From Tetraselmis striata (lineage: Eukaryota; Chlorophyta; Chlorodendrophyceae; Chlorodendrales; Chlorodendraceae), in contig VCJN01002690.1 of NCBI GenBank assembly GCA_006384855.1, positions 1 to 64,000 on the forward strand: a stretch of 64,000 bases of DNA, given 5' to 3'. Both the position numbers and the translations under genes were made by a program. Shown in pieces: positions 1-64,000 of this stretch. How positions within the stretch are numbered: the first letter of the stretch is position 1; the number at the start of each line of letters is the position of its first letter. Below the pieces are notes generated by a model, which worked only from the letters and a program-made list of their open reading frames with translations, made no database searches and was not told the origin of the DNA.

Positions 1-596
1 TTCAAATCCATCGCGCAACTGCGCGAGTATAGCAGTGGTGTACCTGGTAGGACCGGCGGTCGGTGGAGACCGCAACCTCGAAACAAAACGACCAAGTGCC
101 AGGGTTCTAGCCTATCCACCTGCGTCGCTCTCCAACCCGCACACCCACACCTTCGGACTCGCAGACACACGCACGCGTCGCGGTGGATCGGCACAAGCAA
201 TTACACCTGAATCCGTGCACGCCGCTGGGCAGCCAAAAAGCTGCGGCCCGACGGCCTCGGCCTGCAAATTGGCTGTGCTTACCGCTCCCGAATTCCCGTT
301 GGACTGCACCAACGCATCTTTCACCACGCCCGGCTGCAGTGTCCGTATTTACCCCGAGCAGGACCCGGGGCCTGACCTGGCGGGATTCCGTGGGAACGAT
401 CTGCTAGATCGCGCTTGCATAGACGCCGCCATCTAAAACGATACTGGCCAAAGATATTGGTCTGTGTGCAGCCGAAGGCGCCGCCATCAACGGCGAGAAA
501 CAAGAGCCGTACATAAATGTTTACAGTGCATACACGCGCTGGCCAGGCCCTCAAACACCAACCAAAGTGCATGTTGGCTTGACTGGCCTGAATAAT
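1..596. other. Left-edge spacer, no gene recognised
   Basis: Short open frames here overlap on both strands and have no recognisable domain, splice pattern or repeat. I see nothing that supports a gene. Confidence 0.5.
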
Positions 597-1022
597 TATG
601 AAGTAACTTGACAGTTGAATCAGCGATGCGTCGATTTTTCAGAAAATTTTAAAGTAACGGGTTCTATATATCACTGGCCTACAGCTCCATGAATTGAATT
701 GCCAGCGCTTTAAATAAGTAGTCGCTACCAGCAGCGAGCGTTTGCATTGCCAGCGCTTTGAAGCACCAGAGTTTTTTTTTCCATTACCGGCAGCGAGTAG
801 TGAGTACCAGTACTCATAGCCTCCCAACCGTGAGATCGTAATCGGATGGCGGTGTAATTAAGGACCGTGGGCAGGTGGGCGGGTGGGTGGATTATAGTAC
901 TTAGTGGTGCATGCCAGTAGATAAGTGCTTTAGTCATTCACCTATAGGCCCGATCCGCTGCACTCTACGGGTACCCGTACGGCAAGAAATCTCAACGCCG
1001 CAAAATCGACGCTTCGCTGGAT
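597..1022 (+). repeat. Dispersed repeat with inverted ends, copy A
   Basis: The unit begins with TATGAAGTAA and has inner inverted ends: AATCAGCGATGCGTCGATTT near the left and AAAATCGACGCTTCGCTGGAT at the right. The same sequence occurs inverted at about 35175-35673, where the central part is longer. Shared internal blocks include the GTACCCGTACGG stretch and the GTGGGCGGGTGG-type stretch. No coding capacity is seen. A non-autonomous DNA transposon (MITE-like) is the best reading. The outermost ends are not symmetric and no clear target duplication was found, so the superfamily is left open. Confidence 0.6.
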
Positions 1023-2180
1023 AAACGTGAATATTCGAATGCCCTATCCCTGCCGAGGGCTACACGCACATAATACAGCCACCAATTACCATGCACTATC
1101 CAAAGTCATTTCAGTGTCAGAAGTAGCTGTTGGTATGCACTTGTAATGCACTTCAAATGATAATAACGCGCCACAATAACATGTTGTGCTCCATAGAACA
1201 CGCGGATATATATACATGCGTAGTCTGCGTTTGTCATCCTTTGTGGCGGGCCCAATCTGTCAGGCAGACACTGTTGTACTATGTGTAGGATTATTGACGA
1301 CTCTTGATGTTTGTGTACTCCCCAACAGATGACGCGAAATCAATCCGTGAAGGGCTGTCGCAAACTTGAGCGGGAGGTCACGACGCTGGACACGCTGACA
1401 CCAGAGCGCGACCCGCAGCCCAGCATGGCACCTGGGACAATCTAGATGAACTTTGGGACGAAAACCGTGCTGCCGGCAACTACAGCTGCAGCCGCGCTTT
1501 GTCCTGTGATGTGGCGTTCAATAGATGGGTCTGCTGATGCTCTGCATGCTCGCTGCATCACCCCATTTGCTCTCGCTTGCGGCTGCCGCATGCGCGTGCT
1601 GCGTCCTTAAACGCCCACGTCGGCCGACGCATGCAGTGATACTTCGATATGCGTGATGTCTGCACCACTTGGGCTTTATGCTATTAATATTCCTGATAGC
1701 CACAACACGTAGCACATTCTTATTCTGGCGTGCAAAGCACGTCCGCCGGCAGTTTGATTACGTATTGTCATGTACATCTAGCTGTGCTATTTTGGCTGTT
1801 TGGATTTGCTTCACAACAGTAGACTACTGGCAGGCCCTCAGGTGGCAGCAGTCACGTGCGCCAGCTCGCTTCTGTGCCACGGGCGAGGCAGCCCATGGCT
1901 GCGGATGTGGAAGCTGCTGCAGCGAAACAAATGAACAAGGTAGAGCGGTGGAAGACGCAGAACATTCAGATCTGCAACATGCAGCCCGACGCTTTTGTTC
2001 GATCAAGAAGAAGGGGCGGGCTTTTGCCGCCACGAGAAGTGTGGAACAAAACTTAGCCCCAGGTTCGGGTTGTATGAGTGTTGGATTTACTTCTATCTGC
2101 CGCATGGTTCTCTTGCACACGAGAATGAAAAACAAAACACGCAAGGGATTGGCAACTAAGGGCGAGATAGGCATGCACAC
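1023..2180. other. Spacer, nothing recognised
   Basis: Open frames up to about 270 residues cross this stretch on both strands. They run into the TA-rich simple repeat downstream and show no domain. I find no supported gene. Confidence 0.45.
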
Positions 2181-2325
2181 ACATACAGTAATAGATGTGT
2201 ATATAATCAATACATGTGTGTATATATATACATACACACGCATATACATATATAGATATATCTCTGTATATATATATATATATCTGTATATCTCTGTATA
2301 TATATATGTATGTATGTATAAACCT
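2181..2325. repeat. TA/CA-rich microsatellite
   Basis: Imperfect (TA)n, TATATC and TACATA runs. They give spurious Tyr/Ile-rich open frames on both strands. Confidence 0.85.
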
Positions 2326-2609
2326 AGAAAAACCGCGCGGCACGGCAAGCCAGCCGCCTCCACCGTGCTCCACTACACACCAAAAGGACCTGCAGTGATC
2401 GCTGCCAGTGCCCCCCAACTCCCCCCCCCACCCCCTCTTCCCATCACCACCGCCATCTTGCGGCTGTAGCTGTGGTTGCAGCTAGGCGGACCCGGGAGGC
2501 ACACCCGCTGCGTGGGGCTGTGGCTGCTGTGGCTGCGGGTGGGCTTTTTGTGCTGGGGGGAGGGGAGAGAGCAGGGGCGGTGGGTGAAGGAGGGGGGGGG
2601 GGGGGGGGG

Positions 2610-2765
2610 GGGGCTGCCCATGGCAGCGCCTGGGGCTTCAGCTCGGCTGGGCGGGCGGAGGAGGAGTGGGTGCAGTTCTGTGTGGTGGCTGCACGTACGT
2701 AATAACAAGGTGCTCTTCAAACTATATTTGCTTTTGTAGGTCTCAAGGTGTGCTGAGCCTCGACA
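2610..2765 (+). repeat. Left arm of a diverged inverted repeat
   Basis: This stretch, starting after a poly-G run, matches the reverse complement of 3781-3945. Shared blocks include GCGCCTGGGGCTTCAGCTCG, the GGCGGAGGAG stretch, CGTACGTA and the TAGGTCT block. The arms are recognisably the same sequence with scattered differences and a few gaps. They may be two copies of one dispersed repeat or the ends of one element about 1.3 kb long. No protein is recognisable. Confidence 0.55.
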
Positions 2766-3780
2766 AAGTCATTGACAGAGAAAAACAAGATAGAGAAAAA
2801 AGGACGGGAGGCACGGGTGGGCCAAAGTGGCGTTTCATTAGGTACAAGTTTGAGGGGCAGCGGCTTGCGCCTCACCCCAACAATAGGCATCTAATCATTA
2901 CTTCATGTACGTATTTGGTTTTTTCATGTATTTATTTGGTTCGGAAGACCGTTGCATGTACTGCTAGGTGCCGCCACTTGCACCAATTACAATCGCAAAG
3001 TAAATATTGTCGGCACATACTGGTATGGCGTGCACATTGTATACCAGTAGGAGTGCTGCGACCAAACCAATAATACGTTGGCACCTGGATACCATGTCCT
3101 GTGATTTTCATTCGTGTAGCAGCCCGTAGAGCTCATTGGATTGGCACAGGGAAAGTAGCAGAGGTTTATGCGCACAAATGGCCTCCGTTTTGATTATATG
3201 GCGCGGACGAAATCGAATTGATTGTTCGGGTAGTCTTGTGAAACATGCTGGTGGTGGTATAAATTATGGGATGACACATAAAACACGGAGGCGTGCTATT
3301 TCACCAACAGCAACACAAATGCAACGCCCTCCATGCAAGCATGGCTACTCGCTGCGGCACTATAGCACATCCCCAACCAGTGGCTTGCGGTCTGCCCCCT
3401 TTAGCTTGCGCCGTGTGGTTCAGACTGCGAGCTTGCGGTAAAGTATGCGAGGCGCATATTCAGCGATACTACAGAACAGGGCGTTTGACTTTATGCTCCG
3501 CTCTCCATGCGTAGTGGGTAGCAACGATGACTATGTGGTTATCCAGTAGAGCTACACAAGTACAGTGAGCGCAGAGTATGAGAAGCTCGTGTCTCAGGAA
3601 TCGCCGCAATACATACATATCATGGCCATGAGCCGCTAAATACAAAGCATACATCGGCAAGTAATGGCGTCTTTGAAGCGGCAGATTGCTCACCAGCGCC
3701 CCCGCCCCAAAAGCTCGGGAGCAGTCACGGAGCGCGTGCCATTCCGGGCCCAACTGCAGCCGCAGCCCTATCTGATTTCA

Positions 3781-3945
3781 TCGAAGCTTGGCATAACTCC
3801 AGACCTACCAAAAAGAATGTAATTTGAAGGGTACCTTTCTGATACGTACGTATAGCCACCACAGCCCCGCCCGCAGCTGCACCCACTCCTCCGCCCGCCC
3901 AGCCGAGCTGAAGCCCCAGGCGCAGCCAGGGGCCGCGCCCCCCCC
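3781..3945 (-). repeat. Right arm of a diverged inverted repeat
   Basis: Reverse-complement partner of 2610-2765. In this orientation it ends in a poly-C run, the mirror of the poly-G run at the other arm. The 1 kb between the arms (2766-3780) shows no recognised gene. Confidence 0.55.
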
Positions 3946-4053
3946 CCCTGTTGTTTGATATCAGGCGTTTGACCGGCTGTTTGGAGCCTTGACGCCTGCA
4001 CACTCTCAGCAGTATCTGTAGACGGGGGAGCGATCGTACGGCTACGAGTACGA

Positions 4054-6161
4054 GGACGCGAGTACATCTCCGGCAGCAGACGTACATCGCGGAGCGGCTG
4101 TACATCTTCGAGTACGAGGACGCCCGTGCGAGCACAATCAAGATCTGCTGAGTATCAATGGTGGGCGCCATGCGGTACTAGAAATATACTGCAGGATATC
4201 GGCCGATGCAGCAGCGGATACTGTATTGTACGGACAAAGATAATGCCAATACTCAGGCTCGCACATATGCGTTAAGTACTGGAGAATACAGTCAGCGCGC
4301 GATGGCGCAAGGTGGCGGATGCGCTAATGGCTGGCGAGCGCACCATGGCTTGCGCGAGTATAAAGGCAGGGCGCGAACCGTTGTAACAGACAGTCGTTCT
4401 TTTCCCTCACGCCCATATTTCAATAGGTTAGTTGGGCCCTCGCTTCCCTTCATCTCCCAAGCCAAGGAGCGGCCTCTGCCAACCACATGAGCATCACAAC
4501 CGGGTTCTTCCGCCGCCCCTTTATGCTGATTCTTGGGAGGGGACCTGCGCTGCTGGGCTGGGGACTCGAACGACTCGTTTTCGCTCGTTGAGAGCCGAGC
4601 GTGGCCGCGAGAAGCGGTGCACTGACGGTGGCAGTCAGTGGGCGCCCTGGGACGGTGCGTGGGGCTCGTTTGCCTGTGCGACGCGAGGTCGCTGCTCGTC
4701 ACTGGCCTCCCTAGGCAGAGGGCGTCCTGTAGGGGCGTAGGGGCTGTTTGCCTGTGCAGCTCGACGCTGCTGTCGACCTCTTTCGTTTCGGCTGTGTCTG
4801 TCGACGCATGGGGCCGCGTTCCGACGGCCCTTTCAGTCTCTCGACGACTCGGGCCGGCTTTGAGTCGTGTCGACTCGTGTGCGCTTGTCGCTCGCCCAGT
4901 TAGAGTGTGTCGAACTGCCTCGCCGGCCACAGGGGGGGCAGACGGCCTCGTCGAGCGCTCTGTCGTGGTCTTGTGCCAGTGGTATCGACCCTCGTCACGA
5001 GGCAGGCAGGTTGCCGAGTTAGCAGCAGTCTGCGACCGGAGAACGACGTAGTTTCCGCCGTGTTATAGGCGAATCTACGAGAATCAAAAATTAGCCGGAT
5101 TTCCCGGTGGCTTTCCGATTTATCGTAGCCGGTAATTTGATTTCCGCGAGGCCGCGGTTGTTTGTTGATTAATCGCGGCCGGTAATTAAAAGTTTGTGCG
5201 GCTCCGGTTGTTTTATCTGCTCAATTTCGAAATTTTGACCGAGTTTCTCCCTGTTGACCATCTCTTGTGGGAGAAAGTTGCCACTGCGGCAAGCAGTGGT
5301 GGGGGCATTTGGCCTTGTGAGGACCAGACCGCTGACTTGGCCTCTGTCCCGCTCTGCAGTTGATTTCCATCACTGTGATCATCATGCCGGAAGGAGTGTC
5401 CGCCCGCGCGCCGCGCATTCCGTTGCCGCCCGTCTTCTCTGGTCAGACCAAGGGGTGGCGCCGCTGGAGGCACCAGATGGAGGCCTATTGCAACGCCACT
5501 GGCATGAAGCATGCCATGATGATGAGTGAGCATGCCTCATCTGATCAGCATTTCAAGCTGTATGCAACCCTGACTGCGCTGCTCCCCGAGGAGCTCCTGG
5601 ATGTCATCCGTCGGCACCTGAATGACAATGCTACCTCTGGAGGCCAAGCCTGGGCAGCTCTGCGCACCCGCTTTGAGGGAGGCCATCTCGGCAGGATCTC
5701 CGACATGTATGCGGTGCTCCAATCCGGTCAACAGCGCACCGAGACTGCGGAGGCATACTACCATCGCCTGGACAACGCCTTCTTGGACGCGAGTACATCT
5801 CCGGCAGCAGACGTACATCGAGGAGCGGCTGTACATCTTCGAGTACGAGGACGCCCGTGCGAGCACAATCAAGATTCATGTACTGCTGCGTATCAATGGT
5901 GGGCGCCATGCAGTACTAGAAATATACTGCAGGATATCGGCCGATGCAGCAGCGGATACTGTATTGTACGGACAAAGATAATGCCAATACTCAGGCTCGC
6001 ACATAAGCGTTAAGTACTGGAGAATACAGTCAGCGCGCGATGGCGCAAGGTGGCGGATGCGCTAATGGCTGGCGCGCGCACCATGGCTTGCGCGAGTATA
6101 AAGGCAGGGCGCGAACCGTTGTAACAGACAGTCGTTCTTTTCCCTCACGCCCATATTTCAA
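4054..6161 (+). mobile_element. Ty1/copia-type LTR element, fossil, gag only
   Basis: Two closely similar direct repeats of about 370 bp (4054-4423 and 5785-6161) flank an internal region. Each repeat carries a TATAAAGG box (4359 and 6097) followed by the same promoter-like leader, as expected of LTR material. A TGGTATC stretch at about 4979 resembles a copia primer-binding site. The internal region from 5384 to about 5785 encodes a copia-type gag (UBN2-like) segment with the typical W..W...M start and a region rich in LP.E.L. No pol region is present, so the element is broken. It looks like a fairly recent non-autonomous derivative, because its repeats differ at few positions. Exact LTR ends were not settled. 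Confidence 0.65.
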
Positions 6162-7163
6162 AACCCCCCCCCCCCACACACACACACACCCTGCTCCCTC
6201 CCCTCCCCCCTCGCCCGCACATTTTAGCTGAAGCTACAACCCCCCCCCCCTCCTCCCCCTCCCCCCCGAGCCTATCTACCCTAGCCAAAGCCCCACGCAG
6301 CTGCTCTGCCTCCCCCACCCCCCCCCCTTGGGCAGTCGCAGCCACAAGCCGGTCAATGGGGACAAACGCAGCGACAGCAGGATGATTGCGGGGGTTGCAG
6401 TGGGGCACGGTGGATGCTGCTTGCTTGCGGAGTTTTGGTGCCGCGCGGTGTGTGTGTGGGGGAAGGGGGGGGGGGGGGGGGGTCACGGCATTTGCATTCC
6501 TGTGCGCCGGACCGGTGCATTCCTGTCCCCCTCGCCGGGAATGTGCATGGCAGGGCGCGGCGCGGTGCGACTGTGAACACAGTCGGGTGTTGTTGCCCTT
6601 CTGAATACGGCACGTGCCTGTGCAACGGCAGACGGAGGCGTATGCCGCCGCCACTGGCCGCCGACATCAGCGGCGGCTGGTGCACACCCGCCCCGCTAAA
6701 ATAGTCTGGCATTACGCAGGACAGCTACCAACGCGTCGACCGATCTACCTGGGAGGTCACTGGCCTGCGACCGGTTTCGGGGTCGCCGACCTGATTACGA
6801 TGCACTGGGGCGCCGCACGTCATCGCCACTTTACGGTGCAGCCCCGCCACGGCGCCACGGGCAGGTCGAGCAGGTCGGCGGCCGGGTATGGTTGTATGGC
6901 TACAGCCGGAAGGGCGGCAGACTGCAGTAAAGCGCGGCGGTCACCAGGGCCACACCTGCCGCTGCTACGATGTCATGTGCGTTCACCTTGTCCTGCGGTA
7001 CAGGTAGCAGGGGCGGTCGGAGACATAGCCAGCACCCGCTGCTTTCTCGACCAGAGGGCGCACGCGACAAGGAGTGAGCGCACATCAAGCGCTACTGCTG
7101 ATGATCCTGCTTCGCTCTGCGTGCCGACAGCAGCTCCGCAGCGCTTTTACCTTCATAATCTGT
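6162..7163. other. Spacer with C/G runs and CA repeat
   Basis: Poly-C, (CA)n and poly-G tracts at about 6165-6190, 6240-6270, 6318-6330 and 6466-6482 dominate the left part. The right part has a GC-rich open frame of about 230 residues with no recognisable domain; it runs through the LINE tail at 7164 and is probably not a gene. Confidence 0.4.
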
Positions 7164-7229
7164 TGGCCGTCGTAGAGACGCTGCAAGGGTTTCACTGGTG
7201 CCAGTCCTGTCCCGGGGGCGAAAAAAAAA
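7164..7229 (+). repeat. LINE 3'-tail copy, 5'-truncated
   Basis: GGCCGTCGTAGAGACGCTG and about 45 following bases match 56872-56930, the 3' end of the LINE fragment at 56.2-56.9 kb, and both copies end in an A-run (nine A here). Sequence upstream of the match is unrelated. That pattern is the signature of a very short 5'-truncated LINE insertion or of a SINE sharing the LINE tail. Confidence 0.65.
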
Positions 7230-7866
7230 CAATGTGTTGGTTACAGGGAGAGCGTGAAGACAATGCACGGAAAGTACTGGGGAAGAGGAAAGCCTATGTC
7301 GGAGGGAGATTGTCGAAGTGATGGCTGAGTGGCACTGTCACTGATGGAAAGAGAGTCGGCGAGAGTCGGCATGTATGCGTCGAATCACGTCGAGTGCCAG
7401 CAAGCGAGATGCAAACTGGGAAGGCAAAGGGCTGCTATGAGCCGTGGGCGATGGACGAAAGGTAGTCGCTGTCGCCGTGGTGATGGCTGAGTGGCACTGT
7501 CACGAGAGAGAAAGGGTGAGTCGGAATATTTCTGGAAAAGCAGTTGACTGAATTACAAGGAGCCGAGGCTGGCAATTTATACCAGCCGGCTAGGTGTCAA
7601 TCAGGAAGGACACCTCTCCGTCTAAGAAGACTAAGTCGCAAAGATGCCTAGGTGCCATGCTTTGGTAACAACTGGGTATTGTATTGTACTTCTGCCACAC
7701 GGTCCAAATTAGGCACATGTACGGCAGCCAGCTGTTCACTGGAAAAATGCGGATTTCTCAGAGAGAAAAAGCGGATTCAGGGTACCGGGGTACCCTGGGT
7801 CCAACAGCCTACATTTAAGCAGAACCCACTGTAGTAAAACCCGTTTTTACTTTCGGTATTAATCCT
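7230..7866. other. Spacer with a short direct repeat
   Basis: The block GTGATGGCTGAGTGGCACTG occurs at about 7319 and again at about 7481. GGTACCGGGGTACC near 7780 is a small palindrome. No gene is recognised. Confidence 0.5.
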
Positions 7867-7869
7867 TTA

Positions 7870-8826
7870 GGCTGAATTTCATTTTCGGCCGTAACCGTAT
7901 GTAGTCGCAAATGTTCGTACGGGTAGTAAAATTTCGTAGCACCGCTTAGGAACCGCTAATTCGGCATGTTTACGGTTGCGGCCGGCACCATGAAATGTGA
8001 CATCCCAGTATCCGCGCCGCCGTTTTCCTCGTCGCCCTCGCCCTCGCCCTCGCCCTCATCCCTTTCGTCCTCGTTGCCGCCGTCCTCGTCCCTCATCCTC
8101 ATCGATCCTCCTCATCGCTGTCCTCGTTGCTCTCGTTGTTACCCCGCACGGCGCGGTCAGCTAACCCACCTCCAGGCCCAACTTGCTCTTTATTCTCCTC
8201 GTCCGCCCAGTCGTCGTCATCCATTCCCGTAGCCCCTGGATGCGGGGCTTGCGGCCGCGGCGGCGCGAGCGGGGGGTGGAGGGGGGAGGGGGGGGGGGGG
8301 GGAGGGTTGGGGTGGTGGCCATCGCGAACAGTCGCTTGGGAGTGTTGTAGCCTGATGAGCACCCAACACGGCACGATGTGGGCGGGCGACTGGCAAATGA
8401 GCCAGGTCAGTGACGTTTGATCGCACCCCCTCAGTCCGGTGAGTTCAAACGTTCAAACGGGCCCAGCATCAGCATGCCATGGCGCCCGGGCTGGTGCCGG
8501 GCCGAGCAGCAAGCAGGGCGCCGCCTGGCCCCTGCGACCCTTTGCCGCCGGCCAGTACATTGCGCTGAACATGTATATTCTGCGTAAAGTATTACTTCGA
8601 TTTACGGCTCAGTGAGCCATATTTAGGGCGGTCGTAAATATTGCGATATTTGCGAGCAGCGAGGCCAGCCGCACATCCTCGAGCCGCAAATCCGCCAGTT
8701 TACGGTTACGGTTCAATATTACAACTCCGTGTTAAGCGATTGCAACTCCTCGCGAGCCGCAACCGTAATTTCCCACCGGATACCCGTACGATTATTTGCG
8801 GTTACGGCCGAAAATGAAATGCAGCC
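7870..8826. mobile_element. TTA-flanked MITE, probably PIF/Harbinger-derived
   Basis: The left end GGCTGAATTTCATTTTCGGC matches the reverse complement of the right end over 28 bp with one mismatch, and similarity continues with gaps to a CGTACGGG block. TTA lies directly outside both ends (7867-7869 and 8827-8829), the three-base target duplication typical of PIF/Harbinger (Tourist-like) elements. The 957-bp interior has a CCCTCG-type simple repeat near 8030-8100, a poly-G run near 8288, and no transposase. A short acidic open frame on the minus strand near 8100-8230 exists but is not convincing. Confidence 0.75.
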
Positions 8827-8829
8827 TTA

Positions 8830-9900
8830 TCCGTTTACTGCACTCACCGGCACCGGCACCGGCACCCCAGCCGGGCTGTCCTCCATAATAATTAGGGCCC
8901 GCACAGCCCTTGTAAAACGAAATATAAATCCGTCACATCCGATGGGTTTTATTTTTTTCGTCCCAGGGGCCAAAAAACCCCATCACATGCTGCCGCGCCT
9001 GCGGCGGGATCCTGCTGGCGATCACCGCGCAGCAGCATCGCGCCCCTCTTCTCTGGGCGCAAGTGAGACTCTCTCGCCTGTCCCCTGTTCACTGGTGCCC
9101 CGGCGCGCGCTCTCTCAGCAAGCAGCGGACCTCTGGCTCTACGCTACCCTCCAGCGGCGGCCCACCAGAAAAGGCGGAGCCGTCGGTGACCAGCCACGAT
9201 GGCGTTCGCAGCGCCCGGCGCCTTTGCGCACAGTGCCGCAGCGGCCGCGAGGCCCTGTCTCGCCACAGCACGCCACCACCCCCGCCGACCAGCCGGGGCG
9301 CGGCTGCTGTCAGCCAGGCGCGTTTCTGCCGGCCTTCTCCCTTGGGAGCACATGCGCGCCTCCTGTCCGGAACCGCGCGAGTCGTTTGCCCACGCTTTGT
9401 TCCCGCCACCGCTTTCCCTCGCAGCCCGCCAGCCACGGGACGCGAACGAACGAGGGCCTCCCGTTACTGCCGAAACCTGAAAGCCCTGACGCACTGTACA
9501 CTGCCAACCTGCTACGCTGCCTAGCGTCCAGAGCACACTTCCCTAGCCTACCATGTACCGGTTTCTTGCCCCCCAGAAGATGGAAGGGGGGGGTATTGAA
9601 GCTGGGGGCAGCAGAAGTGTTGATGGTCGACTGGAAACGCAGCTGTAGTATTACTGGCTAGATCACTTAGATGTTCCAGATATGCGCTCTTTGTGAAGGC
9701 TGTGCCATCACCGCAACTGAGTGTGCCCTTCCTGACGCTCAACACTGTGTGTATGCATAGATATACCAGGGTGTGCATACATCAAGTGGAACGGATCGCG
9801 GGTGTGGAGGTGGTGTCTGACTGGGCACGCACGCATTGCAGGGTAACGAGACCGCACGGGAGGCTGCTCTGCAGGGACAGGCGGGGTAGTGGCGAAGGGG
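8830..9900. other. GC-rich spacer, open frames without domains
   Basis: A 310-residue open frame on the plus strand (8729-9661) begins inside the MITE, and overlapping frames of similar length occur in other phases. Composition is Pro/Arg/Ser-rich and no domain or splice logic is visible. I treat it as non-coding, with the reservation that upstream exons of the membrane protein at 9.9 kb could lie here. Confidence 0.4.
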
Positions 9901-9901
9901 A

Positions 9902-10570
9902 GGGGGGGGGGAGGAGGAGCAGGAGGAGGAGGAGGATGGGGGCGCGGGCGTGGGAGGGGGGGTGCTGCAGCCGTTTCTGGAGCCCCGCATCGATGACGCT
10001 GGGCTGCCCCTCGCGGACTCTCTCATCTGCGGCGCCATTGCGCCCATGAGCATGGCCTACTTCACGCTCGCGCTGCGCCTGCCGCGGCCCTTCTGGCTAG
10101 TGGTGCCGGCTGGCACCCCCGCCGCCCTCCGCGGCGTCCCCTACCTCGGCCCCACCTTTCGTCACGGCGCGGTGCTGGCCACCTGTTGGCTTGTCGGCGC
10201 GCTCGCGGCGCGCGCCTTCGAGGAGCCCAGGTGCTTGGCTCCGCCCGCTGGCTTGCAACCCCGGGGAGGGAACATGCATTGACTTGGGCGCGCGCCCAGC
10301 ATGCTGACTGAAGCCCCCCCTTGCCCCAGGTACAAAGGCGAGGGCGTGCTGCGCGCCACGCTGCAGGCAGGCGCGTTTGCAACGGGGCTGCTGATCCTCG
10401 TCAACCAGGCCACGCTGACCGCCAAGCTGGGAATGGTCCCCTCGCTTGCGGACATGACGCCCGACACGGAGCTGCTGATCGCGCAGACGAACGCAGCGCT
10501 CATGCTGGACGTCCTGGTGGAGGCGCTCTTCATGCTAGCCTGGCGCTTGTACCGGGGAGCGCTTCCTTGA
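9902..10570 (+). CDS. Small multi-span membrane protein, two exons seen
   Basis: Two exons in one frame, about 9902-10230 and 10330-10570, are joined by a 99-bp GT-AG intron whose splice restores an Arg codon (phase 2). The visible protein starts with an acidic patch (EEEQEEEED) and then shows four to five hydrophobic segments around LICGAIAPMSMAYF, GAVLATCWLVGALAA, TLQAGAFATGLLILV and MLDVLVEALFMLAW. It ends at a TGA just after 10567. The 5' end is unsure: the frame is open only from 9890, a GTG lies at 9950, the first ATG is at 10046, and an upstream exon is likely. I do not recognise the family. The consistent splice and hydrophobic pattern make it a likely real gene; its job is unknown. 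Confidence 0.6.
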
Positions 10571-11908
10571 GCTCAGCGTGTCTGTGCAGGGAACATACGG
10601 CGCGGGAGGGGCTGGAACACTTCCGAGGATCCGTAATTTATGCACCGTCACCGGGATCCGCAACGCACCTGCCACTGGCAAGGCGCCTCCCACGCCCTGG
10701 CACGGTGGCATGTGTTGCGCCGGACGTCAGTTACCACGACTCCATGAGGCCGGGCACGTATCGCACACGAGGCTTTTCAAAGTGATGATGGCATGTGGCG
10801 GAAGCGACACTTAACAATCTCCTAGATACGGGTGCCGACACACTTTAAAGAACCCATTTATTTACAACATGCCCTGCCCTGGCACCCGCTAACAAGAACA
10901 GTATTACGGACATGCCCTGCCCTCTAGGGCTCCCAGCCCCTGACCGCCCGCCGGAGTACGGTCGACGGTGCACCGATAATGTAGTCGCTACGGAGCTCGC
11001 CCTGCGTTGGGTTCGCGCTAGTCGTCCAGACGTACGACGCATCAAACACCGACGCAGCAGCGCGGCAATCAGAGCCCACTAGCGACGAAGCGCTCAGCAG
11101 CAACCCTCATCAGGCGCACTACACCAGCAGGTGCATCAGCTGCCGTATTTCAAATTTCAATTTAATTTCAATTTCAGCTGAACACTTATTAGCTTGAGAT
11201 GGCAGGCGAGGCACTGGCAATGTAACACCCTGAGTGCGAGTGAGCGACCAGGTGGCCTTTCTGTGACTCGCCGATCGTGCAATCTGGCACTTCACCCGTC
11301 TGCCCGCCGCTGTTGCACTCGTCAGCACGCGCAGGCACCCCACCGTGGCTTTCCCGCACCGTAGCTTGTTTGAATTTGCAAGCACTTAACGCCAGTTTAC
11401 CGCATTGTGATTTATTACAAGATATTAGCAATAGCGGACCCCCGCGAATGACATACTTTCCTAATCCGAATAGAATCCTATGCCGGCACCCCTCCCTCAG
11501 GGCAAGTATGCTCGTCCTGTAAAGTGCGTCTTTACCCGTATTCAGTGCTGCGCAACCTGCCCCACGGCGCCCTTACGTTACATAAACATGCAAGGCACTG
11601 CCACAGTCATTGGTTGGCGCATATGTGTGAGCGAGATTGCACTCACAACAATGTATACGGAGACTGCGAGCGTGAGAGCGAAGGGATAGATGAGAAGCGC
11701 CATGGCACCCCAATTGCAAAATTCAAATGGACATACTTACATCGTGGAACCAACAGCCGCACCATGGGAGATACCTACTGATGGCAATAACTCGACAGGG
11801 CGTGTACGTGTGGCGACAATATCCACTATGCTAATTTATAATTAAAATAGAAACAGCAATGAATTGTGCCAGCTTGCGCCGCGACCCTGTGAAGGCCAGG
11901 CAACATGC
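10571..11908. other. Spacer, nothing recognised
   Basis: Just 3' of the membrane-protein gene, ACATGCCCTGCCCT occurs twice (about 10868 and 10911). The rest has short overlapping open frames with no domain. Confidence 0.5.
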
Positions 11909-13201
11909 TTAAGTCTCCACATTGGTCCTTGCAAGGATGCCCATGTCTGAAAAGAGCTTCTGATAGGCGCTGGTTGGCTCCAGGCATTCCATGGCAAATT
12001 TGTGGAGCGACTCCCGAATGTCGTCCCTGTCCAGGCGTGCAATAAACTCCCTGAGGTTCCGGTTCAGGTTGGAGTGGTGATAGCTGCCGCCCGCACTGTG
12101 GGGATTGCTGGTCATCTTCACGAACGGTTCAGACCGCAGCGCAGAAGGCAGCATACTCTCGCGGCTCACAAACACGGGCATTCCATTAATCAGCGACTCG
12201 TCCACGGCGCGCGGATTGGCGTCGACCCGCGCGTAGTGAATGAGCCCCTTTGCGTTGCAGGAATGCCGCGCCACGGTCTCCTGGGGTTGCTTCTTCCAAT
12301 GGATCACGACGCTTATCCCTCGCGTCTCGGCCAACTGTTGTATCATAACCGGGATCGAGCCTGGTTTTTTACTGCCGTTCACGGAGGAGTAGAAATGCAC
12401 GGTATAGTTAAGCAGAAGATGCGGGTCGACATTCTCTATGAAGTCAAGCTGTCCTTTCCAACCATGGAACCTCGCGATGTACAGCAAGTCGTTCTGTCGC
12501 GGCTGCTCGGCGCACCAGTCGACCCACTCGGCCAGCGCCTCGCGCTGCACGGGCTTCACCCAAGCGCCGTCGCGCATGACCCGGAAGTCGGAGAACACCT
12601 GAGGGAAGACTTCGTTGCGGTCGATCTCGTCACGCCGGCTAATGGGAAAGTGCCAGACGGTCGTCTCGCCGTCCTTCACCCACGGCTTTGACAGCGCGTC
12701 CAGGACGTCGGGGTAGTGCTCCGGACTGCCAAGCTCGGTAGTGTCTCCTGTGCCGGCGATTATGAGGAAGCGCGTGGTTTTTTCCGAACGCCTGCTTAAC
12801 CAGTCGTCGCAGTCGAAGTTGTTCGCTTGCTCTTCCAAACTGCCAGTGAAGCAGATTCGGCAGCGACCAGCCCGGCCATCCAGCGGTCGCACGTCTGTCA
12901 CAAGCAGCGGGCGGTCGCGACCCAGCACCCGGGCCAGATGAATCGGCATCCAGCCGCGCCAGTCCATAGAAGAAGCGTCGCAGAATCCACTCCAGGCCGT
13001 CGTTGCGCCGGTCTGAGCTAAGACCACAAAGCCGCTGGCGGCTGCCTTGGGGGTGAGCACCCCTCCCGACAGGCGACGCTCCTCTTCGATATGCTGTGTA
13101 TGACGCCCCGGCGGGAAGGCGCCCCTCCCCGCCGCCTCTGCCGCCGCCACCGCCACCGACCCGACAATCCAAAGCAGCGCCACACAGAACCCGCGCACCA
13201 T
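11909..13201 (-). CDS. Secreted GT4-like glycosyltransferase, intronless
   Basis: A single open frame of 430 residues starts with a clear signal peptide (MVRGFCVALLWIVGSVAVAA). The C-terminal half has features of GT-B fold, GT4-type glycosyltransferases: RFHGWKGQLDFI resembles the donor-domain entry strand with the R...KG pair. Later, DANPRAVDESLINGMPVFVS resembles the E-x7-E region that binds the nucleotide-sugar phosphate. Several N-x-S/T sites (NYT, NGS) fit a secretory or Golgi route. Substrate and linkage cannot be read. It lacks introns, unlike every other supported host gene here; a compact origin by retroposition or transfer is possible. The start ATG is the first in frame and gives the signal peptide. 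The family call rests on motif similarity only. Confidence 0.65.
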   Translation of the reverse strand: MVRGFCVALLWIVGSVAVAAAEAAGRGAFPPGRHTQHIEEERRLSGGVLTPKAAASGFVVLAQTGATTAWSGFCDASSMDWRGWMPIHLARVLGRDRPLLVTDVRPLDGRAGRCRICFTGSLEEQANNFDCDDWLSRRSEKTTRFLIIAGTGDTTELGSPEHYPDVLDALSKPWVKDGETTVWHFPISRRDEIDRNEVFPQVFSDFRVMRDGAWVKPVQREALAEWVDWCAEQPRQNDLLYIARFHGWKGQLDFIENVDPHLLLNYTVHFYSSVNGSKKPGSIPVMIQQLAETRGISVVIHWKKQPQETVARHSCNAKGLIHYARVDANPRAVDESLINGMPVFVSRESMLPSALRSEPFVKMTSNPHSAGGSYHHSNLNRNLREFIARLDRDDIRESLHKFAMECLEPTSAYQKLFSDMGILARTNVET

Positions 13202-14021
13202 TATCGCGGCTAAGGGAGACTATGAGTAGCGCTACTTTATCCTGCACCCAGCCTCTGGACCTGTGCCCGTCAGAACTCGTCGCGTATGTTTTTGGGTCGC
13301 GGTATGAGGTACCCGTCAGTCTGATATAGAGACTGTTTGGTACTGGGAGCTATGCACGGGCAGTCCGAGATATTCGTAGTGGGAATCGCGTACGCGGGGC
13401 CAAATGGGCCCCCACTGTTAAGTACTGCGCCCCCTTACGCCGGAACTTCAATTTTACCTAGCTAGCGTTTCGTCCCGGCATTTCTGCCGGATTCATCCCA
13501 TATTGATGCTACACGATGTAACGCCTCACGGGCCGCCGTCGGCCCATCGCTGCACCACCTCCGGCCCGACGGCTAGCACTTGTGCGAGCCGCTCCACAGC
13601 CTCGGTTTCAGGAATCCGGTGTCTCCCAGGTTCACCTCAATAAGCTAGCGTGCTCGATTTGTAAGGCGGGGGGTCGGGGCCTTGGAGTCGGGCGTGGTGT
13701 CGGCGACGAGCCAGAAGCAAATGCTCCGCATGTAATGGCGCGCAAGACGAGTGAGCAGCCATGTCGCCGCACAACCGCAGGCCCAGTACCTCAGCAGCTG
13801 ACAGTAGGCGGGCGCAACTGCTGATGTCGCTGCTGCTGGACGGCGACGGGGCCGGGGAGATGCGATTCCATCCGCGATCCAATGGCGCCTGGTTCGCCGC
13901 AATTGCCCTCCACTGCTGCTCGGAGCGTACGTCCGCCGTCGGGCTGTAACACCAGATGTACTAATGTTCCAGGAGCCTTTTGGGCGGAATGCTGGCGCAC
14001 GGCTGTACTACTGGTACCAGT
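13202..14021. other. Spacer with a diverged inverted match
   Basis: 13361-13430 is similar to the reverse complement of about 15058-15113, the short spacer between Helitron2-like copies 1 and 2 (CAGTCCGAGAT, TTCGTAGTGGGAA and AGTACTGCGCC blocks). No gene is recognised. Confidence 0.5.
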
Positions 14022-15005
14022 TCCCCTACCTCTTGGGTTGAGCGGAGGAAAAGGAGAGCCGCGTCCGAAATATCCTGGAATACGAGAGAATCGATACCGG
14101 TCGCAATACGGTTTTATCACGGATTTTTAGGCGTCCGTCCGTCCGTCCTCCTGTGCTGCGTCTTCGCGTATGAACCGTCATACGTTCGGTTTTCGGTCGT
14201 TTGATTTCTAGGCACACCTCCGAAGACGGCGAGATTCTGAATGGATGCGCGTGTATTCTAGCCCAGGCACGTCATGTATTCGTCTGAAACGCCAAAATAA
14301 CGCGGTACCGCAGCGCGTTTTTACTGCTGAATCGGCAAGCGAGACTCGCCCTCTATATTTATACAGCGACTATATACACGGTGGTCGGAGGATATGCTGC
14401 AACATGATGGTGTAAAAAGGGATCGCCGCGGTGCGGGGGCAGTCCGCCGACCCGGGGCCCGGCGTCCGTCGACGGACGGGCGACGGTCGAACGGCGGCGT
14501 CCGGCGTCCGGTGCCGGTACAGGCGGCGGGCGTGGCGATTCGCGCCGTGCCCGCCCCGTAGACCTGACGACCGGCCCGACCTGCGCGGCCTCGTGCGGGA
14601 TGCGGGCCGCCTGTAGGCGGCTTGTACTGTGCTGCTGATCTTGCAGTGCTGCTTTTTTTTTTTTTGGGGGGGTAGTACAACTTTTAGCGGTGGGTTGGGT
14701 ACCGGCCTTTTTGTAATGCACACCAGTAGTCAGCGGCCCGCTTTTACGCGGCTTGCAGATTTAATCTGTGTTACAGAATAATACGTCTCTGTTGAAAAAC
14801 AATAAATTACTGACGAAAAAAAATAAATTACTGGCGAAAAATAAATACTGACAAATCTAACGCTAATAAAAGCATTATTACCCGGAAACAACAGTAGTAC
14901 AAGATCCACAGTCCAAGCCGGCTAAAAGCGGCCCGCATCCCGCACCACGCTCAACCCAAGAGGTAGGGGCACCTCCACAAATCCCCGGCGCGAAGCGCCG
15001 CTTAG
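14022..15005 (+). mobile_element. Helitron2-like non-autonomous element, copy 1
   Basis: The element starts TCCCCTACCTCTTGGGTTG, and the inverse of this 5' end (CAACCCAAGAGGTAGGGG) lies internally at 14952-14969, about 36 bp before the right end. After it come a hairpin (CGGCGC-GAA-GCGCCG) and the terminus CTTAG. Such asymmetric inverted repeats plus a 3' hairpin are the hallmark of Helitron2/Helentron-type rolling-circle elements. The insertion lies between T and T, as that group prefers. An inner 18-bp inverted pair (14593-14610 and 14928-14945) adds structure. No Rep/helicase is encoded, so it is non-autonomous. Overlapping open frames of about 120 residues inside are not convincing. Confidence 0.75.
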
Positions 15006-15130
15006 TACTAATATCGCTGGTTTTAATTAATTATAGTTTCGGCGTACATGCATCTGCGGCGCAGTACTTTGAAAGGGGGTCCCACGTGGTTCCCACTACG
15101 AACATCTCGGACTGACCGGAAAGCCGAGGT

Positions 15131-16114
15131 TCCCCTACCTCTTGGGTTGAGCGGAGGAAAAGGAGAGCCGCGTCCGAAATATCCTGGAATACGAGAGAAT
15201 CGATACCGGTCGCAATACGGTTTTATCACGGATTTTTAGGCGTCCGTCCGTCCGTCCTCCTGTGCTGCGTCTTCGCGTATGAACCGTCATACGTTCGGTT
15301 TTCGGTCGTTTGATTTCTAGGCACACCTCCGAAGACGGCGAGATTCTGAATGGATGCGCGTGTATTCTAGCCCAGGCACGTCATGTATTCGTCTGAAACG
15401 CCAAAATAACGCGGTACCGCAGCGCGTTTTTACTGCTGAATCGGCAAGCGAGACGCGCCCTCTATATTTATACAGCGACTATATACACGGTGGTCGGAGG
15501 ATATGCTGCAACATGATGGTGTAAAAAGGGATCGCCGCGGTGCGGGGGCAGTCCGCCGACCCGGGGCCCGGCGTCCGTCGACGGACGGGCGACGGTCGAA
15601 CGGCGGCGTCCGGCGTCCGGTGCCGGTACAGGCGGCGGGCGTGGCGATTCGCGCCGTGCCCGCCCCGTAGACCTGACGACCGGCCCGACCTGCGCGGCCT
15701 CGTGCGGGATGCGGGCCGCCTGTAGGCGGCTTGTACTGTGCTGCTGATCTTGCAGTGCTGCTTTTTTTTTTTTGGGGGGGGTAGTACAACTTTTAGCGGT
15801 GGGTTGGGTACCGGCCTTTTTGTAATGCACACCAGTAGTCAGCGGCCCGCTTTTACGCGGCTTGCAGATTTAATCTGTGTTACAGAATAATACGTCTCTG
15901 TTGAAAAACAATAAATTACTGACGAAAAAAAATAAATTACTGGCGAAAAAAAAATACTGACAAATCTAACGCTAATAAAAGCATTATTACCCGGAAACAA
16001 CAGTAGTACAAGATCCACAGTCCAAGCCGGCTAAAAGCGGCCCGCATCCCGCACCACGCTCAACCCAAGAGGTAGGGGCACCTCCACAAATCCCCGGCGC
16101 GAAGCGCCGCTTAG
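15131..16114 (+). mobile_element. Helitron2-like non-autonomous element, copy 2
   Basis: Nearly identical to copy 1 and of the same length (984 bp), with the same ends, the same 3' hairpin and T on both sides. It differs from copy 1 by only a few substitutions and small homopolymer changes. It follows copy 1 by 125 bp in the same orientation. Confidence 0.75.
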
Positions 16115-16134
16115 TACCAATATACCAAGCATAT

Positions 16135-17081
16135 TCCCCTACCTCTTTGGGTTGAGCGGAGGAAAAGGAGAGCCGCGTCCGAAATCGCCTGGAATACGCG
16201 AGAATCGATACCGGTTACAATACGGTTTTATCACGGATTTTTAGGCGTCCGTCCTCCGTCCGTCCGTCCTCCTGTGCTGCGTCTTCGCGTATGAACCGTC
16301 ATATCTTCGATGTGTGCTCGTTTGATTTCTAGGCACACCTCCGAAGACGGCAAGATTCTGAATGGATGCGCGTGTATTCTAGCTCAGGCACGTCATGTAT
16401 TCGTCTAAAACGCCAAAATAACGCGGTACCGCAGCGCGTTTTTATTGCTGAATCAGCATTCGAGGCTATCCAGCGACTATTCCTTACCTACACACGGTAG
16501 TCCAAGTATGGTGCTGTAAAAAGGGGTCGCCGCGGTGCGGGGGCAGTCCGCCGACCCGGGGCCCGGCGTCCGTCGACGGACGGGCGACGGTCGAACGGCG
16601 GCGTCCGGCGTCCGGTGCCGGTACAGGCGGCGGGCGTGGCGATTCGCGGCGTGCCCGCCCCGTAGACCTGACGACCGGCCCGACCTGCGCGGCCTCGTGC
16701 GGGATGCGGGCCGCCTGTAGGCGGCTTGTACTGTATTGCTGATCTTGCAGTGCTGTTTTTTTTTTTTGGGTAGTACAACTTTTAGCGGTGGGTTGGGTAC
16801 CGGCCTTTTTGTAATGCACACCAGTAGTCAGCGGCCCGCTTTTACGCGGCTTGCAGATTTAATCTGTTTTACAAAATAAATTAATACGTCTCTTTTGAAA
16901 AATAAATTACTGACAAATCTATCTAACGCTAAAAGCATTATTACCCGGAAACAACAGTATTACAGGATCAACACTACTGTACAAGCCGGCTAAAAGCGGC
17001 CCGTATCCCGCACGGCCGCACCACGCTCAACCCAAGAGGTAGGGGCACCTCCACAAATCCCCGGCGCGAAGCGCCGCTTAG
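16135..17081 (+). mobile_element. Helitron2-like non-autonomous element, copy 3
   Basis: Same ends and 3' hairpin as copies 1 and 2, T on both sides, same orientation, 20 bp after copy 2. It is 947 bp long and clearly more diverged, with several small indels in the AT-rich part, so it belongs to an older insertion or another source copy. Confidence 0.72.
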
Positions 17082-18810
17082 TTTTGATATTATATTCGAT
17101 TATTCCTCAAGATTGTCGCGCATTATTCCATATATATTCGCATTATTTGTCGCGTCGCGGCTTGCTCACAGTACTCGTACCTGAAAAGTCGTTGCAAACA
17201 GTCGGCATCGGACGCCATCCACTCGCAGCGCGCAGCCAACACAGACCACGCACGCTGTAACCTCGCTACATGGGTCTATGGCCAGCTGCTAGAGGCAGCG
17301 GGATCACCGGGTTGTGCTCCCAGCACTTCCCCGTGGCACGCTGGTGGTGGTGGTGACGCGATTGGTGGCGGCATTAACCGACAGCGCAATTCGAACCACG
17401 TACAGCCTTGTATAGTCCTTTATAGTCCTTTGTGCCTCTGGTCGCGACTGACGACTTGCTGCTCAGACACGCGCGCAAATAGCGACTAACGCCAGCACCC
17501 ACAACTCAAAATATGTGCTCGCCCGTACCAGCAGTCGCTAGGACCTTCGAACCGTGCGGTCATGGTCGCTATATATGCTACTGGATTCCAAACATGAAAT
17601 CGAGTATAGTTTTGCCAAAAGGTGCTATGCGGGGGCTGATTAAGAAGCGCCATTTTATGGCTAGGAAGGTTCAGCCAAGAGGGGGAGAGAAAGTCGGAGG
17701 AGGAGCCTGCAAGGCGGAAACGGAAAACGGGAGGGTGCTGCCGAAGGCAGCGAGCTGAAAGATGGCAAGCGAGCTGGTGGTGGCTGTCCTAAGTAGCACC
17801 CCATCGGGGAGCGCATGGCTCGCGGCGATGGGGCAGCCCGTACTGAAACCCGCCGACGGTATTCTTAACTAAACCGATTAAAACCACCAACACACCGTAC
17901 GGGTCGCACTAAAACAGTTGAATTGTTGGGAAACCCCATTAACATGTTCAGTTCATTTCACACGTGCAATCGAAACTGGTTTTGGCAATTACACACAATT
18001 CGTTTACGATTGCGAGCGTGCCGACCAGACAAAGACGGAAGATGATACGATGTCTTGAGTTGTGGAAGGGTCTCGCGCTGATGAGTGTTTAGGAATCTCG
18101 ATCAAGGCGCAAGCGCAGAACGGACGCAGATGGGAGATGTGGACGTCGCGAACATCGGCCCGACATAAGCCGGACGTGTAGCGAAATCAAAGCGCAAGCA
18201 TGCATGCAGAAAAACGGCGTCAACAAGCATGCATGCATCCGTGGCGGCGCGCGACATGAACCGGAATTGTAGGCCAGAAGGAGCGGGCACGTTGGCGACG
18301 ACTGCCCAGCACAGCGACACAGGTAGGGCCAGTACGAGCTGCGCGATCGGACGCCCGAGCGCGGCGTAAAGCTAAACCAGATGAAGTACGGTACGATGTA
18401 CGCGATGCGACGGTAACCCTATATGGCAAGGAGGGTCGGACGCCTTTCGAGGGGACTTGGGTAGAGGTGACCAAGAAAATGCGTTGCTGCGCGTGTGGCG
18501 TCTGCTTCACGAAGACTATGTTCTACAAGCAAGGATGAGCGTGCGCCCAGTCGCCCCCGTCCGCCGCGCATGTCGCAGCCGGTGGTGATGGCGCCCTGCG
18601 GTAGCTGCTGCACTGTACGGCCGTCACCCCTATGCTCCGTCCGGACCCTTGCAGACCGAAACGCGGGGCGAGCCTCCGGGTGCATCGATACCGTCGCCGC
18701 CGCCACCGCCCCCGCCGCCTCTCGGCCGCTCTCGTCTCCCCGAAACGAATCAGTGAGCCCCGCACCCAGCGGCCGGGAGGGGCCGCGTTCGGTGTCATTT
18801 GATGGTGGCA
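17082..18810. other. Spacer, nothing recognised
   Basis: Only short open frames are present, the longest intervals near 17513-17758 and 18102-18510. None has a domain or a splice partner. Confidence 0.45.
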
Positions 18811-18819
18811 TGTCAGCAA

Positions 18820-20921
18820 GCATGGTAGCGCAGGAGATGAATGCCGAACTTCACATGGGCGCTGTCATAACCAAGACGTTCGGGACGCGGGGGAGCTTTT
18901 TCGGCCAGTTAGTCCCCTCCCCCCCCCCCCCCCGCCACATGTTGCTCTTGCTCCCCGACGTCTCGTTACACATACGATAGGCCCACCGCCGACTTGTGAT
19001 AGCCACCCGTGTGTATCATCCAATACCCAGGTCGTCGGCTAGAGATGGGATAACGAGGACGCAGACCCGGTTGATAGGGAGCTGGTGATGATAGTGATTT
19101 CCGACGACGGCGACTCGGAAGAGCTAACTGAGTCGAAGATACAACCGCTATACCCGACGACAGAGCTGTTGAGCGATTTCACTCGCAGGTTGCCTCAAGG
19201 CGCCATTGACGCCCTACCGGGCGCACCCACCGACGGTGCCTTCGGGGGGGGGGGGGGGGCTTAGTTATTGGCTTAGGGGTGAAGGTATCGCACTGGCCAC
19301 GTGTCAACGATGATTTGCTGTGCTTCATCCTGATTACAAGCGCATTCGTTTAGACGCTTGCGCGCATATATATGTGAACCTGACATGAGCCACGCGAACT
19401 TCTTGACGCCGATAGCGACGCCAAAGACATTGTCGCGGGGGTGTGGAAGGCACCCCTTCAGACGACGGCGAAAGAGAAGATGTTGCAAGCTGTGACTTCA
19501 GTACCGGAACCTCAGCCGCCGTGCAGCAAGGCGCCTCAGCCGCCCCCGCCAACTGGGCGGCCTGCGCAATGGCGATGGATAAGTATTGCTGTCAAGGAAC
19601 TGGCACATTCGAGCTTGAGCCGGCATGGAAGCGCGCATATGAAATGGGGCTCGACTCCCATAACATCAAGTGACCCCCCCCCCCCCCCCCCGGGCCCCAT
19701 GCCCCCCCTCTACCCCCCATTTAGTCAGAATCTTTACTCAGGTCATAGGTCGGAATCTTAACGCACCATGTTCCGGGTATATATATATATATATATATAC
19801 GCAACTTTCTACTACCATGTGAACCGCCTACCGCGTGCCCTGCTACGCGTTGCTACGCTGCTGCGCGTTGGCGCCTAGCTGCCCCGGCCTCGGCGCGTTG
19901 GCGCCCCGTTGTCCCGGCCGCGGCGAGTTGGCGCCCCGCTGTCCCGGCCGCGGCGCGTAGGCGCCCCGCTGCCCCGGCCCCGCTGCTATCACGCCTTACC
20001 TGTCGCGCTGAAGTACATCGGGGAGAAACTGTGCTGCTTCTATGTTGATCCGACATAGTGACAGACCAGCACTTATCCAAGTTTGGCATGTCCTCACAGG
20101 ATGTGGGGCAGTATGTGTGGTGCACATATAACACAATGACCCTGCACTACTAGCTGAATTTCCGTATAGCTTGTAAATGCACGAGCACATCATCGGCGAG
20201 GTCAAAGACGGCTTCATGACAATGGTGGAGAAGACATACCCTCTGCGAACAGAGTACGCCCCCCCATCCTGCTATGCAAGTGCACGTTGGCTAATGTATA
20301 GCTATATGGTCTTTTGATTACATACTTTGTGCGTTTTCTTGTACAGACCTCCTGAGTTGTGCTCACATGCGGAGCGTGCTGCATACCTTGAGTATGATGC
20401 GCAATGCGCTCACCGTGAGGAAGCGGAGCTGCAATTGCAGTCCTACCTGAAGCATGAAGGCGTCTTCGGACGTGCCACGACCCAGGCCAACGCCAAGAAG
20501 ATGGCTGCTGCAGAACGGTGGCATCAGTATGGCGGCCATGTGCCACATCTGCAGCTGGTGGCGGTGCGGTGCTTGGCACAGATGGTTGGAGTAGGTGGCG
20601 CTGAGCGTGGCCACAAGGAGATGAAATTCGTCAAGAGCAAGGTCCGCAATCGCCTGATTCATCATCCCCATGACTGAGAAGCTCATCTACACCAGGCACA
20701 ATCTCATGCAGCTTGAGGGGAGGAAGCGGTTGGGCTTTCGAGAGAAGCCATTGGCATGGTACCTGTGGGACGAGGAGCATGATGATTCCATGGAGGTGGA
20801 CTGGGGCGATGTTTGGGGCGATGCTCGGCGTATGAGGCTACCAAGGAGGCAGAGCAGAAGTATGAGGCTGCCAAGGAGGCTCTCATCGCACGGACAGCAG
20901 GCAGCAGCGCGGCTAAGATAG
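18820..20921 (+). mobile_element. Decayed hAT-like transposon with Tudor-like N-terminal part
   Basis: The best evidence is 20345-20900, which encodes a hAT-type C-terminal dimerisation region: W..Y....P.L..VAVRCLAQM, then ERGHKEMKFVKSKVRNRL, the usual ER.fS..k.vk.k.RNRL block. A GT-AG intron (about 20249-20345) joins it to an upstream coding piece containing EHIIGEVKDGFMTMVEK. The frame shifts once near 20665, where the match continues with EKLIYTRHNLMQLEGRKRL, so the copy is broken. Upstream on the same strand, GAVITKTFGTRGSFFGQLV (18855-18911) and VISDDGDSEELTESKIQPL (from about 19093) look like the two halves of a Tudor/agenet-like module. Terminal repeats were not found; the left boundary is a guess. 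Confidence 0.5.
19862..19982. repeat. 30-bp GC-rich tandem repeat, four units
   Basis: About four imperfect copies of a 30-bp unit of the form GGCGCGTTGGCGCCCCG followed by TTGTCCCGGCCGC. It lies inside the hAT-like region and gives a 10-residue Ala/Gly/Arg periodicity on the minus strand. Confidence 0.8.
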
Positions 20922-22642
20922 CCGCTTCGGCAGCGCGCCACACCCCCCCCCCTTCTATAGAGGAAGTTCACCCATCCACCCTTCCCCGGGAGCAGCCCCA
21001 GGAGGGGGGGGCGCATGTTACAAGCAGGTTGGGGAGGCGGATTCGCCGGCCTGGAAACCTCGCTGATTTTGCCACGTAACTTGTGCAATATTTGACCATG
21101 ATCCGGCCTCTGCGGCGCTCTGGAGGGGGGGGGGGGGGGGGGGGGGAGGGGGGGGGGGGTGGGCGGGCGCGCTCTTGCGCTGACGTGGGTTGGGTGTTAT
21201 AACATGAATTAACGTGTTTTAACACATAAACCTGGCCATAGAATTAACTAATTACAAGTTACGGCCAACCCAGCTTGTGTGCGATAGAATTGTCACATGT
21301 TTCCCCCGCAGGGTGACGCAGAGACCAAGTCGTGGGGCGCCCCTCCTGGGCGCGTTCATCACGTTGCGGTCGGCATGGACGCGTACCCCGCAGCGCGGAC
21401 TCCTTGAGGCGGTGCAATACGTTTTCGAGGACGGGGTCTTGGCCTTTCACGTCTCATCGGGCGCCACCCGGCCCAACCCGCCGAGGGCGCTTCTACTGGC
21501 AAATGGCGCGCGTCACTCGGCATCATCGTGGCCCTCTTGGCCAATATACATGGGGTATGGCCAGGGGACAAGACTCCATGCGTGCATCTACCCAGAAGAG
21601 AAGCGGGCGGCTTCCACAACGTTCACATCCACTACCAGCTGGCGACGGCCTCCGCATGGGCTGCAACGATCGTGCGTGACAAATACCCACAAGGCAACCA
21701 ACGAGGTCGCCGACGACCAAGACTTGATCTCCCGCATTCAATGGTGTCCTCCCTCTCCCCTCTCAGTTATTCACCTCACCCACGAGACACGAACTCTCTA
21801 ACGTCTTGATGTGTGTCATTGTGCGCGCGTAGTGGAGATAGGCGCGTCGCCGGCATAAGGCGCACCTCGAGGCGTTGAAGATGCAACATGCCGGGATATG
21901 GACGCCAGAATATGACACTACGTTGGTATCGGACGATGCTTCGCTTGCATGTTCATGGAGGGATGGGCTGTACGGCAGGTTGTGGGTGACCGGTGGCCGA
22001 GTTGGACCAAGAAGCCCTGAGGAGGGTAAAGATCCCACAACCTCTCGAACCAACCTGTGCGCCATGCTTACCAGCACCCACCGCCTCAGCCTCTTGGGCG
22101 TCTTTCCGTGTTACCGACTGACGGCGCCAACAACCAGGCATCGGCCCACCTTGAGCGGAGGATCCTGCCGCAAGAGCTCAGGTGGGCGTGATGGTGGCAT
22201 CAGCGGCGGACCGCGGCCGAGGCCGGCGGACCGCCACAGAGGGCGTGGTGGGGCAATCAACGTCTGCGGGATATTTTGAGCGATGGCGGAAAGTAGAGCC
22301 AAGATACAGCATGGCGACCCTACATTGCGCGGTACCAATGTATTACTGATGGAACAGGAAAGCCCTTTCGGGAGTGGGGCGATTACTGCAGTAGTAATTC
22401 ATGTAGTAATGTCAATTCACGGTAGCCGCCCGTAGTGGCGACGACTGCCCGTAGTTCTCCGGAAAAGAACACCATTACTGATCACGTGATGAGGCGGGGC
22501 TGGGAAACGAAGGAGGATGGCCGGAAGCGGGAGCTGAAAATACACTTTATGTGTTCCCTACTATGGTTAGAGATGGCATGCTCTAAGAGCGACGCAATAT
22601 GAGCGTATGTAGCGGCGGAGAGCAGCATGCTAGCACGTTGTA
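20922..22642. other. Spacer with long poly-G run, no gene recognised
   Basis: A poly-G tract of about 35 bases interrupted by single A/T lies at about 21125-21160. Open frames of up to 174 residues (21277-21801) and 134 residues (21875-22279) are present on the plus strand but overlap others in different phases and have no recognised domain. Confidence 0.4.
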
Positions 22643-23034
22643 ATCAATATCAATATCAATATCAATTTCAATTTCAATTTCAATTTCAATATCAATATCA
22701 ATATCAATATCAATATCAATATCAATATCAATTTCAATTTCAATTTCAATTTCAATTTCAATTTCAATATCAATATCAATATCAATATCAATATCAATAT
22801 CAATATCAATATCAATATCAATATCAATATCAATATCAATATCAATATCAATATCAATATCAATATCAATATCAATATCAATATCAATTTCAATTTCAAT
22901 TTCAATTTCAATTTCAATTTCAATTTCAATATCAATATCAATTTCAATTTCAATTTCAATTTCAATTTCAATTTCAATTTCAATTTCAATTTCAATTTCA
23001 ATTTCAATTTCAATTTCAATTTCAATTTCAATTT
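22643..23034. repeat. Hexanucleotide microsatellite (TCAATA)/(TCAATT)
   Basis: About 390 bp of an uninterrupted 6-bp lattice in which each unit is CAATAT or CAATTT, arranged in blocks of one type then the other. It is open in several frames (Gln-Tyr/Gln-Phe on plus, Glu-Ile/Asp-Ile or Lys-Leu on minus); these are not genes. Confidence 0.95.
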
Positions 23035-23239
23035 CGGGGGCGAGGGGTAGGACCGTAGGAGAGGGGTGGGGTGGGGCCCGAGCCATAGCGCTGCCACTAG
23101 GGATCCTCGGCAAGCTGTAAAATACTTTGACCAGCAAAATAATCTCATCGCTCGGGGGGAGGGGGGGGGGGCGGAGAATGTGGGGGTTAGACCCGGCGGG
23201 TGTGCGCCCAAACTACCTTGCGGTAAACTTACGTTTACC

Positions 23240-24161
23240 CTATATGAGAATAGCCAACGATCAAATATCCAACAGCTGAAGGACCTTGACGTGGGCCGAG
23301 TGGGACGACAATGGCTTGGCTTTTAGTATTGCCTCGGTGATGGTGAAAATAACGATGCGAAAAGGGAGGGTACGGCGTGGCGCCCATACCCATCGAAAAA
23401 GGGGGGCATGGTGAACCAAGTATGAGTGGTTCGCGCGCAAGCACATCAAACACACTGCCTCGTCATTACCGCGTACTGGGTATCGAGACGCGTGCACCGT
23501 AAATTTTCATGCCCATGATATGTGGCCAATATTGTTGCAATGCGCGTCACGTTCCCATCACCTACTTTTACGTTTAGGGACGAAAGGTGTCTACACGCGC
23601 CCGGACGCCTGCAATATTGTAATGTTACAACTTTTTGCGTAGATAATCGACCTTATTGGTCCAGCATTTCCTGAGCAATCTCGAAGACTTATTCCCGGTT
23701 AAATCTTGACGGTTGCTCATCGTGGCAACACTGCAGTCGCGATATGGCATTGAAACATAAGCTACATATAGAGGCACACACTCACATGCGCCCAACCCAC
23801 TTTAAACCACCCTAGTTCCTTTGCTTACATGTTTCCTCACCCATCCATGGCCATTGTCGGGCCAACCCACCACCCAATGGTATACTATATATGCACAGCA
23901 GCACATCATGGGCACCAACCCATGTGTTCATGGGGTGTTTGAATAACCGCCGCTCAATCTTGCGCCAGGATGGCTTGTATGGCACACAATGGCAGCAATT
24001 AGGATAATAGGGCTTGATAAAACCCCATTGGGGTGACGACTTTACATAAACTAGCAACATTCCAGGGTTTTGGGTCACAACCCCAGATCAAGTTGCCATA
24101 CTTTTTGCAACATCGTATTTGGCGAAAACAGGAACCTATGACTTAGTTATGTGGAGGGGTG
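23240..24161 (+). mobile_element. TA-flanked transposon family, truncated copy
   Basis: This stretch is the reverse complement, with divergence, of about 38095-38960. The right end GTGGAGGGGTG is followed by TA (24162-24163), as in the two complete copies. The other end is missing: similarity stops at about 23240, near the poly-G and microsatellite. No transposase motif is recognised. Confidence 0.6.
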
Positions 24162-24163
24162 TA

Positions 24164-24854
24164 TGAAGACAGACGATTACTGTAATCGTCATCGAATAGT
24201 ACAAGTACCCGCGTACCAGGACCATTGCATGTGATTACACCCCCGGAGCATATCGTATATAGTGCATGAGCCCATCCCCAGTGCCCCGGACGATACTCGT
24301 TCTGTATCGGTAGCGACTGGCCTTTTTACAATTCTCATGATGCAGCCCTGCCTTGACAAAGGGCAGCACACCCTCAGCCCCGCGCAGCGGCTGCTCCGGG
24401 TACATTGCCAATACTGCGCAGAGGCCGCCCTAGATATGTGTTGCAATCGACCTAGCGAGACACCTCACAGCTGCCGCTTCAGATGTATGACAATACATCG
24501 TCAGCAGCATGCAGCCCTGAACAAGGCGCACCATACTCTCAGCACTGCGCAGCTGCTGCTCCAGATACACCTAGCAACCCACAGCCATCCTTAAGGCGAG
24601 GCTGCAGACGACCTCCATAGATCCCCCAAAACATGTTTCTTCAGCCATCAGCGTGCCCGAGATCCACCGCCCACTGCAGCCCCGTCACCTCAAACCCGAA
24701 AGAGCCCATCCATGCATCTGCACGCCCCGCTGCTTTGCGCCAAGGGTGCCCCCCCCCCCCTCTCCCCAAGTCAGTTTCACTTTGACCCCATGTTTACAGC
24801 TCGTCAATCCGCTGCGGGTAGTGAACTGCACGTACAAATAACAGATGATAGGAC
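24164..24854. other. Spacer, nothing recognised
   Basis: GCAGCCCTG and CTCAGC...GCGCAGC blocks recur near 24343-24390 and 24510-24555, a weak internal duplication. No gene is supported. Confidence 0.45.
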
Positions 24855-27084
24855 TTATGGACCATCATTATGATGAATCCTGGCCCAATTCCATGGCCTG
24901 AGATTGTCATCCATTAAAGGAGCCGTCATATTCAACATGGGAATGTACTCTTTGCCGTGGTTCCCTGCCTCGAGGAAAAACCCCATCCAAACATTGTGCG
25001 GCAGGTTGAGCTGACGATTTTCAGCCCGATGGTGGAACGTTACCTGCGTGATGACGTCCCCTCTGTTGACAAATACCAAGTCACAGTCTGAAGAATGTTC
25101 CCCCGTGCGGTCCCACGCTGGACCCTTACGGACTCTCGGGCCCTGTCCTTCCTCGCCTGGGGGCTCCCTGCCCTGCTCCATGAACGAGCACATGAGATGC
25201 GGTGTGCTGGGGCAGGTGCCACGGAGACTACATGCCCGCTGGGCCTTGGCCAGGTTCTTGAGGAGGTAAGCCTGGGCTCCTCCAATAATGTAGCCCACCT
25301 TCTCCAGCTCCACAACCTCGGCACCGCGCCAGTTGCTCAAGTCGAGGGGGGCGGATCCCCAACCAGCCAAAGCTGCTCGGGCGATGCAACAAAGACCATC
25401 AAGCTGTCGTAGAACTCCCGGTGGGCATGGACGTGCAGGTGCACGGGGCGGGCACTGTGTGGCGCCACTGCCGCACTCCAGCTCATGCTCCTTGACTGCT
25501 CAGAGATGTGGTATGTGTTGAGCCGTTCAGTGCCTACTCTGCGGCTTTGCATCCATCACAGCCATGCCTGGCGCTTGCGGGTCCATCGAACACCCAACTC
25601 AACGTAGAACTCCAAGTCCTCCGAGCCTTCAGGACGAACATCTACGGTGATGAAATCAAGGGCAAGACCACCGCTCCTGGGGGCTATTGGGCCTACACCA
25701 AAGCCATCAGGGAAGGTGAGCATGAGGCAGTCCACCCCTCCCTCCGCCTCCTTGCACTGGGTGTCTCCCGCCCACTCGTTGAGAACGACGATTCCGTGTC
25801 TTCTCTGCCACGTGTAGCTTGAAACCCCACATCGAGTTTCATGGGTGACACTCCAAGTCGAGGACGGCGTCAGCTGGGCATGATGGAGGTGCAGTGGCGG
25901 AGATGGTAAAGGGGTCCCATCGGCTGTGATGATCTGGAGGGACAAGCCGGTGAGCAAAAGAGGCGAGCCCTGAGCCAAATCCTTGGAGAAGTTGCCGATG
26001 TCAAAAGAATTAAAGTTGTTCCAGTCTCCACTTGCGGTCTGGAACGGTCCTACACGGACAATCCTCCAAGAGCCCAACTCCTCACTGTCGGCAGGCAATT
26101 GGCAGCTGTCATACGCCACCTTGTTTCTGCAAGGCCAGCGATGCAACAGTCAGCGCGCACGCAAAACGCCCACAATTTTCTACGCAGCGGGTTGCACCCT
26201 GAAGAACCGGTGATGGCGTACATGCTCCAAATATTGCCCTTTTATGGATCTATCGGTTTGGCGCAAAGGGTCCCACTGGCCTGCTGGTCAGCGCATTTAG
26301 AGAGACCAATCACACGATGAAAAGACAGAGAGAGTCTTCCCCCTCCTAGAGGGATCTCGATGTCCTCTATGTGGAAGTAATACTGCCGATAGAAAACGAA
26401 AAGGATCTCCGCTCCCCCTCCTATATCCATACATCCACCCTCAGTGCTGTAGGCACAGTACCATTGCCATGCGGAATTCCGCCAATCGTATTGGGCATCT
26501 GCGTGACCTGCCGGTGGCCCTACGAAGAAACGGGGGCATCTCAACTTTACAGGTCGCTATTGCACCGGGTGAACTGGGTTCGTGGAGAGGGCCAGCAGCT
26601 CCCACAAATGAGCTCACCCAGTGTATGCCAACTTTCGGCCGCTCCCCGCCAGTGAACAGGAGCTCCTGGTGACATTTGCCGGAGTTGAGATCCAGCTACA
26701 CTGGGCTCGGGCTTCCCTGTATGCGGACATGGCACGCTTGTCGGCAAATGCACGGCGCAAAGCCTTGAGCCTCACGGGGTCTTCAAATGCGTCAGACTGT
26801 GGCTCCGCGCTGTTGGGTCGGCCATGAAGCTGCCTCCGCAGTCGCAGCTGCTCGTATGCGAGAGCAGCATGGTAGTGCTCCGGCCGCTCCTCCGGATGAG
26901 GGCGCTGATGAGATGCGCTTGACATTGTGTTGGCGAGGTTACTAGGGATGTGAATAGAAGCGTCGGAGGGTAGTAAAGCTGCGAGTAGGATGGCTGCGAG
27001 AGTGACAACTGCGGGGTGTGGCGCAGTGTGGATAGTGAAAGTCTGTGGCTGGCCGCCACCGCTTCCCCGTCGCCTTGGGGCCAT
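24855..27084 (-). CDS. Unrecognised secreted or membrane-anchored protein, multi-exon, possibly broken
   Basis: Coding pieces run from an N-terminal exon (27084 to about 26630, starting MAPRRRGSGGG) with a hydrophobic signal or anchor (VVTLAAILLAALLPSDAS). Next come an aromatic-rich piece (about 26515-26280) and a long exon from 26126 (after TTGCAG) with PPLHLHHAQ and FPDGFGVGP. Further pieces contain VHLHVHAHREFYDSLMVFV and LPHNVWMGFFLEAG, and the end is at 24855. The His-x-His clusters suggest metal binding, but I do not recognise the family. The coding trace changes frame near 25550 and again near 25350, the latter at a C6 run. These are either lesions of a pseudogene, sequence errors or missed tiny introns. 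The junction between the first two exons is also unresolved. Confidence 0.5.
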
Positions 27085-28200
27085 TTCTAGGTCAGCATTA
27101 CCGCGGCTGGCACGTAACATCCGCATGATGCATGTTTGCAGCGCATGCACACACGTGCGCGCATATTTCAGCAGCATGTAATGCATGCAGGGGGACTTGT
27201 GGCCTCGCTACGGACTGTGTGTCAATGACGGTCAAACATCGTTGCGCAAAGCGGGGACACTGCGGCTGTGCAACAGTACCTTATCGCACCATGCAGGCCT
27301 GGCATGGACCAGCTGGCAGTTGCAGGATACCTGTCAGCGTACATAATGAAGTCAGCACCGGTATGAAAGGAGGGTGGGGAGGCGAGTTGAGTTAGGGCGG
27401 CGGCGGCGGGGGGGGGGGGGGGGGGGGGGGCTGCATGGCGTTGCGGTGATGATCCACAGGGGTGATCTACGTGTCAGTTATGCTCGCAAGTTACAAAATC
27501 AATCGCCGACACTTGCCGTCGGGAACGCGGATTGCGATGGTGATGGCGTAGAGTTCTGTGGGTTGGGGTGGGCACTGACTCGAAATTGCAAGCATACTTG
27601 ATAGTCGTAGTTGTTTTTTGAAATTTAAAACGTATGCACAAGCAGAGACACAGCCTCACGGCGACTAGAGACGGCTGATGCTTTCCACCCGCCCCGGGGG
27701 CGCTGTATACGGTGGATTAAGGGCTGTCTAGCACGAGTATGCTGGTCAGTGTCATCGGGCAGCGCGCCTTCACGAGACGTCGGTCACAACCCCCCCCCCC
27801 CCCCCTACACACACACACCCTCCCCCCGGGCCCACCTTCGCAGCCACAGCCACACCGGCACGCATATGCGCACACCGTAACACTACGACGAAAGTCTGGC
27901 GACGTTAACGCTTTCCAGACTACAATGGCTCGTTAAACGCAGAGGGTATTTTTGACTTGGAATTCTGGGGCTCCGTCCATCCGTGACCGACCGACGAAAA
28001 CACCCGCGCTGTGCTGACCGCCCTATTACGACATGCCCATCGAGGTTCGCGGCAGCCCAACGACGCACGGGTAAACAACTCGGGCTATAGAGGGGGTGCA
28101 CTTCACTACTTGAGCAAGCAAGATCTCTAATAGCCAGGGTCTACAAGTAGCGATTCCGAACGCATAGGTGTGCGGGGATGGTGTGTGTGTGTGTGCGTGC

Positions 28201-28231
<31 letters not shown>

Positions 28232-28942
28232 TGTGTGGGTGTGGGTGTGGTGTGTTCGAGTGGGGGGGGGGGGGGGGGGGGATAACGAGTTGCTGGAGTG
28301 CCAGTGCACCACGATAAGCGGTCAACGTGCCCGGGCTGGTGCAACAATATCGGCGTCCACCGTGACTTCCACCAACCGGCAGGTTGGGGGGCGGCTAGCG
28401 GTCAAAAAAAACGGAGGATGGCCCGACTCTTCGCCGTCGCGTTGTTGACGTCGGTCGATTGATGAGTCGGCTCCGGGGCGGGGAGAGTAGCGTCGCTACA
28501 TCGCTACGAGTATGTAAGGAGTGTGTATGGAATACCTTTACGAGTAGCCGCGACTACATGTAGCACATCGTCGGATTTGTCGGCTGCGTGCCGCGCGCCG
28601 GGCGGTCGCGGCACTACCGTACCAGTACTGCTAGAGACGTAGTTCATGGCAGTACGCGCCTTTCGATACTACGCGGGGGACGACGACTACGAGTCTTTCG
28701 ACAGATGGTGGACGACGGGTTCTTTTAAACCCGTACAAAACGTACAAAAGCAAACACTTACCCGTACTGTACATCCAAGGAAACCCGTATCAACTCGTCA
28801 CTGAATCACTGATGATGCGCTGTTGTGAGCGCGCGCGATGGACATGTTGAAATCGTCCGCCAATCGCACTGCTAATATCGTCCACCGCCCCGGTCCCGGA
28901 CTCCAGGACGAGTTATTCCTAAGAAAAACGGGACCAGTACTA
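27085..28942. other. Spacer rich in G/C runs and simple repeats
   Basis: Poly-G at about 27410-27430, poly-C at about 27790-27803 and poly-G at 28262-28281 lie here with the GT/GC alternating tract at 28181. No gene is recognised. Confidence 0.5.
28181..28250. repeat. Alternating GT/GC tract
   Basis: (GT)n, then (GC)n, then (GT)n and GTGGGT units, followed by a 20-base G-run. Alternating purine-pyrimidine of this kind favours left-handed DNA. Confidence 0.9.
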
Positions 28943-30303
28943 CACCTCTCCACATAAGTCCGGGTTTTGCATTTTCGATCGCAAAGCGCATGCATGGGCG
29001 AGGATGCATGTGCAACGCCGGCTGCATGTGCATACATGCTAACTAAAGTGGGAGTAGTTCGGGCAAACGCCTATTGTGCGCTTTATACCCACCCGCGCGA
29101 CAACACGACCATTTGTGGGCGCCCTTGAAAAAACGCGAAATCATTGCATGATGCGTTGGCGCTAGAAAATTGTGGGTTGCGCCAACCGTCCAAACCTATG
29201 GAGATAGCGGCACTCGTCGCACCAAACTCGGTGAATACGGCCCTTGGCATAAGTTGCATACACCGTGCGTGTAGGCCACTGAAAGCATGTCGCTATAGGC
29301 ACGACGTACACCCCAACGACAAGTTGGCGACTGTGGGAAGCCGTTTTGGGGTGAAAATGCTGTTGTTTCTGTGGCGGACGCACGTAGGAGAGGCGCTCGA
29401 TGTCCCCCTTGGCGTAGGGCGATGCTCTACTATGGGGGCGCGTGGTGGAATGCCAGTTGCACCGTTTCGTGGGCGGGGTGGCGCGGTAGGGGCGTGGACT
29501 TTATTAATTAATATGAAATTCCTTGAAAATCTGCTCTGGAAAATGGCATTTTGGCTGGTAGATGTGTGTATCGCTAGGAGGCGCGCGGCACATGCCAAGT
29601 GTTGGTGGTCCGTGGTCATCCACACACATAACGCTCTCGCACAGCCGAGTATGGGGCTTAGACACGCACTTGGCGCAAAGCCACGCGCCCGACATGGGTG
29701 GGCACATGAGGCAGTGAGGGGCAACTTGGATGATCACCTTTGGGGATTTTTCCGGGGCCCCAAAGAATCGAATTTTTGATTTTGGACGATTGGTTTCGAC
29801 GCAAATTTGAACGAGCAATCGCGTGGTATTTTTAAAATAATTGTTTGAGCAAACCCTGAGAAGTTATAGCGTTTTACTGGCAAGGGGGTGTTGCTGAGCG
29901 TGGCCGACACTGTTGCCATGCCAGTATCGCAACGCGACATGTACTAGCCGCCGCCCACACGGCTGCACCCCAACAAATGCACCCGAGCTTCTCGCCAATG
30001 TGTTTCATCAAGCGTTCATGGCCATCCCGCCGTTTGGTTGTCTATTCACGCGCGTCGGTGTGTGCGTGATACCGACCTTGGTGTTGGTGCAGTAGTTGCA
30101 AGCGACGCCCATCCACGCACCAAGTGCAGCGTGATACCCTAGTCAAACGTCTTTAAGCTTCGGTTTGAGCCACTCGTCATGCAGGTCTTATAAAACACTC
30201 TGAGATTCCAGGGTTTCATCTCATATACCCTATGTTCAGGTACCCTAGACTTCTGAAGTCTTGAGACTGCTGAAAAGGGACCTCAAACTTATGTGGAGGG
30301 GTA
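28943..30303. mobile_element. TA-flanked transposon family, complete copy 1
   Basis: The left end CACCTCTCCACATAAGT and right end ACTTATGTGGAGGGGTA are inverted copies with two differences. TA lies outside both ends (28941-28942 and 30304-30305). The same ends bound 38095-39410, and one of them ends the copy at 24161. An ATTCCAGGGTTT block lies about 90 bp inside the right end here and in the 24.1 kb copy. A 211-residue open frame (29144-29779) has no recognisable transposase motif. A TA target suggests Tc1/mariner-type insertion, but the superfamily is not proven. Confidence 0.65.
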
Positions 30304-30314
30304 TAGTACTAGAA

Positions 30315-30590
30315 GTAAAAGTAAAGTTCGCTCCGGGACATCGGCCGAAGCCGCCCCAGCACTTGACCTCTTGCGCCAACTGCAGTCGTAGGTCTGGCAT
30401 AGCCCGGAGACCATCGCCTCATTCGACCCCCGAAGGGCTAATGCATCAAAAAGATGGATTGCTAATGCATCAACCGGGGAAACCCAGGACACGCCGGGAC
30501 GATATTGCCGAAAATATATCCGCCAGGAATCGAACCCGCGTACGAGACGACCGCTCAACCGAGCGGACGACAAGGGATGAAACATAGTAC
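30315..30590 (-). mobile_element. tRNA-derived SINE, copy 1
   Basis: Read on the minus strand, a tRNA-like head is followed by a body shared with 55797-56053. The head contains CCGCTCGGTTGAGCGGTCGT and an exact B box, GGTTCGATTCC (30526-30536). Shared body blocks include TTCGGCAATATCG, GTTGATGCATTA, GACTGCAGTTGGCGCA and GGGGCGGCTTCGGCCGATGT. This copy holds an extra GATGCATTAGCAATCC-type duplication in the middle. It inserted right beside the TA-flanked element. The head is not a functional tRNA. Confidence 0.75.
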
Positions 30591-30883
30591 CTGTACTGGT
30601 TCTTGGACTGCCGCATGACCTATACAACGGCGTGGCTACCACTCAACTGTTTTGAGCAGCGCTGTATCTCGGAGATTATAATCCTTACCCAATACAGACC
30701 GATAGATCGCGTGCGGATAGATCGCTAAGGATTACGCGATGCGGATTTCTTACTGGCGAGTAGGCAGCAGCGGCAAAAGGCGGCGAGTAAGGATTTCCTA
30801 CCACTGGCGGACTTGCCGTCGCGAGCTCAAACATCCTGCCTTTGCACCCGGACACAGACAAAGAGTACGTAGACACCGTCAGG

Positions 30884-33510
30884 ATGGCAGAGAAGGCGGA
30901 GCTGGCCGCGGCGGGGGCGGCGGGGGAGGGGGAGGAGGGGCAGGAGGTGACGCCGTGGGACGTGCGCGGCGGCGCCGACGGCCGCATCGACTACGCCAAG
31001 CTGAGCGTCGATTTCGGCGTCAGCATGATAAAGGAGGACGTGGTGGCGCGCGTGGAGCGCCTCACAAACCGCCCCGCACATCCGTTCCTGCGCCGAGGCA
31101 TTGTGTTCGCCCACCGTGACTTGGTGCGACCTCCCGTGATGCCTCAGCTCCCCTCCGCTTAGCAGCGCCGCCAAATTGGGGGAATCAGAGACTCCCCGCT
31201 AGCAAGCTGAACTGGGGATATCGAGAGGCAGCTTGGCGGGGAGTCCATACAAAACGGCGGTCGGAGGCGGTGATGGCTGGATCGGGAACCGGGAGGGGGG
31301 GGGGGGGGGGGGGGGGGGGGCAACGACAGGGGAGGGTTGCGCGTGGGGGGGGGGGGGGGGGGGGGGGATGACCGGCGGATGACCTGACCGCCGGCATGTC
31401 TGCCCTCAGGGCGAGTGGCTGGACGCGTACGAGCGCGGGCAGCCGGTGTACCTGTATACGGGGCGCGGCCCGTCCTCCGAGTCGCTCCATCTCGGCCACC
31501 TTGTGCCCTTCCTCTTCACCAAGTATCTGCAGGTGCCGCTCCCCTCCCCCCCCCCCCCCCACCCACCCAATAAGTCCCCCTTGCCGACCCGGCGCGCTGA
31601 GCAATCTGAGCGCCCTCCCTCCCCCGCCCCGCCCCGCCCCGCCCCGCGGCACCGTCCAGGACGCATTCAACGTGCCGCTAGTGATCCAGCTAACGGACGA
31701 CGAGAAGTGCCTCTGGCGCGGGCTGGCAGTGGAGGAGGCGCACCGGCTAGGCAAGGAGAACGCAAAGGACATCATCGCGTGCGGCTTTGACATCGCCAAA
31801 ACCTTCATCTTCAGCGACTTTGACTACGTCGGCGGCGCCTTTTACCGCAACATCCACCGCATCCAGCGCCTGGTCACCATGAACCAGGTGCTCCCCCACC
31901 CCCAACAGCCCCCTCCCTCCAACCTGCCCACCCAAGAGGAGGGGAAGCTACGTGAAACGGAAGATCTGTGCTCAAATCAAGCGCCAAGATGGCTAGATGC
32001 ATCAGATCTCTCAACGCGATGTGGCAAAGCAATTGGTTGTGGGCTGCGCTTTATCACCGTCCTGCGGCGGGGCCGTGTGCCATTTGTGTCAGATACACCA
32101 GTAGTGTACCGCTGGGTGTACCCGGGGCGGGAGGCAGTCGCTCACCGCGGCAACAGGTGACACGGAGCGGAGCGCCATGCGTCCGCCTGCCTGTGAATGG
32201 GTGACACCCGGGAAGGCGGGCGAGCCCGGGGATGCGCCGCGCTGCAATGGTTTCGGAGCTTTTGTATCCAGTGTCCATTGTCGCAGCTAGCCCGGCTCGA
32301 CTTGGTCCGCGCTGCCAGCAGGCGCCCGACCGCGGGACCTACCGCCCGCGCATTGCCACCATGTTAGTTGCGCCTCTGCAGTGCCACCTCTGTCTGCTAC
32401 CACAGCTCAGGGGCCTGGCCCCGCCTGGCCCGCCGGCCCTGCGGGCTGTGCTTGGTTGGGCTGTGCTCACCCCTGCCCCCCCCCCCTCCCCGCCCCCCCT
32501 CTCCTTTGGCAGGTGCGGGGCATCTTCGGACTCACCTCGGACGACAACATCGGCAAGATCATGTTCCCCAGCGTGCAGGCGGCGCCCTCCTTCCCCGACT
32601 CGTTCCCGCACATGTTCGGCGCGCGCAAGGACGTGCGCTGCCTCATCCCCTGCGCCATCGACCAGGACCCCTACTTCCGCCTGACGCGCGACGTCGCGCC
32701 GCGCATGGGGCAGCACAAGCCCTGCCTCATCGAGGCCAAGTTCTTCCCGGCGCTGCAGGGCGAGAGCGGCAAGATGAGCGCCAGCAAGGCCAGCAGCGCC
32801 ATCCTCGTCACCGACAGCCCCAAGGTGCGCCGTGTCGGGGATACGTCTCCTTCCGGCGGACAACTGAATGGAAGGTGGCCGGGTTACTCTGCTCGGGTTT
32901 CGTGAGGGTTTCGATCGCGCAAGTGGTAACGGCATCTGCTCCCCCGGGAAAGGAATAACCTGAATCAATGCATGCCATCACGGGTACCTGCACTTACCAG
33001 CGGTTTTCCGGTACAATGACGATGAGGCAAGCCTTGGTTGATATCCGCGGATTCTCGCCCTGGCGACAGCGCACATCCATGCCATTCTTGGCTGGGTAAG
33101 GGGGAAGGGGGGGGGAAGGGTTCTGCCGCGGCAGCCCGATGAGGCTGTGCCGTCCGTCACAGCGTCCTCGCCTGCCTTGCCGCCCGCCCGCCCAGGCGGT
33201 GAAGGACAAGATCAACAAGTACGCCTTCAGCGGCGGCGGCGCCACGCTGGAGGAGCACCGCGCGCGCGGCGCCAACCTGGAGGTGGACGTGCCCTGGAAG
33301 TGGCTGCAGTTCCTGGAGCCCGACGACGCCAAGCTGGCGCACATCGGCGCGGAGTACGGCGCGGGCCGCATGCTGACGGGCGAGGTGAAGGGCGCGCTGA
33401 TCGCGGTGTGCCAGGACATGGTGGCGCGCCACCAGGCGGCGCGCGCCGCGGTCACCGACGAGGTCGTGGAGGCCTTCATGGCGGTGCGCAAGATGGACGG
33501 CTGCTGCTGA
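30884..33510 (+). CDS. WARS1: Tryptophanyl-tRNA synthetase, cytosolic type
   Basis: Five exons (30884-31123, 31410-31532, 31660-31887, 32513-32824, 33196-33510) join in phase 0 throughout and give 405 residues. The enzyme charges tRNA-Trp with tryptophan using ATP in the cytosol. The class Ic signatures are present: HLGH at residues 107-110 (HIGH motif) and KMSAS at 284-288. Eukaryote/archaeal-type landmarks are VTPWDV near the N-terminus, [32 protein letters not shown] and AFSGGG. The ATG at 30884 gives a short Ala/Glu/Gly-rich N-terminus; the frame is open back to 30791, so an upstream exon is possible. No WHEP domain is seen. Intron 2 carries poly-C just after its donor. I see no sign of damage. 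Confidence 0.93.
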
Positions 33511-34516
33511 GGTCGGCGCGGAATAGACGCGCTGCGGGCGTGCAACTGCTGCTGCAAAACCCACATTGGGGCGATTTGAAGCGACATTAAGCCATCGATG
33601 GGCGGCTCACAGGGAATCGCCATGGATGAAATCAGCCTGATTGCGTGCCCCCCCCTGCTAGCCTATCGCACGCGTCCGATTTGTATTCTACATCCTCTGC
33701 GGGGGCGGGCTTGCTTTCCTCTGCGCTTGCTTGCTCCTCCTCCCCCTGTCTCCATGGCCGCCGTCCTGCTTCGGGCGGGCGTGGCGAGTGTCGGACGGTG
33801 GCACCGAGGGTCCTCCTATCACGGTTGGAGTAAGCCCCAGTTGCGTGTGGCTCCCGGCGCGTGGCGTGTGGCTTAGTTGGGCGTCGGTGATATCACATGC
33901 ACTACTCTATCCTTCTGGGAACCTTCTCCCACCTGGATGCCTATCCGGATGCTTTCCGTGCTCGTTCTGGTGGTGTTCTCACGTATTCCTCTCCCTGCTC
34001 CTTCTGGGCCCTTGGCCGCATGCTGATCGTAGTTCCAGATAAATTACCCGTGGCACAAATCGGGGATGGACGCATAGTCAGGCGGGCACCTCGAGTAAAT
34101 TCGGTTGGTGCGGGGTTGGCACACTAAGGGTCGCTTTTCGGGCGCTGCTCTTGATGGTGCCGGCCGGGGAGGGGAGTCGAGCGACGTCTGCCTGCTCTGC
34201 GGTTTCGCACACTCCTCAGTCATTGCCCCCCCCCCCCCCCCCGGGTCCCCCCCGACAGCCCCCTCTCGCCCCCCCCCCCCCCCCCCCCCCTCATTTGCCG
34301 CCTCAGGCATATCAACAGGCGAATGAATACTTGCTGTGAATGATTGATTCGCAGAGCTCTGCTTGGAGTATTCACAACGAATAATATGCATGATATCTTG
34401 CAAAGGGACACAGCAAACATGCGCACACGTGATTAGTTACACAATAGGCGTGTTCACCGAGTGATGCGCCAATATATCCACACATGGCCACACGCGCTGC
34501 GCGGCGCACTGCCTCG
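33511..34516. other. 3' spacer between TrpRS and the subtilase-like gene
   Basis: Convergent spacer holding two poly-C tracts (about 34227-34242 and 34270-34290). Open frames are short and have no domain. Confidence 0.5.
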
Positions 34517-37500
34517 TCACGCAAGGATGCGGTACCCGGTGGGCACCGCCAGCGCATGCCGCTCGCGGCTGAACTCCAGTGGCACCACAGGCGCCAGCGG
34601 TAGCCCCAGCCTGCCGCTCACACTCGTGCGCAGCCCCACGCGCACGGGTCCATAGTACCCTGAGCCCAGCCGCAGCAGAACGTGCCAAAACCGACCCGAC
34701 ACATGCACCTGCATCAGGGCGAGCAGGCAGGCGGCTGCGCCTGTCAGTCAGGGCATGCATGTGGAACTATCGAGGCGACATCCGGCTCAAAAGCACAACG
34801 CTTGCCAGACAACAGCGTAATATATATATATATAGTACATATATACATATAGTGTATATATACTATTTATATAGTATATATAGTATATATATATATACTC
34901 GCCGTAACCCCAGGTATACATCGAACACACACTCGTAGCGCATATAAACATCATAACTGTCACACATGGGCCACGGCCTAAAGTCCCTTGTCATGAACAC
35001 GCGGATTACGTATGTAGGGGTGTACATGCACAGTCAAGTTGAAACACATCTGAGTTATATTCAGCAACCGCCGCAGGCTATCTGTTGGGTGTGTGGAAGT
35101 GCGGGCTACAGTTATATGTTAAGCTGCGTCTCGCATGTGACTGATTGTGGAGGCCTACTTTCTGCAGTCCATAATCCAGCGAAGCGTCGATTTTTCGGCG
35201 GTGAGCTTTATTGCCGTACGGGTACCCGTATAGTGCAGCGGATCGGGCCTATAGGTGCATGACTAAAGCGCTTATCTACTGGAATGTACTACTAAGTACT
35301 ATAATCCACCCGCCCGCCCACGGTCCTTAATTACACAGCCGTCCGATTACGATCTCACGGTTGGGAGGCTGTGAGTACTGGTACTCGCTACTCGCTGCTG
35401 GTACTGGTACTGGTACTGGTACTCGCTGCTGGTAATGGGAAAAAAAAAACTCTGGTACTTCAAAGCGCTGGCAACGCGAACGCGCTCGCTGCTGGTACTG
35501 GTACTGGTACTGGTACTCGCTACTCGCTGCTGGTAATGAAAAAAACAAATCTGGTACTTCAAAGCGCTGGCAATGCAATTCATGGAACTGTAGGCCAGTG
35601 ACATAGAACCCGTTCTTTTAAAATTTTCTGAAAAATCGACGCATCGCTGATTCAACTGTCAATTTACTTCATAGTACAAAGCAGACCGGGCCTTGAGACA
35701 CGCTTTAACCATTGGACCCCATGCGGGTTCGTGCCGCCGGGCCGTAAGACAGCTGGTATGCTTAGCATCTAAGCGGTACTTAAGTCGTAAGAAATGTCAA
35801 GTATAAAGCAGTCACAAAGTACGATAGAGGGCGGGTTGTAATACGCCCGCATACCGCTGTGAGGAGCCATAAATTTTAACCTGTTGCTGATGAAAGCACC
35901 CGCTTCTTTAGGCCTAGTCAGCCTAAACCAAATCCCTGAAACTACCTACAGCCCGTAGTATGCATATGATTCATTGCCATCGGTATGCTGTTCCAAGATA
36001 TACGTTTCCATTGGCAGTTCAGCCACGCAGAAAGCAAATGGAAGCAACTGTTCCAAAACAAACACCGCTATCGGTACCTTCTTATTGATCCCGACAGCAC
36101 TGATACCCCCAGCGCATGCATACTGCGCTGGGCGGTCTCGAGACCTATAGCTGTTATACCTAGAGTAAGCCAACTGCGGGCCCACTGGATGGACTCGGCT
36201 TCGGCAGCTTCACGTGTCACCGCTTGTCGAGTGCTTGGTCGACGAAATAGTTTCGGCAAGTTTCCGTCATGTAAATAGCGTATGCATTCGCTTCACTGTC
36301 ACGCGCACGACCTCCCGACGTGGTCGGCAAGCATCTCGTATGTCGCTACCTGTAGTTCTAACAATGTCCGGAATGCGCCGATAAATCTACAGCGCAATCT
36401 AATTGCTCAGTTCGGTGCGTCAAAGTGATACCCGTTATAATACCGTACTCCAGCGCACTCGACGGGTAATCTTTACCAGCAGTCGGTGGTACATTACACG
36501 TGTACATACTCACACATCCTGTAGTAATGGAGAAACCTCCTAGCGGCTGCCTTTTGTAGAAAATGACCCCCCCCCCCCCCCCCCCGCGCATTCTATTGTG
36601 TACTGGGCTTTAGGGTTTATTTCTAGTAAAACCCTAAACCCGCGAAGGAAAGTCGAAGTTTTAGTTTCCGTCCTACAAATCACTGTCCCCGTGAGACCAA
36701 GTAAATCAGTGCTGCTGACTGCATGCAGCGCCAACACAGAGCGCGCAGTCCCAGGAGGGAAGGTTACTAGAAGGGATAGAGAAGGGGGGTAGGGGGGTAA
36801 AGGAGAGCGGCACCTTTGTGAGCGCAGACACTTTGGCGCTCCGCGGGCCGGTCACCACAAAGTCTTCTGGGCTCAGGGTGGCCTCGTCCATTGCCTTGCT
36901 GAATGCCACCAAAATGGTCACCTCCTCCGCACCCGTTAGGAGGCCGTCACCCGTGACGGCGAGGCCGGGAGCATACAGGCGAGCGCGTGGCTGCAGTGGG
37001 GGGGGGGGGGGGGGGTGGGGTCCAATAAGGCAGTTGGTGGCGAGGGCTTGCGCTCACACGCTGGAAAAAACTACAAAAAGCCGCCACAGCCATAGAGCTG
37101 AGAGGGATTCCCACCTTGTGTTGTATCAGTACGCAGTAGCGCTGCGGCGGGAAGGCTGTTGAGCTGCGGTTGGCCAGGATGGCGGCCTCCTGGACGCATT
37201 TCAGAGCGGCCGTTGTCTCAGCGGCCAAAAACACCAAGCAAGGTTGCACCGTCTCGGGTTCATGTCAGCCAGGGGCGCCGCGGCAGGAAAGGCCCACCTG
37301 AAACTCGAGGCATACGCTGGTGGAAGACATGTCCCATGCCTGGACGGGCGCCCTCAGGCGCGCCGCAAACTCGCCGCACATCGGCCCGCTGCGGTCCAGC
37401 GACACCAACTCCAACACTCGGCCTGAGCCCGCGACGTGGACACCGACCTTGCCGTCAGCCCCCCCCCCCCCCCCCCCCTTTCCCAACTCCTCCCCCTCCG

Positions 37501-40500
37501 CCAAAAGAATATCTATGTCATATCCATTAAGCGTTACATATATAAGATGCTCAATACAACATTCGATATATCACTATATTCAGTATATATTCTGTTATAT
37601 CATCTATTACATATATATTTTATATCTATGTCTACGTATGTAAGTACATCTACATTTATGTATATGTGCATATACGTATATGTATACATATGTATATATA
37701 CGCATATTTACATATATATACATATATTGAATATGGTATGTTGATATGGATATGGCATTTCCATCGGGGGAAATCAGAACGGAGCGGCGGATCAACCTGG
37801 CGAGACGGACACGAGTCCGGGAGGGACACGGACCACCGGATGGCTGAAGCGAAAGGGAACCTCCAGCCACATCACCTCCTCCCCCTGCGGCGCGCTGTCC
37901 GCGGTTGCGTCCCATGCCGGCGGCGCGTCAAAGCGCCGGACCTCGTCCTCAAACAAGCCCACGCTGAGTGGCAAGGGCGGGTCAGCCTCGTCGCCGTACT
38001 GCGGGCAAAAGTTGAGCAGCTCCACATCAAGCGTGACCTGCTCCACGACATGACAGCAGGAAGTACCAGCAGCACTGGTGTCAGCCACATCGTACACCCC
38101 CCTCCACATAAGTATTATGTGCTTTTCTTCGCCAAACACAAGTTATTTGCAAAAAGTAGGGCAGCTTAACCTAATGTTTGTGACCTGAAACCCTGGAATG
38201 TTGCACATTTATTTGAAGTTGTCATCACAATGCGGTTCAACCAAGCCCTAATACCCTAACAGCTGTGCCATACAAGCCGTCCCGGCGCCAGATTGACCGG
38301 CGGTTCAAGTGCCCATTGAACACATGGATTGGTGCCCATGGCGTGCTGCTGCTGCGCATACATATAGACCATTGGATGTTGGGGTGACCGTGGATGAGTG
38401 AGGAGACATGTTAGCGAAGGTCCTATTAGGGTAGTTTTAGGTGGGGTGGGGGCATATGAGCGTGGGCCACTGTACATTATGTATTGATACCATTGCGGCT
38501 GCAGTGTTGCCACGTTGAGCAACCGTTAAAACTCACCCGGAAACTCATAGCGGCTTAGGGATTGCTCTGACAAAAATTCTGACAAAGTATGGACGGTGGA
38601 CTACCTGAAACAACCCTCGGACGTCACAATCTTGCTATCGTCCGGGCACGTTTAGGCACCTTTTCGTCCCTATACGTAGAAACAGGTGGGAACATGACGC
38701 GCGTTGCAACAATTGGCCACATCATGGCCGTGGAAGTTCACGGTACATGCGTCTCAATACCAAATACCCGGTGATGAGGACATGTTTTGGATGTGCTTGC
38801 ACGCGAACCACTCATACTTGGTTCATAGCATTATTCACACCATCACCGAGGCAATAAAGGTCCTGCCATACTTGTGCGACTCGGCCAAGAATAACACCAA
38901 CCTGGCCAGGCACTACTACGGAAAGACTTTTGCCCTGCAGCAATGAGGCCGCGAGAACCCTCATGCTTGAGCATGCAACGAACACAGCAAGATTTTGCCA
39001 TGAATTTGCTCCGAAACCAACGGAATCCATTGATAGCGCTTGCTAATACCCAAGGACCTAATTTCAATGCCCTAAATGCCTGAATACCCTTAAATGCCCT
39101 ATGTATAGCGGATAGATCGCGTACAAGGGGGGAGACGTGGTATGATTCGGTGCCAAATGTGGCCCCCGGCTATGCATGGGCATGGATGGCGCAATTTCTG
39201 GTTTTGTAGAATTATCGCCACACGCACTCTTTTGGCATAACTGAAATCACTGACGGTGTCAGCTACATCGGCGGGCAGTATCGGGTCTTACGCGCTGTCA
39301 CAGCACTTGACCCGACAAGTAGTAGCCTTTGCAACATGCAACGGCCGCAATGTTATCATTTATGGGCGTGTCGATTGAATCCGTAAACCCCATACTTGTG
39401 TGGAGGGGTGTAGTATAAATACTCTTACGCCATGCCAGTGCGTTTGCAAATATATGAGAGCGAGCACGAACATGGCTTTATTTGTTCCGTCGCTGGCGCA
39501 TGCTGGGCGGCTGCTGCTTAACCGCAGATTTTATTGAATGGTTTTTCGCGCGCATTGGGTCGCAGTTTTTTTCATGAGCGACAGGCGCACTCCGCGTAAC
39601 TGCTGTCAAGTCATGTCGAGTGAAGCACCCCTCAGTAAGGATCAATTTGGCGTAGTCGGTGCTGCCATGCACCAGTCATCGGCAGTTTCGACATCCATCG
39701 CCCCGAGTGATACAAATAGGTTGCAGTGGATGTTGTGTTTGAGCGCATGCCGCCTGCCAACATGTATTTTCTCAATATGTATTCTTTGTCACTCGACTGC
39801 TCCCGTCGTGTCGAGCGCGCTCGCACTAGGTACTGACAGCCACCTCGCAGCTTGTTGCGTCAGCAGAAATGTGCGGTTTCAGCACTGCCGTTGTTCCCCC
39901 CGAGTGGCGGCATTCGTCGATCAAGACCAGACTGTATTAATTTTAAAAATAATCGCGGTACCCGCTTCCCGGATCCCGGCAAAACGTCCCGACGGCTGTA
40001 CGGTCGCAGGTCGGAGAGGTTGCCAATGGTCGGACCCGTGCAGAGTTCCTCACAACAAGTGGTTTTGGGGCTGTCCGGCCCGTGCTTGTCCAGCATTCGA
40101 GCAACTAGTCGCTTATTACGGCCATCGTATCGCGGTCGCGGCCAGTGCGGCAAAATGTCGGATAGAGCGCGCGTCGTCCACTCAAGGTACGCCAGTGGTT
40201 TTGATACATGAATTAGCTCGACCCGGTCGTCAGCACCGCTGGTGTGATTGCTGCTAATCACCATGAGTAGGCGGCGACCGCGTAACGGCGGACTCCTACA
40301 CGTCTTGAACGAGCCGTCGTCATCGACCACGCAGATTTATTTCCTCCTCCGAGATCATGGTTTCGGAGCATCGCGGCGCGCGGCGGTTCGTCCTGAGTTT
40401 CTGAGCTACAGATACATACTAAATTACCTTCGACGGACGGTCAAAGGTTTCTCAGCCTTCAGTTTCGCGAGCAGTGTTGAGATTCTCGCCGCCAGATATG

Positions 40501-43500
40501 TAAAGTTATTCACAGGGGCTGATGCAGGTCACGGCGATGGCGATGTGAGGGCGAGGGCTTTATTTCGTCATGAAATTTTGACTGTCATGTAATTTTGCGG
40601 TTGGCTTGCCTCGGCGGTCGCATCACAATACTAATTTCATAGTACAAAAGATATGTGGGTGTGGGTGTGGTGGGGATGTGGGGGGGGGGGGGGGGGGGGG
40701 GGGGGGAGGAAGGGCGTTACCTTTCCCGTCATCTGTGAGCTGCTGATTTCCACAGTGGCGCGGTAATGCCCCTCCCAGAGACCCATGGCGGTATAAGTCA
40801 TCGTCAGTTGGACGGAGCCACCCGCGGGGAGGCTTCCCTGCGATGGCGAGATCTCCAGCCACCCACCAAACAAACCCGCTATGCGCGGGCTTGCGCGGAA
40901 GTCTGCGGCTCGGTCACTGGGATTGCTCAGCGTCACCTGCGCACCAGCAGAGTGTTCCCCCGATCTTCAGGGGCATGATACGGCAAGCGAGGCATCAGAC
41001 AAGCGCCGGGCTAGTAGGCAGCCAGGTCCGTGATGCGCAGTGTCGCAAACCATATGAAAGCACAGTATAGCCTGTACGGTGCCAGGGCAAATCACACTTT
41101 GATGTTATTATCTTATGCAGGCAGCAGAAGAAAAGAAGACAGCGTCAACAAGCACGCTTGGATTGACAGTACAATCGATATTTCTCATAGATCGTACCAT
41201 TAATTGGGTTCGCGGTTCTAACAATACAAATTTTCACCATCAATAACATAATCAATAACATAATATAAAGTCTTGTGATGAATCCTTACTCGGATACCTG
41301 TTTCAGATATAGCAACCATGGTACCTTCGCTTTGTGGGGGTCCGAAAAACGCATAGTGAGCCCGAAGCGTGGTCACGGTATGCGGATACCCGAGGGGGTG
41401 CGGGCTGGCCAGACTCACCGACTGCGTCTCGCTGCCGTTGCTGTACAGCAGAACCGGATCCAGGCGGTCGGCCGAGACGGCGAGGCGGGACAGCGGGGCG
41501 GCATCGCTGGGCGGTGCTGCCAGCAGGAAGTTGCGGCTGCCCCGGAGCCCGGCCGTTTGCATACCCTGGGTGGCCACCTCATCCTGCAGGTGCTGAAGCA
41601 CCTGTGCGCCAATGCAAGCCAAGCAGCCGGTGGCGGCAACTTTGTCAGGTGATACCGGGAAGAGTGGCTGCTGCCAGCACCGTTGGCCCATCTTGAAGCC
41701 TACGTACGCACCTCTTCCGGTCGCAGCTCCGGGCGCCGTCCGAGCAACCAGGCCGCGGCTCCCGCGGCGCGCGCCGCAGCATACGCTGTCCCAGCCGCGG
41801 GGGGCGCGGCAAACGAGGGGTCCGCAACCGGCGCAGCCGTGGGAGGGGAGCCCCCCGGTGGCTGCGCCATCATCACCTCGCTGCCGATGGGCAGCCGCCG
41901 ATCCGACGACCCCGGCAAGCTGGCTGCCAGCGCCGACGCAGAGCTTGGCGCAAAGAGCGCGATGCCAGGGCCGTGGTTGCTGTCTGCCCACATGGCACCC
42001 GCGCCGTCTTCCGCTCCGACTGCGATAACACCGGGTGCACGTGCCGGGCTGAAGTTGCTCACATCTGGAGGCACAGCGGTCGCAGGGTGAGTGGGCTGCT
42101 ATCATGGATTCGTCTCGTCGGCGGACGAGACAGCGCATCAGCATGGGCCGCACGCCGCTTCGCCGTGCAGGAGCAAATACTCCTTTCCACAAAAAGATTA
42201 ATCAAGTAATCCAGCAGCTGCAACAGTCTTGCTTTCTGTATTTTGTGGTGCATTGTAGCGCTGCCTCACTGATAACTAATACTACTGATACTAATACTAC
42301 ATACTACAATTACATATACATACTAGTCGCTGCTATACATACTAACATACGCGCCCGTACATAACCATACTATACTACCGCGCGCCGGTACTACTGCAAT
42401 AGTATAAGCCAAGCTGATGTAAACCAGCACACGGTACATCCAAAGTTATATTTCAAACTTGGTCTCGCTTTTAATTTGTTATTGCATAAATACGCAACTA
42501 TACCGCCATCCAGGATTACATGTGTATGCTACACATTTCCACAAACAAATCTCTCCCATCTACGAGAGCTTTACGTGCGCAAGGACATTGTTGCCCTTGG
42601 TCATATTATCATTCATAGGTAGCTAAATCAGGTGGGGAAAGATCGCAGCCTGCCTTGCAGTTTGATAGCAGACGATACAATGAGTTATTAATGGTACAAG
42701 TCGCTGGAATGGCGGTCGTCATTGTGCTTGCGGGGGCTGGGGTATAGTGTAGTGGCAGCATCCGCAACCACAGCGCTTTGGGTTCGCGGTATGTTATCCC
42801 CCCCCCCCCCCCCCCCCCCCACACACACACAGATGCAATCTCTCAGAATAACAACATCTATCTTGAAATATCTCAGAATAAAACACGAATACTACACAAA
42901 TCTTCCGACTTGTTGCTGGAAAGTAATACCTTAGGGTTTTTGGCCATGCAAATGCATTTAATTAATGGCACGGCAATAGCAGGCTCGGATTATGGCAGAC
43001 TAAGGTACACAGGGGCTAAGTTCAGTGCCTTCAGTTGTACGGGCCACCACTTTGCGTGGGGCGTGTTGCCTGGCTGCACCTACCCTCGCCATAGTTGCCC
43101 GCCGCGGCCACCACGGTCGCGCCCATCTCCACCAGCCGGCTGGCCGCGGCGTCCAGCGGGCGGCTGCCCTCCCCCCCGGTCGTTGCAAAGGGCAGCAGCA
43201 CCACTGCAGGAGCCGCCGGCTCCAGCGCAGCGGCCACCTGGTCGAGCCCCTCCAGCGCAGTGACCACAGAGCCGCGGCCGCCGCAGCTCAGCACGGGAAC
43301 GGGGCGAACCACACTTGCAGCGCCTTGCGCCCAGGTCACTGCCAGGACGGGGACGGACAACCCGTAGCTGGCACCGTCGTCTGCACCTGCAGCGCAGCTG
43401 GCGCCCATTTGCGGCACCGCCTCGGGCAAGGTGGTCGTTGTGCCCACCGGGACACTCATCTGGGCGGTGAACATCTCTGCGTCGATTGGCTGCGGGAAGG

Positions 43501-45685
43501 CAGGGGAACCGGCAGGGGGGCAATGCTTGCTCAGATGGGAGGTGGTGGCGCAGGCCGCACTCTTACAGGACGCAGAGAATATCGGCTTATCGGACTGCTG
43601 CGTATCCATTTGGTGATGAGATGTCTCTTGCTCAGGCGGACATGTGTTTGTCAAAAACTGGAAGATTTGGGATGTGCGGGTTGGCTGTTTGGATACAGGT
43701 TAAATCAGCAAGTGGTGCACCACACCGCGAAGTTTGGCCACAGGAGGGTTCTCTCCTGCAGGCAGAATGCCCGTTTATACGCCGTAATGGTGTCCTCCGC
43801 TGCATTGCTGCCATTTGCGCAATCATGGTTTATGGGAGGGCTAGACCAATGATCGCTTGTCCGCGAACAACAGCTCGGAATAGTGGATGAGTAAATAAAC
43901 AGCAAATATGCGCGGATCGCGGGACGGAGCACACAGTACATAAGTCATTTAGTTTCATGCAGCAGCCGCCGGGGATATTAGGTATAGGGCACAAAGTACG
44001 GTCCAAAGCCACCGCATATCTCGAAATGCACCGCTATAATATGCTCCGAAACCGTTTGCTTCCGAGGCGCATTGATGGCACAACGTATGTGGTGCTGAGC
44101 AGACGACGGCGAAAATTGTTCAGAGGAATTGATATACCCATCCACAAATACAAATATCCGCCTGGGTGACAAATACCAACAGGCTATGCTGTTGCAAGAT
44201 GGGGGCGCACTACAAGACTTAGTCAGATCACGGACCGCCCTGTGGATGCCGATACCACAAAGATAATGTTACTGGGAGTATGTGATACTCACTAGTTCTC
44301 CATGGTCATAGGTATATCTACGCCCGAAGCGCATGACGTCCGCTGGTGCACACATGATGTAATGACCTTGTATAATATGTATGTACCTTTCCAGGAAAGC
44401 AGTCTCGAGGGCTTACTTGTGTTTTCTTGGTTCGCCAAAATCGCGATTCATGGAACGACGGGCTACTGCCCAGTCGGGCGGGCCGCAAAATCTAACAGCT
44501 GCGTCCGTGTATCACTTTCCTCTAACTATCCAATAGACACTATTACTGTGTATAACAAGTTCTATGCCATGCCCCCAGGTATTGACTTGCTTTGATGCCT
44601 TTGCAGAACAAGTAACCAGGCAAAGGGGGGGGGGGGGGGGTGACGTACCGTGTCTAGGATGTACAGCGCTACTCCTTTCACGAGAACGCTATCATGTGTG
44701 GCGGACATCGGCTCAGATTCGATGGCGAACTGACCCTGCGCGGCGGGAACACATAACCACATGTGTCAAGATACACAGCAAACGCTGCCGGAGGCTGCGA
44801 GCCCCCGCCCTCTTTTTTGGCACCCTCGGGGCACAATCACATGGCGATGGGGCTGATCATTTCTCGTACCTCAGTCAGCTGCGCTTGGACTGGCAGGTTG
44901 GGAACGCACTCCAGCGGGGCGGGATCGCCCTGCGCTTGTGTGCACACCTGCTGCGCGCCCTCCAGCATGCCTGCCTGCAACTGACTGAGCACGCCGGGCG
45001 AAAACTGCACCGCACCCAGGGAGCCAGACAGGAACAGCGACAGCACGAGAGGGGTCAGGGGCGCTTTTGACGCCCAGCCTTGTTGGGACCGTGGCGGGCA
45101 TGCACCCGCCCATCCTTTCCATTGAGGCAAAGTGCTCGGTAGCGTACAGCGCGAGCTGACACCGGCATCGTGAATGATGCCGCGTGTGTGTGTGCGTAAA
45201 ATGGCGGGAGGCGCGTGGCGCGGCGAACTGCACCTGGCCGTGGAAACCTGCGATCGTGGTAAAGTATCCGCCGCAGCGCCCCGCCGGCTCGGCGCCCGCT
45301 GCCCCGTCTCCAGCGGCCACGCCGCACGCTGCGCCGTACTGCGGGCCCATCCCGCCGCTCGAACACCAGCAGATGACGCTCTCCCTGCTCAGCGGAGTAC
45401 CAGGGCAGACGAGGTTGTCAGGCCCCAGTGGCAGAGGGTACGCTAGAGGGTCACCGACAGCTTCCGTTCCTGTGTCGGAGGGGTGAGTGCCGCGGCAGCA
45501 CTTGTCAGAACCGCGTAGCTGGCGGGGTACATGAGCGCATACCAGGTGCCATCAGCCTCGCCATTCGCGCCATCGTCCTGCTGGCCCCGGGCAGGGACGG
45601 CAAGCCTGCCAGCCAGCAGCGCCACCGCCAGCAGCAAGCGACAGCAATGCACCCCCAAGCAGCTGCGGCTACTACTCCGCGGCAT
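34517..45685 (-). CDS. Secreted subtilase-like pseudoprotease
   Basis: Thirteen exons, read leftward from 45685, end at 34517: about 45685-45543, 45384-45234, 45004-44870, 44735-44649, 43489-43084, 42064-41712, 41601-41419, 40936-40721, 38037-37797, 37422-37298, 37189-37115, 36990-36814 and 34708-34517. They give about 827 residues; the exon 1 donor is the least certain boundary. It is a paralogue of the gene at 48239 and shares a signal peptide (LLLAVALLAGRLAVPARG), a CWC.SG segment, an inhibitor-I9-like propeptide, an S8 domain and C-terminal beta-sandwich repeats. The aspartate region (ALYILDT) and oxyanion Asn (AAAGN) remain. However, the GHGT motif is replaced by CAAGAD, exon 5 has no histidine at all, and GTSMAAPH has become GTAYAAA. 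Proteolysis is therefore not expected. Introns are long and hold transposons. The frame is intact, which argues for a retained non-catalytic role. Confidence 0.8.
35175..35673 (-). repeat. Dispersed repeat with inverted ends, copy B
   Basis: Inverted relative of 597-1022, lying in the last intron of the subtilase-like gene. It starts ATCCAGCGAAGCGTCGATTT and ends with AAAAATCGACGCATCGCTGA and TTACTTCATA. Unlike copy A, it carries a tandem duplication of a central module, each unit with a (GGTACT)n run, an A-run and GGTACTTCAAAGCGCTGGCAA. Confidence 0.65.
36606..36643. repeat. Telomere-motif hairpin
   Basis: GGCTTTAGGGTTT and AAAACCCTAAACCC face each other across about 10 bp in the last intron of the minus-strand subtilase-like gene, so an inverted pair of TTTAGGG-type motifs can fold on itself. 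Confidence 0.6.
38095..39410. mobile_element. TA-flanked transposon family, complete copy 2
   Basis: Left end CACCCCCCTCCACATAAGTAT and right end ATACTTGTGTGGAGGGGTG are inverted copies over about 20 bp, with TA outside both (38093-38094 and 39411-39412). It lies within the intron between exons 8 and 9 of the subtilase-like gene. The left 870 bp matches the copy at 23240-24161 in reverse. No transposase is recognised. Confidence 0.68.
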
Positions 45686-46055
45686 GCCGACTCGCGGCCT
45701 TGGATTGGGAGGCCGTGCAAACTGGCGCAGCGCACGCCCAGAAGCCGAAGGAAGGGGAGTGCACAACCTCAGCGACCCTCGGCACACTCACTGTAATGTT
45801 GCAGCCTTTGGTGCGCCGCAAGCACGCTACGGCAAGCGCGGTCCAGTCAGGTGGCTGTAGCAGGCGGGATGCCGTAAAACTTATTGCAAGTAGTGGTAAG
45901 TTTAACAGCAGTACCATGTAGTAATCCTACGAGAAAGAATGGCGGGGCGCGGACGATGATAATCGCGGGCGGGTAGTTTTTAAAACGAACAGAAGCCGGC
46001 GTTGCTTGTAACTACTGCCAAATAGGGGGTTCCCGCGTCAAATTGCAACGCCATA

Positions 46056-47132
46056 TTGCAACGCATAATATACCGCCACGTCGCGCGGTGTCCGAGTCAT
46101 GATGTAATCGTTACAACTGCTGCGGGTATATACCGGTACCGGCGCCGGCATGCGTCACATCACCCTGCCGCCACCACCCTTCTGGCAGCTCACAATCTTT
46201 CGCGCCCCACGCGACTTCACGCGGGTAATCGCTACAACCCTGCACCCTACGTCATGGGCCGTCTAATAGGCAACGCGGCCGAGGTGCACCAGGCCCGGAC
46301 GGCGCTGTCACGGGCGATTCGGCTACTGTCCATTTCCGCGCCTGAGCCGGAGCTCGCAGCTATATTCCTGCAGCGCACCATTCGGCACCGCCGCCGCCTG
46401 CGTCGCCTCATGCGCCCCGTATCCCGAGCCTGGCCGTCCCACCTCAACCGGCTAAACATTGACCTCGCCGTAGAGCGCGTTGACGAGGCGCTCTTTCAAG
46501 ACACGTACCGGTGCCGCCCTGAGGTATTCGACCAGCTGCTGGAGCACCTGAAGATCCCTGATGTGCTTCGCTGCGAAAGTAGGCAAGGCAAGTTCACAGG
46601 AACGACCGGCTTGCTGGTTTTGCTGGCACGGCTAGGAACGGCAGGCGCTGCGCACAGCCTGGGGGCGAAGCTTCGCATGAATCCGAAGCGTATCTCGAAG
46701 ATATGCACGCACATGGTGAAGTGGCTCACGCAGCGATGGGGCCACGTCGTTATGACCGGTGCGCTCGACAGCAGGCTGCCAGGATACGTGCGTGCCATCC
46801 AGCGGAAGTCGGGGGTGATGCTGCCTGTCTTCGGGTTCATCGACTGCACTTTGCGTGGATGTCGTCGTGTGAAATACAGTCAGGAAGCGATATACTCTGG
46901 ACACAAGAAAAAACACGGTTTGAAATATCAAATTGTTGCTGTGCCAGACGGACTTATCACTTACCTTACAGGTCCTATCCAAGGTCGGCGTGGCGACAGC
47001 AGAATTTTAGAGGAGAGCCAGCTGGAGGATGTGCTCCGTGTGGTGCAGCAGCGACCGCCCCGAAGGGAGCTCCTCCGTGTGCGGAGGGCAGTCTTCCTTG
47101 AGCGCGTCGTACAGGCGAGCCTCCATAGCTAG
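46056..47132 (+). CDS. Harbinger-type DDE transposase, 3'-truncated
   Basis: The open frame has 358 residues; a downstream ATG at 46254 may be the true start, because the first 66 residues lie next to the terminal repeat and look unlike protein. The catalytic core shows FGFIDCTLRG (first Asp, residue 263), then YSGHKKKHGLKYQ and VPDGLITYLTGP, then GRRGDSRI (second Asp, residue 314). This is the DDE_Tnp_4 order. The final Glu region (the usual ...ERaFG segment) is absent: from about residue 325 the frame runs antisense through the second open frame of the element. Excision and insertion in trans could still use the ends, but this protein should be inactive. Confidence 0.8.
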   Translation: MQRIIYRHVARCPSHDVIVTTAAGIYRYRRRHASHHPAATTLLAAHNLSRPTRLHAGNRYNPAPYVMGRLIGNAAEVHQARTALSRAIRLLSISAPEPELAAIFLQRTIRHRRRLRRLMRPVSRAWPSHLNRLNIDLAVERVDEALFQDTYRCRPEVFDQLLEHLKIPDVLRCESRQGKFTGTTGLLVLLARLGTAGAAHSLGAKLRMNPKRISKICTHMVKWLTQRWGHVVMTGALDSRLPGYVRAIQRKSGVMLPVFGFIDCTLRGCRRVKYSQEAIYSGHKKKHGLKYQIVAVPDGLITYLTGPIQGRRGDSRILEESQLEDVLRVVQQRPPRRELLRVRRAVFLERVVQASLHS

Positions 47133-47309
47133 CTTCTTGCCGTGTGGGTTGGTGTCGCGCCAGTGCGCAGCAACCTTGGCACGATCCGCGGCGGTCAGCA
47201 GCGCCGCGATCCACAGGACGTCCGACTGCCAACGCCGTTTCCACACGTGGGACGCACCCTGAGCGCTCTCCTTCTTTACGTCTGCCGTCTCCTGAGTGGA
47301 TTCCGCCAT
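47007..47309 (-). CDS. Second protein of the Harbinger-type element, partial
   Basis: An open frame of 100 residues from the ATG at 47309 (MAESTQETADVKKE). It contains a Trp-spaced stretch (VWKRRWQSDVLWIAALLTAA, then AHWRDTNPHGKK) that could be a Myb/SANT-like DNA-binding fold, the usual partner of Harbinger transposases. The opposite orientation to the transposase and the overlap at its 3' end fit an element that lost the sequence between the two genes. The last 30 residues probably come from the deletion junction. The domain call is tentative. Confidence 0.5.
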   Translation of the reverse strand: MAESTQETADVKKESAQGASHVWKRRWQSDVLWIAALLTAADRAKVAAHWRDTNPHGKKLAMEARLYDALKEDCPPHTEELPSGRSLLHHTEHILQLALL

Positions 47310-48238
47310 GGTGGTGCCGGGTTTTGCTGCGGTGACTGGGGGAGAGGCGGGGAGCTGCGAGCAGTTTTGAAATGGCGCAGGCGCCGGCGGAGTCCCGGCA
47401 GGTGGTGACCGGGTACGGGATCCACCCGTACCCGTATCCGCGACTACCCAGATCACGGTCAAACTCAGACGTTGCAGAAGTAGTCGCTCGTTGCAGTTTC
47501 AGCCAAAATGCAACGCCGCGAGCGTTGCATTTTGGTGCGTACGCGGGCGTACGGCTGACGTGTACCGCGTATCGTTGCAATATGGCGTTGCAATTTGACG
47601 CGGGAACCCCCTAATGGGACATCAAGAAGCGCTGCTGTGATCGACCGAGCGGCGGGACTACAGATACGATGGATTTCTGGATAGATTTCTTCCTTCTGGA
47701 TTTCTGTGTGGATTTCTTGAATGTTGCGTCTAGCACATGTAATCATTTCTGGATATAGATCATTGGTGACTAGCGACCATAGTCGAAAAGAAAAACGTCG
47801 AAACAGATACCTGTACCCTGTACTGGTACCGGTAAGGATTACCTGCACGCCGCCAGCAGCACCTCGTCCCTGCGTCCCTGTACTTGTAGTGTGAATTACA
47901 AAAAGGGCAGTACTTGTACGACAGGTACCGGTACTGCACCGCGCCGGCGGTTTCCCGTACGGGTATGTACTGGTACCGTACTTGTCCCGGGTGTAGCAGC
48001 ATGTAAGGAGTACCCTTCACGGCATATGCTTTTAAAGCAGCACGACTGCGGCGACGACGAGCAGCAGCGCGACGACGCGGCCTACGGGCGAGCTTGCAGG
48101 GCGCGGTTTATCACACACCTCATCACCAGCGGTGCCTGCGGGCTGGTAGCCGACCTAGCGTTCTGGCGTCTCTGGCTCTGCGCGTTCATGTTTCAGCGTG
48201 GCCGGGCCGCAGCGCATAAAACGTCGCAGGGCCGCAGC

Positions 48239-51200
48239 ATGTCGCGCCCGCCGGCATTTATTCTCGCGGCCGTGGTGCTGGCGCACCTCGCACACTTATT
48301 CCCGGGAGCGCTGGCGTACGGGTGAGGCCCCACACAAGGCTGAGCACGCGCTTGTCCACGGGAAGCAGCGGGGCGGGGGCGGGGCATCACACCCTAACAA
48401 CTTTTGTGCTCAGGTGCGTATGGTGCTGAGAAGGTAGAGGGAAAGGAGGGGGGGGGGGGGGGGGGGGCTTGTAACTCTGGCAAGCCGGCGAAGCATGAGC
48501 GGTTGCGTTGTTTCCCATGCAGGGAGCTGCTGGACACGATTTGTTGGTGCCGCAGCGGGGAGCAGGGCTCCACCTTTGGCGTTGTGTGCGGGGTGGCCGC
48601 CCTCGCAGGCGGCTCCTGCGTCCAGTACTACTCCATCATCGCGGGCTTCATTGGCTATGTGTGCGCCCAAATTCCGCATCCAATCCCATCCCATCCCATT
48701 CTCTCCTCTCTTGCGGCCTTTCACAAAAGCCCGGCACAACAGTACAGGCACTCCTCATCTAGCCCCCCACCTCATGATACCAATGACGGGCGTTTCGGGC
48801 TGCTGTCTCAGTTCCCGAGGGAGGTGGTGGAGTCGCTGGAGAACGGGACATTCTTCGAGGCGCGCAGCGCCTGTCCAGGCGCGGAGCTGCTGGAGTGTCA
48901 ACCCAATGCGCGCGTAATAGGGCAGGCGGAGCAGGTACCCCTCTCAACATGTCGTTGCCAAGCCGGGTCCTCGTCTAACACCCCCCCCTCCCCTCCCGGC
49001 GCGCTTGGCCAGCACGTGCAGCTGACCCCCACTCCTCCGCAGGATGTGCCCCGGCTATGGAACTTGGATCAGCTTGACTCCAACCGAGACGGCAAGTACC
49101 ATTACGCTGCGCTCGGGACGGGGGTGCACGTCTACGTCCTCGACACGGTGCGCCATCTCCCCACCATCTCAGTCCCTTCCATAAGTCCGCATTCAAGCGC
49201 AGGCGACATGCGAGAGAAAGTTAGCTTGTAGAATTTGCGCAAGTCAAATATGCCCTGGTGGTTGCCATAGGGGGTTTACCCAAACCATAGCGAGTTTGCA
49301 TACCCGTCGGAGGACATCGCTGCGGGTCACTTCTCCGAGAGCGATCGGAGAGTTATCCTCGGCACCTCCACCATCCGCGGCGATCCCTCCCCAGTGGACT
49401 GCTTCGGGCACGGCACGATGGTGGCGGGCGTGGTCGCCGGCAAGACGTTTGGCGTGGCCAAGAACGCCACCATCGTATCAGGTAAGAGGGCTAAGAGCCA
49501 CCATAACTCCATCCTAGTACCGAAACGTGGATGCACTTTGTTTGTTTAACATCACAATTTCTTTCCTCGAAAAATGCAACGCCCTGTGGCTATGTAAAAA
49601 CTATGGCTCGAAAAGCATAGAAGTTTTCCGTACGGAGAGTGTCGATGAATACAATTTTACACCGAGTCAGCCATGGATAGGATTGCCACGTGGCGGCAAG
49701 CATGGGGGGTTATTCGCACTGCTCAGTACCCGTTTTGATGCCGCAGTGAAAACTCTTGACTGCGACGGCGTTGGCAACGTGGGCTCGGTGCTGGAGGCGC
49801 TTGGCTGGGTGCGCGACAACCACGCCAAGCCAGCCGTTGTCCAGATGTCGCTGGCCACCACCCAGGCGGACCTGCGCCTGGACGCCGCCGCCGCCCGCCT
49901 GGTGGACGAGGGGCTCACCATCGTCGCATCCGCGGGCAACTTCAAGACAGGTGCCCGCCCGCCCTGTGCTACACGGCCGGCAGGGGCCCCCGTGCGCACA
50001 TCGGCCCACCCATCCAGTTGCCATCATTCGGGACAGCTCGGCCCGGCGCTGCAGAGATTAATGAACTAAATTAAAAAACCCGTACGTACCTTTGATAATA
50101 CGGTTTGCAGGGCCCAGAATTATAATGAAATGTTTGCGCTTTCAGGTCGGCATCCCTGTTTGGAGGATGATCGCGTTGTACCCGTAAATTCTAAATTCAT
50201 TCTAAGCATTCTAAATTATGTCCTATTTTCATCGCGCACGTGCGCGGGGGGAGGGGATTTAAAAACGTCATTTATTCGCGGCTTCTTTTGATTTGTTTCA
50301 CAGTATAAATTAACATGCTGGATTCACAATTAAACCGTCAATCTTTGCGCCATGCTGCTTCGTTTGTCCAGATGTTGACAACTGCAGCCCCGCTCGCGAG
50401 CCCTCCGTGATCGCCGTGGCTGCCAGCAACGTCCGCAACCGGCCGTGGCGCTCGAGCAACTACGGGAGCGGGATCACCCTGTTTGCGCCCGGAGCCAATA
50501 TCATCTCCTCGTACAAGTACATCCCCGCGCTGGGCCGCTCGTTCTCCAAGAACGCGGACGGCACCTCCATGGCGGCGCCGCACGTCAGCGGCGCCATTGC
50601 GCTCTTCCTGCAGCACAACCCGGGGAGCTCCCCGCAACAGGTGCACAGATGCAGCAGATCCGCCTCCGTTGTTGCGGCGTTGCCGTCGCGTGTCGGAATG
50701 TCGTCGCGTGACGGAAAGTCAGTGCTTGCTGCAGCTCGGACAACGAAACATGGGAAGTAACTGTAGTCGCTGCCGGTTTTAGTCTCGAGATATTTTTAGT
50801 AACAACCTTGGCTGGCTCATAGATCCCCCTCCAACCACCCGACCCCGGCCATGATCTGCGATTGATGTGTACAGGTGCTGGAATATCTGAGAGAGGAGTC
50901 AGTCGAAGGCGTGCTTACCGAGTTGGCTGAGGGCACACCTAACATTTTGCTGCGAGTGGACCCGGAGGCCAACGCGCCGCTACTGGCCCTGGATGTCGAC
51001 CGCCTCGAGGACGTTCTGCTCTTCCAAGGAGAGAACACAACAGTTGAGGTTAGACATGCCCAATCGCGACGCCTCGTGGATGCTTTCAGGGCTGAGCGCA
51101 GTATGTCTGCCGGGACACACCACGTGCATCGCAATCCCGACTCCGACAAAACGTTTCATGATGTTACGTCCACATGTGGACGAGGCGTGGAGACGTAATT

Positions 51201-54070
51201 CTAGTTCCGACTAAATTCTTGCGAACAATGGATCGCATCTGTCGTGTCGGGGCGCTCGTTATTCCTGGCCCGCGCTTTCTACGCGCCCTGGAAATGCCAT
51301 TGACAATTAGGTGCAGAGGCAGTGTTGGCCTAAAACCCCAATCGCGCTTCGCGAGTTGACACCCCGGCATCACGATCGCTTAAGCCCAGAATCGAGCTCC
51401 TCGCCAATAATATCCACATTATGCGTTGGTACCGTGGATTAGTACGCGAGGTTTTATAACTTCGGCCTGCTGAATGACTTATACATAGCGCATCGCAAGG
51501 TTTCGTCTCGATTTTCTGAAAAGGAGTCACGTTTGTTAATCTGAAAAGCGAACCTTCCGTTCGCCGACACAGAATGCAACATATTTACGCCCAGCCCCGA
51601 ATGCATTGCGGGCACCGTAAGAGTGGTACATGTAGTAGTTGTTGTAAAACTGCACCGGTGTGTATTTCTCACCTCAAGTTATCAAGCGCCGCGTTGGCAC
51701 CGACAACCCCCAAACTGACAAACTCCTGCAGTGCAACCCGAGGGTGATGCGTGTCACGTGCACAGACACTAAGCGACGGGTTGGGCCGATGTAAGGTAGT
51801 CGGCGTCGAGATATGAACGCGGTAGCTTTTTCGTGTCGAGTTTGCTTACATAACGTAATAATATGTCTCGGCTATTGACCTTTACAGCAACAAAGCAAGC
51901 CGTGATGAACAATCAATGATATAACGCTGCGACGCCATCTGCCACGCGCAGGTCCAAATTATCAACGAAGGCATGGAGACTCTCGAGTTTGACGTCGATG
52001 TGGAGGTCGAGGGGCTCTTCGGAGGATGGCTGGAGGCCGTGCCAGCGACAGGAGCCGTACTGCCGGGCGGCAGCCTGACACTGTCCCTGACGTTCAATGC
52101 GCTTGACCTGTGGGAGGGTGCGTACAACGCCCGGGTCGCGGTCCGCTCCAATGCGCTCAACAGCGAGGTGCGCCTTGGCATTTCGCAGAGGGGGGAACAG
52201 CAGCAGTAAACCACCCATTGCGCATGTAATGCCTTTTGGTATGTGCGGTGTGTGCACACAGTGTCGCACCACTTTCCGACAACAAAAAACAGCGTCGGCC
52301 AGTCCGCAGTGGAAAGGGGTCGACTTTAATTTGATAATATCATTTTTTATACTTTAAACCCTGATTATGTAGGAAGGCGTTTGCAAGCCACCCCCCTTCA
52401 CATCACGCATTCTTCTCCCAAACATGTCACACATTAAATAGGATCACATGAACGACATTGAGTCATATGCGCCGCATGCATTTTATAAACCTCCGCATCT
52501 CGGCTGCCTCAGTCGGCCAGTATTACTCAAGGTGGCAACTACTCCTCGTGCACAGGAGGCGCTTCCAGTCACCATGCTCATCCTCTGCGAGGCACTGCGA
52601 GAGCAGGATCCAGCCAGCGAGCGGCGCGTTGCGTTCCCGGACGGCGCTCTTGCTGTTCACGCCGTTCTGCCGCCATGGGAGGCCGCGCTTGCAACTGGAG
52701 CGCTGGAGATGGAAGCGGACAGGGCCGGTCATGTGTGGGTTCAGATGCCGGTGCGGTTCAGTCATCCTGTCAAGGCGCTGGATATCAACGCCTCGGTGTC
52801 GGTGTCAACTGGTGCCCCCCCCCCCCCCCCCCCCCCCCTCCCGGCGCGGCTTGGCAGCTATCCTGCAGCACCGCTGATGTCAGCATGTAGGGAGTGGGGA
52901 CGGTGTGTTTCTGTGCCATGGGCCTTTGGCGCCTGGCAGATGATAACCCCCCCCCCCCCCCCCCCCCCTCCCTTCCAACTCCCCCCCCCCCCCCCCCCCC
53001 TCTCTATCCTTTCCCATAGGTGAGGTCCTGAAAGTAAGCCATGCCGACATTCGTGGCGCCATGTGCGGGGACATGCTCGTGGAGGCCCGAGTGCCAGTGA
53101 CGCCGTGGCAGAGTAGCGTCACGGAAGTTTGTGTCCGCATTCAGGTGCGCTTAGCACTTCCTACCTGGGCTATATGAGCGCCTTTCGACCTGCCATTTCC
53201 GCGATCTAGCCACAGGCTTCGCCGTGCCAGCATGGCGTCTGTTGCATGGCCTGACGGAGGTCACTACGCGGCATAACCCCTGACGCCTACTGATTCTCGC
53301 ACAGAATGTCACGGATGTCTATGGGGGCACGTACGGAAACAGCTCCTCATGCCTGGAGGCGCGGCACCAGGTGCGGTGCAGTCGAATGTATGGCAGAGGT
53401 TTCGAAAGTCGCATCTCTGCCTGCGGTGCTTATTCTTGTTTGGAGTCTCAGGCACCTACTGACATCCGCGACTGTTTTCTTCCCTGCATTGCCGCCGCTA
53501 CCGGGCAGCTGTTCGGCCGGCTGATGGGTGTGCAAATGGCGGCACATGGAAGCCTGCCACCGCTAACCTCACGGGCCAACCTCACCATCATGGCCACGTT
53601 CAGCCAAGAGCTGGACGATTCCACCCTAGGGGAGGGCGCCTTCCGTGTTGTGGGCCCGGCTGCTGCCGCCGTGTCCGGTCTCAAAAGGGTGCGGCAAGAG
53701 GCCCCTACCTTATCCATCACCATTCCTGATATACTCTACATCAGATTTTCTTATAAGTGGATAATCCAATCAGTAGGCGCAGCATCGACATCTTACTGGG
53801 CGGTGCTGACTGCCATCTTCACAGGTCCACATGAACATGCCATTTTGGGCGCTTGCTCTGAAGCTCCCACCCGATTACTTTGGGCCTGTGGCGGTGGAGC
53901 TGGCTGGCGAGGGGGTCCGTGGTGCCAATGGGGAGGCACTGATGCCCGTGTCGCCGCTGCGCTTCGTGCGGGAGGGAGATGTGTTGGTCGAAGCCAACGC
54001 GTACCGCCTGGACGGCAGCCCCAGCATGCTGGATGCCGCTGCTTCCTCGGAAGAATTGGGCGGGATTTGA
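48239..54070 (+). CDS. Secreted subtilisin-like serine protease, proteinase K type
   Basis: Fourteen exons begin at 48239, 48523, 48812, 49043, 49271, 49747, 50372, 50875, 51952, 52556, 53020, 53305, 53509 and 53825. All junctions are GT-AG with matching phases, giving 797 residues. Order: signal peptide (AFILAAVVLAHLAHLFPGALA), a Cys segment (TICWCRSG), an inhibitor-I9-like propeptide (YYSIIAGFIG to LWNLDQLD), then the S8A catalytic domain. Catalytic residues are Asp148 (YVLDTG), His196 (GHGT), Asn284 (SAGN) and Ser353 (GTSMAAPH). VKTLD and CSPA resemble proteinase K. From about residue 435 follow beta-sandwich segments, including LFGGWLEAVPATGAVLPGGS and a Calx/SwmB-like piece with MATFSQELDD. 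Several N-x-S/T sites fit secretion. It should cleave extracellular or cell-wall protein; the substrate is unknown. It is divergent from its dead paralogue at 45685. Confidence 0.88.
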
Positions 54071-55796
54071 CGCTCATGCCATGGGGATCCACAGATTGAG
54101 ATCACACCCCAGAGCAGACACCTTTGGCGGCAATTGTGGCCGGCTGACCGACGCCGGGTCGCGCACGAAGGGAACGCCCCTCCTATTATAGTCTATATTC
54201 GAGGCGCAATTGTTTGATTTATGGTCTGATACAGCTGCGGCGCATAGATGAGCTGGCACGATGCCACCAATCACCACATTCTGTTAGAAGCTTCATTCAT
54301 GTGGAGGGCTGAACAAGACGATACCGGGCGGGATTCGCAATCCATCAATCATCATGCAGACCTTGTGAAGGTGGCTGCTTGTTTCCGACACTCCAGACAC
54401 AAATGCCATATTGTAATCATTCAACAGCGGTTTCAAACACGTCACACTAAAATGGCACATGGTTGTGAAATGGCGTCCATATGAGGATGATGCTCTGAGC
54501 AAAATATGCAATGAACATAAATGATGTATAACTTAAAGCCAATATCAATCAAATTCTCAGAAGCGGGCAAAGTCCTTAGCATTCCGCAAATATGTGATAT
54601 GTGTGTATATTATATTTGCATGTGTATATATACATTTACATGTGTCTACAAATATATACATATGCACATGTATAACATATATTTATGTATGTATGTATGT
54701 TTGTATATATCTACATAGGTATACTTTGCACCACAATGATCGTTAACGGCATTCGTGCGTGTCCTTGCACAATCAAAATATGCCAATAATATATATCAAT
54801 CAGTCCAGCGTGCTGCTTCCCAATATGAGTGGGAGGATTCCAAACTTGGGTTCTTTGCCGTAGACTTGTGGTCGGAGCATTTATTGCCGGTGACATTATG
54901 ATAATCACGTCAACTTTCATATGGATCTTTAGCGCTACTAGAATATGCGCTAAGGATCATGCCACGGCGGGCAGCCAGCGAAAAGCTGGAATTGCTACTG
55001 CTGATGAGCAGCCGCAATGCGGCCGCGGGTCTAAAATAGCCACCAACCATTGGCGCGCTGCGCCCTTTATTGCGCTAGCGGAAAAATATAAGTATTTTAT
55101 CTCCGTTCTATTTGGAACGAGTACGCGCGCATTGCAAGAAGATATGTCGCTAGCGACTATGGATATTTTTACACATGTGTATATATAAATATATATATAT
55201 ATATACACATACATGCATATATTTATATATGGGTAATCTTATTTGCATCTAGTGGATGCAGCCGTATTTTAATCCAGTGTCCAAACTGGTACAAATCAGC
55301 TTTCTGGACACTTCGTCATCCAGCAGCGCTGACCGGCCCCTCCCCCGGCGGGGAATGGACCCGCTCCCGCACATCAACGCGTTCGCGGCACTTACGTGTT
55401 TCCAGGTGTATCATGGATGTCCAGCTCTGGACGGCCTGGACTTCGCGAAATGTAATATAAATTCACATCGATACAGCAAATAGGACTGTTTCCACTGGAT
55501 ACAGGTAAGAAGATCGGTCCCGGAACCCCTCCCATTACAATCCTTGCAGAACATTGCGCAATACATCTCGCGACGAAAATGGAAGAACCGTCGAAAACGG
55601 AACAAAAGATCTGAAAACGAGATCACGGAAGATTTTTCAGGAGCTAAAGCTTCCGTTCCGGTCTTTAATAAATCTGATGAAATTCGATGGGCTGCAGTCC
55701 CCGCGCTAAGATGTCAGTACTCGCTCGTACCAATGCGCGGCGACACGAGTACTCCCCAGACAGGCAAGGTACCGGTATACCGGTATACCGGCAACA
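54071..55796. other. Spacer with TA-rich microsatellites
   Basis: TA/TATG-rich tracts lie at about 54600-54720 and 55185-55235. Open frames are short, and none is supported by a domain or splice pattern. Confidence 0.5.
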
Positions 55797-56053
55797 AGGT
55801 ACATCCCTTGTCCGCTCGATAGAGCGGTCGTCTCGTATGCGAGAGACCCGGGTTCGATTCCTGGCCGATGCATTTCGGCAATATCGGCCCGACGTGTCCC
55901 GGGTTTACCTGGTTGATGCATTAATTAGCCCTTCGGGGTTCGAATGAGGCAATGGTCTATGGGCTATGCCAGGCCTACGACTGCAGTTGGCGCACGAGGT
56001 CAAGTGCTGGGGCGGCTTCGGCCGATGTCCCGGGGCGAACTTTACCTTTTACC
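55797..56053 (+). mobile_element. tRNA-derived SINE, copy 2
   Basis: The head has a D-arm-like GCTCGATAGAGC, an anticodon-arm-like GTCGTCTCGTATGCGAG and a complete T-arm, CCGGG-TTCGATT-CCTGG, with the exact B box GGTTCGATTCC (55851-55861). The D-loop is too short and the anticodon stem has a mismatch, so it is tRNA-like rather than a tRNA gene. The nearest relatives by eye are Ala/Thr-type tRNAs. The body matches 30315-30590. It lies just upstream of the LINE fragment in the same direction. Confidence 0.75.
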
Positions 56054-56180
56054 GCGCCCGATGCCGCTAAACTAGTAAAGGCATCGGTGTGGGCGCGTTA
56101 CGAATCGTCGGCATCGTTAGCACGCAATAACACCTGGGGTATATAGTCGCTATGTCCAGGCGTCTTATGCGGCAAACCCG

Positions 56181-56935
56181 TTGCCACAGTACGGTGTGGG
56201 TGTCCCCGCGGGGGTGGTGGCCGGGTTGCACATTATGATACAATTACGCACCCGAGTATTTCCCACTGCCCGCCGATTGGCCCGGATTCATGCCATGCCT
56301 GAGCGGTTCCTTGAACACTGCCCTGCATGTGGCGGAGGTGAATCTGAGACTATCGAACATATGTTGGTGGAGTGCCCGCGGTGGGGGTATCACCATCATA
56401 ATTTTGGGTTGTTGGTTCCGGAGTTCAGGGATTTTATTAGTAGTCAGGTTATTGCGTCAACACCTGAGGACTTAACTGCCTTTATTTTGGGCGGGGTCCC
56501 CCCCTCCCGTCACGGCGCCCTAGATTTTACTGGGAATGGGAAATTTTTGCAGCTATGGCGTCGGGCCCTCCCTCACATTGCCTTTTTTGTTGCACATGTA
56601 TCGCACTCCCGAAATGCTTTGCTCCGCGGGTTGGGGCTTGCCCCAACTCGCATTACTCGAATGGGCCGACGCCCAAACGGGTAGGGCGGACCTTTCGTGG
56701 TAGTCAGTGCCGGGTATTTTGATGGCAGTGTTTTAGACGGTGATCCAACAGTGTTGGAAATTCCGTCACTTGCCTTCAATTAGTCTTGCAGAATGCTTCG
56801 GCAATTTGCTTGATGACTATAACGGAGCGTCGCCTACCCAGGGCTTTCCGTAACTGGATTGCTGCCTAAACGGCCGTCGTAGAGACGCTGCAAGGGTTTC
56901 ACTGGTGCCAGTCCTGTCTCGGGGGCGGAAAAAAA
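56181..56935 (+). mobile_element. LINE 3' fragment: end of the reverse-transcriptase protein and tail
   Basis: An open frame of 167 residues (56181-56684) contains the zinc-finger block found after the reverse transcriptase in many LINEs: HCPACGGGESETIEHMLVEC, that is C-x2-C-x8-H-x4-C, preceded by a basic stretch (RLARIHAMPERF). A 3' untranslated part of about 190 bp follows and ends in an A-run at 56929-56935. Its last 65 bp recur at 7164-7229. The reverse transcriptase and endonuclease parts are absent, so this is a 5'-truncated copy. Confidence 0.7.
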
Positions 56936-57039
56936 CCACGCCCGGGATCGTCCGGTCGTCGGGAACGCCGTGGAGCCGATTTTAATACTACCAGTCCTGG
57001 TGTGAATATAAAAAAAGGGCAGCAACAAATCCACCTACG

Positions 57040-57091
57040 GCAAGATCAACACAGCAAGCCGCCAATAAATAAAAGCGGCCCGCATCCCGCA
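57040..57091 (+). repeat. Scrap of the Helitron2-like family
   Basis: AAGATCAACACAGCAAGCCG followed by AAAAGCGGCCCGCATCCCGC resembles the region just inside the 3' end of the three elements at 14-17 kb (for example 14901-14944). The rest of the element is missing. Confidence 0.5.
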
Positions 57092-58204
57092 TTTTAATAT
57101 TACCAGCACAAATAGTAATATCAGTACTGGTTGGAGGCCTTGCTGCTGGAATTCTGTGTCCCCTGCTGTGCCGCGCCGCCGCCTCGCGCCGCTGCTCAGC
57201 TGCATTCTACAGTTGGCGGTGAACGTAAGCTTTACGCCAGCCGCCTGTCCTCCTGCAACCCGTTCTTGGGGCCGGGACAACAGCCCCTCCCCAAATCCAT
57301 CAAAGCAAGCACGGGGCCGAGGCGATAGGGGAGGTGCGCCTACTGACAGGTACCGGTACCGTGCCTGCTTGGGGAGTTCTCGTGTCGCCGCGCCATTTTG
57401 ATAGCTACGGGTACATGTTATCCATGCCGCCTCTTCAAAATATCTCGTGGAACGTACCTGTACTGTCCCGTCAGCTTGGCTGTGGCCTCCGCCGCGCCTA
57501 TCCTTCTGGCCGCCTTTCCCCGCTCTCACTCCGGGGCCCAGATACTGCGGCCAGGCCTCTTGCCTGCTGCAAGTGCATCGTGCGCAGCGGGCTATGTCCC
57601 CCGCAAGCCCAGCTAGTTATCGGAAGCGGGCGCCACGCCAGCACACGTAACGCGGACTCTGCTACCGGTACCTGGTACGAGGTTACCGCGACTAGTAACG
57701 CTGCATTTGCGGGAGCGCAGGAAACTTCTGCTCAGTAGCCGCCTCCCGCGTCAGGGCGACAGGTCGGTCACACCCCCCGCGCACTTACTTGTTGGAAACC
57801 CGGATCATCACCAGCGGGGGTCGATAGACCAGGTGATGGATAGGGTGGTGCCCCGAAAGGAGTGGAGGGCGGGAGTCGGCTGGGGGGGGGGGGGGGGGGG
57901 GGGGGGGGTTCACGCGGCATGCGGCGGCTTGGTGGGCCGGGCCTGGGGAGGGGCGGGGCGGGGTAGCTGCGCCATAGGGCCCGGATCCCTAGCAGCATGA
58001 ATCCTTGCGTCGACCGAACGGCTCCTAGCGGGGATGCGCATTCAATGCTTTGACGAAACAGGGACGGTATCAGCAAAATAGCAGCTATCCATTTAGCGCG
58101 CCGATCTGATACTTAGATAGCATCGATCGGCAGCCGGGTGACGGTGCACCCCGCCCCCCCTCTGGCCAGGTGGAAACAACTGGCTGCAGAACCGCTCCGC
58201 CGGG
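57092..58204. other. Upstream spacer of the tetraspanin-like gene
   Basis: Contains several GGTACCGGTACC-like palindromic words (about 57350 and 57665) and a 26-base poly-G run at about 57883. Overlapping open frames up to 164 residues have no domain. A promoter cannot be singled out. Confidence 0.45.
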
Positions 58205-58392
58205 ATGGCGTCCAAATGGAGGAAGTACAGCTCGGCGGCGACGCAGGAGGAGGCGGTGGAACTGTCGCCCAAGAGGCAGTCGGCGTCGCTCGGGCTGAAG
58301 GGCCGCCTGTCCGAGGCCAACATGGGCGACCGGCCGCGCACCCTGCTAGGCCGCGCCAGCTCGTTCTTCAGCACCGCTGGTGGAGGCAGTGC

Positions 58393-58423
<31 letters not shown>

Positions 58424-61400
58424 TCTAAGTACATACCAATTCTCATGCGGCGGTGGAACGTATGCAGCGGCACACACAGGAGCCTTTGTCTTTCAATAAG
58501 ACTACATAAAAATGTTCAGCAAAAGTTCATATTACGTTTTGACGATGACTTGTCAGGCCTTTTGCACCATAGAGGGGGGGGGGGGGGGGGGTTAGTCGCC
58601 TACAGGTAAACAACACCCAACTTGCTAGCACCACAGCATGGGTATCCGGCCGCCTTTGGGCAGGGCCTCATCTGTGCGTGGCTTGTTGCGACCCTTCCCC
58701 GCGTGGCCACGTAGGCAAGAACAAGCGGGAGGAGCAGTACATGATGGCGGACGACCCCACCATGCGGGCGCGGTGGAACGTCGCCGACCTGCGCACGCTG
58801 GTGAGCCCCCCCACTCCCCCCCCCCCCCCAACTTCCCGGCGCTCCGCCCCTCCCCTCCCCCGCGCCACCCATCATCAGCCCAACTCAGCCCCCAACTCCC
58901 GGATTGACCCACCAAGCTGAACCCCCCCCCCCCCCCCCCCCGGGGCCCTTCCTGTCCCCTCCGCAGTCGCTCATCACGTGCTTCAGCGCCATCCTGCTCA
59001 CAGGCGCCATCCCGCTGGCGGAGCAGTTCATCGTGCGCGCCCTGCCCGCCCTGAACTGCATGCCGTGCGTCCACACCGCACCCCCCCCCCCCCCCCCCCC
59101 GCGCCAATCCAGAGACTGACCCCCCCCCCCCCTTTCTTGCCCTCTCTCTTTCATCTGGACGATGCCGCCTGCTTCGCGATGGCGCAGTGGTACCAGTACG
59201 ACGCGCGGCTCACCGAGATTTGCGTCGCCAACTGGGTGATCGCTGGCACGGCTGGCATCATGGTGCGTCGGCTGGTGGTCGGGGCGCAGCGAATAGCCAT
59301 GTGTGCGGTGGGGGTTCTTGTTGGTAGTGGTTATAGTGGGTTTTTTTGTGTGTGTGTGTGTGGGGGGGGGGGGGGGGTTGCTTGTGGGGGGGGGGGGGGG
59401 GGCTAGGGGCGCTGTTGTCATCGAACTTATCGCCACCGCCGCCCTTTAGGGCATCGCCGCCGTGCTCTCCAAGCGCTCCTACCTGGTCGCCTTCCACGTC
59501 ATCATCGGCGGCATGTTTGGCGCCGGCGTTGGCCTCTACTCTGTCATCATGTACTACGACATGACCGTGAGGTGCCTCCCCCCCCCAGCCTTCCATCAGA
59601 GCATTTGGTATAAAGATCCCACCCGCGGCGGCTTGTTTTCCCGAGTGCTGCCGCACGCTGAATCCGGGGCCGGCCGCTGAATGCCTGCCGCTGCAGGTGC
59701 GAGATGATGCAGGCCGCGTACGTAGGCTGCTCCGGCTGCGAGTGCGCGCTGCAGAACCGATGCACCAAGGTCCCTCCCCCCCCCCCCCCCCCCCCCTCTC
59801 TGGGGTGCAAACATGCTCCCCCCCTGCGTTCCCTCCACCCGGCAGAGACCCGACCCCCCACCCTCCCGCCATCCCCTGCTGCGCAGGATGATCTGCTCAC
59901 CGACGCCTGTTCTTCATGCGCCGCCTGGCCGAATGAAGTCTGCTCCGCCGTGACCGCCTTTTCGCTCACCTCCATCATGGTTACCTCCGCCCCCCGCCCC
60001 CGCCCTCTGCCCCTTGCCCCCCCCCCCCCCCCCCGGCACCCCGCACCCCGCCTCACTGCTCACGCTGGCTGGATGGCGTCTGCCAGCCCTTCGCCCCGTT
60101 CCCTATTGCACCCGTGCTCTGGGTTCGCCACGTTTCCCTGCTTTAGACCTCCTCGCCAAGAAGGAATAAACCCTACGAAAGCACGTGGACATATCTTGAA
60201 ACATGTCAGACGACACCTGAAAATCTGGCCTGGCCAACTTGATGGTGGGAAACAGTTGATTTCTTTTGCGACCCGCAAGCCCAATGAAGGGGTTTGGTAT
60301 TGCGCGTGCGCGCAGGGCCTGCTGGCGGTGATCTTCACCTCGGTGCCCGTGGGCGTCAACCTGCTGCTGCTGCTGCGCATGGAGGCGCAGACCGGCGAGG
60401 CCTTCAAGACGATGAAGAACATGGACACCTCCGAGGTACGCCCCCCCCCCCCCCCCCACCCCCCACCCCTGCCATCCCTGCCGCTCACATGCCGTGCCGC
60501 GTGTGGTGTGGCACCTGGTGGTTTTTTAGGTTATGGGTTAGGGTTTGTTCTCGGTTGATAAACGAAGGCGGGGTTGCAAGGCGGCCTTGGTGGTGCGTAG
60601 CCTTCTTTGTGTACACTCCGAGGCTCTGCAGCGGATGCATGACAACACGACACCTACCACGCCCGGAATTATTACCATATACGGCTTACCGGTACACCCG
60701 CTTCGGCCTGATGTTGCTCCAACCCCCCAGAACCGAAGCACCAACCCTGCATCCTCCATTTGCCAAGGAGGGGCGGGGGGGGGGGGGGGGGGGGGGGGGC
60801 CCGCAAACTAGACCGCTCTGTAGGCACACGGGGCAATACGGGTGGCAACATATCCATCATCGGCTGGCTTCAGATATAGACACTCAAAGCCCCTTGAAAA
60901 GGGTGTCGAACCCTGGTGAGGCCCTAACAAATGCATAAGAACGCCTCGTTCTGTGCCCTGAGCCACGCCCGTCCTCTGCCTGCGCCGCAGCTCGAGCACC
61001 AGATGGAGCTGCTGGCGGTGGGCGCGGACCCGACCGCGCGGCCGACGTCCATCAACCTGCTCATCGACCGCGTGAAGGACCATGGCGACACGCGCCTGGC
61101 GGACAAGGCGACGGCGGCGCTCAACGTGTACCGCGCCGTCAAGCGCGGGCCGCCCGAGACCAACAAGCTGAAGGAGCTGGTTGCCCGCAGCAACGGGCCT
61201 GCCATGCTCAACGTCGCCTCGCTCGCGCAGAAGCAGGTGGGCCTCCCCCGGGGCAGCATGCGCCTGCTGGCCCGCCCCCCGCCCCCTGGTGATGGAAGCT
61301 TACCCGGTACGTCAAAACACTTCGAACAGCAGGGCATCTGACGCGCCATTACGGCGGCGCTGTCGGAATATGACCAGCGAGTGCGCAGAATGTGGATGGG

Positions 61401-62410
61401 GGCTCCTGCTGCTGATGATGTGAACTGGGTTTGCGGGCCCCCAAAATGAGAACGGAACCCTCTGGCTGTTCTGTGTTTCTTTCTCCACGAAGTATGCATG
61501 TGCGCATGTTATACTGTATTTTATTCCTTCGAGGGGGTCCAAACCAGCATTATGAGGACAACTCAGATGAGGGTGGTTTCGGGGCACGCATTCGCTCATC
61601 TTGTTATGACATGCCATGGTTTAGGGTTCTGGGTTATCGGTTTTAGGGTTTAGGGTTGACACAACGCTCTCCGTGCGACAATACATGTGGGCTTGATGCG
61701 TCTTGGCCGTGCTCTCATCGATCCGTGGAGCCCGACGCCTCGGCATGTGTGGCCATCCACCGCCCATGGGCCCACCTCCTCCACCACCCTGGTCCCGATG
61801 GATCACCCTGTGGCGTGTTTGCCATATTGCGTGCATGGGTGGGCGGCCGGGGGGGGGGGGGGGGGTGAGGGGGGGCTGTCCGCGGTGAGAGGGCGCGACA
61901 GTCGTGTTGGCACCCACTGCCCGTGCCCGGCGCCCGATGTGCGCGCAGGCGGCCAGCAGCGATGGCGCGCTGGAGAGCAACGAGGAGAAGGTTGGCGGAG
62001 CCAGCGGCGCGGTCCGGTTCAAGCGGCTGATGAGCCACCGCAAGGCGAGCGAGAAGGCGCTGGGCGACGACTCCGCGTCCGCCTCTGCCAGCCAGCCAGC
62101 AGGTGGGGGGCCGGCTGGGGGTGGGGGCGGCGGTGGCGGCGGCGGCGCCATCGGCGGCGCCGCCAAGTTGAAGGGGCTGCTGCGCGGCGGCTCGTCTCGC
62201 CAGCCGGGCAAGGGGAAGCAGCCGGCGGAGGCGCTGGAGGAGAGCGAGAGCCAGGTCGAGGTGCTGGCGGAGGAGCGCGAGGAGTTCAAGATCATGCCGG
62301 TGGGCAACGCCAAGCTGCGCAAGAACGAGTGGTCCATGTCGCGCTTCAATGATGTCGAGCTGGCCAGCCCTGGCGGCGCCGCCATCTCCACTTTTGAGCT
62401 CGAGGACTAA
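58205..62410 (+). CDS. Tetraspanin-like four-span membrane protein with long tails
   Basis: Ten exons (58205-58379, 58715-58800, 58967-59068, 59188-59262, 59450-59571, 59697-59769, 59887-59979, 60316-60435, 60991-61236, 61949-62410) splice in matching phases to 517 residues. A basic cytoplasmic N-tail of about 85 residues leads to span 1 (LITCFSAILLTGAIPLAEQF). Span 2 surrounds CVANWVIAGTAGIMGIAAVL and span 3 is VAFHVIIGGMFGAGVGLYSV. A loop with eight to nine cysteines follows (CEMM, CSGCEC, CTK, CSSC, EVC), then span 4 (LAVIFTSVPVGVNLLLLL). The span-loop-span plan and Cys-rich second large loop resemble tetraspanins, though no CCG motif is seen. The C-tail of about 240 residues is Ala/Gly/Lys-rich and disordered-looking, with a glycine run. 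The exon 3 donor (GTCCAC) is the weakest junction. Function is unknown. Confidence 0.78.
61616..61658. repeat. Interstitial telomere-type repeats
   Basis: GGTTTAGGGTT, GGTTTTAGGGTTTAGGGTT and variants lie in the last intron of the tetraspanin-like gene. A shorter stretch, GGGTTAGGGTTTG, lies at about 60534 in the preceding intron. Confidence 0.75.
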
Positions 62411-63557
62411 GGGAACCCCCCCCCCCCCCCCCCCCCTCCTCCACCCGCAATTAATTGCCCATGAGACGGCTCCGAAGGCCCAAGCAAGCAAAAGCTGATA
62501 GATTTAATCTTAATCCCCTTCCCCCCCCGATAATGCCGCCGCCTAAACCTGTACATTTAATCCCGATTGCCTTGCTGTCAGTATGGTATACGCTTTCATG
62601 GCATGAAAGAAAACGTCGTCTGACTACCGTACCCACGCTCTGGGTGCACGCCGTATTATTGTTTTGGACCCCCGCGGCGAAGAGAGAAAAACGTTATCTG
62701 AAACCTACACCGAAATTTCGGCTGCAAAACAATTTTGGGGACACGCGAACCCAATTAACTGTTATACGATACGTTGACGTAGCTCCCCCGTGGTTCACGC
62801 ACAGTTACCCATGTTCATCATGGAATATGCTGGTCGGGGAGCTCGCCGCCCATAATGGCATCAGCATGCAGTCAACGGACACAGCGTGAGAAGCTGCCTG
62901 TTTTTTTCAGCTGGCGGTAACGCTGCACCGGCTGTTGAGCCCTCTGACATCTCACATCGCAAGCCAGGAACGACTGCCTGATGACGCTGAGGAGCGAGAT
63001 TTACCGCGCAAGCAGAGCCTGCCCATCGCGTCGCGATGATTTGCAGTGCGTCTGGGTCCCAACACACTCATCATGGCCGGCCCTGCTCGTGACTGAATTG
63101 GCTGCTGAGACACAAAGGACACCTCGCCATGACACGTCCTTCCCCCCCGCTGCACCCGCAGGACGAGTTGCTTTTCTGCACCATTGCGCGAACACCTCCG
63201 TGATGTACCCGGATACTTCATGACTCACCATTATCGCGCGTAGTGGTGGTCTGTCCTGTCAGCGGGGGAGGCCCCTGCGGGAAGGAGGACAGAAGGAAAG
63301 GGGGGGGGGGGGGGCTTTTGCGCGATGGTGCGCGCAGCTGCAAGCATGCTTCCGGCAATGACGGCAGTCCTGTGGCGCAGCCCGGGGCTTTTTCTGCATT
63401 TACAATACGCTAAGCAGGGAGAGGGCCCCAACCGTTTGGGTCGGCTCCCTGTGCGCACAGGCTGCCGCGCTGCCTAGCTTATTATTAACTACTCTACAGG
63501 GGGGGGGGGGAGGGGGTTCATCATCGTGGGTCATCTCATGGCCTGGCGGCTCCGCGC
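62411..63557. other. Convergent 3' spacer
   Basis: Lies between two genes that end toward each other. Contains poly-C at 62418-62436, poly-G at 63301-63314 and 63500-63511, and no recognised gene. Confidence 0.5.
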
Positions 63558-63830
63558 TCAGCATGCGAGTCTGGTCTCGTGCTGCTGCGCAACCTCCGCG
63601 ATGGCGGACGCCTTGCCGAGCGCGACGGACGCACGGCTCTCAATGAGCTCCCGCACAAAGTGCTGCAGCTTGTCGATGCCGATGTTGGGCATGACCACCA
63701 CGTGCGCGACGTCGCCCTCGCACGCCAGCTGCCACTTGCGCACAAAGTCGAGGTCCTCCGGGCGCTCAAAGACCACGGTGGAGCTCAGGTCGTTCAGCAT
63801 CACGCGGATGCCCGCCGACTCCAGCATCGA
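63558..63830 (-). CDS. PLP-dependent decarboxylase (serine/histidine decarboxylase-like), last exon
   Basis: The last exon, 90 residues, begins after a CCTGCAG acceptor and ends at the stop at 63558; the rest of the gene lies beyond the right edge. The sequence carries the C-terminal signature of plant-type group II decarboxylases: [18 protein letters not shown], then FVRKWQLAC, then [19 protein letters not shown]. In plants this family makes ethanolamine from serine; related members act on histidine. The PLP lysine and substrate-binding residues lie in missing exons, so substrate cannot be judged. 63831-64000 is read as intron. Confidence 0.82.
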
Positions 63831-64000
63831 CTGCAGGCAGCCACGCACACGGCGCAATTAGGGCCCAATCGGCCACCCCTCAAATGTAAACTACAGCTTC
63901 GTGGCTACATCATGACAGTAAGCCCTGAATCGGAAACCTCGAATGAAGATTCCTGGGCCAATGTAACCGGGGGCTCGCGCACAATGACAAGGGAGACTGG

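Follow-up and report, generated by a model that had tools for sequence, protein, structure and literature searches.

A subtilase gene lacking its catalytic histidine and serine, apparently retained head to head with an active-type sister in Tetraselmis striata

What keeps a protease gene in place once its product has lost the catalytic residues? A divergent pair of subtilase genes in Tetraselmis striata raises this question, and we analysed it within a window of 64,000 nucleotides (positions 1 to 64,000 of contig VCJN01002690.1). The rbcL protein, with 1gk8 of Chlamydomonas as its best match, identifies the source as a green alga. Both gene models were built by hand from DNA without RNA, using GT-AG introns and letting the sister gene guide the exon boundaries. 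They gave two complete subtilase genes in head-to-head orientation, one on the plus strand (48239-54070) and one on the minus strand (45685-34517). The ends of the region singled out in the original prediction, 34517 and 54070, proved to be the stop codons of the minus and the plus gene, respectively. The features of the pair are:

48239-54070, plus strand: plus gene, predicted active subtilase, 13 exons, 775 amino acids (hand-built GT-AG model, Pfam, residues)
49271-49481, plus strand: plus exon 5, carrying GHGT (H196; hand-built model)
49482-49746, plus strand: plus intron between the His exon and the Asn exon, missing from the minus gene
50372-50640, plus strand: plus exon 7, carrying GTSMAAPH (S353; hand-built model)
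34517-45685, minus strand: minus gene, predicted pseudoprotease, 12 exons, 802 amino acids (hand-built GT-AG model, Pfam, residues)
43084-43489, minus strand: minus exon 5, His and Asn segments fused, without the His (model, alignments)
41712-42064, minus strand: minus exon 6, SPAR...LFAP, with an insertion of ~28 residues rich in Ala, Pro and Ser, and GTAYAAAR for GTSMAAPH

Intron phase is identical in all 11 introns common to the two genes. At the site of the additional plus intron, matches to two other subtilase genes of the genome break, and in the minus gene the flanking exons are fused; the minus frame had been described as open across 13 exons, and its 802 codons are indeed intact, in 12 exons. 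Identity between the two proteins is 40.0% over the S8 domain, 36.9% over the tail and 42% (36/86 residues) over the Cys/propeptide segment. A small tree joined the two proteins with weak support (64), and the branch lengths after the His were 0.70 for the plus and 0.85 for the minus protein. With branches of this similarity and an S8 identity that is not below that of the tail, we found no support for the idea that the dead S8 domain has evolved faster after the duplication.

Both proteins matched the S8 family model PF00082 at scores (114.2 bits for plus, 37.5 bits for minus) above the cut-off of 21.8 bits, which places their S8 membership beyond chance. Judged by its residues, the plus protein is a member of the active S8 type: the Asp-His-Ser triad (D148, H196, S353) and the oxyanion Asn (N284) are complete, and the original numbering of these residues agrees with the rebuilt gene model. 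HGT and GTS[MVAI]A each occurred once in a motif scan of the plus gene. The best solved-structure matches of its product were 8c4z, 2b6n (named proteinase K), 4dzt (aqualysin-1) and similar enzymes.

The minus protein retains Asp171 (ILDT) and Asn304 (AAGN) and lacks a complete Asp-His-Ser triad. Ala401 stands in place of the Ser (GTAYAAAR), and no His lies between D171 and N304, the nearest being residues 157 and 338. The column of the catalytic His is occupied by Tyr214 when aligned by a profile of active relatives, and by a gap next to Gly201 when aligned by MAFFT L-INS-i; an E-INS-i alignment, which put the front part of this protein in the wrong place, was left unused. The three nearest other S8 loci of the genome retain HGT, AGN and GTS. 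The central claim of the original prediction, a paralogous pair with one catalytically dead member, with the GHGT histidine missing and GTA in place of GTS, is thus borne out by the residues and by the motif scan. A missed exon carrying GHGT and GTS, which the prediction had named as the finding that would count against it, was looked for in both haplotypes: GHGT in context, GTS[MVAI]A and TS[MVAI]A[ATSV]P had no match on either in the three minus-strand frames spanning the gene, and the bare HGT, found three times per haplotype, was always out of frame. We therefore rejected a missed His exon.

Both proteins had also been assigned one secreted architecture with an I9-like propeptide. The S8 domain and a C-terminal tail of ~370 residues were present in both, and both appear to carry signal peptides, as judged by eye, so that the plus protein comprises an apparent signal peptide, a Cys/propeptide segment, the S8 domain and the tail. 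The I9 likeness found no support: Pfam listed no I9 propeptide model for either protein (E <= 10 requested, with filters that remove most matches above 0.1). The propeptide reading of the Cys segment is instead suggested by its position and by an alignment of the minus protein from residue 87 on with PCSK9 from residue 106 on, which we take to be the prodomain. Resemblance of the tail to HYDIN/ASH-type Ig domains was below threshold (22.0 bits against 25.5 for PF22544 in plus; 20.7 against 27.0 for PF24507 in minus), and no solved structure matched the tail better than E = 0.62. Among the matches listed in our genome searches, this type of tail occurred only in the two genes and in their copies on a second haplotype (contig C2291), with no third gene.

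Comparison of the window with C2291, two haplotypes in all, allowed us to measure constraint on the minus gene. As neutral rates we used each gene's own introns, those of the plus gene being more diverged (minus introns: 198 differences in 8231 sites). The minus gene carries 19 nonsynonymous differences against 38.5 expected (P = 4e-4) and 16 synonymous differences against 17.1 expected; the stricter test that conditions on the number of all changes gave only P = 0.046. The tail accounts for 7 changes against 16.8 expected (P = 0.006). Over the whole minus S8 domain the depletion fell short of significance (9 against 14.6, P = 0.08, or P = 0.20 in the conditional test), whereas the plus S8 domain is strongly constrained (2 against 24.3). 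When segments were picked after seeing the data, minus residues 149-191 had 6 changes against 2.2 expected and residues 192-317 had none against 6.0 (P = 0.002). Plain dN/dS for the front part of the minus gene was 0.59, and neither the plus-minus contrast (Fisher P = 0.28) nor the front-tail contrast (P = 0.18) was significant. Replacing own by pooled introns left the picture for minus nearly unchanged; the plus constraint was stronger with its own introns.

Indels are likewise scarce in the exons of the minus gene, with 2 where 13.1 would be expected (P = 2e-4) and, over the first 1455 nt, none where 7.9 would be; on the second haplotype all 11 donors are gt and all 11 acceptors ag. The two exon indels of C2291, one +1 in exon 9 and another +1 at the acceptor of exon 10, do not compensate for one another. 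They represent either a null allele or an assembly error. Seven single-base differences, both exon ones included, fall within ~0.84 kb (37.0-37.9 kb) beside a long G run, a clustering that would fit local assembly error. For the window allele, the claim that the minus gene is retained was supported by its intact frame, by a nonsynonymous rate about half of neutral and by the scarcity of exon indels.

The region between the two genes also differs between haplotypes:

45686-48238: intergenic region between the start codons, 2553 bp long, compared with 1085 bp on C2291
45931-47957: block inverted relative to C2291 (~44656-45206 there)
46023-47613, plus strand: DNA transposon with 45-bp terminal inverted repeats and a 3-bp AAT duplication, inside the inverted block

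The 1.59-kb transposon, presumably a Harbinger element by name, contains a DDE_Tnp_4 open frame at 46026-47129 and is missing from C2291. The suggestion of a shared promoter in this region is weakened by the inversion of its middle part between haplotypes and by the transposon that it bears in the window. On the outer flanks, TGTAA, a green-algal polyadenylation signal, lies 76 nt beyond the minus stop in both haplotypes and 342 nt beyond the plus stop, a weak observation with a chance expectation of 0.5 to 1.3 per 1000 nt.

Dead proteases that act by binding are already known in a few other organisms. Among solved structures, the minus protein matched PCSK9 best (72.4 bits, with 53.1 for the next-best chain). 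PCSK9 has an intact triad and acts by binding after one self-cleavage; the minus protein has no intact triad for self-cleavage. Over the aligned S8 part the minus protein is 41.0% and the plus protein 36.5% identical to PCSK9. Despite this higher identity, the minus protein has only 5 residues in common with PCSK9 alone and the plus protein 10 (counted under a rule that slightly favours plus), and we found no support for a special minus-PCSK9 kinship. A search of viral contigs for relatives of plus residues 1-403 returned six pattern-matching stretches, none of which was confirmed. Green algae reportedly have proteinase K homologues (PMC6713707). The best structure matches of the plus protein are of this S8A type; the pair differs from it in the extra ~370-residue tail of both proteins and in the loss of His and Ser from one.

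Among the Csp proteins of Clostridioides difficile, dead subtilases (CspA, CspC) accompany an active paralogue (CspB). As described in PMC6636752, CspC keeps D105, has T170 and G485 for the His and Ser, and has an unprocessed propeptide. The Csp proteins belong to bacterial spores and have a jelly roll of ~130 residues inserted into the S8 domain, whereas the minus protein is eukaryotic, has a C-terminal tail and carries a large S8 insertion of just ~28 residues. In Plasmodium, the gene for the propeptide-like SUB1-ProM adjoins three subtilase genes and its product inhibits SUB1 (PMC6993865); the likeness lies in a subtilase-adjacent gene whose product restrains an active subtilase, and the difference is that SUB1-ProM is a propeptide alone and the minus gene encodes a full dead protease.

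We consider it probable, with moderate confidence, that the product of the minus gene is a dead subtilase paralogue of the proteinase K type, apparently secreted, whose fold core and tail are under selection and which acts by binding. The gene would have arisen by duplication of an ancestor that already carried the tail, and selection would have preserved a fold core together with the tail. Because the minus protein has no His and no nucleophilic Ser for self-cutting, its propeptide should stay attached. Its most likely mode of action would be that of a non-catalytic scaffold or decoy, with the tail and the S8 surface binding a partner. This partner might be the active sister, the sister's substrate or a wall component; what points to the sister, as one candidate, is gene position and shared architecture.

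One special case, whose probability overlaps with that of the favoured reading, is that the dead protein controls its sister as a heterodimer partner, inhibitor or chaperone through the Cys/propeptide segment, with the two co-expressed. The head-to-head arrangement, the tail found among listed matches only in these genes and their C2291 copies, and the 42% identity of the Cys/propeptide segment all fit, and there is precedent in CspA and CspC with CspB (PMC6636752, PMC12880746) and in the inhibition of SUB1 by SUB1-ProM (PMC6993865). However, the stable Csp complex described in PMC12880746 consists of two pseudoproteases, with which untagged active CspB did not co-purify, and the inverted, transposon-bearing intergenic region speaks against such a link; we regard control of the sister as a tentative possibility. 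We find it rather unlikely, though worth stating, that the two genes form a eukaryotic module parallel to Csp, in which the dead subtilase co-evolved with its head-to-head partner and acts as a gate on the partner's maturation, location or activity, with a freely evolving active-site loop and the conserved tail as the recognition parts.

A different explanation is that the minus gene is a polymorphic pseudogene in early decay, its protease activity lost, its constraint fading and its second haplotype already frameshifted. The two +1 indels on C2291 agree with this, as do the S8 counts, in which depletion is not significant in the dead copy (P = 0.08) and strong in the sister, which holds only 2 of 11 S8 changes (P = 0.038, pooled rates). 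Yet nonsynonymous changes are depleted gene-wide (P = 4e-4), as are tail changes and indels, and the C2291 exon indels sit in the cluster by the G run, consistent with local assembly error. Remodelling the His segment, losing an intron and inserting ~28 residues would also have taken time, and the window frame is nevertheless intact. We consider early decay doubtful. An artefact of gene model or assembly, with an exon for GHGT and GTS overlooked in the real minus gene, might arise from hand-built models that lack RNA and take the sister as guide. It is highly improbable, given that neither motif turned up in any minus-strand frame over this gene on either contig and that the Ala401 exon runs on continuously with the conserved LFAP and helix segments.

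The literature that we searched on subtilase pseudoproteases, mostly without subscription papers, dealt with C. difficile, malaria proteases and also ER ubiquitin ligases; it contained no algal subtilisin pseudoprotease, and an earlier description is possible. If the dead copy controls its live sister or binds alongside it, the pair would offer a compact example, in a eukaryote, of a subtilase pseudoprotease with an active sister. The two genes are linked and nearly identical in exon layout, and comparing them would then make it possible to ask why selection maintains a dead protease.

We searched the assembly (224 Mb, 2903 contigs; the window is contig C2171) for subtilases and built models of the head-to-head pair by hand from three-frame translations, selecting introns as GT-AG:

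45685 down to 34517, minus strand: catalytically dead subtilase paralogue (minus gene), 12 exons, 802 aa
48239-54070, plus strand: predicted active subtilase (plus gene), 13 exons, 775 aa

Positions 34517 and 54070, given as the ends of the pair in the original prediction, are the stop codons of the minus and plus genes. The minus gene has counterparts for 11 of the 12 plus introns, with equal phases at all 11 (2,0,0,0,1,0,0,0,1,0,0), an agreement that is not fully independent because boundaries were picked with the sister gene in view. The sole plus intron without a counterpart separates the His and Asn exons. This intron was probably lost from the minus gene, because alignment matches to both subtilase genes on contig C832 break at the same place (those to the gene on contig C1 do not). 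The last minus-gene intron contains short-period repeat frames (35305-35617; VLVLVL, YQYQYQ), and several introns of both genes also carry poly-C and poly-G tracts. Elsewhere in the window, a simple-sequence tract at 22586-23322 gives long low-complexity frames (QYQYQF.. and SISISI..), and an open frame at 5336-6010 with a Retrotrans_gag match under threshold (17.0 bits versus 24.1) is perhaps a retrotransposon remnant.

The plus protein has D148, H196, N284 and S353. The minus protein retains D171 and N304, has Ala401 at the Ser position and contains no His between D171 and N304. The original prediction, which gave the same gene ends, the same four plus residues and the loss of His and Ser from the minus protein, was a correct and careful observation. 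A profile from five active relatives placed Tyr214 in the His column of the minus protein, and MAFFT L-INS-i placed a gap there, beside Gly201; we favour Tyr214 because of its spacing to Asn (90 residues; the plus His lies 88 residues from its Asn). When we scanned the minus gene for motifs in its minus-strand frames, in the window and on C2291, a contig that we take as the second haplotype, no GHGT-context or GTS-type pattern turned up; HGT strings occurred three times per haplotype, all out of frame. From at least 70 S8 matches in the genome, we checked these residues at the three nearest loci outside the pair. Asp, GHGT, AGN and GTS are all present at both C832 loci (20.7 kb and 93.9 kb, the latter with a 99.1% identical copy on contig C553), and HGT, AGN and GTS are present at the C1 locus, where the Asp position falls outside the alignment. 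By their residues all three look active, which makes the minus gene the exception among the S8 loci examined.

Among solved structures, the plus protein best matched 8c4z, 2b6n, aqualysin-1 and similar enzymes, with fungal proteinase K just behind; proteinase K homologues are on record in green algae (PMC6713707). An rbcL frame in this assembly has 1gk8, a Chlamydomonas Rubisco, as its best match, which places the source among the green algae. Identity between the plus and minus proteins is 42% over the Cys/propeptide segment (36/86), 40% over S8 (106/265) and 37% over the tail (128/347), and the two cluster in a tree of eight sequences with weak support (64). Among the 52 and 36 matches listed from genome searches with each protein, the tail was found only in this pair and on C2291. 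It resembles HYDIN/ASH-type Ig domains, under Pfam cut-offs. The I9 propeptide model was absent among the Pfam matches listed for either protein, and the minus protein aligns from residue 87 onward with PCSK9 from residue 106.

Large insertions aside, C2291 aligns collinearly with parts of the window between 25 and 52 kb, each aligned piece being 87.5 to 97.2% identical. Other contig pairs in the assembly are alike (96.9%, 97.5% and 99.1%, with one at 93%). We read C2291 as the other allele. Two stretches separated by about 2 kb in the window (28501-30733) have about 25 kb between them on C2291 (4243-29566); this C2291 segment holds at least one dispersed repeat, because C2291 28513-29382 matches window 56052-56928 at 95%. 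C2291 stops inside the plus gene past exon 9, so that comparison covers nine of 13 exons, without the last four; the frame of these nine is unbroken. The C2291 minus gene has two +1 indels against window 37298-38037, in exon 9 (CCC to CCCC) and at the exon 10 acceptor, which sum to +2 and therefore do not restore the frame. Taken at face value, they could make C2291 a real null allele. However, both fall among seven single-base differences clustered within about 0.84 kb next to a long G run, which suggests a local assembly error.

We compared the haplotypes, taking the neutral rate for each gene from its own introns (198 differences in 8231 sites for minus; 90 in 2178 for plus). Minus coding sequence had 19 nonsynonymous changes where 38.5 were expected (P = 4e-4); for synonymous changes the count was 16 versus 17.1. 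Nonsynonymous changes numbered 3 versus 7.0 in the signal and propeptide (P = 0.08), 9 versus 14.6 in S8 (P = 0.08) and 7 versus 16.8 in the tail (P = 0.006); plus S8 had 2 versus 24.3. Pooled intron rates left this picture unchanged, and under a stricter test conditional on the change total P was 0.046 over the whole minus gene, 0.20 over its S8 and 0.03 over its tail. By direct count, dN/dS was 0.38 in the minus gene and 0.18 across plus exons 1-9; the front of the minus gene had a value of 0.59 and its tail 0.19. Neither the plus-minus nor the front-tail contrast was significant (Fisher test, P = 0.28 and 0.18). Minus exons carry 2 indels versus 13.1 expected from minus introns. In segments picked after seeing the changes, minus S8 residues 149-191 had 6 versus 2.2 expected and residues 192-317 had 0 versus 6.0. 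This pattern is consistent with an active-site loop released from constraint in a protein whose core and tail are maintained.

The start codons lie 2553 bp apart in the window and 1085 bp apart on C2291. The middle intergenic block is inverted between haplotypes (window 45931-47957; C2291 about 44656-45206), and about 245 bp adjoining the minus start and 280 bp adjoining the plus start are collinear. Inside the inverted block, on the window haplotype only, is an insertion whose empty site is seen on C2291:

46023-47613: DNA transposon, 1.59 kb, 45-bp inverted repeats, AAT target duplication, DDE_Tnp_4 match at 42.5 bits versus 24.8

We take its features to be Harbinger-like. A promoter common to both genes, raised in the original prediction, stays a possibility.

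Without His and Ser, the minus protein should be incapable of cleaving its own propeptide, and because of this it would be expected to leave the cell with the propeptide still on and to act by binding. By analogy, the best known parallel is Clostridioides difficile CspC, described as keeping its Asp (D105), with Thr170 and Gly485 at the His and Ser positions and an uncleaved prodomain (PMC6636752); the minus protein likewise keeps Asp and lacks His and Ser. The stable Csp complex is described as CspC with CspA, without active CspB, which calls for caution in extending the analogy to binding of the sister (PMC12880746). SUB1-ProM is a described precedent for a neighbouring gene that holds back a subtilase (PMC6993865). 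Neither precedent shows the partner of the minus protein. The original prediction had proposed a retained pseudoprotease that binds or regulates its sister: its reading of a dead, apparently maintained sister is right, and the partner that it names exceeds the evidence. Protease families with dead members beside live ones are a kind already known. Less usual are a clean eukaryotic pair with matching exon layouts and polymorphism that hints at a relaxed active-site loop next to a conserved core and tail.
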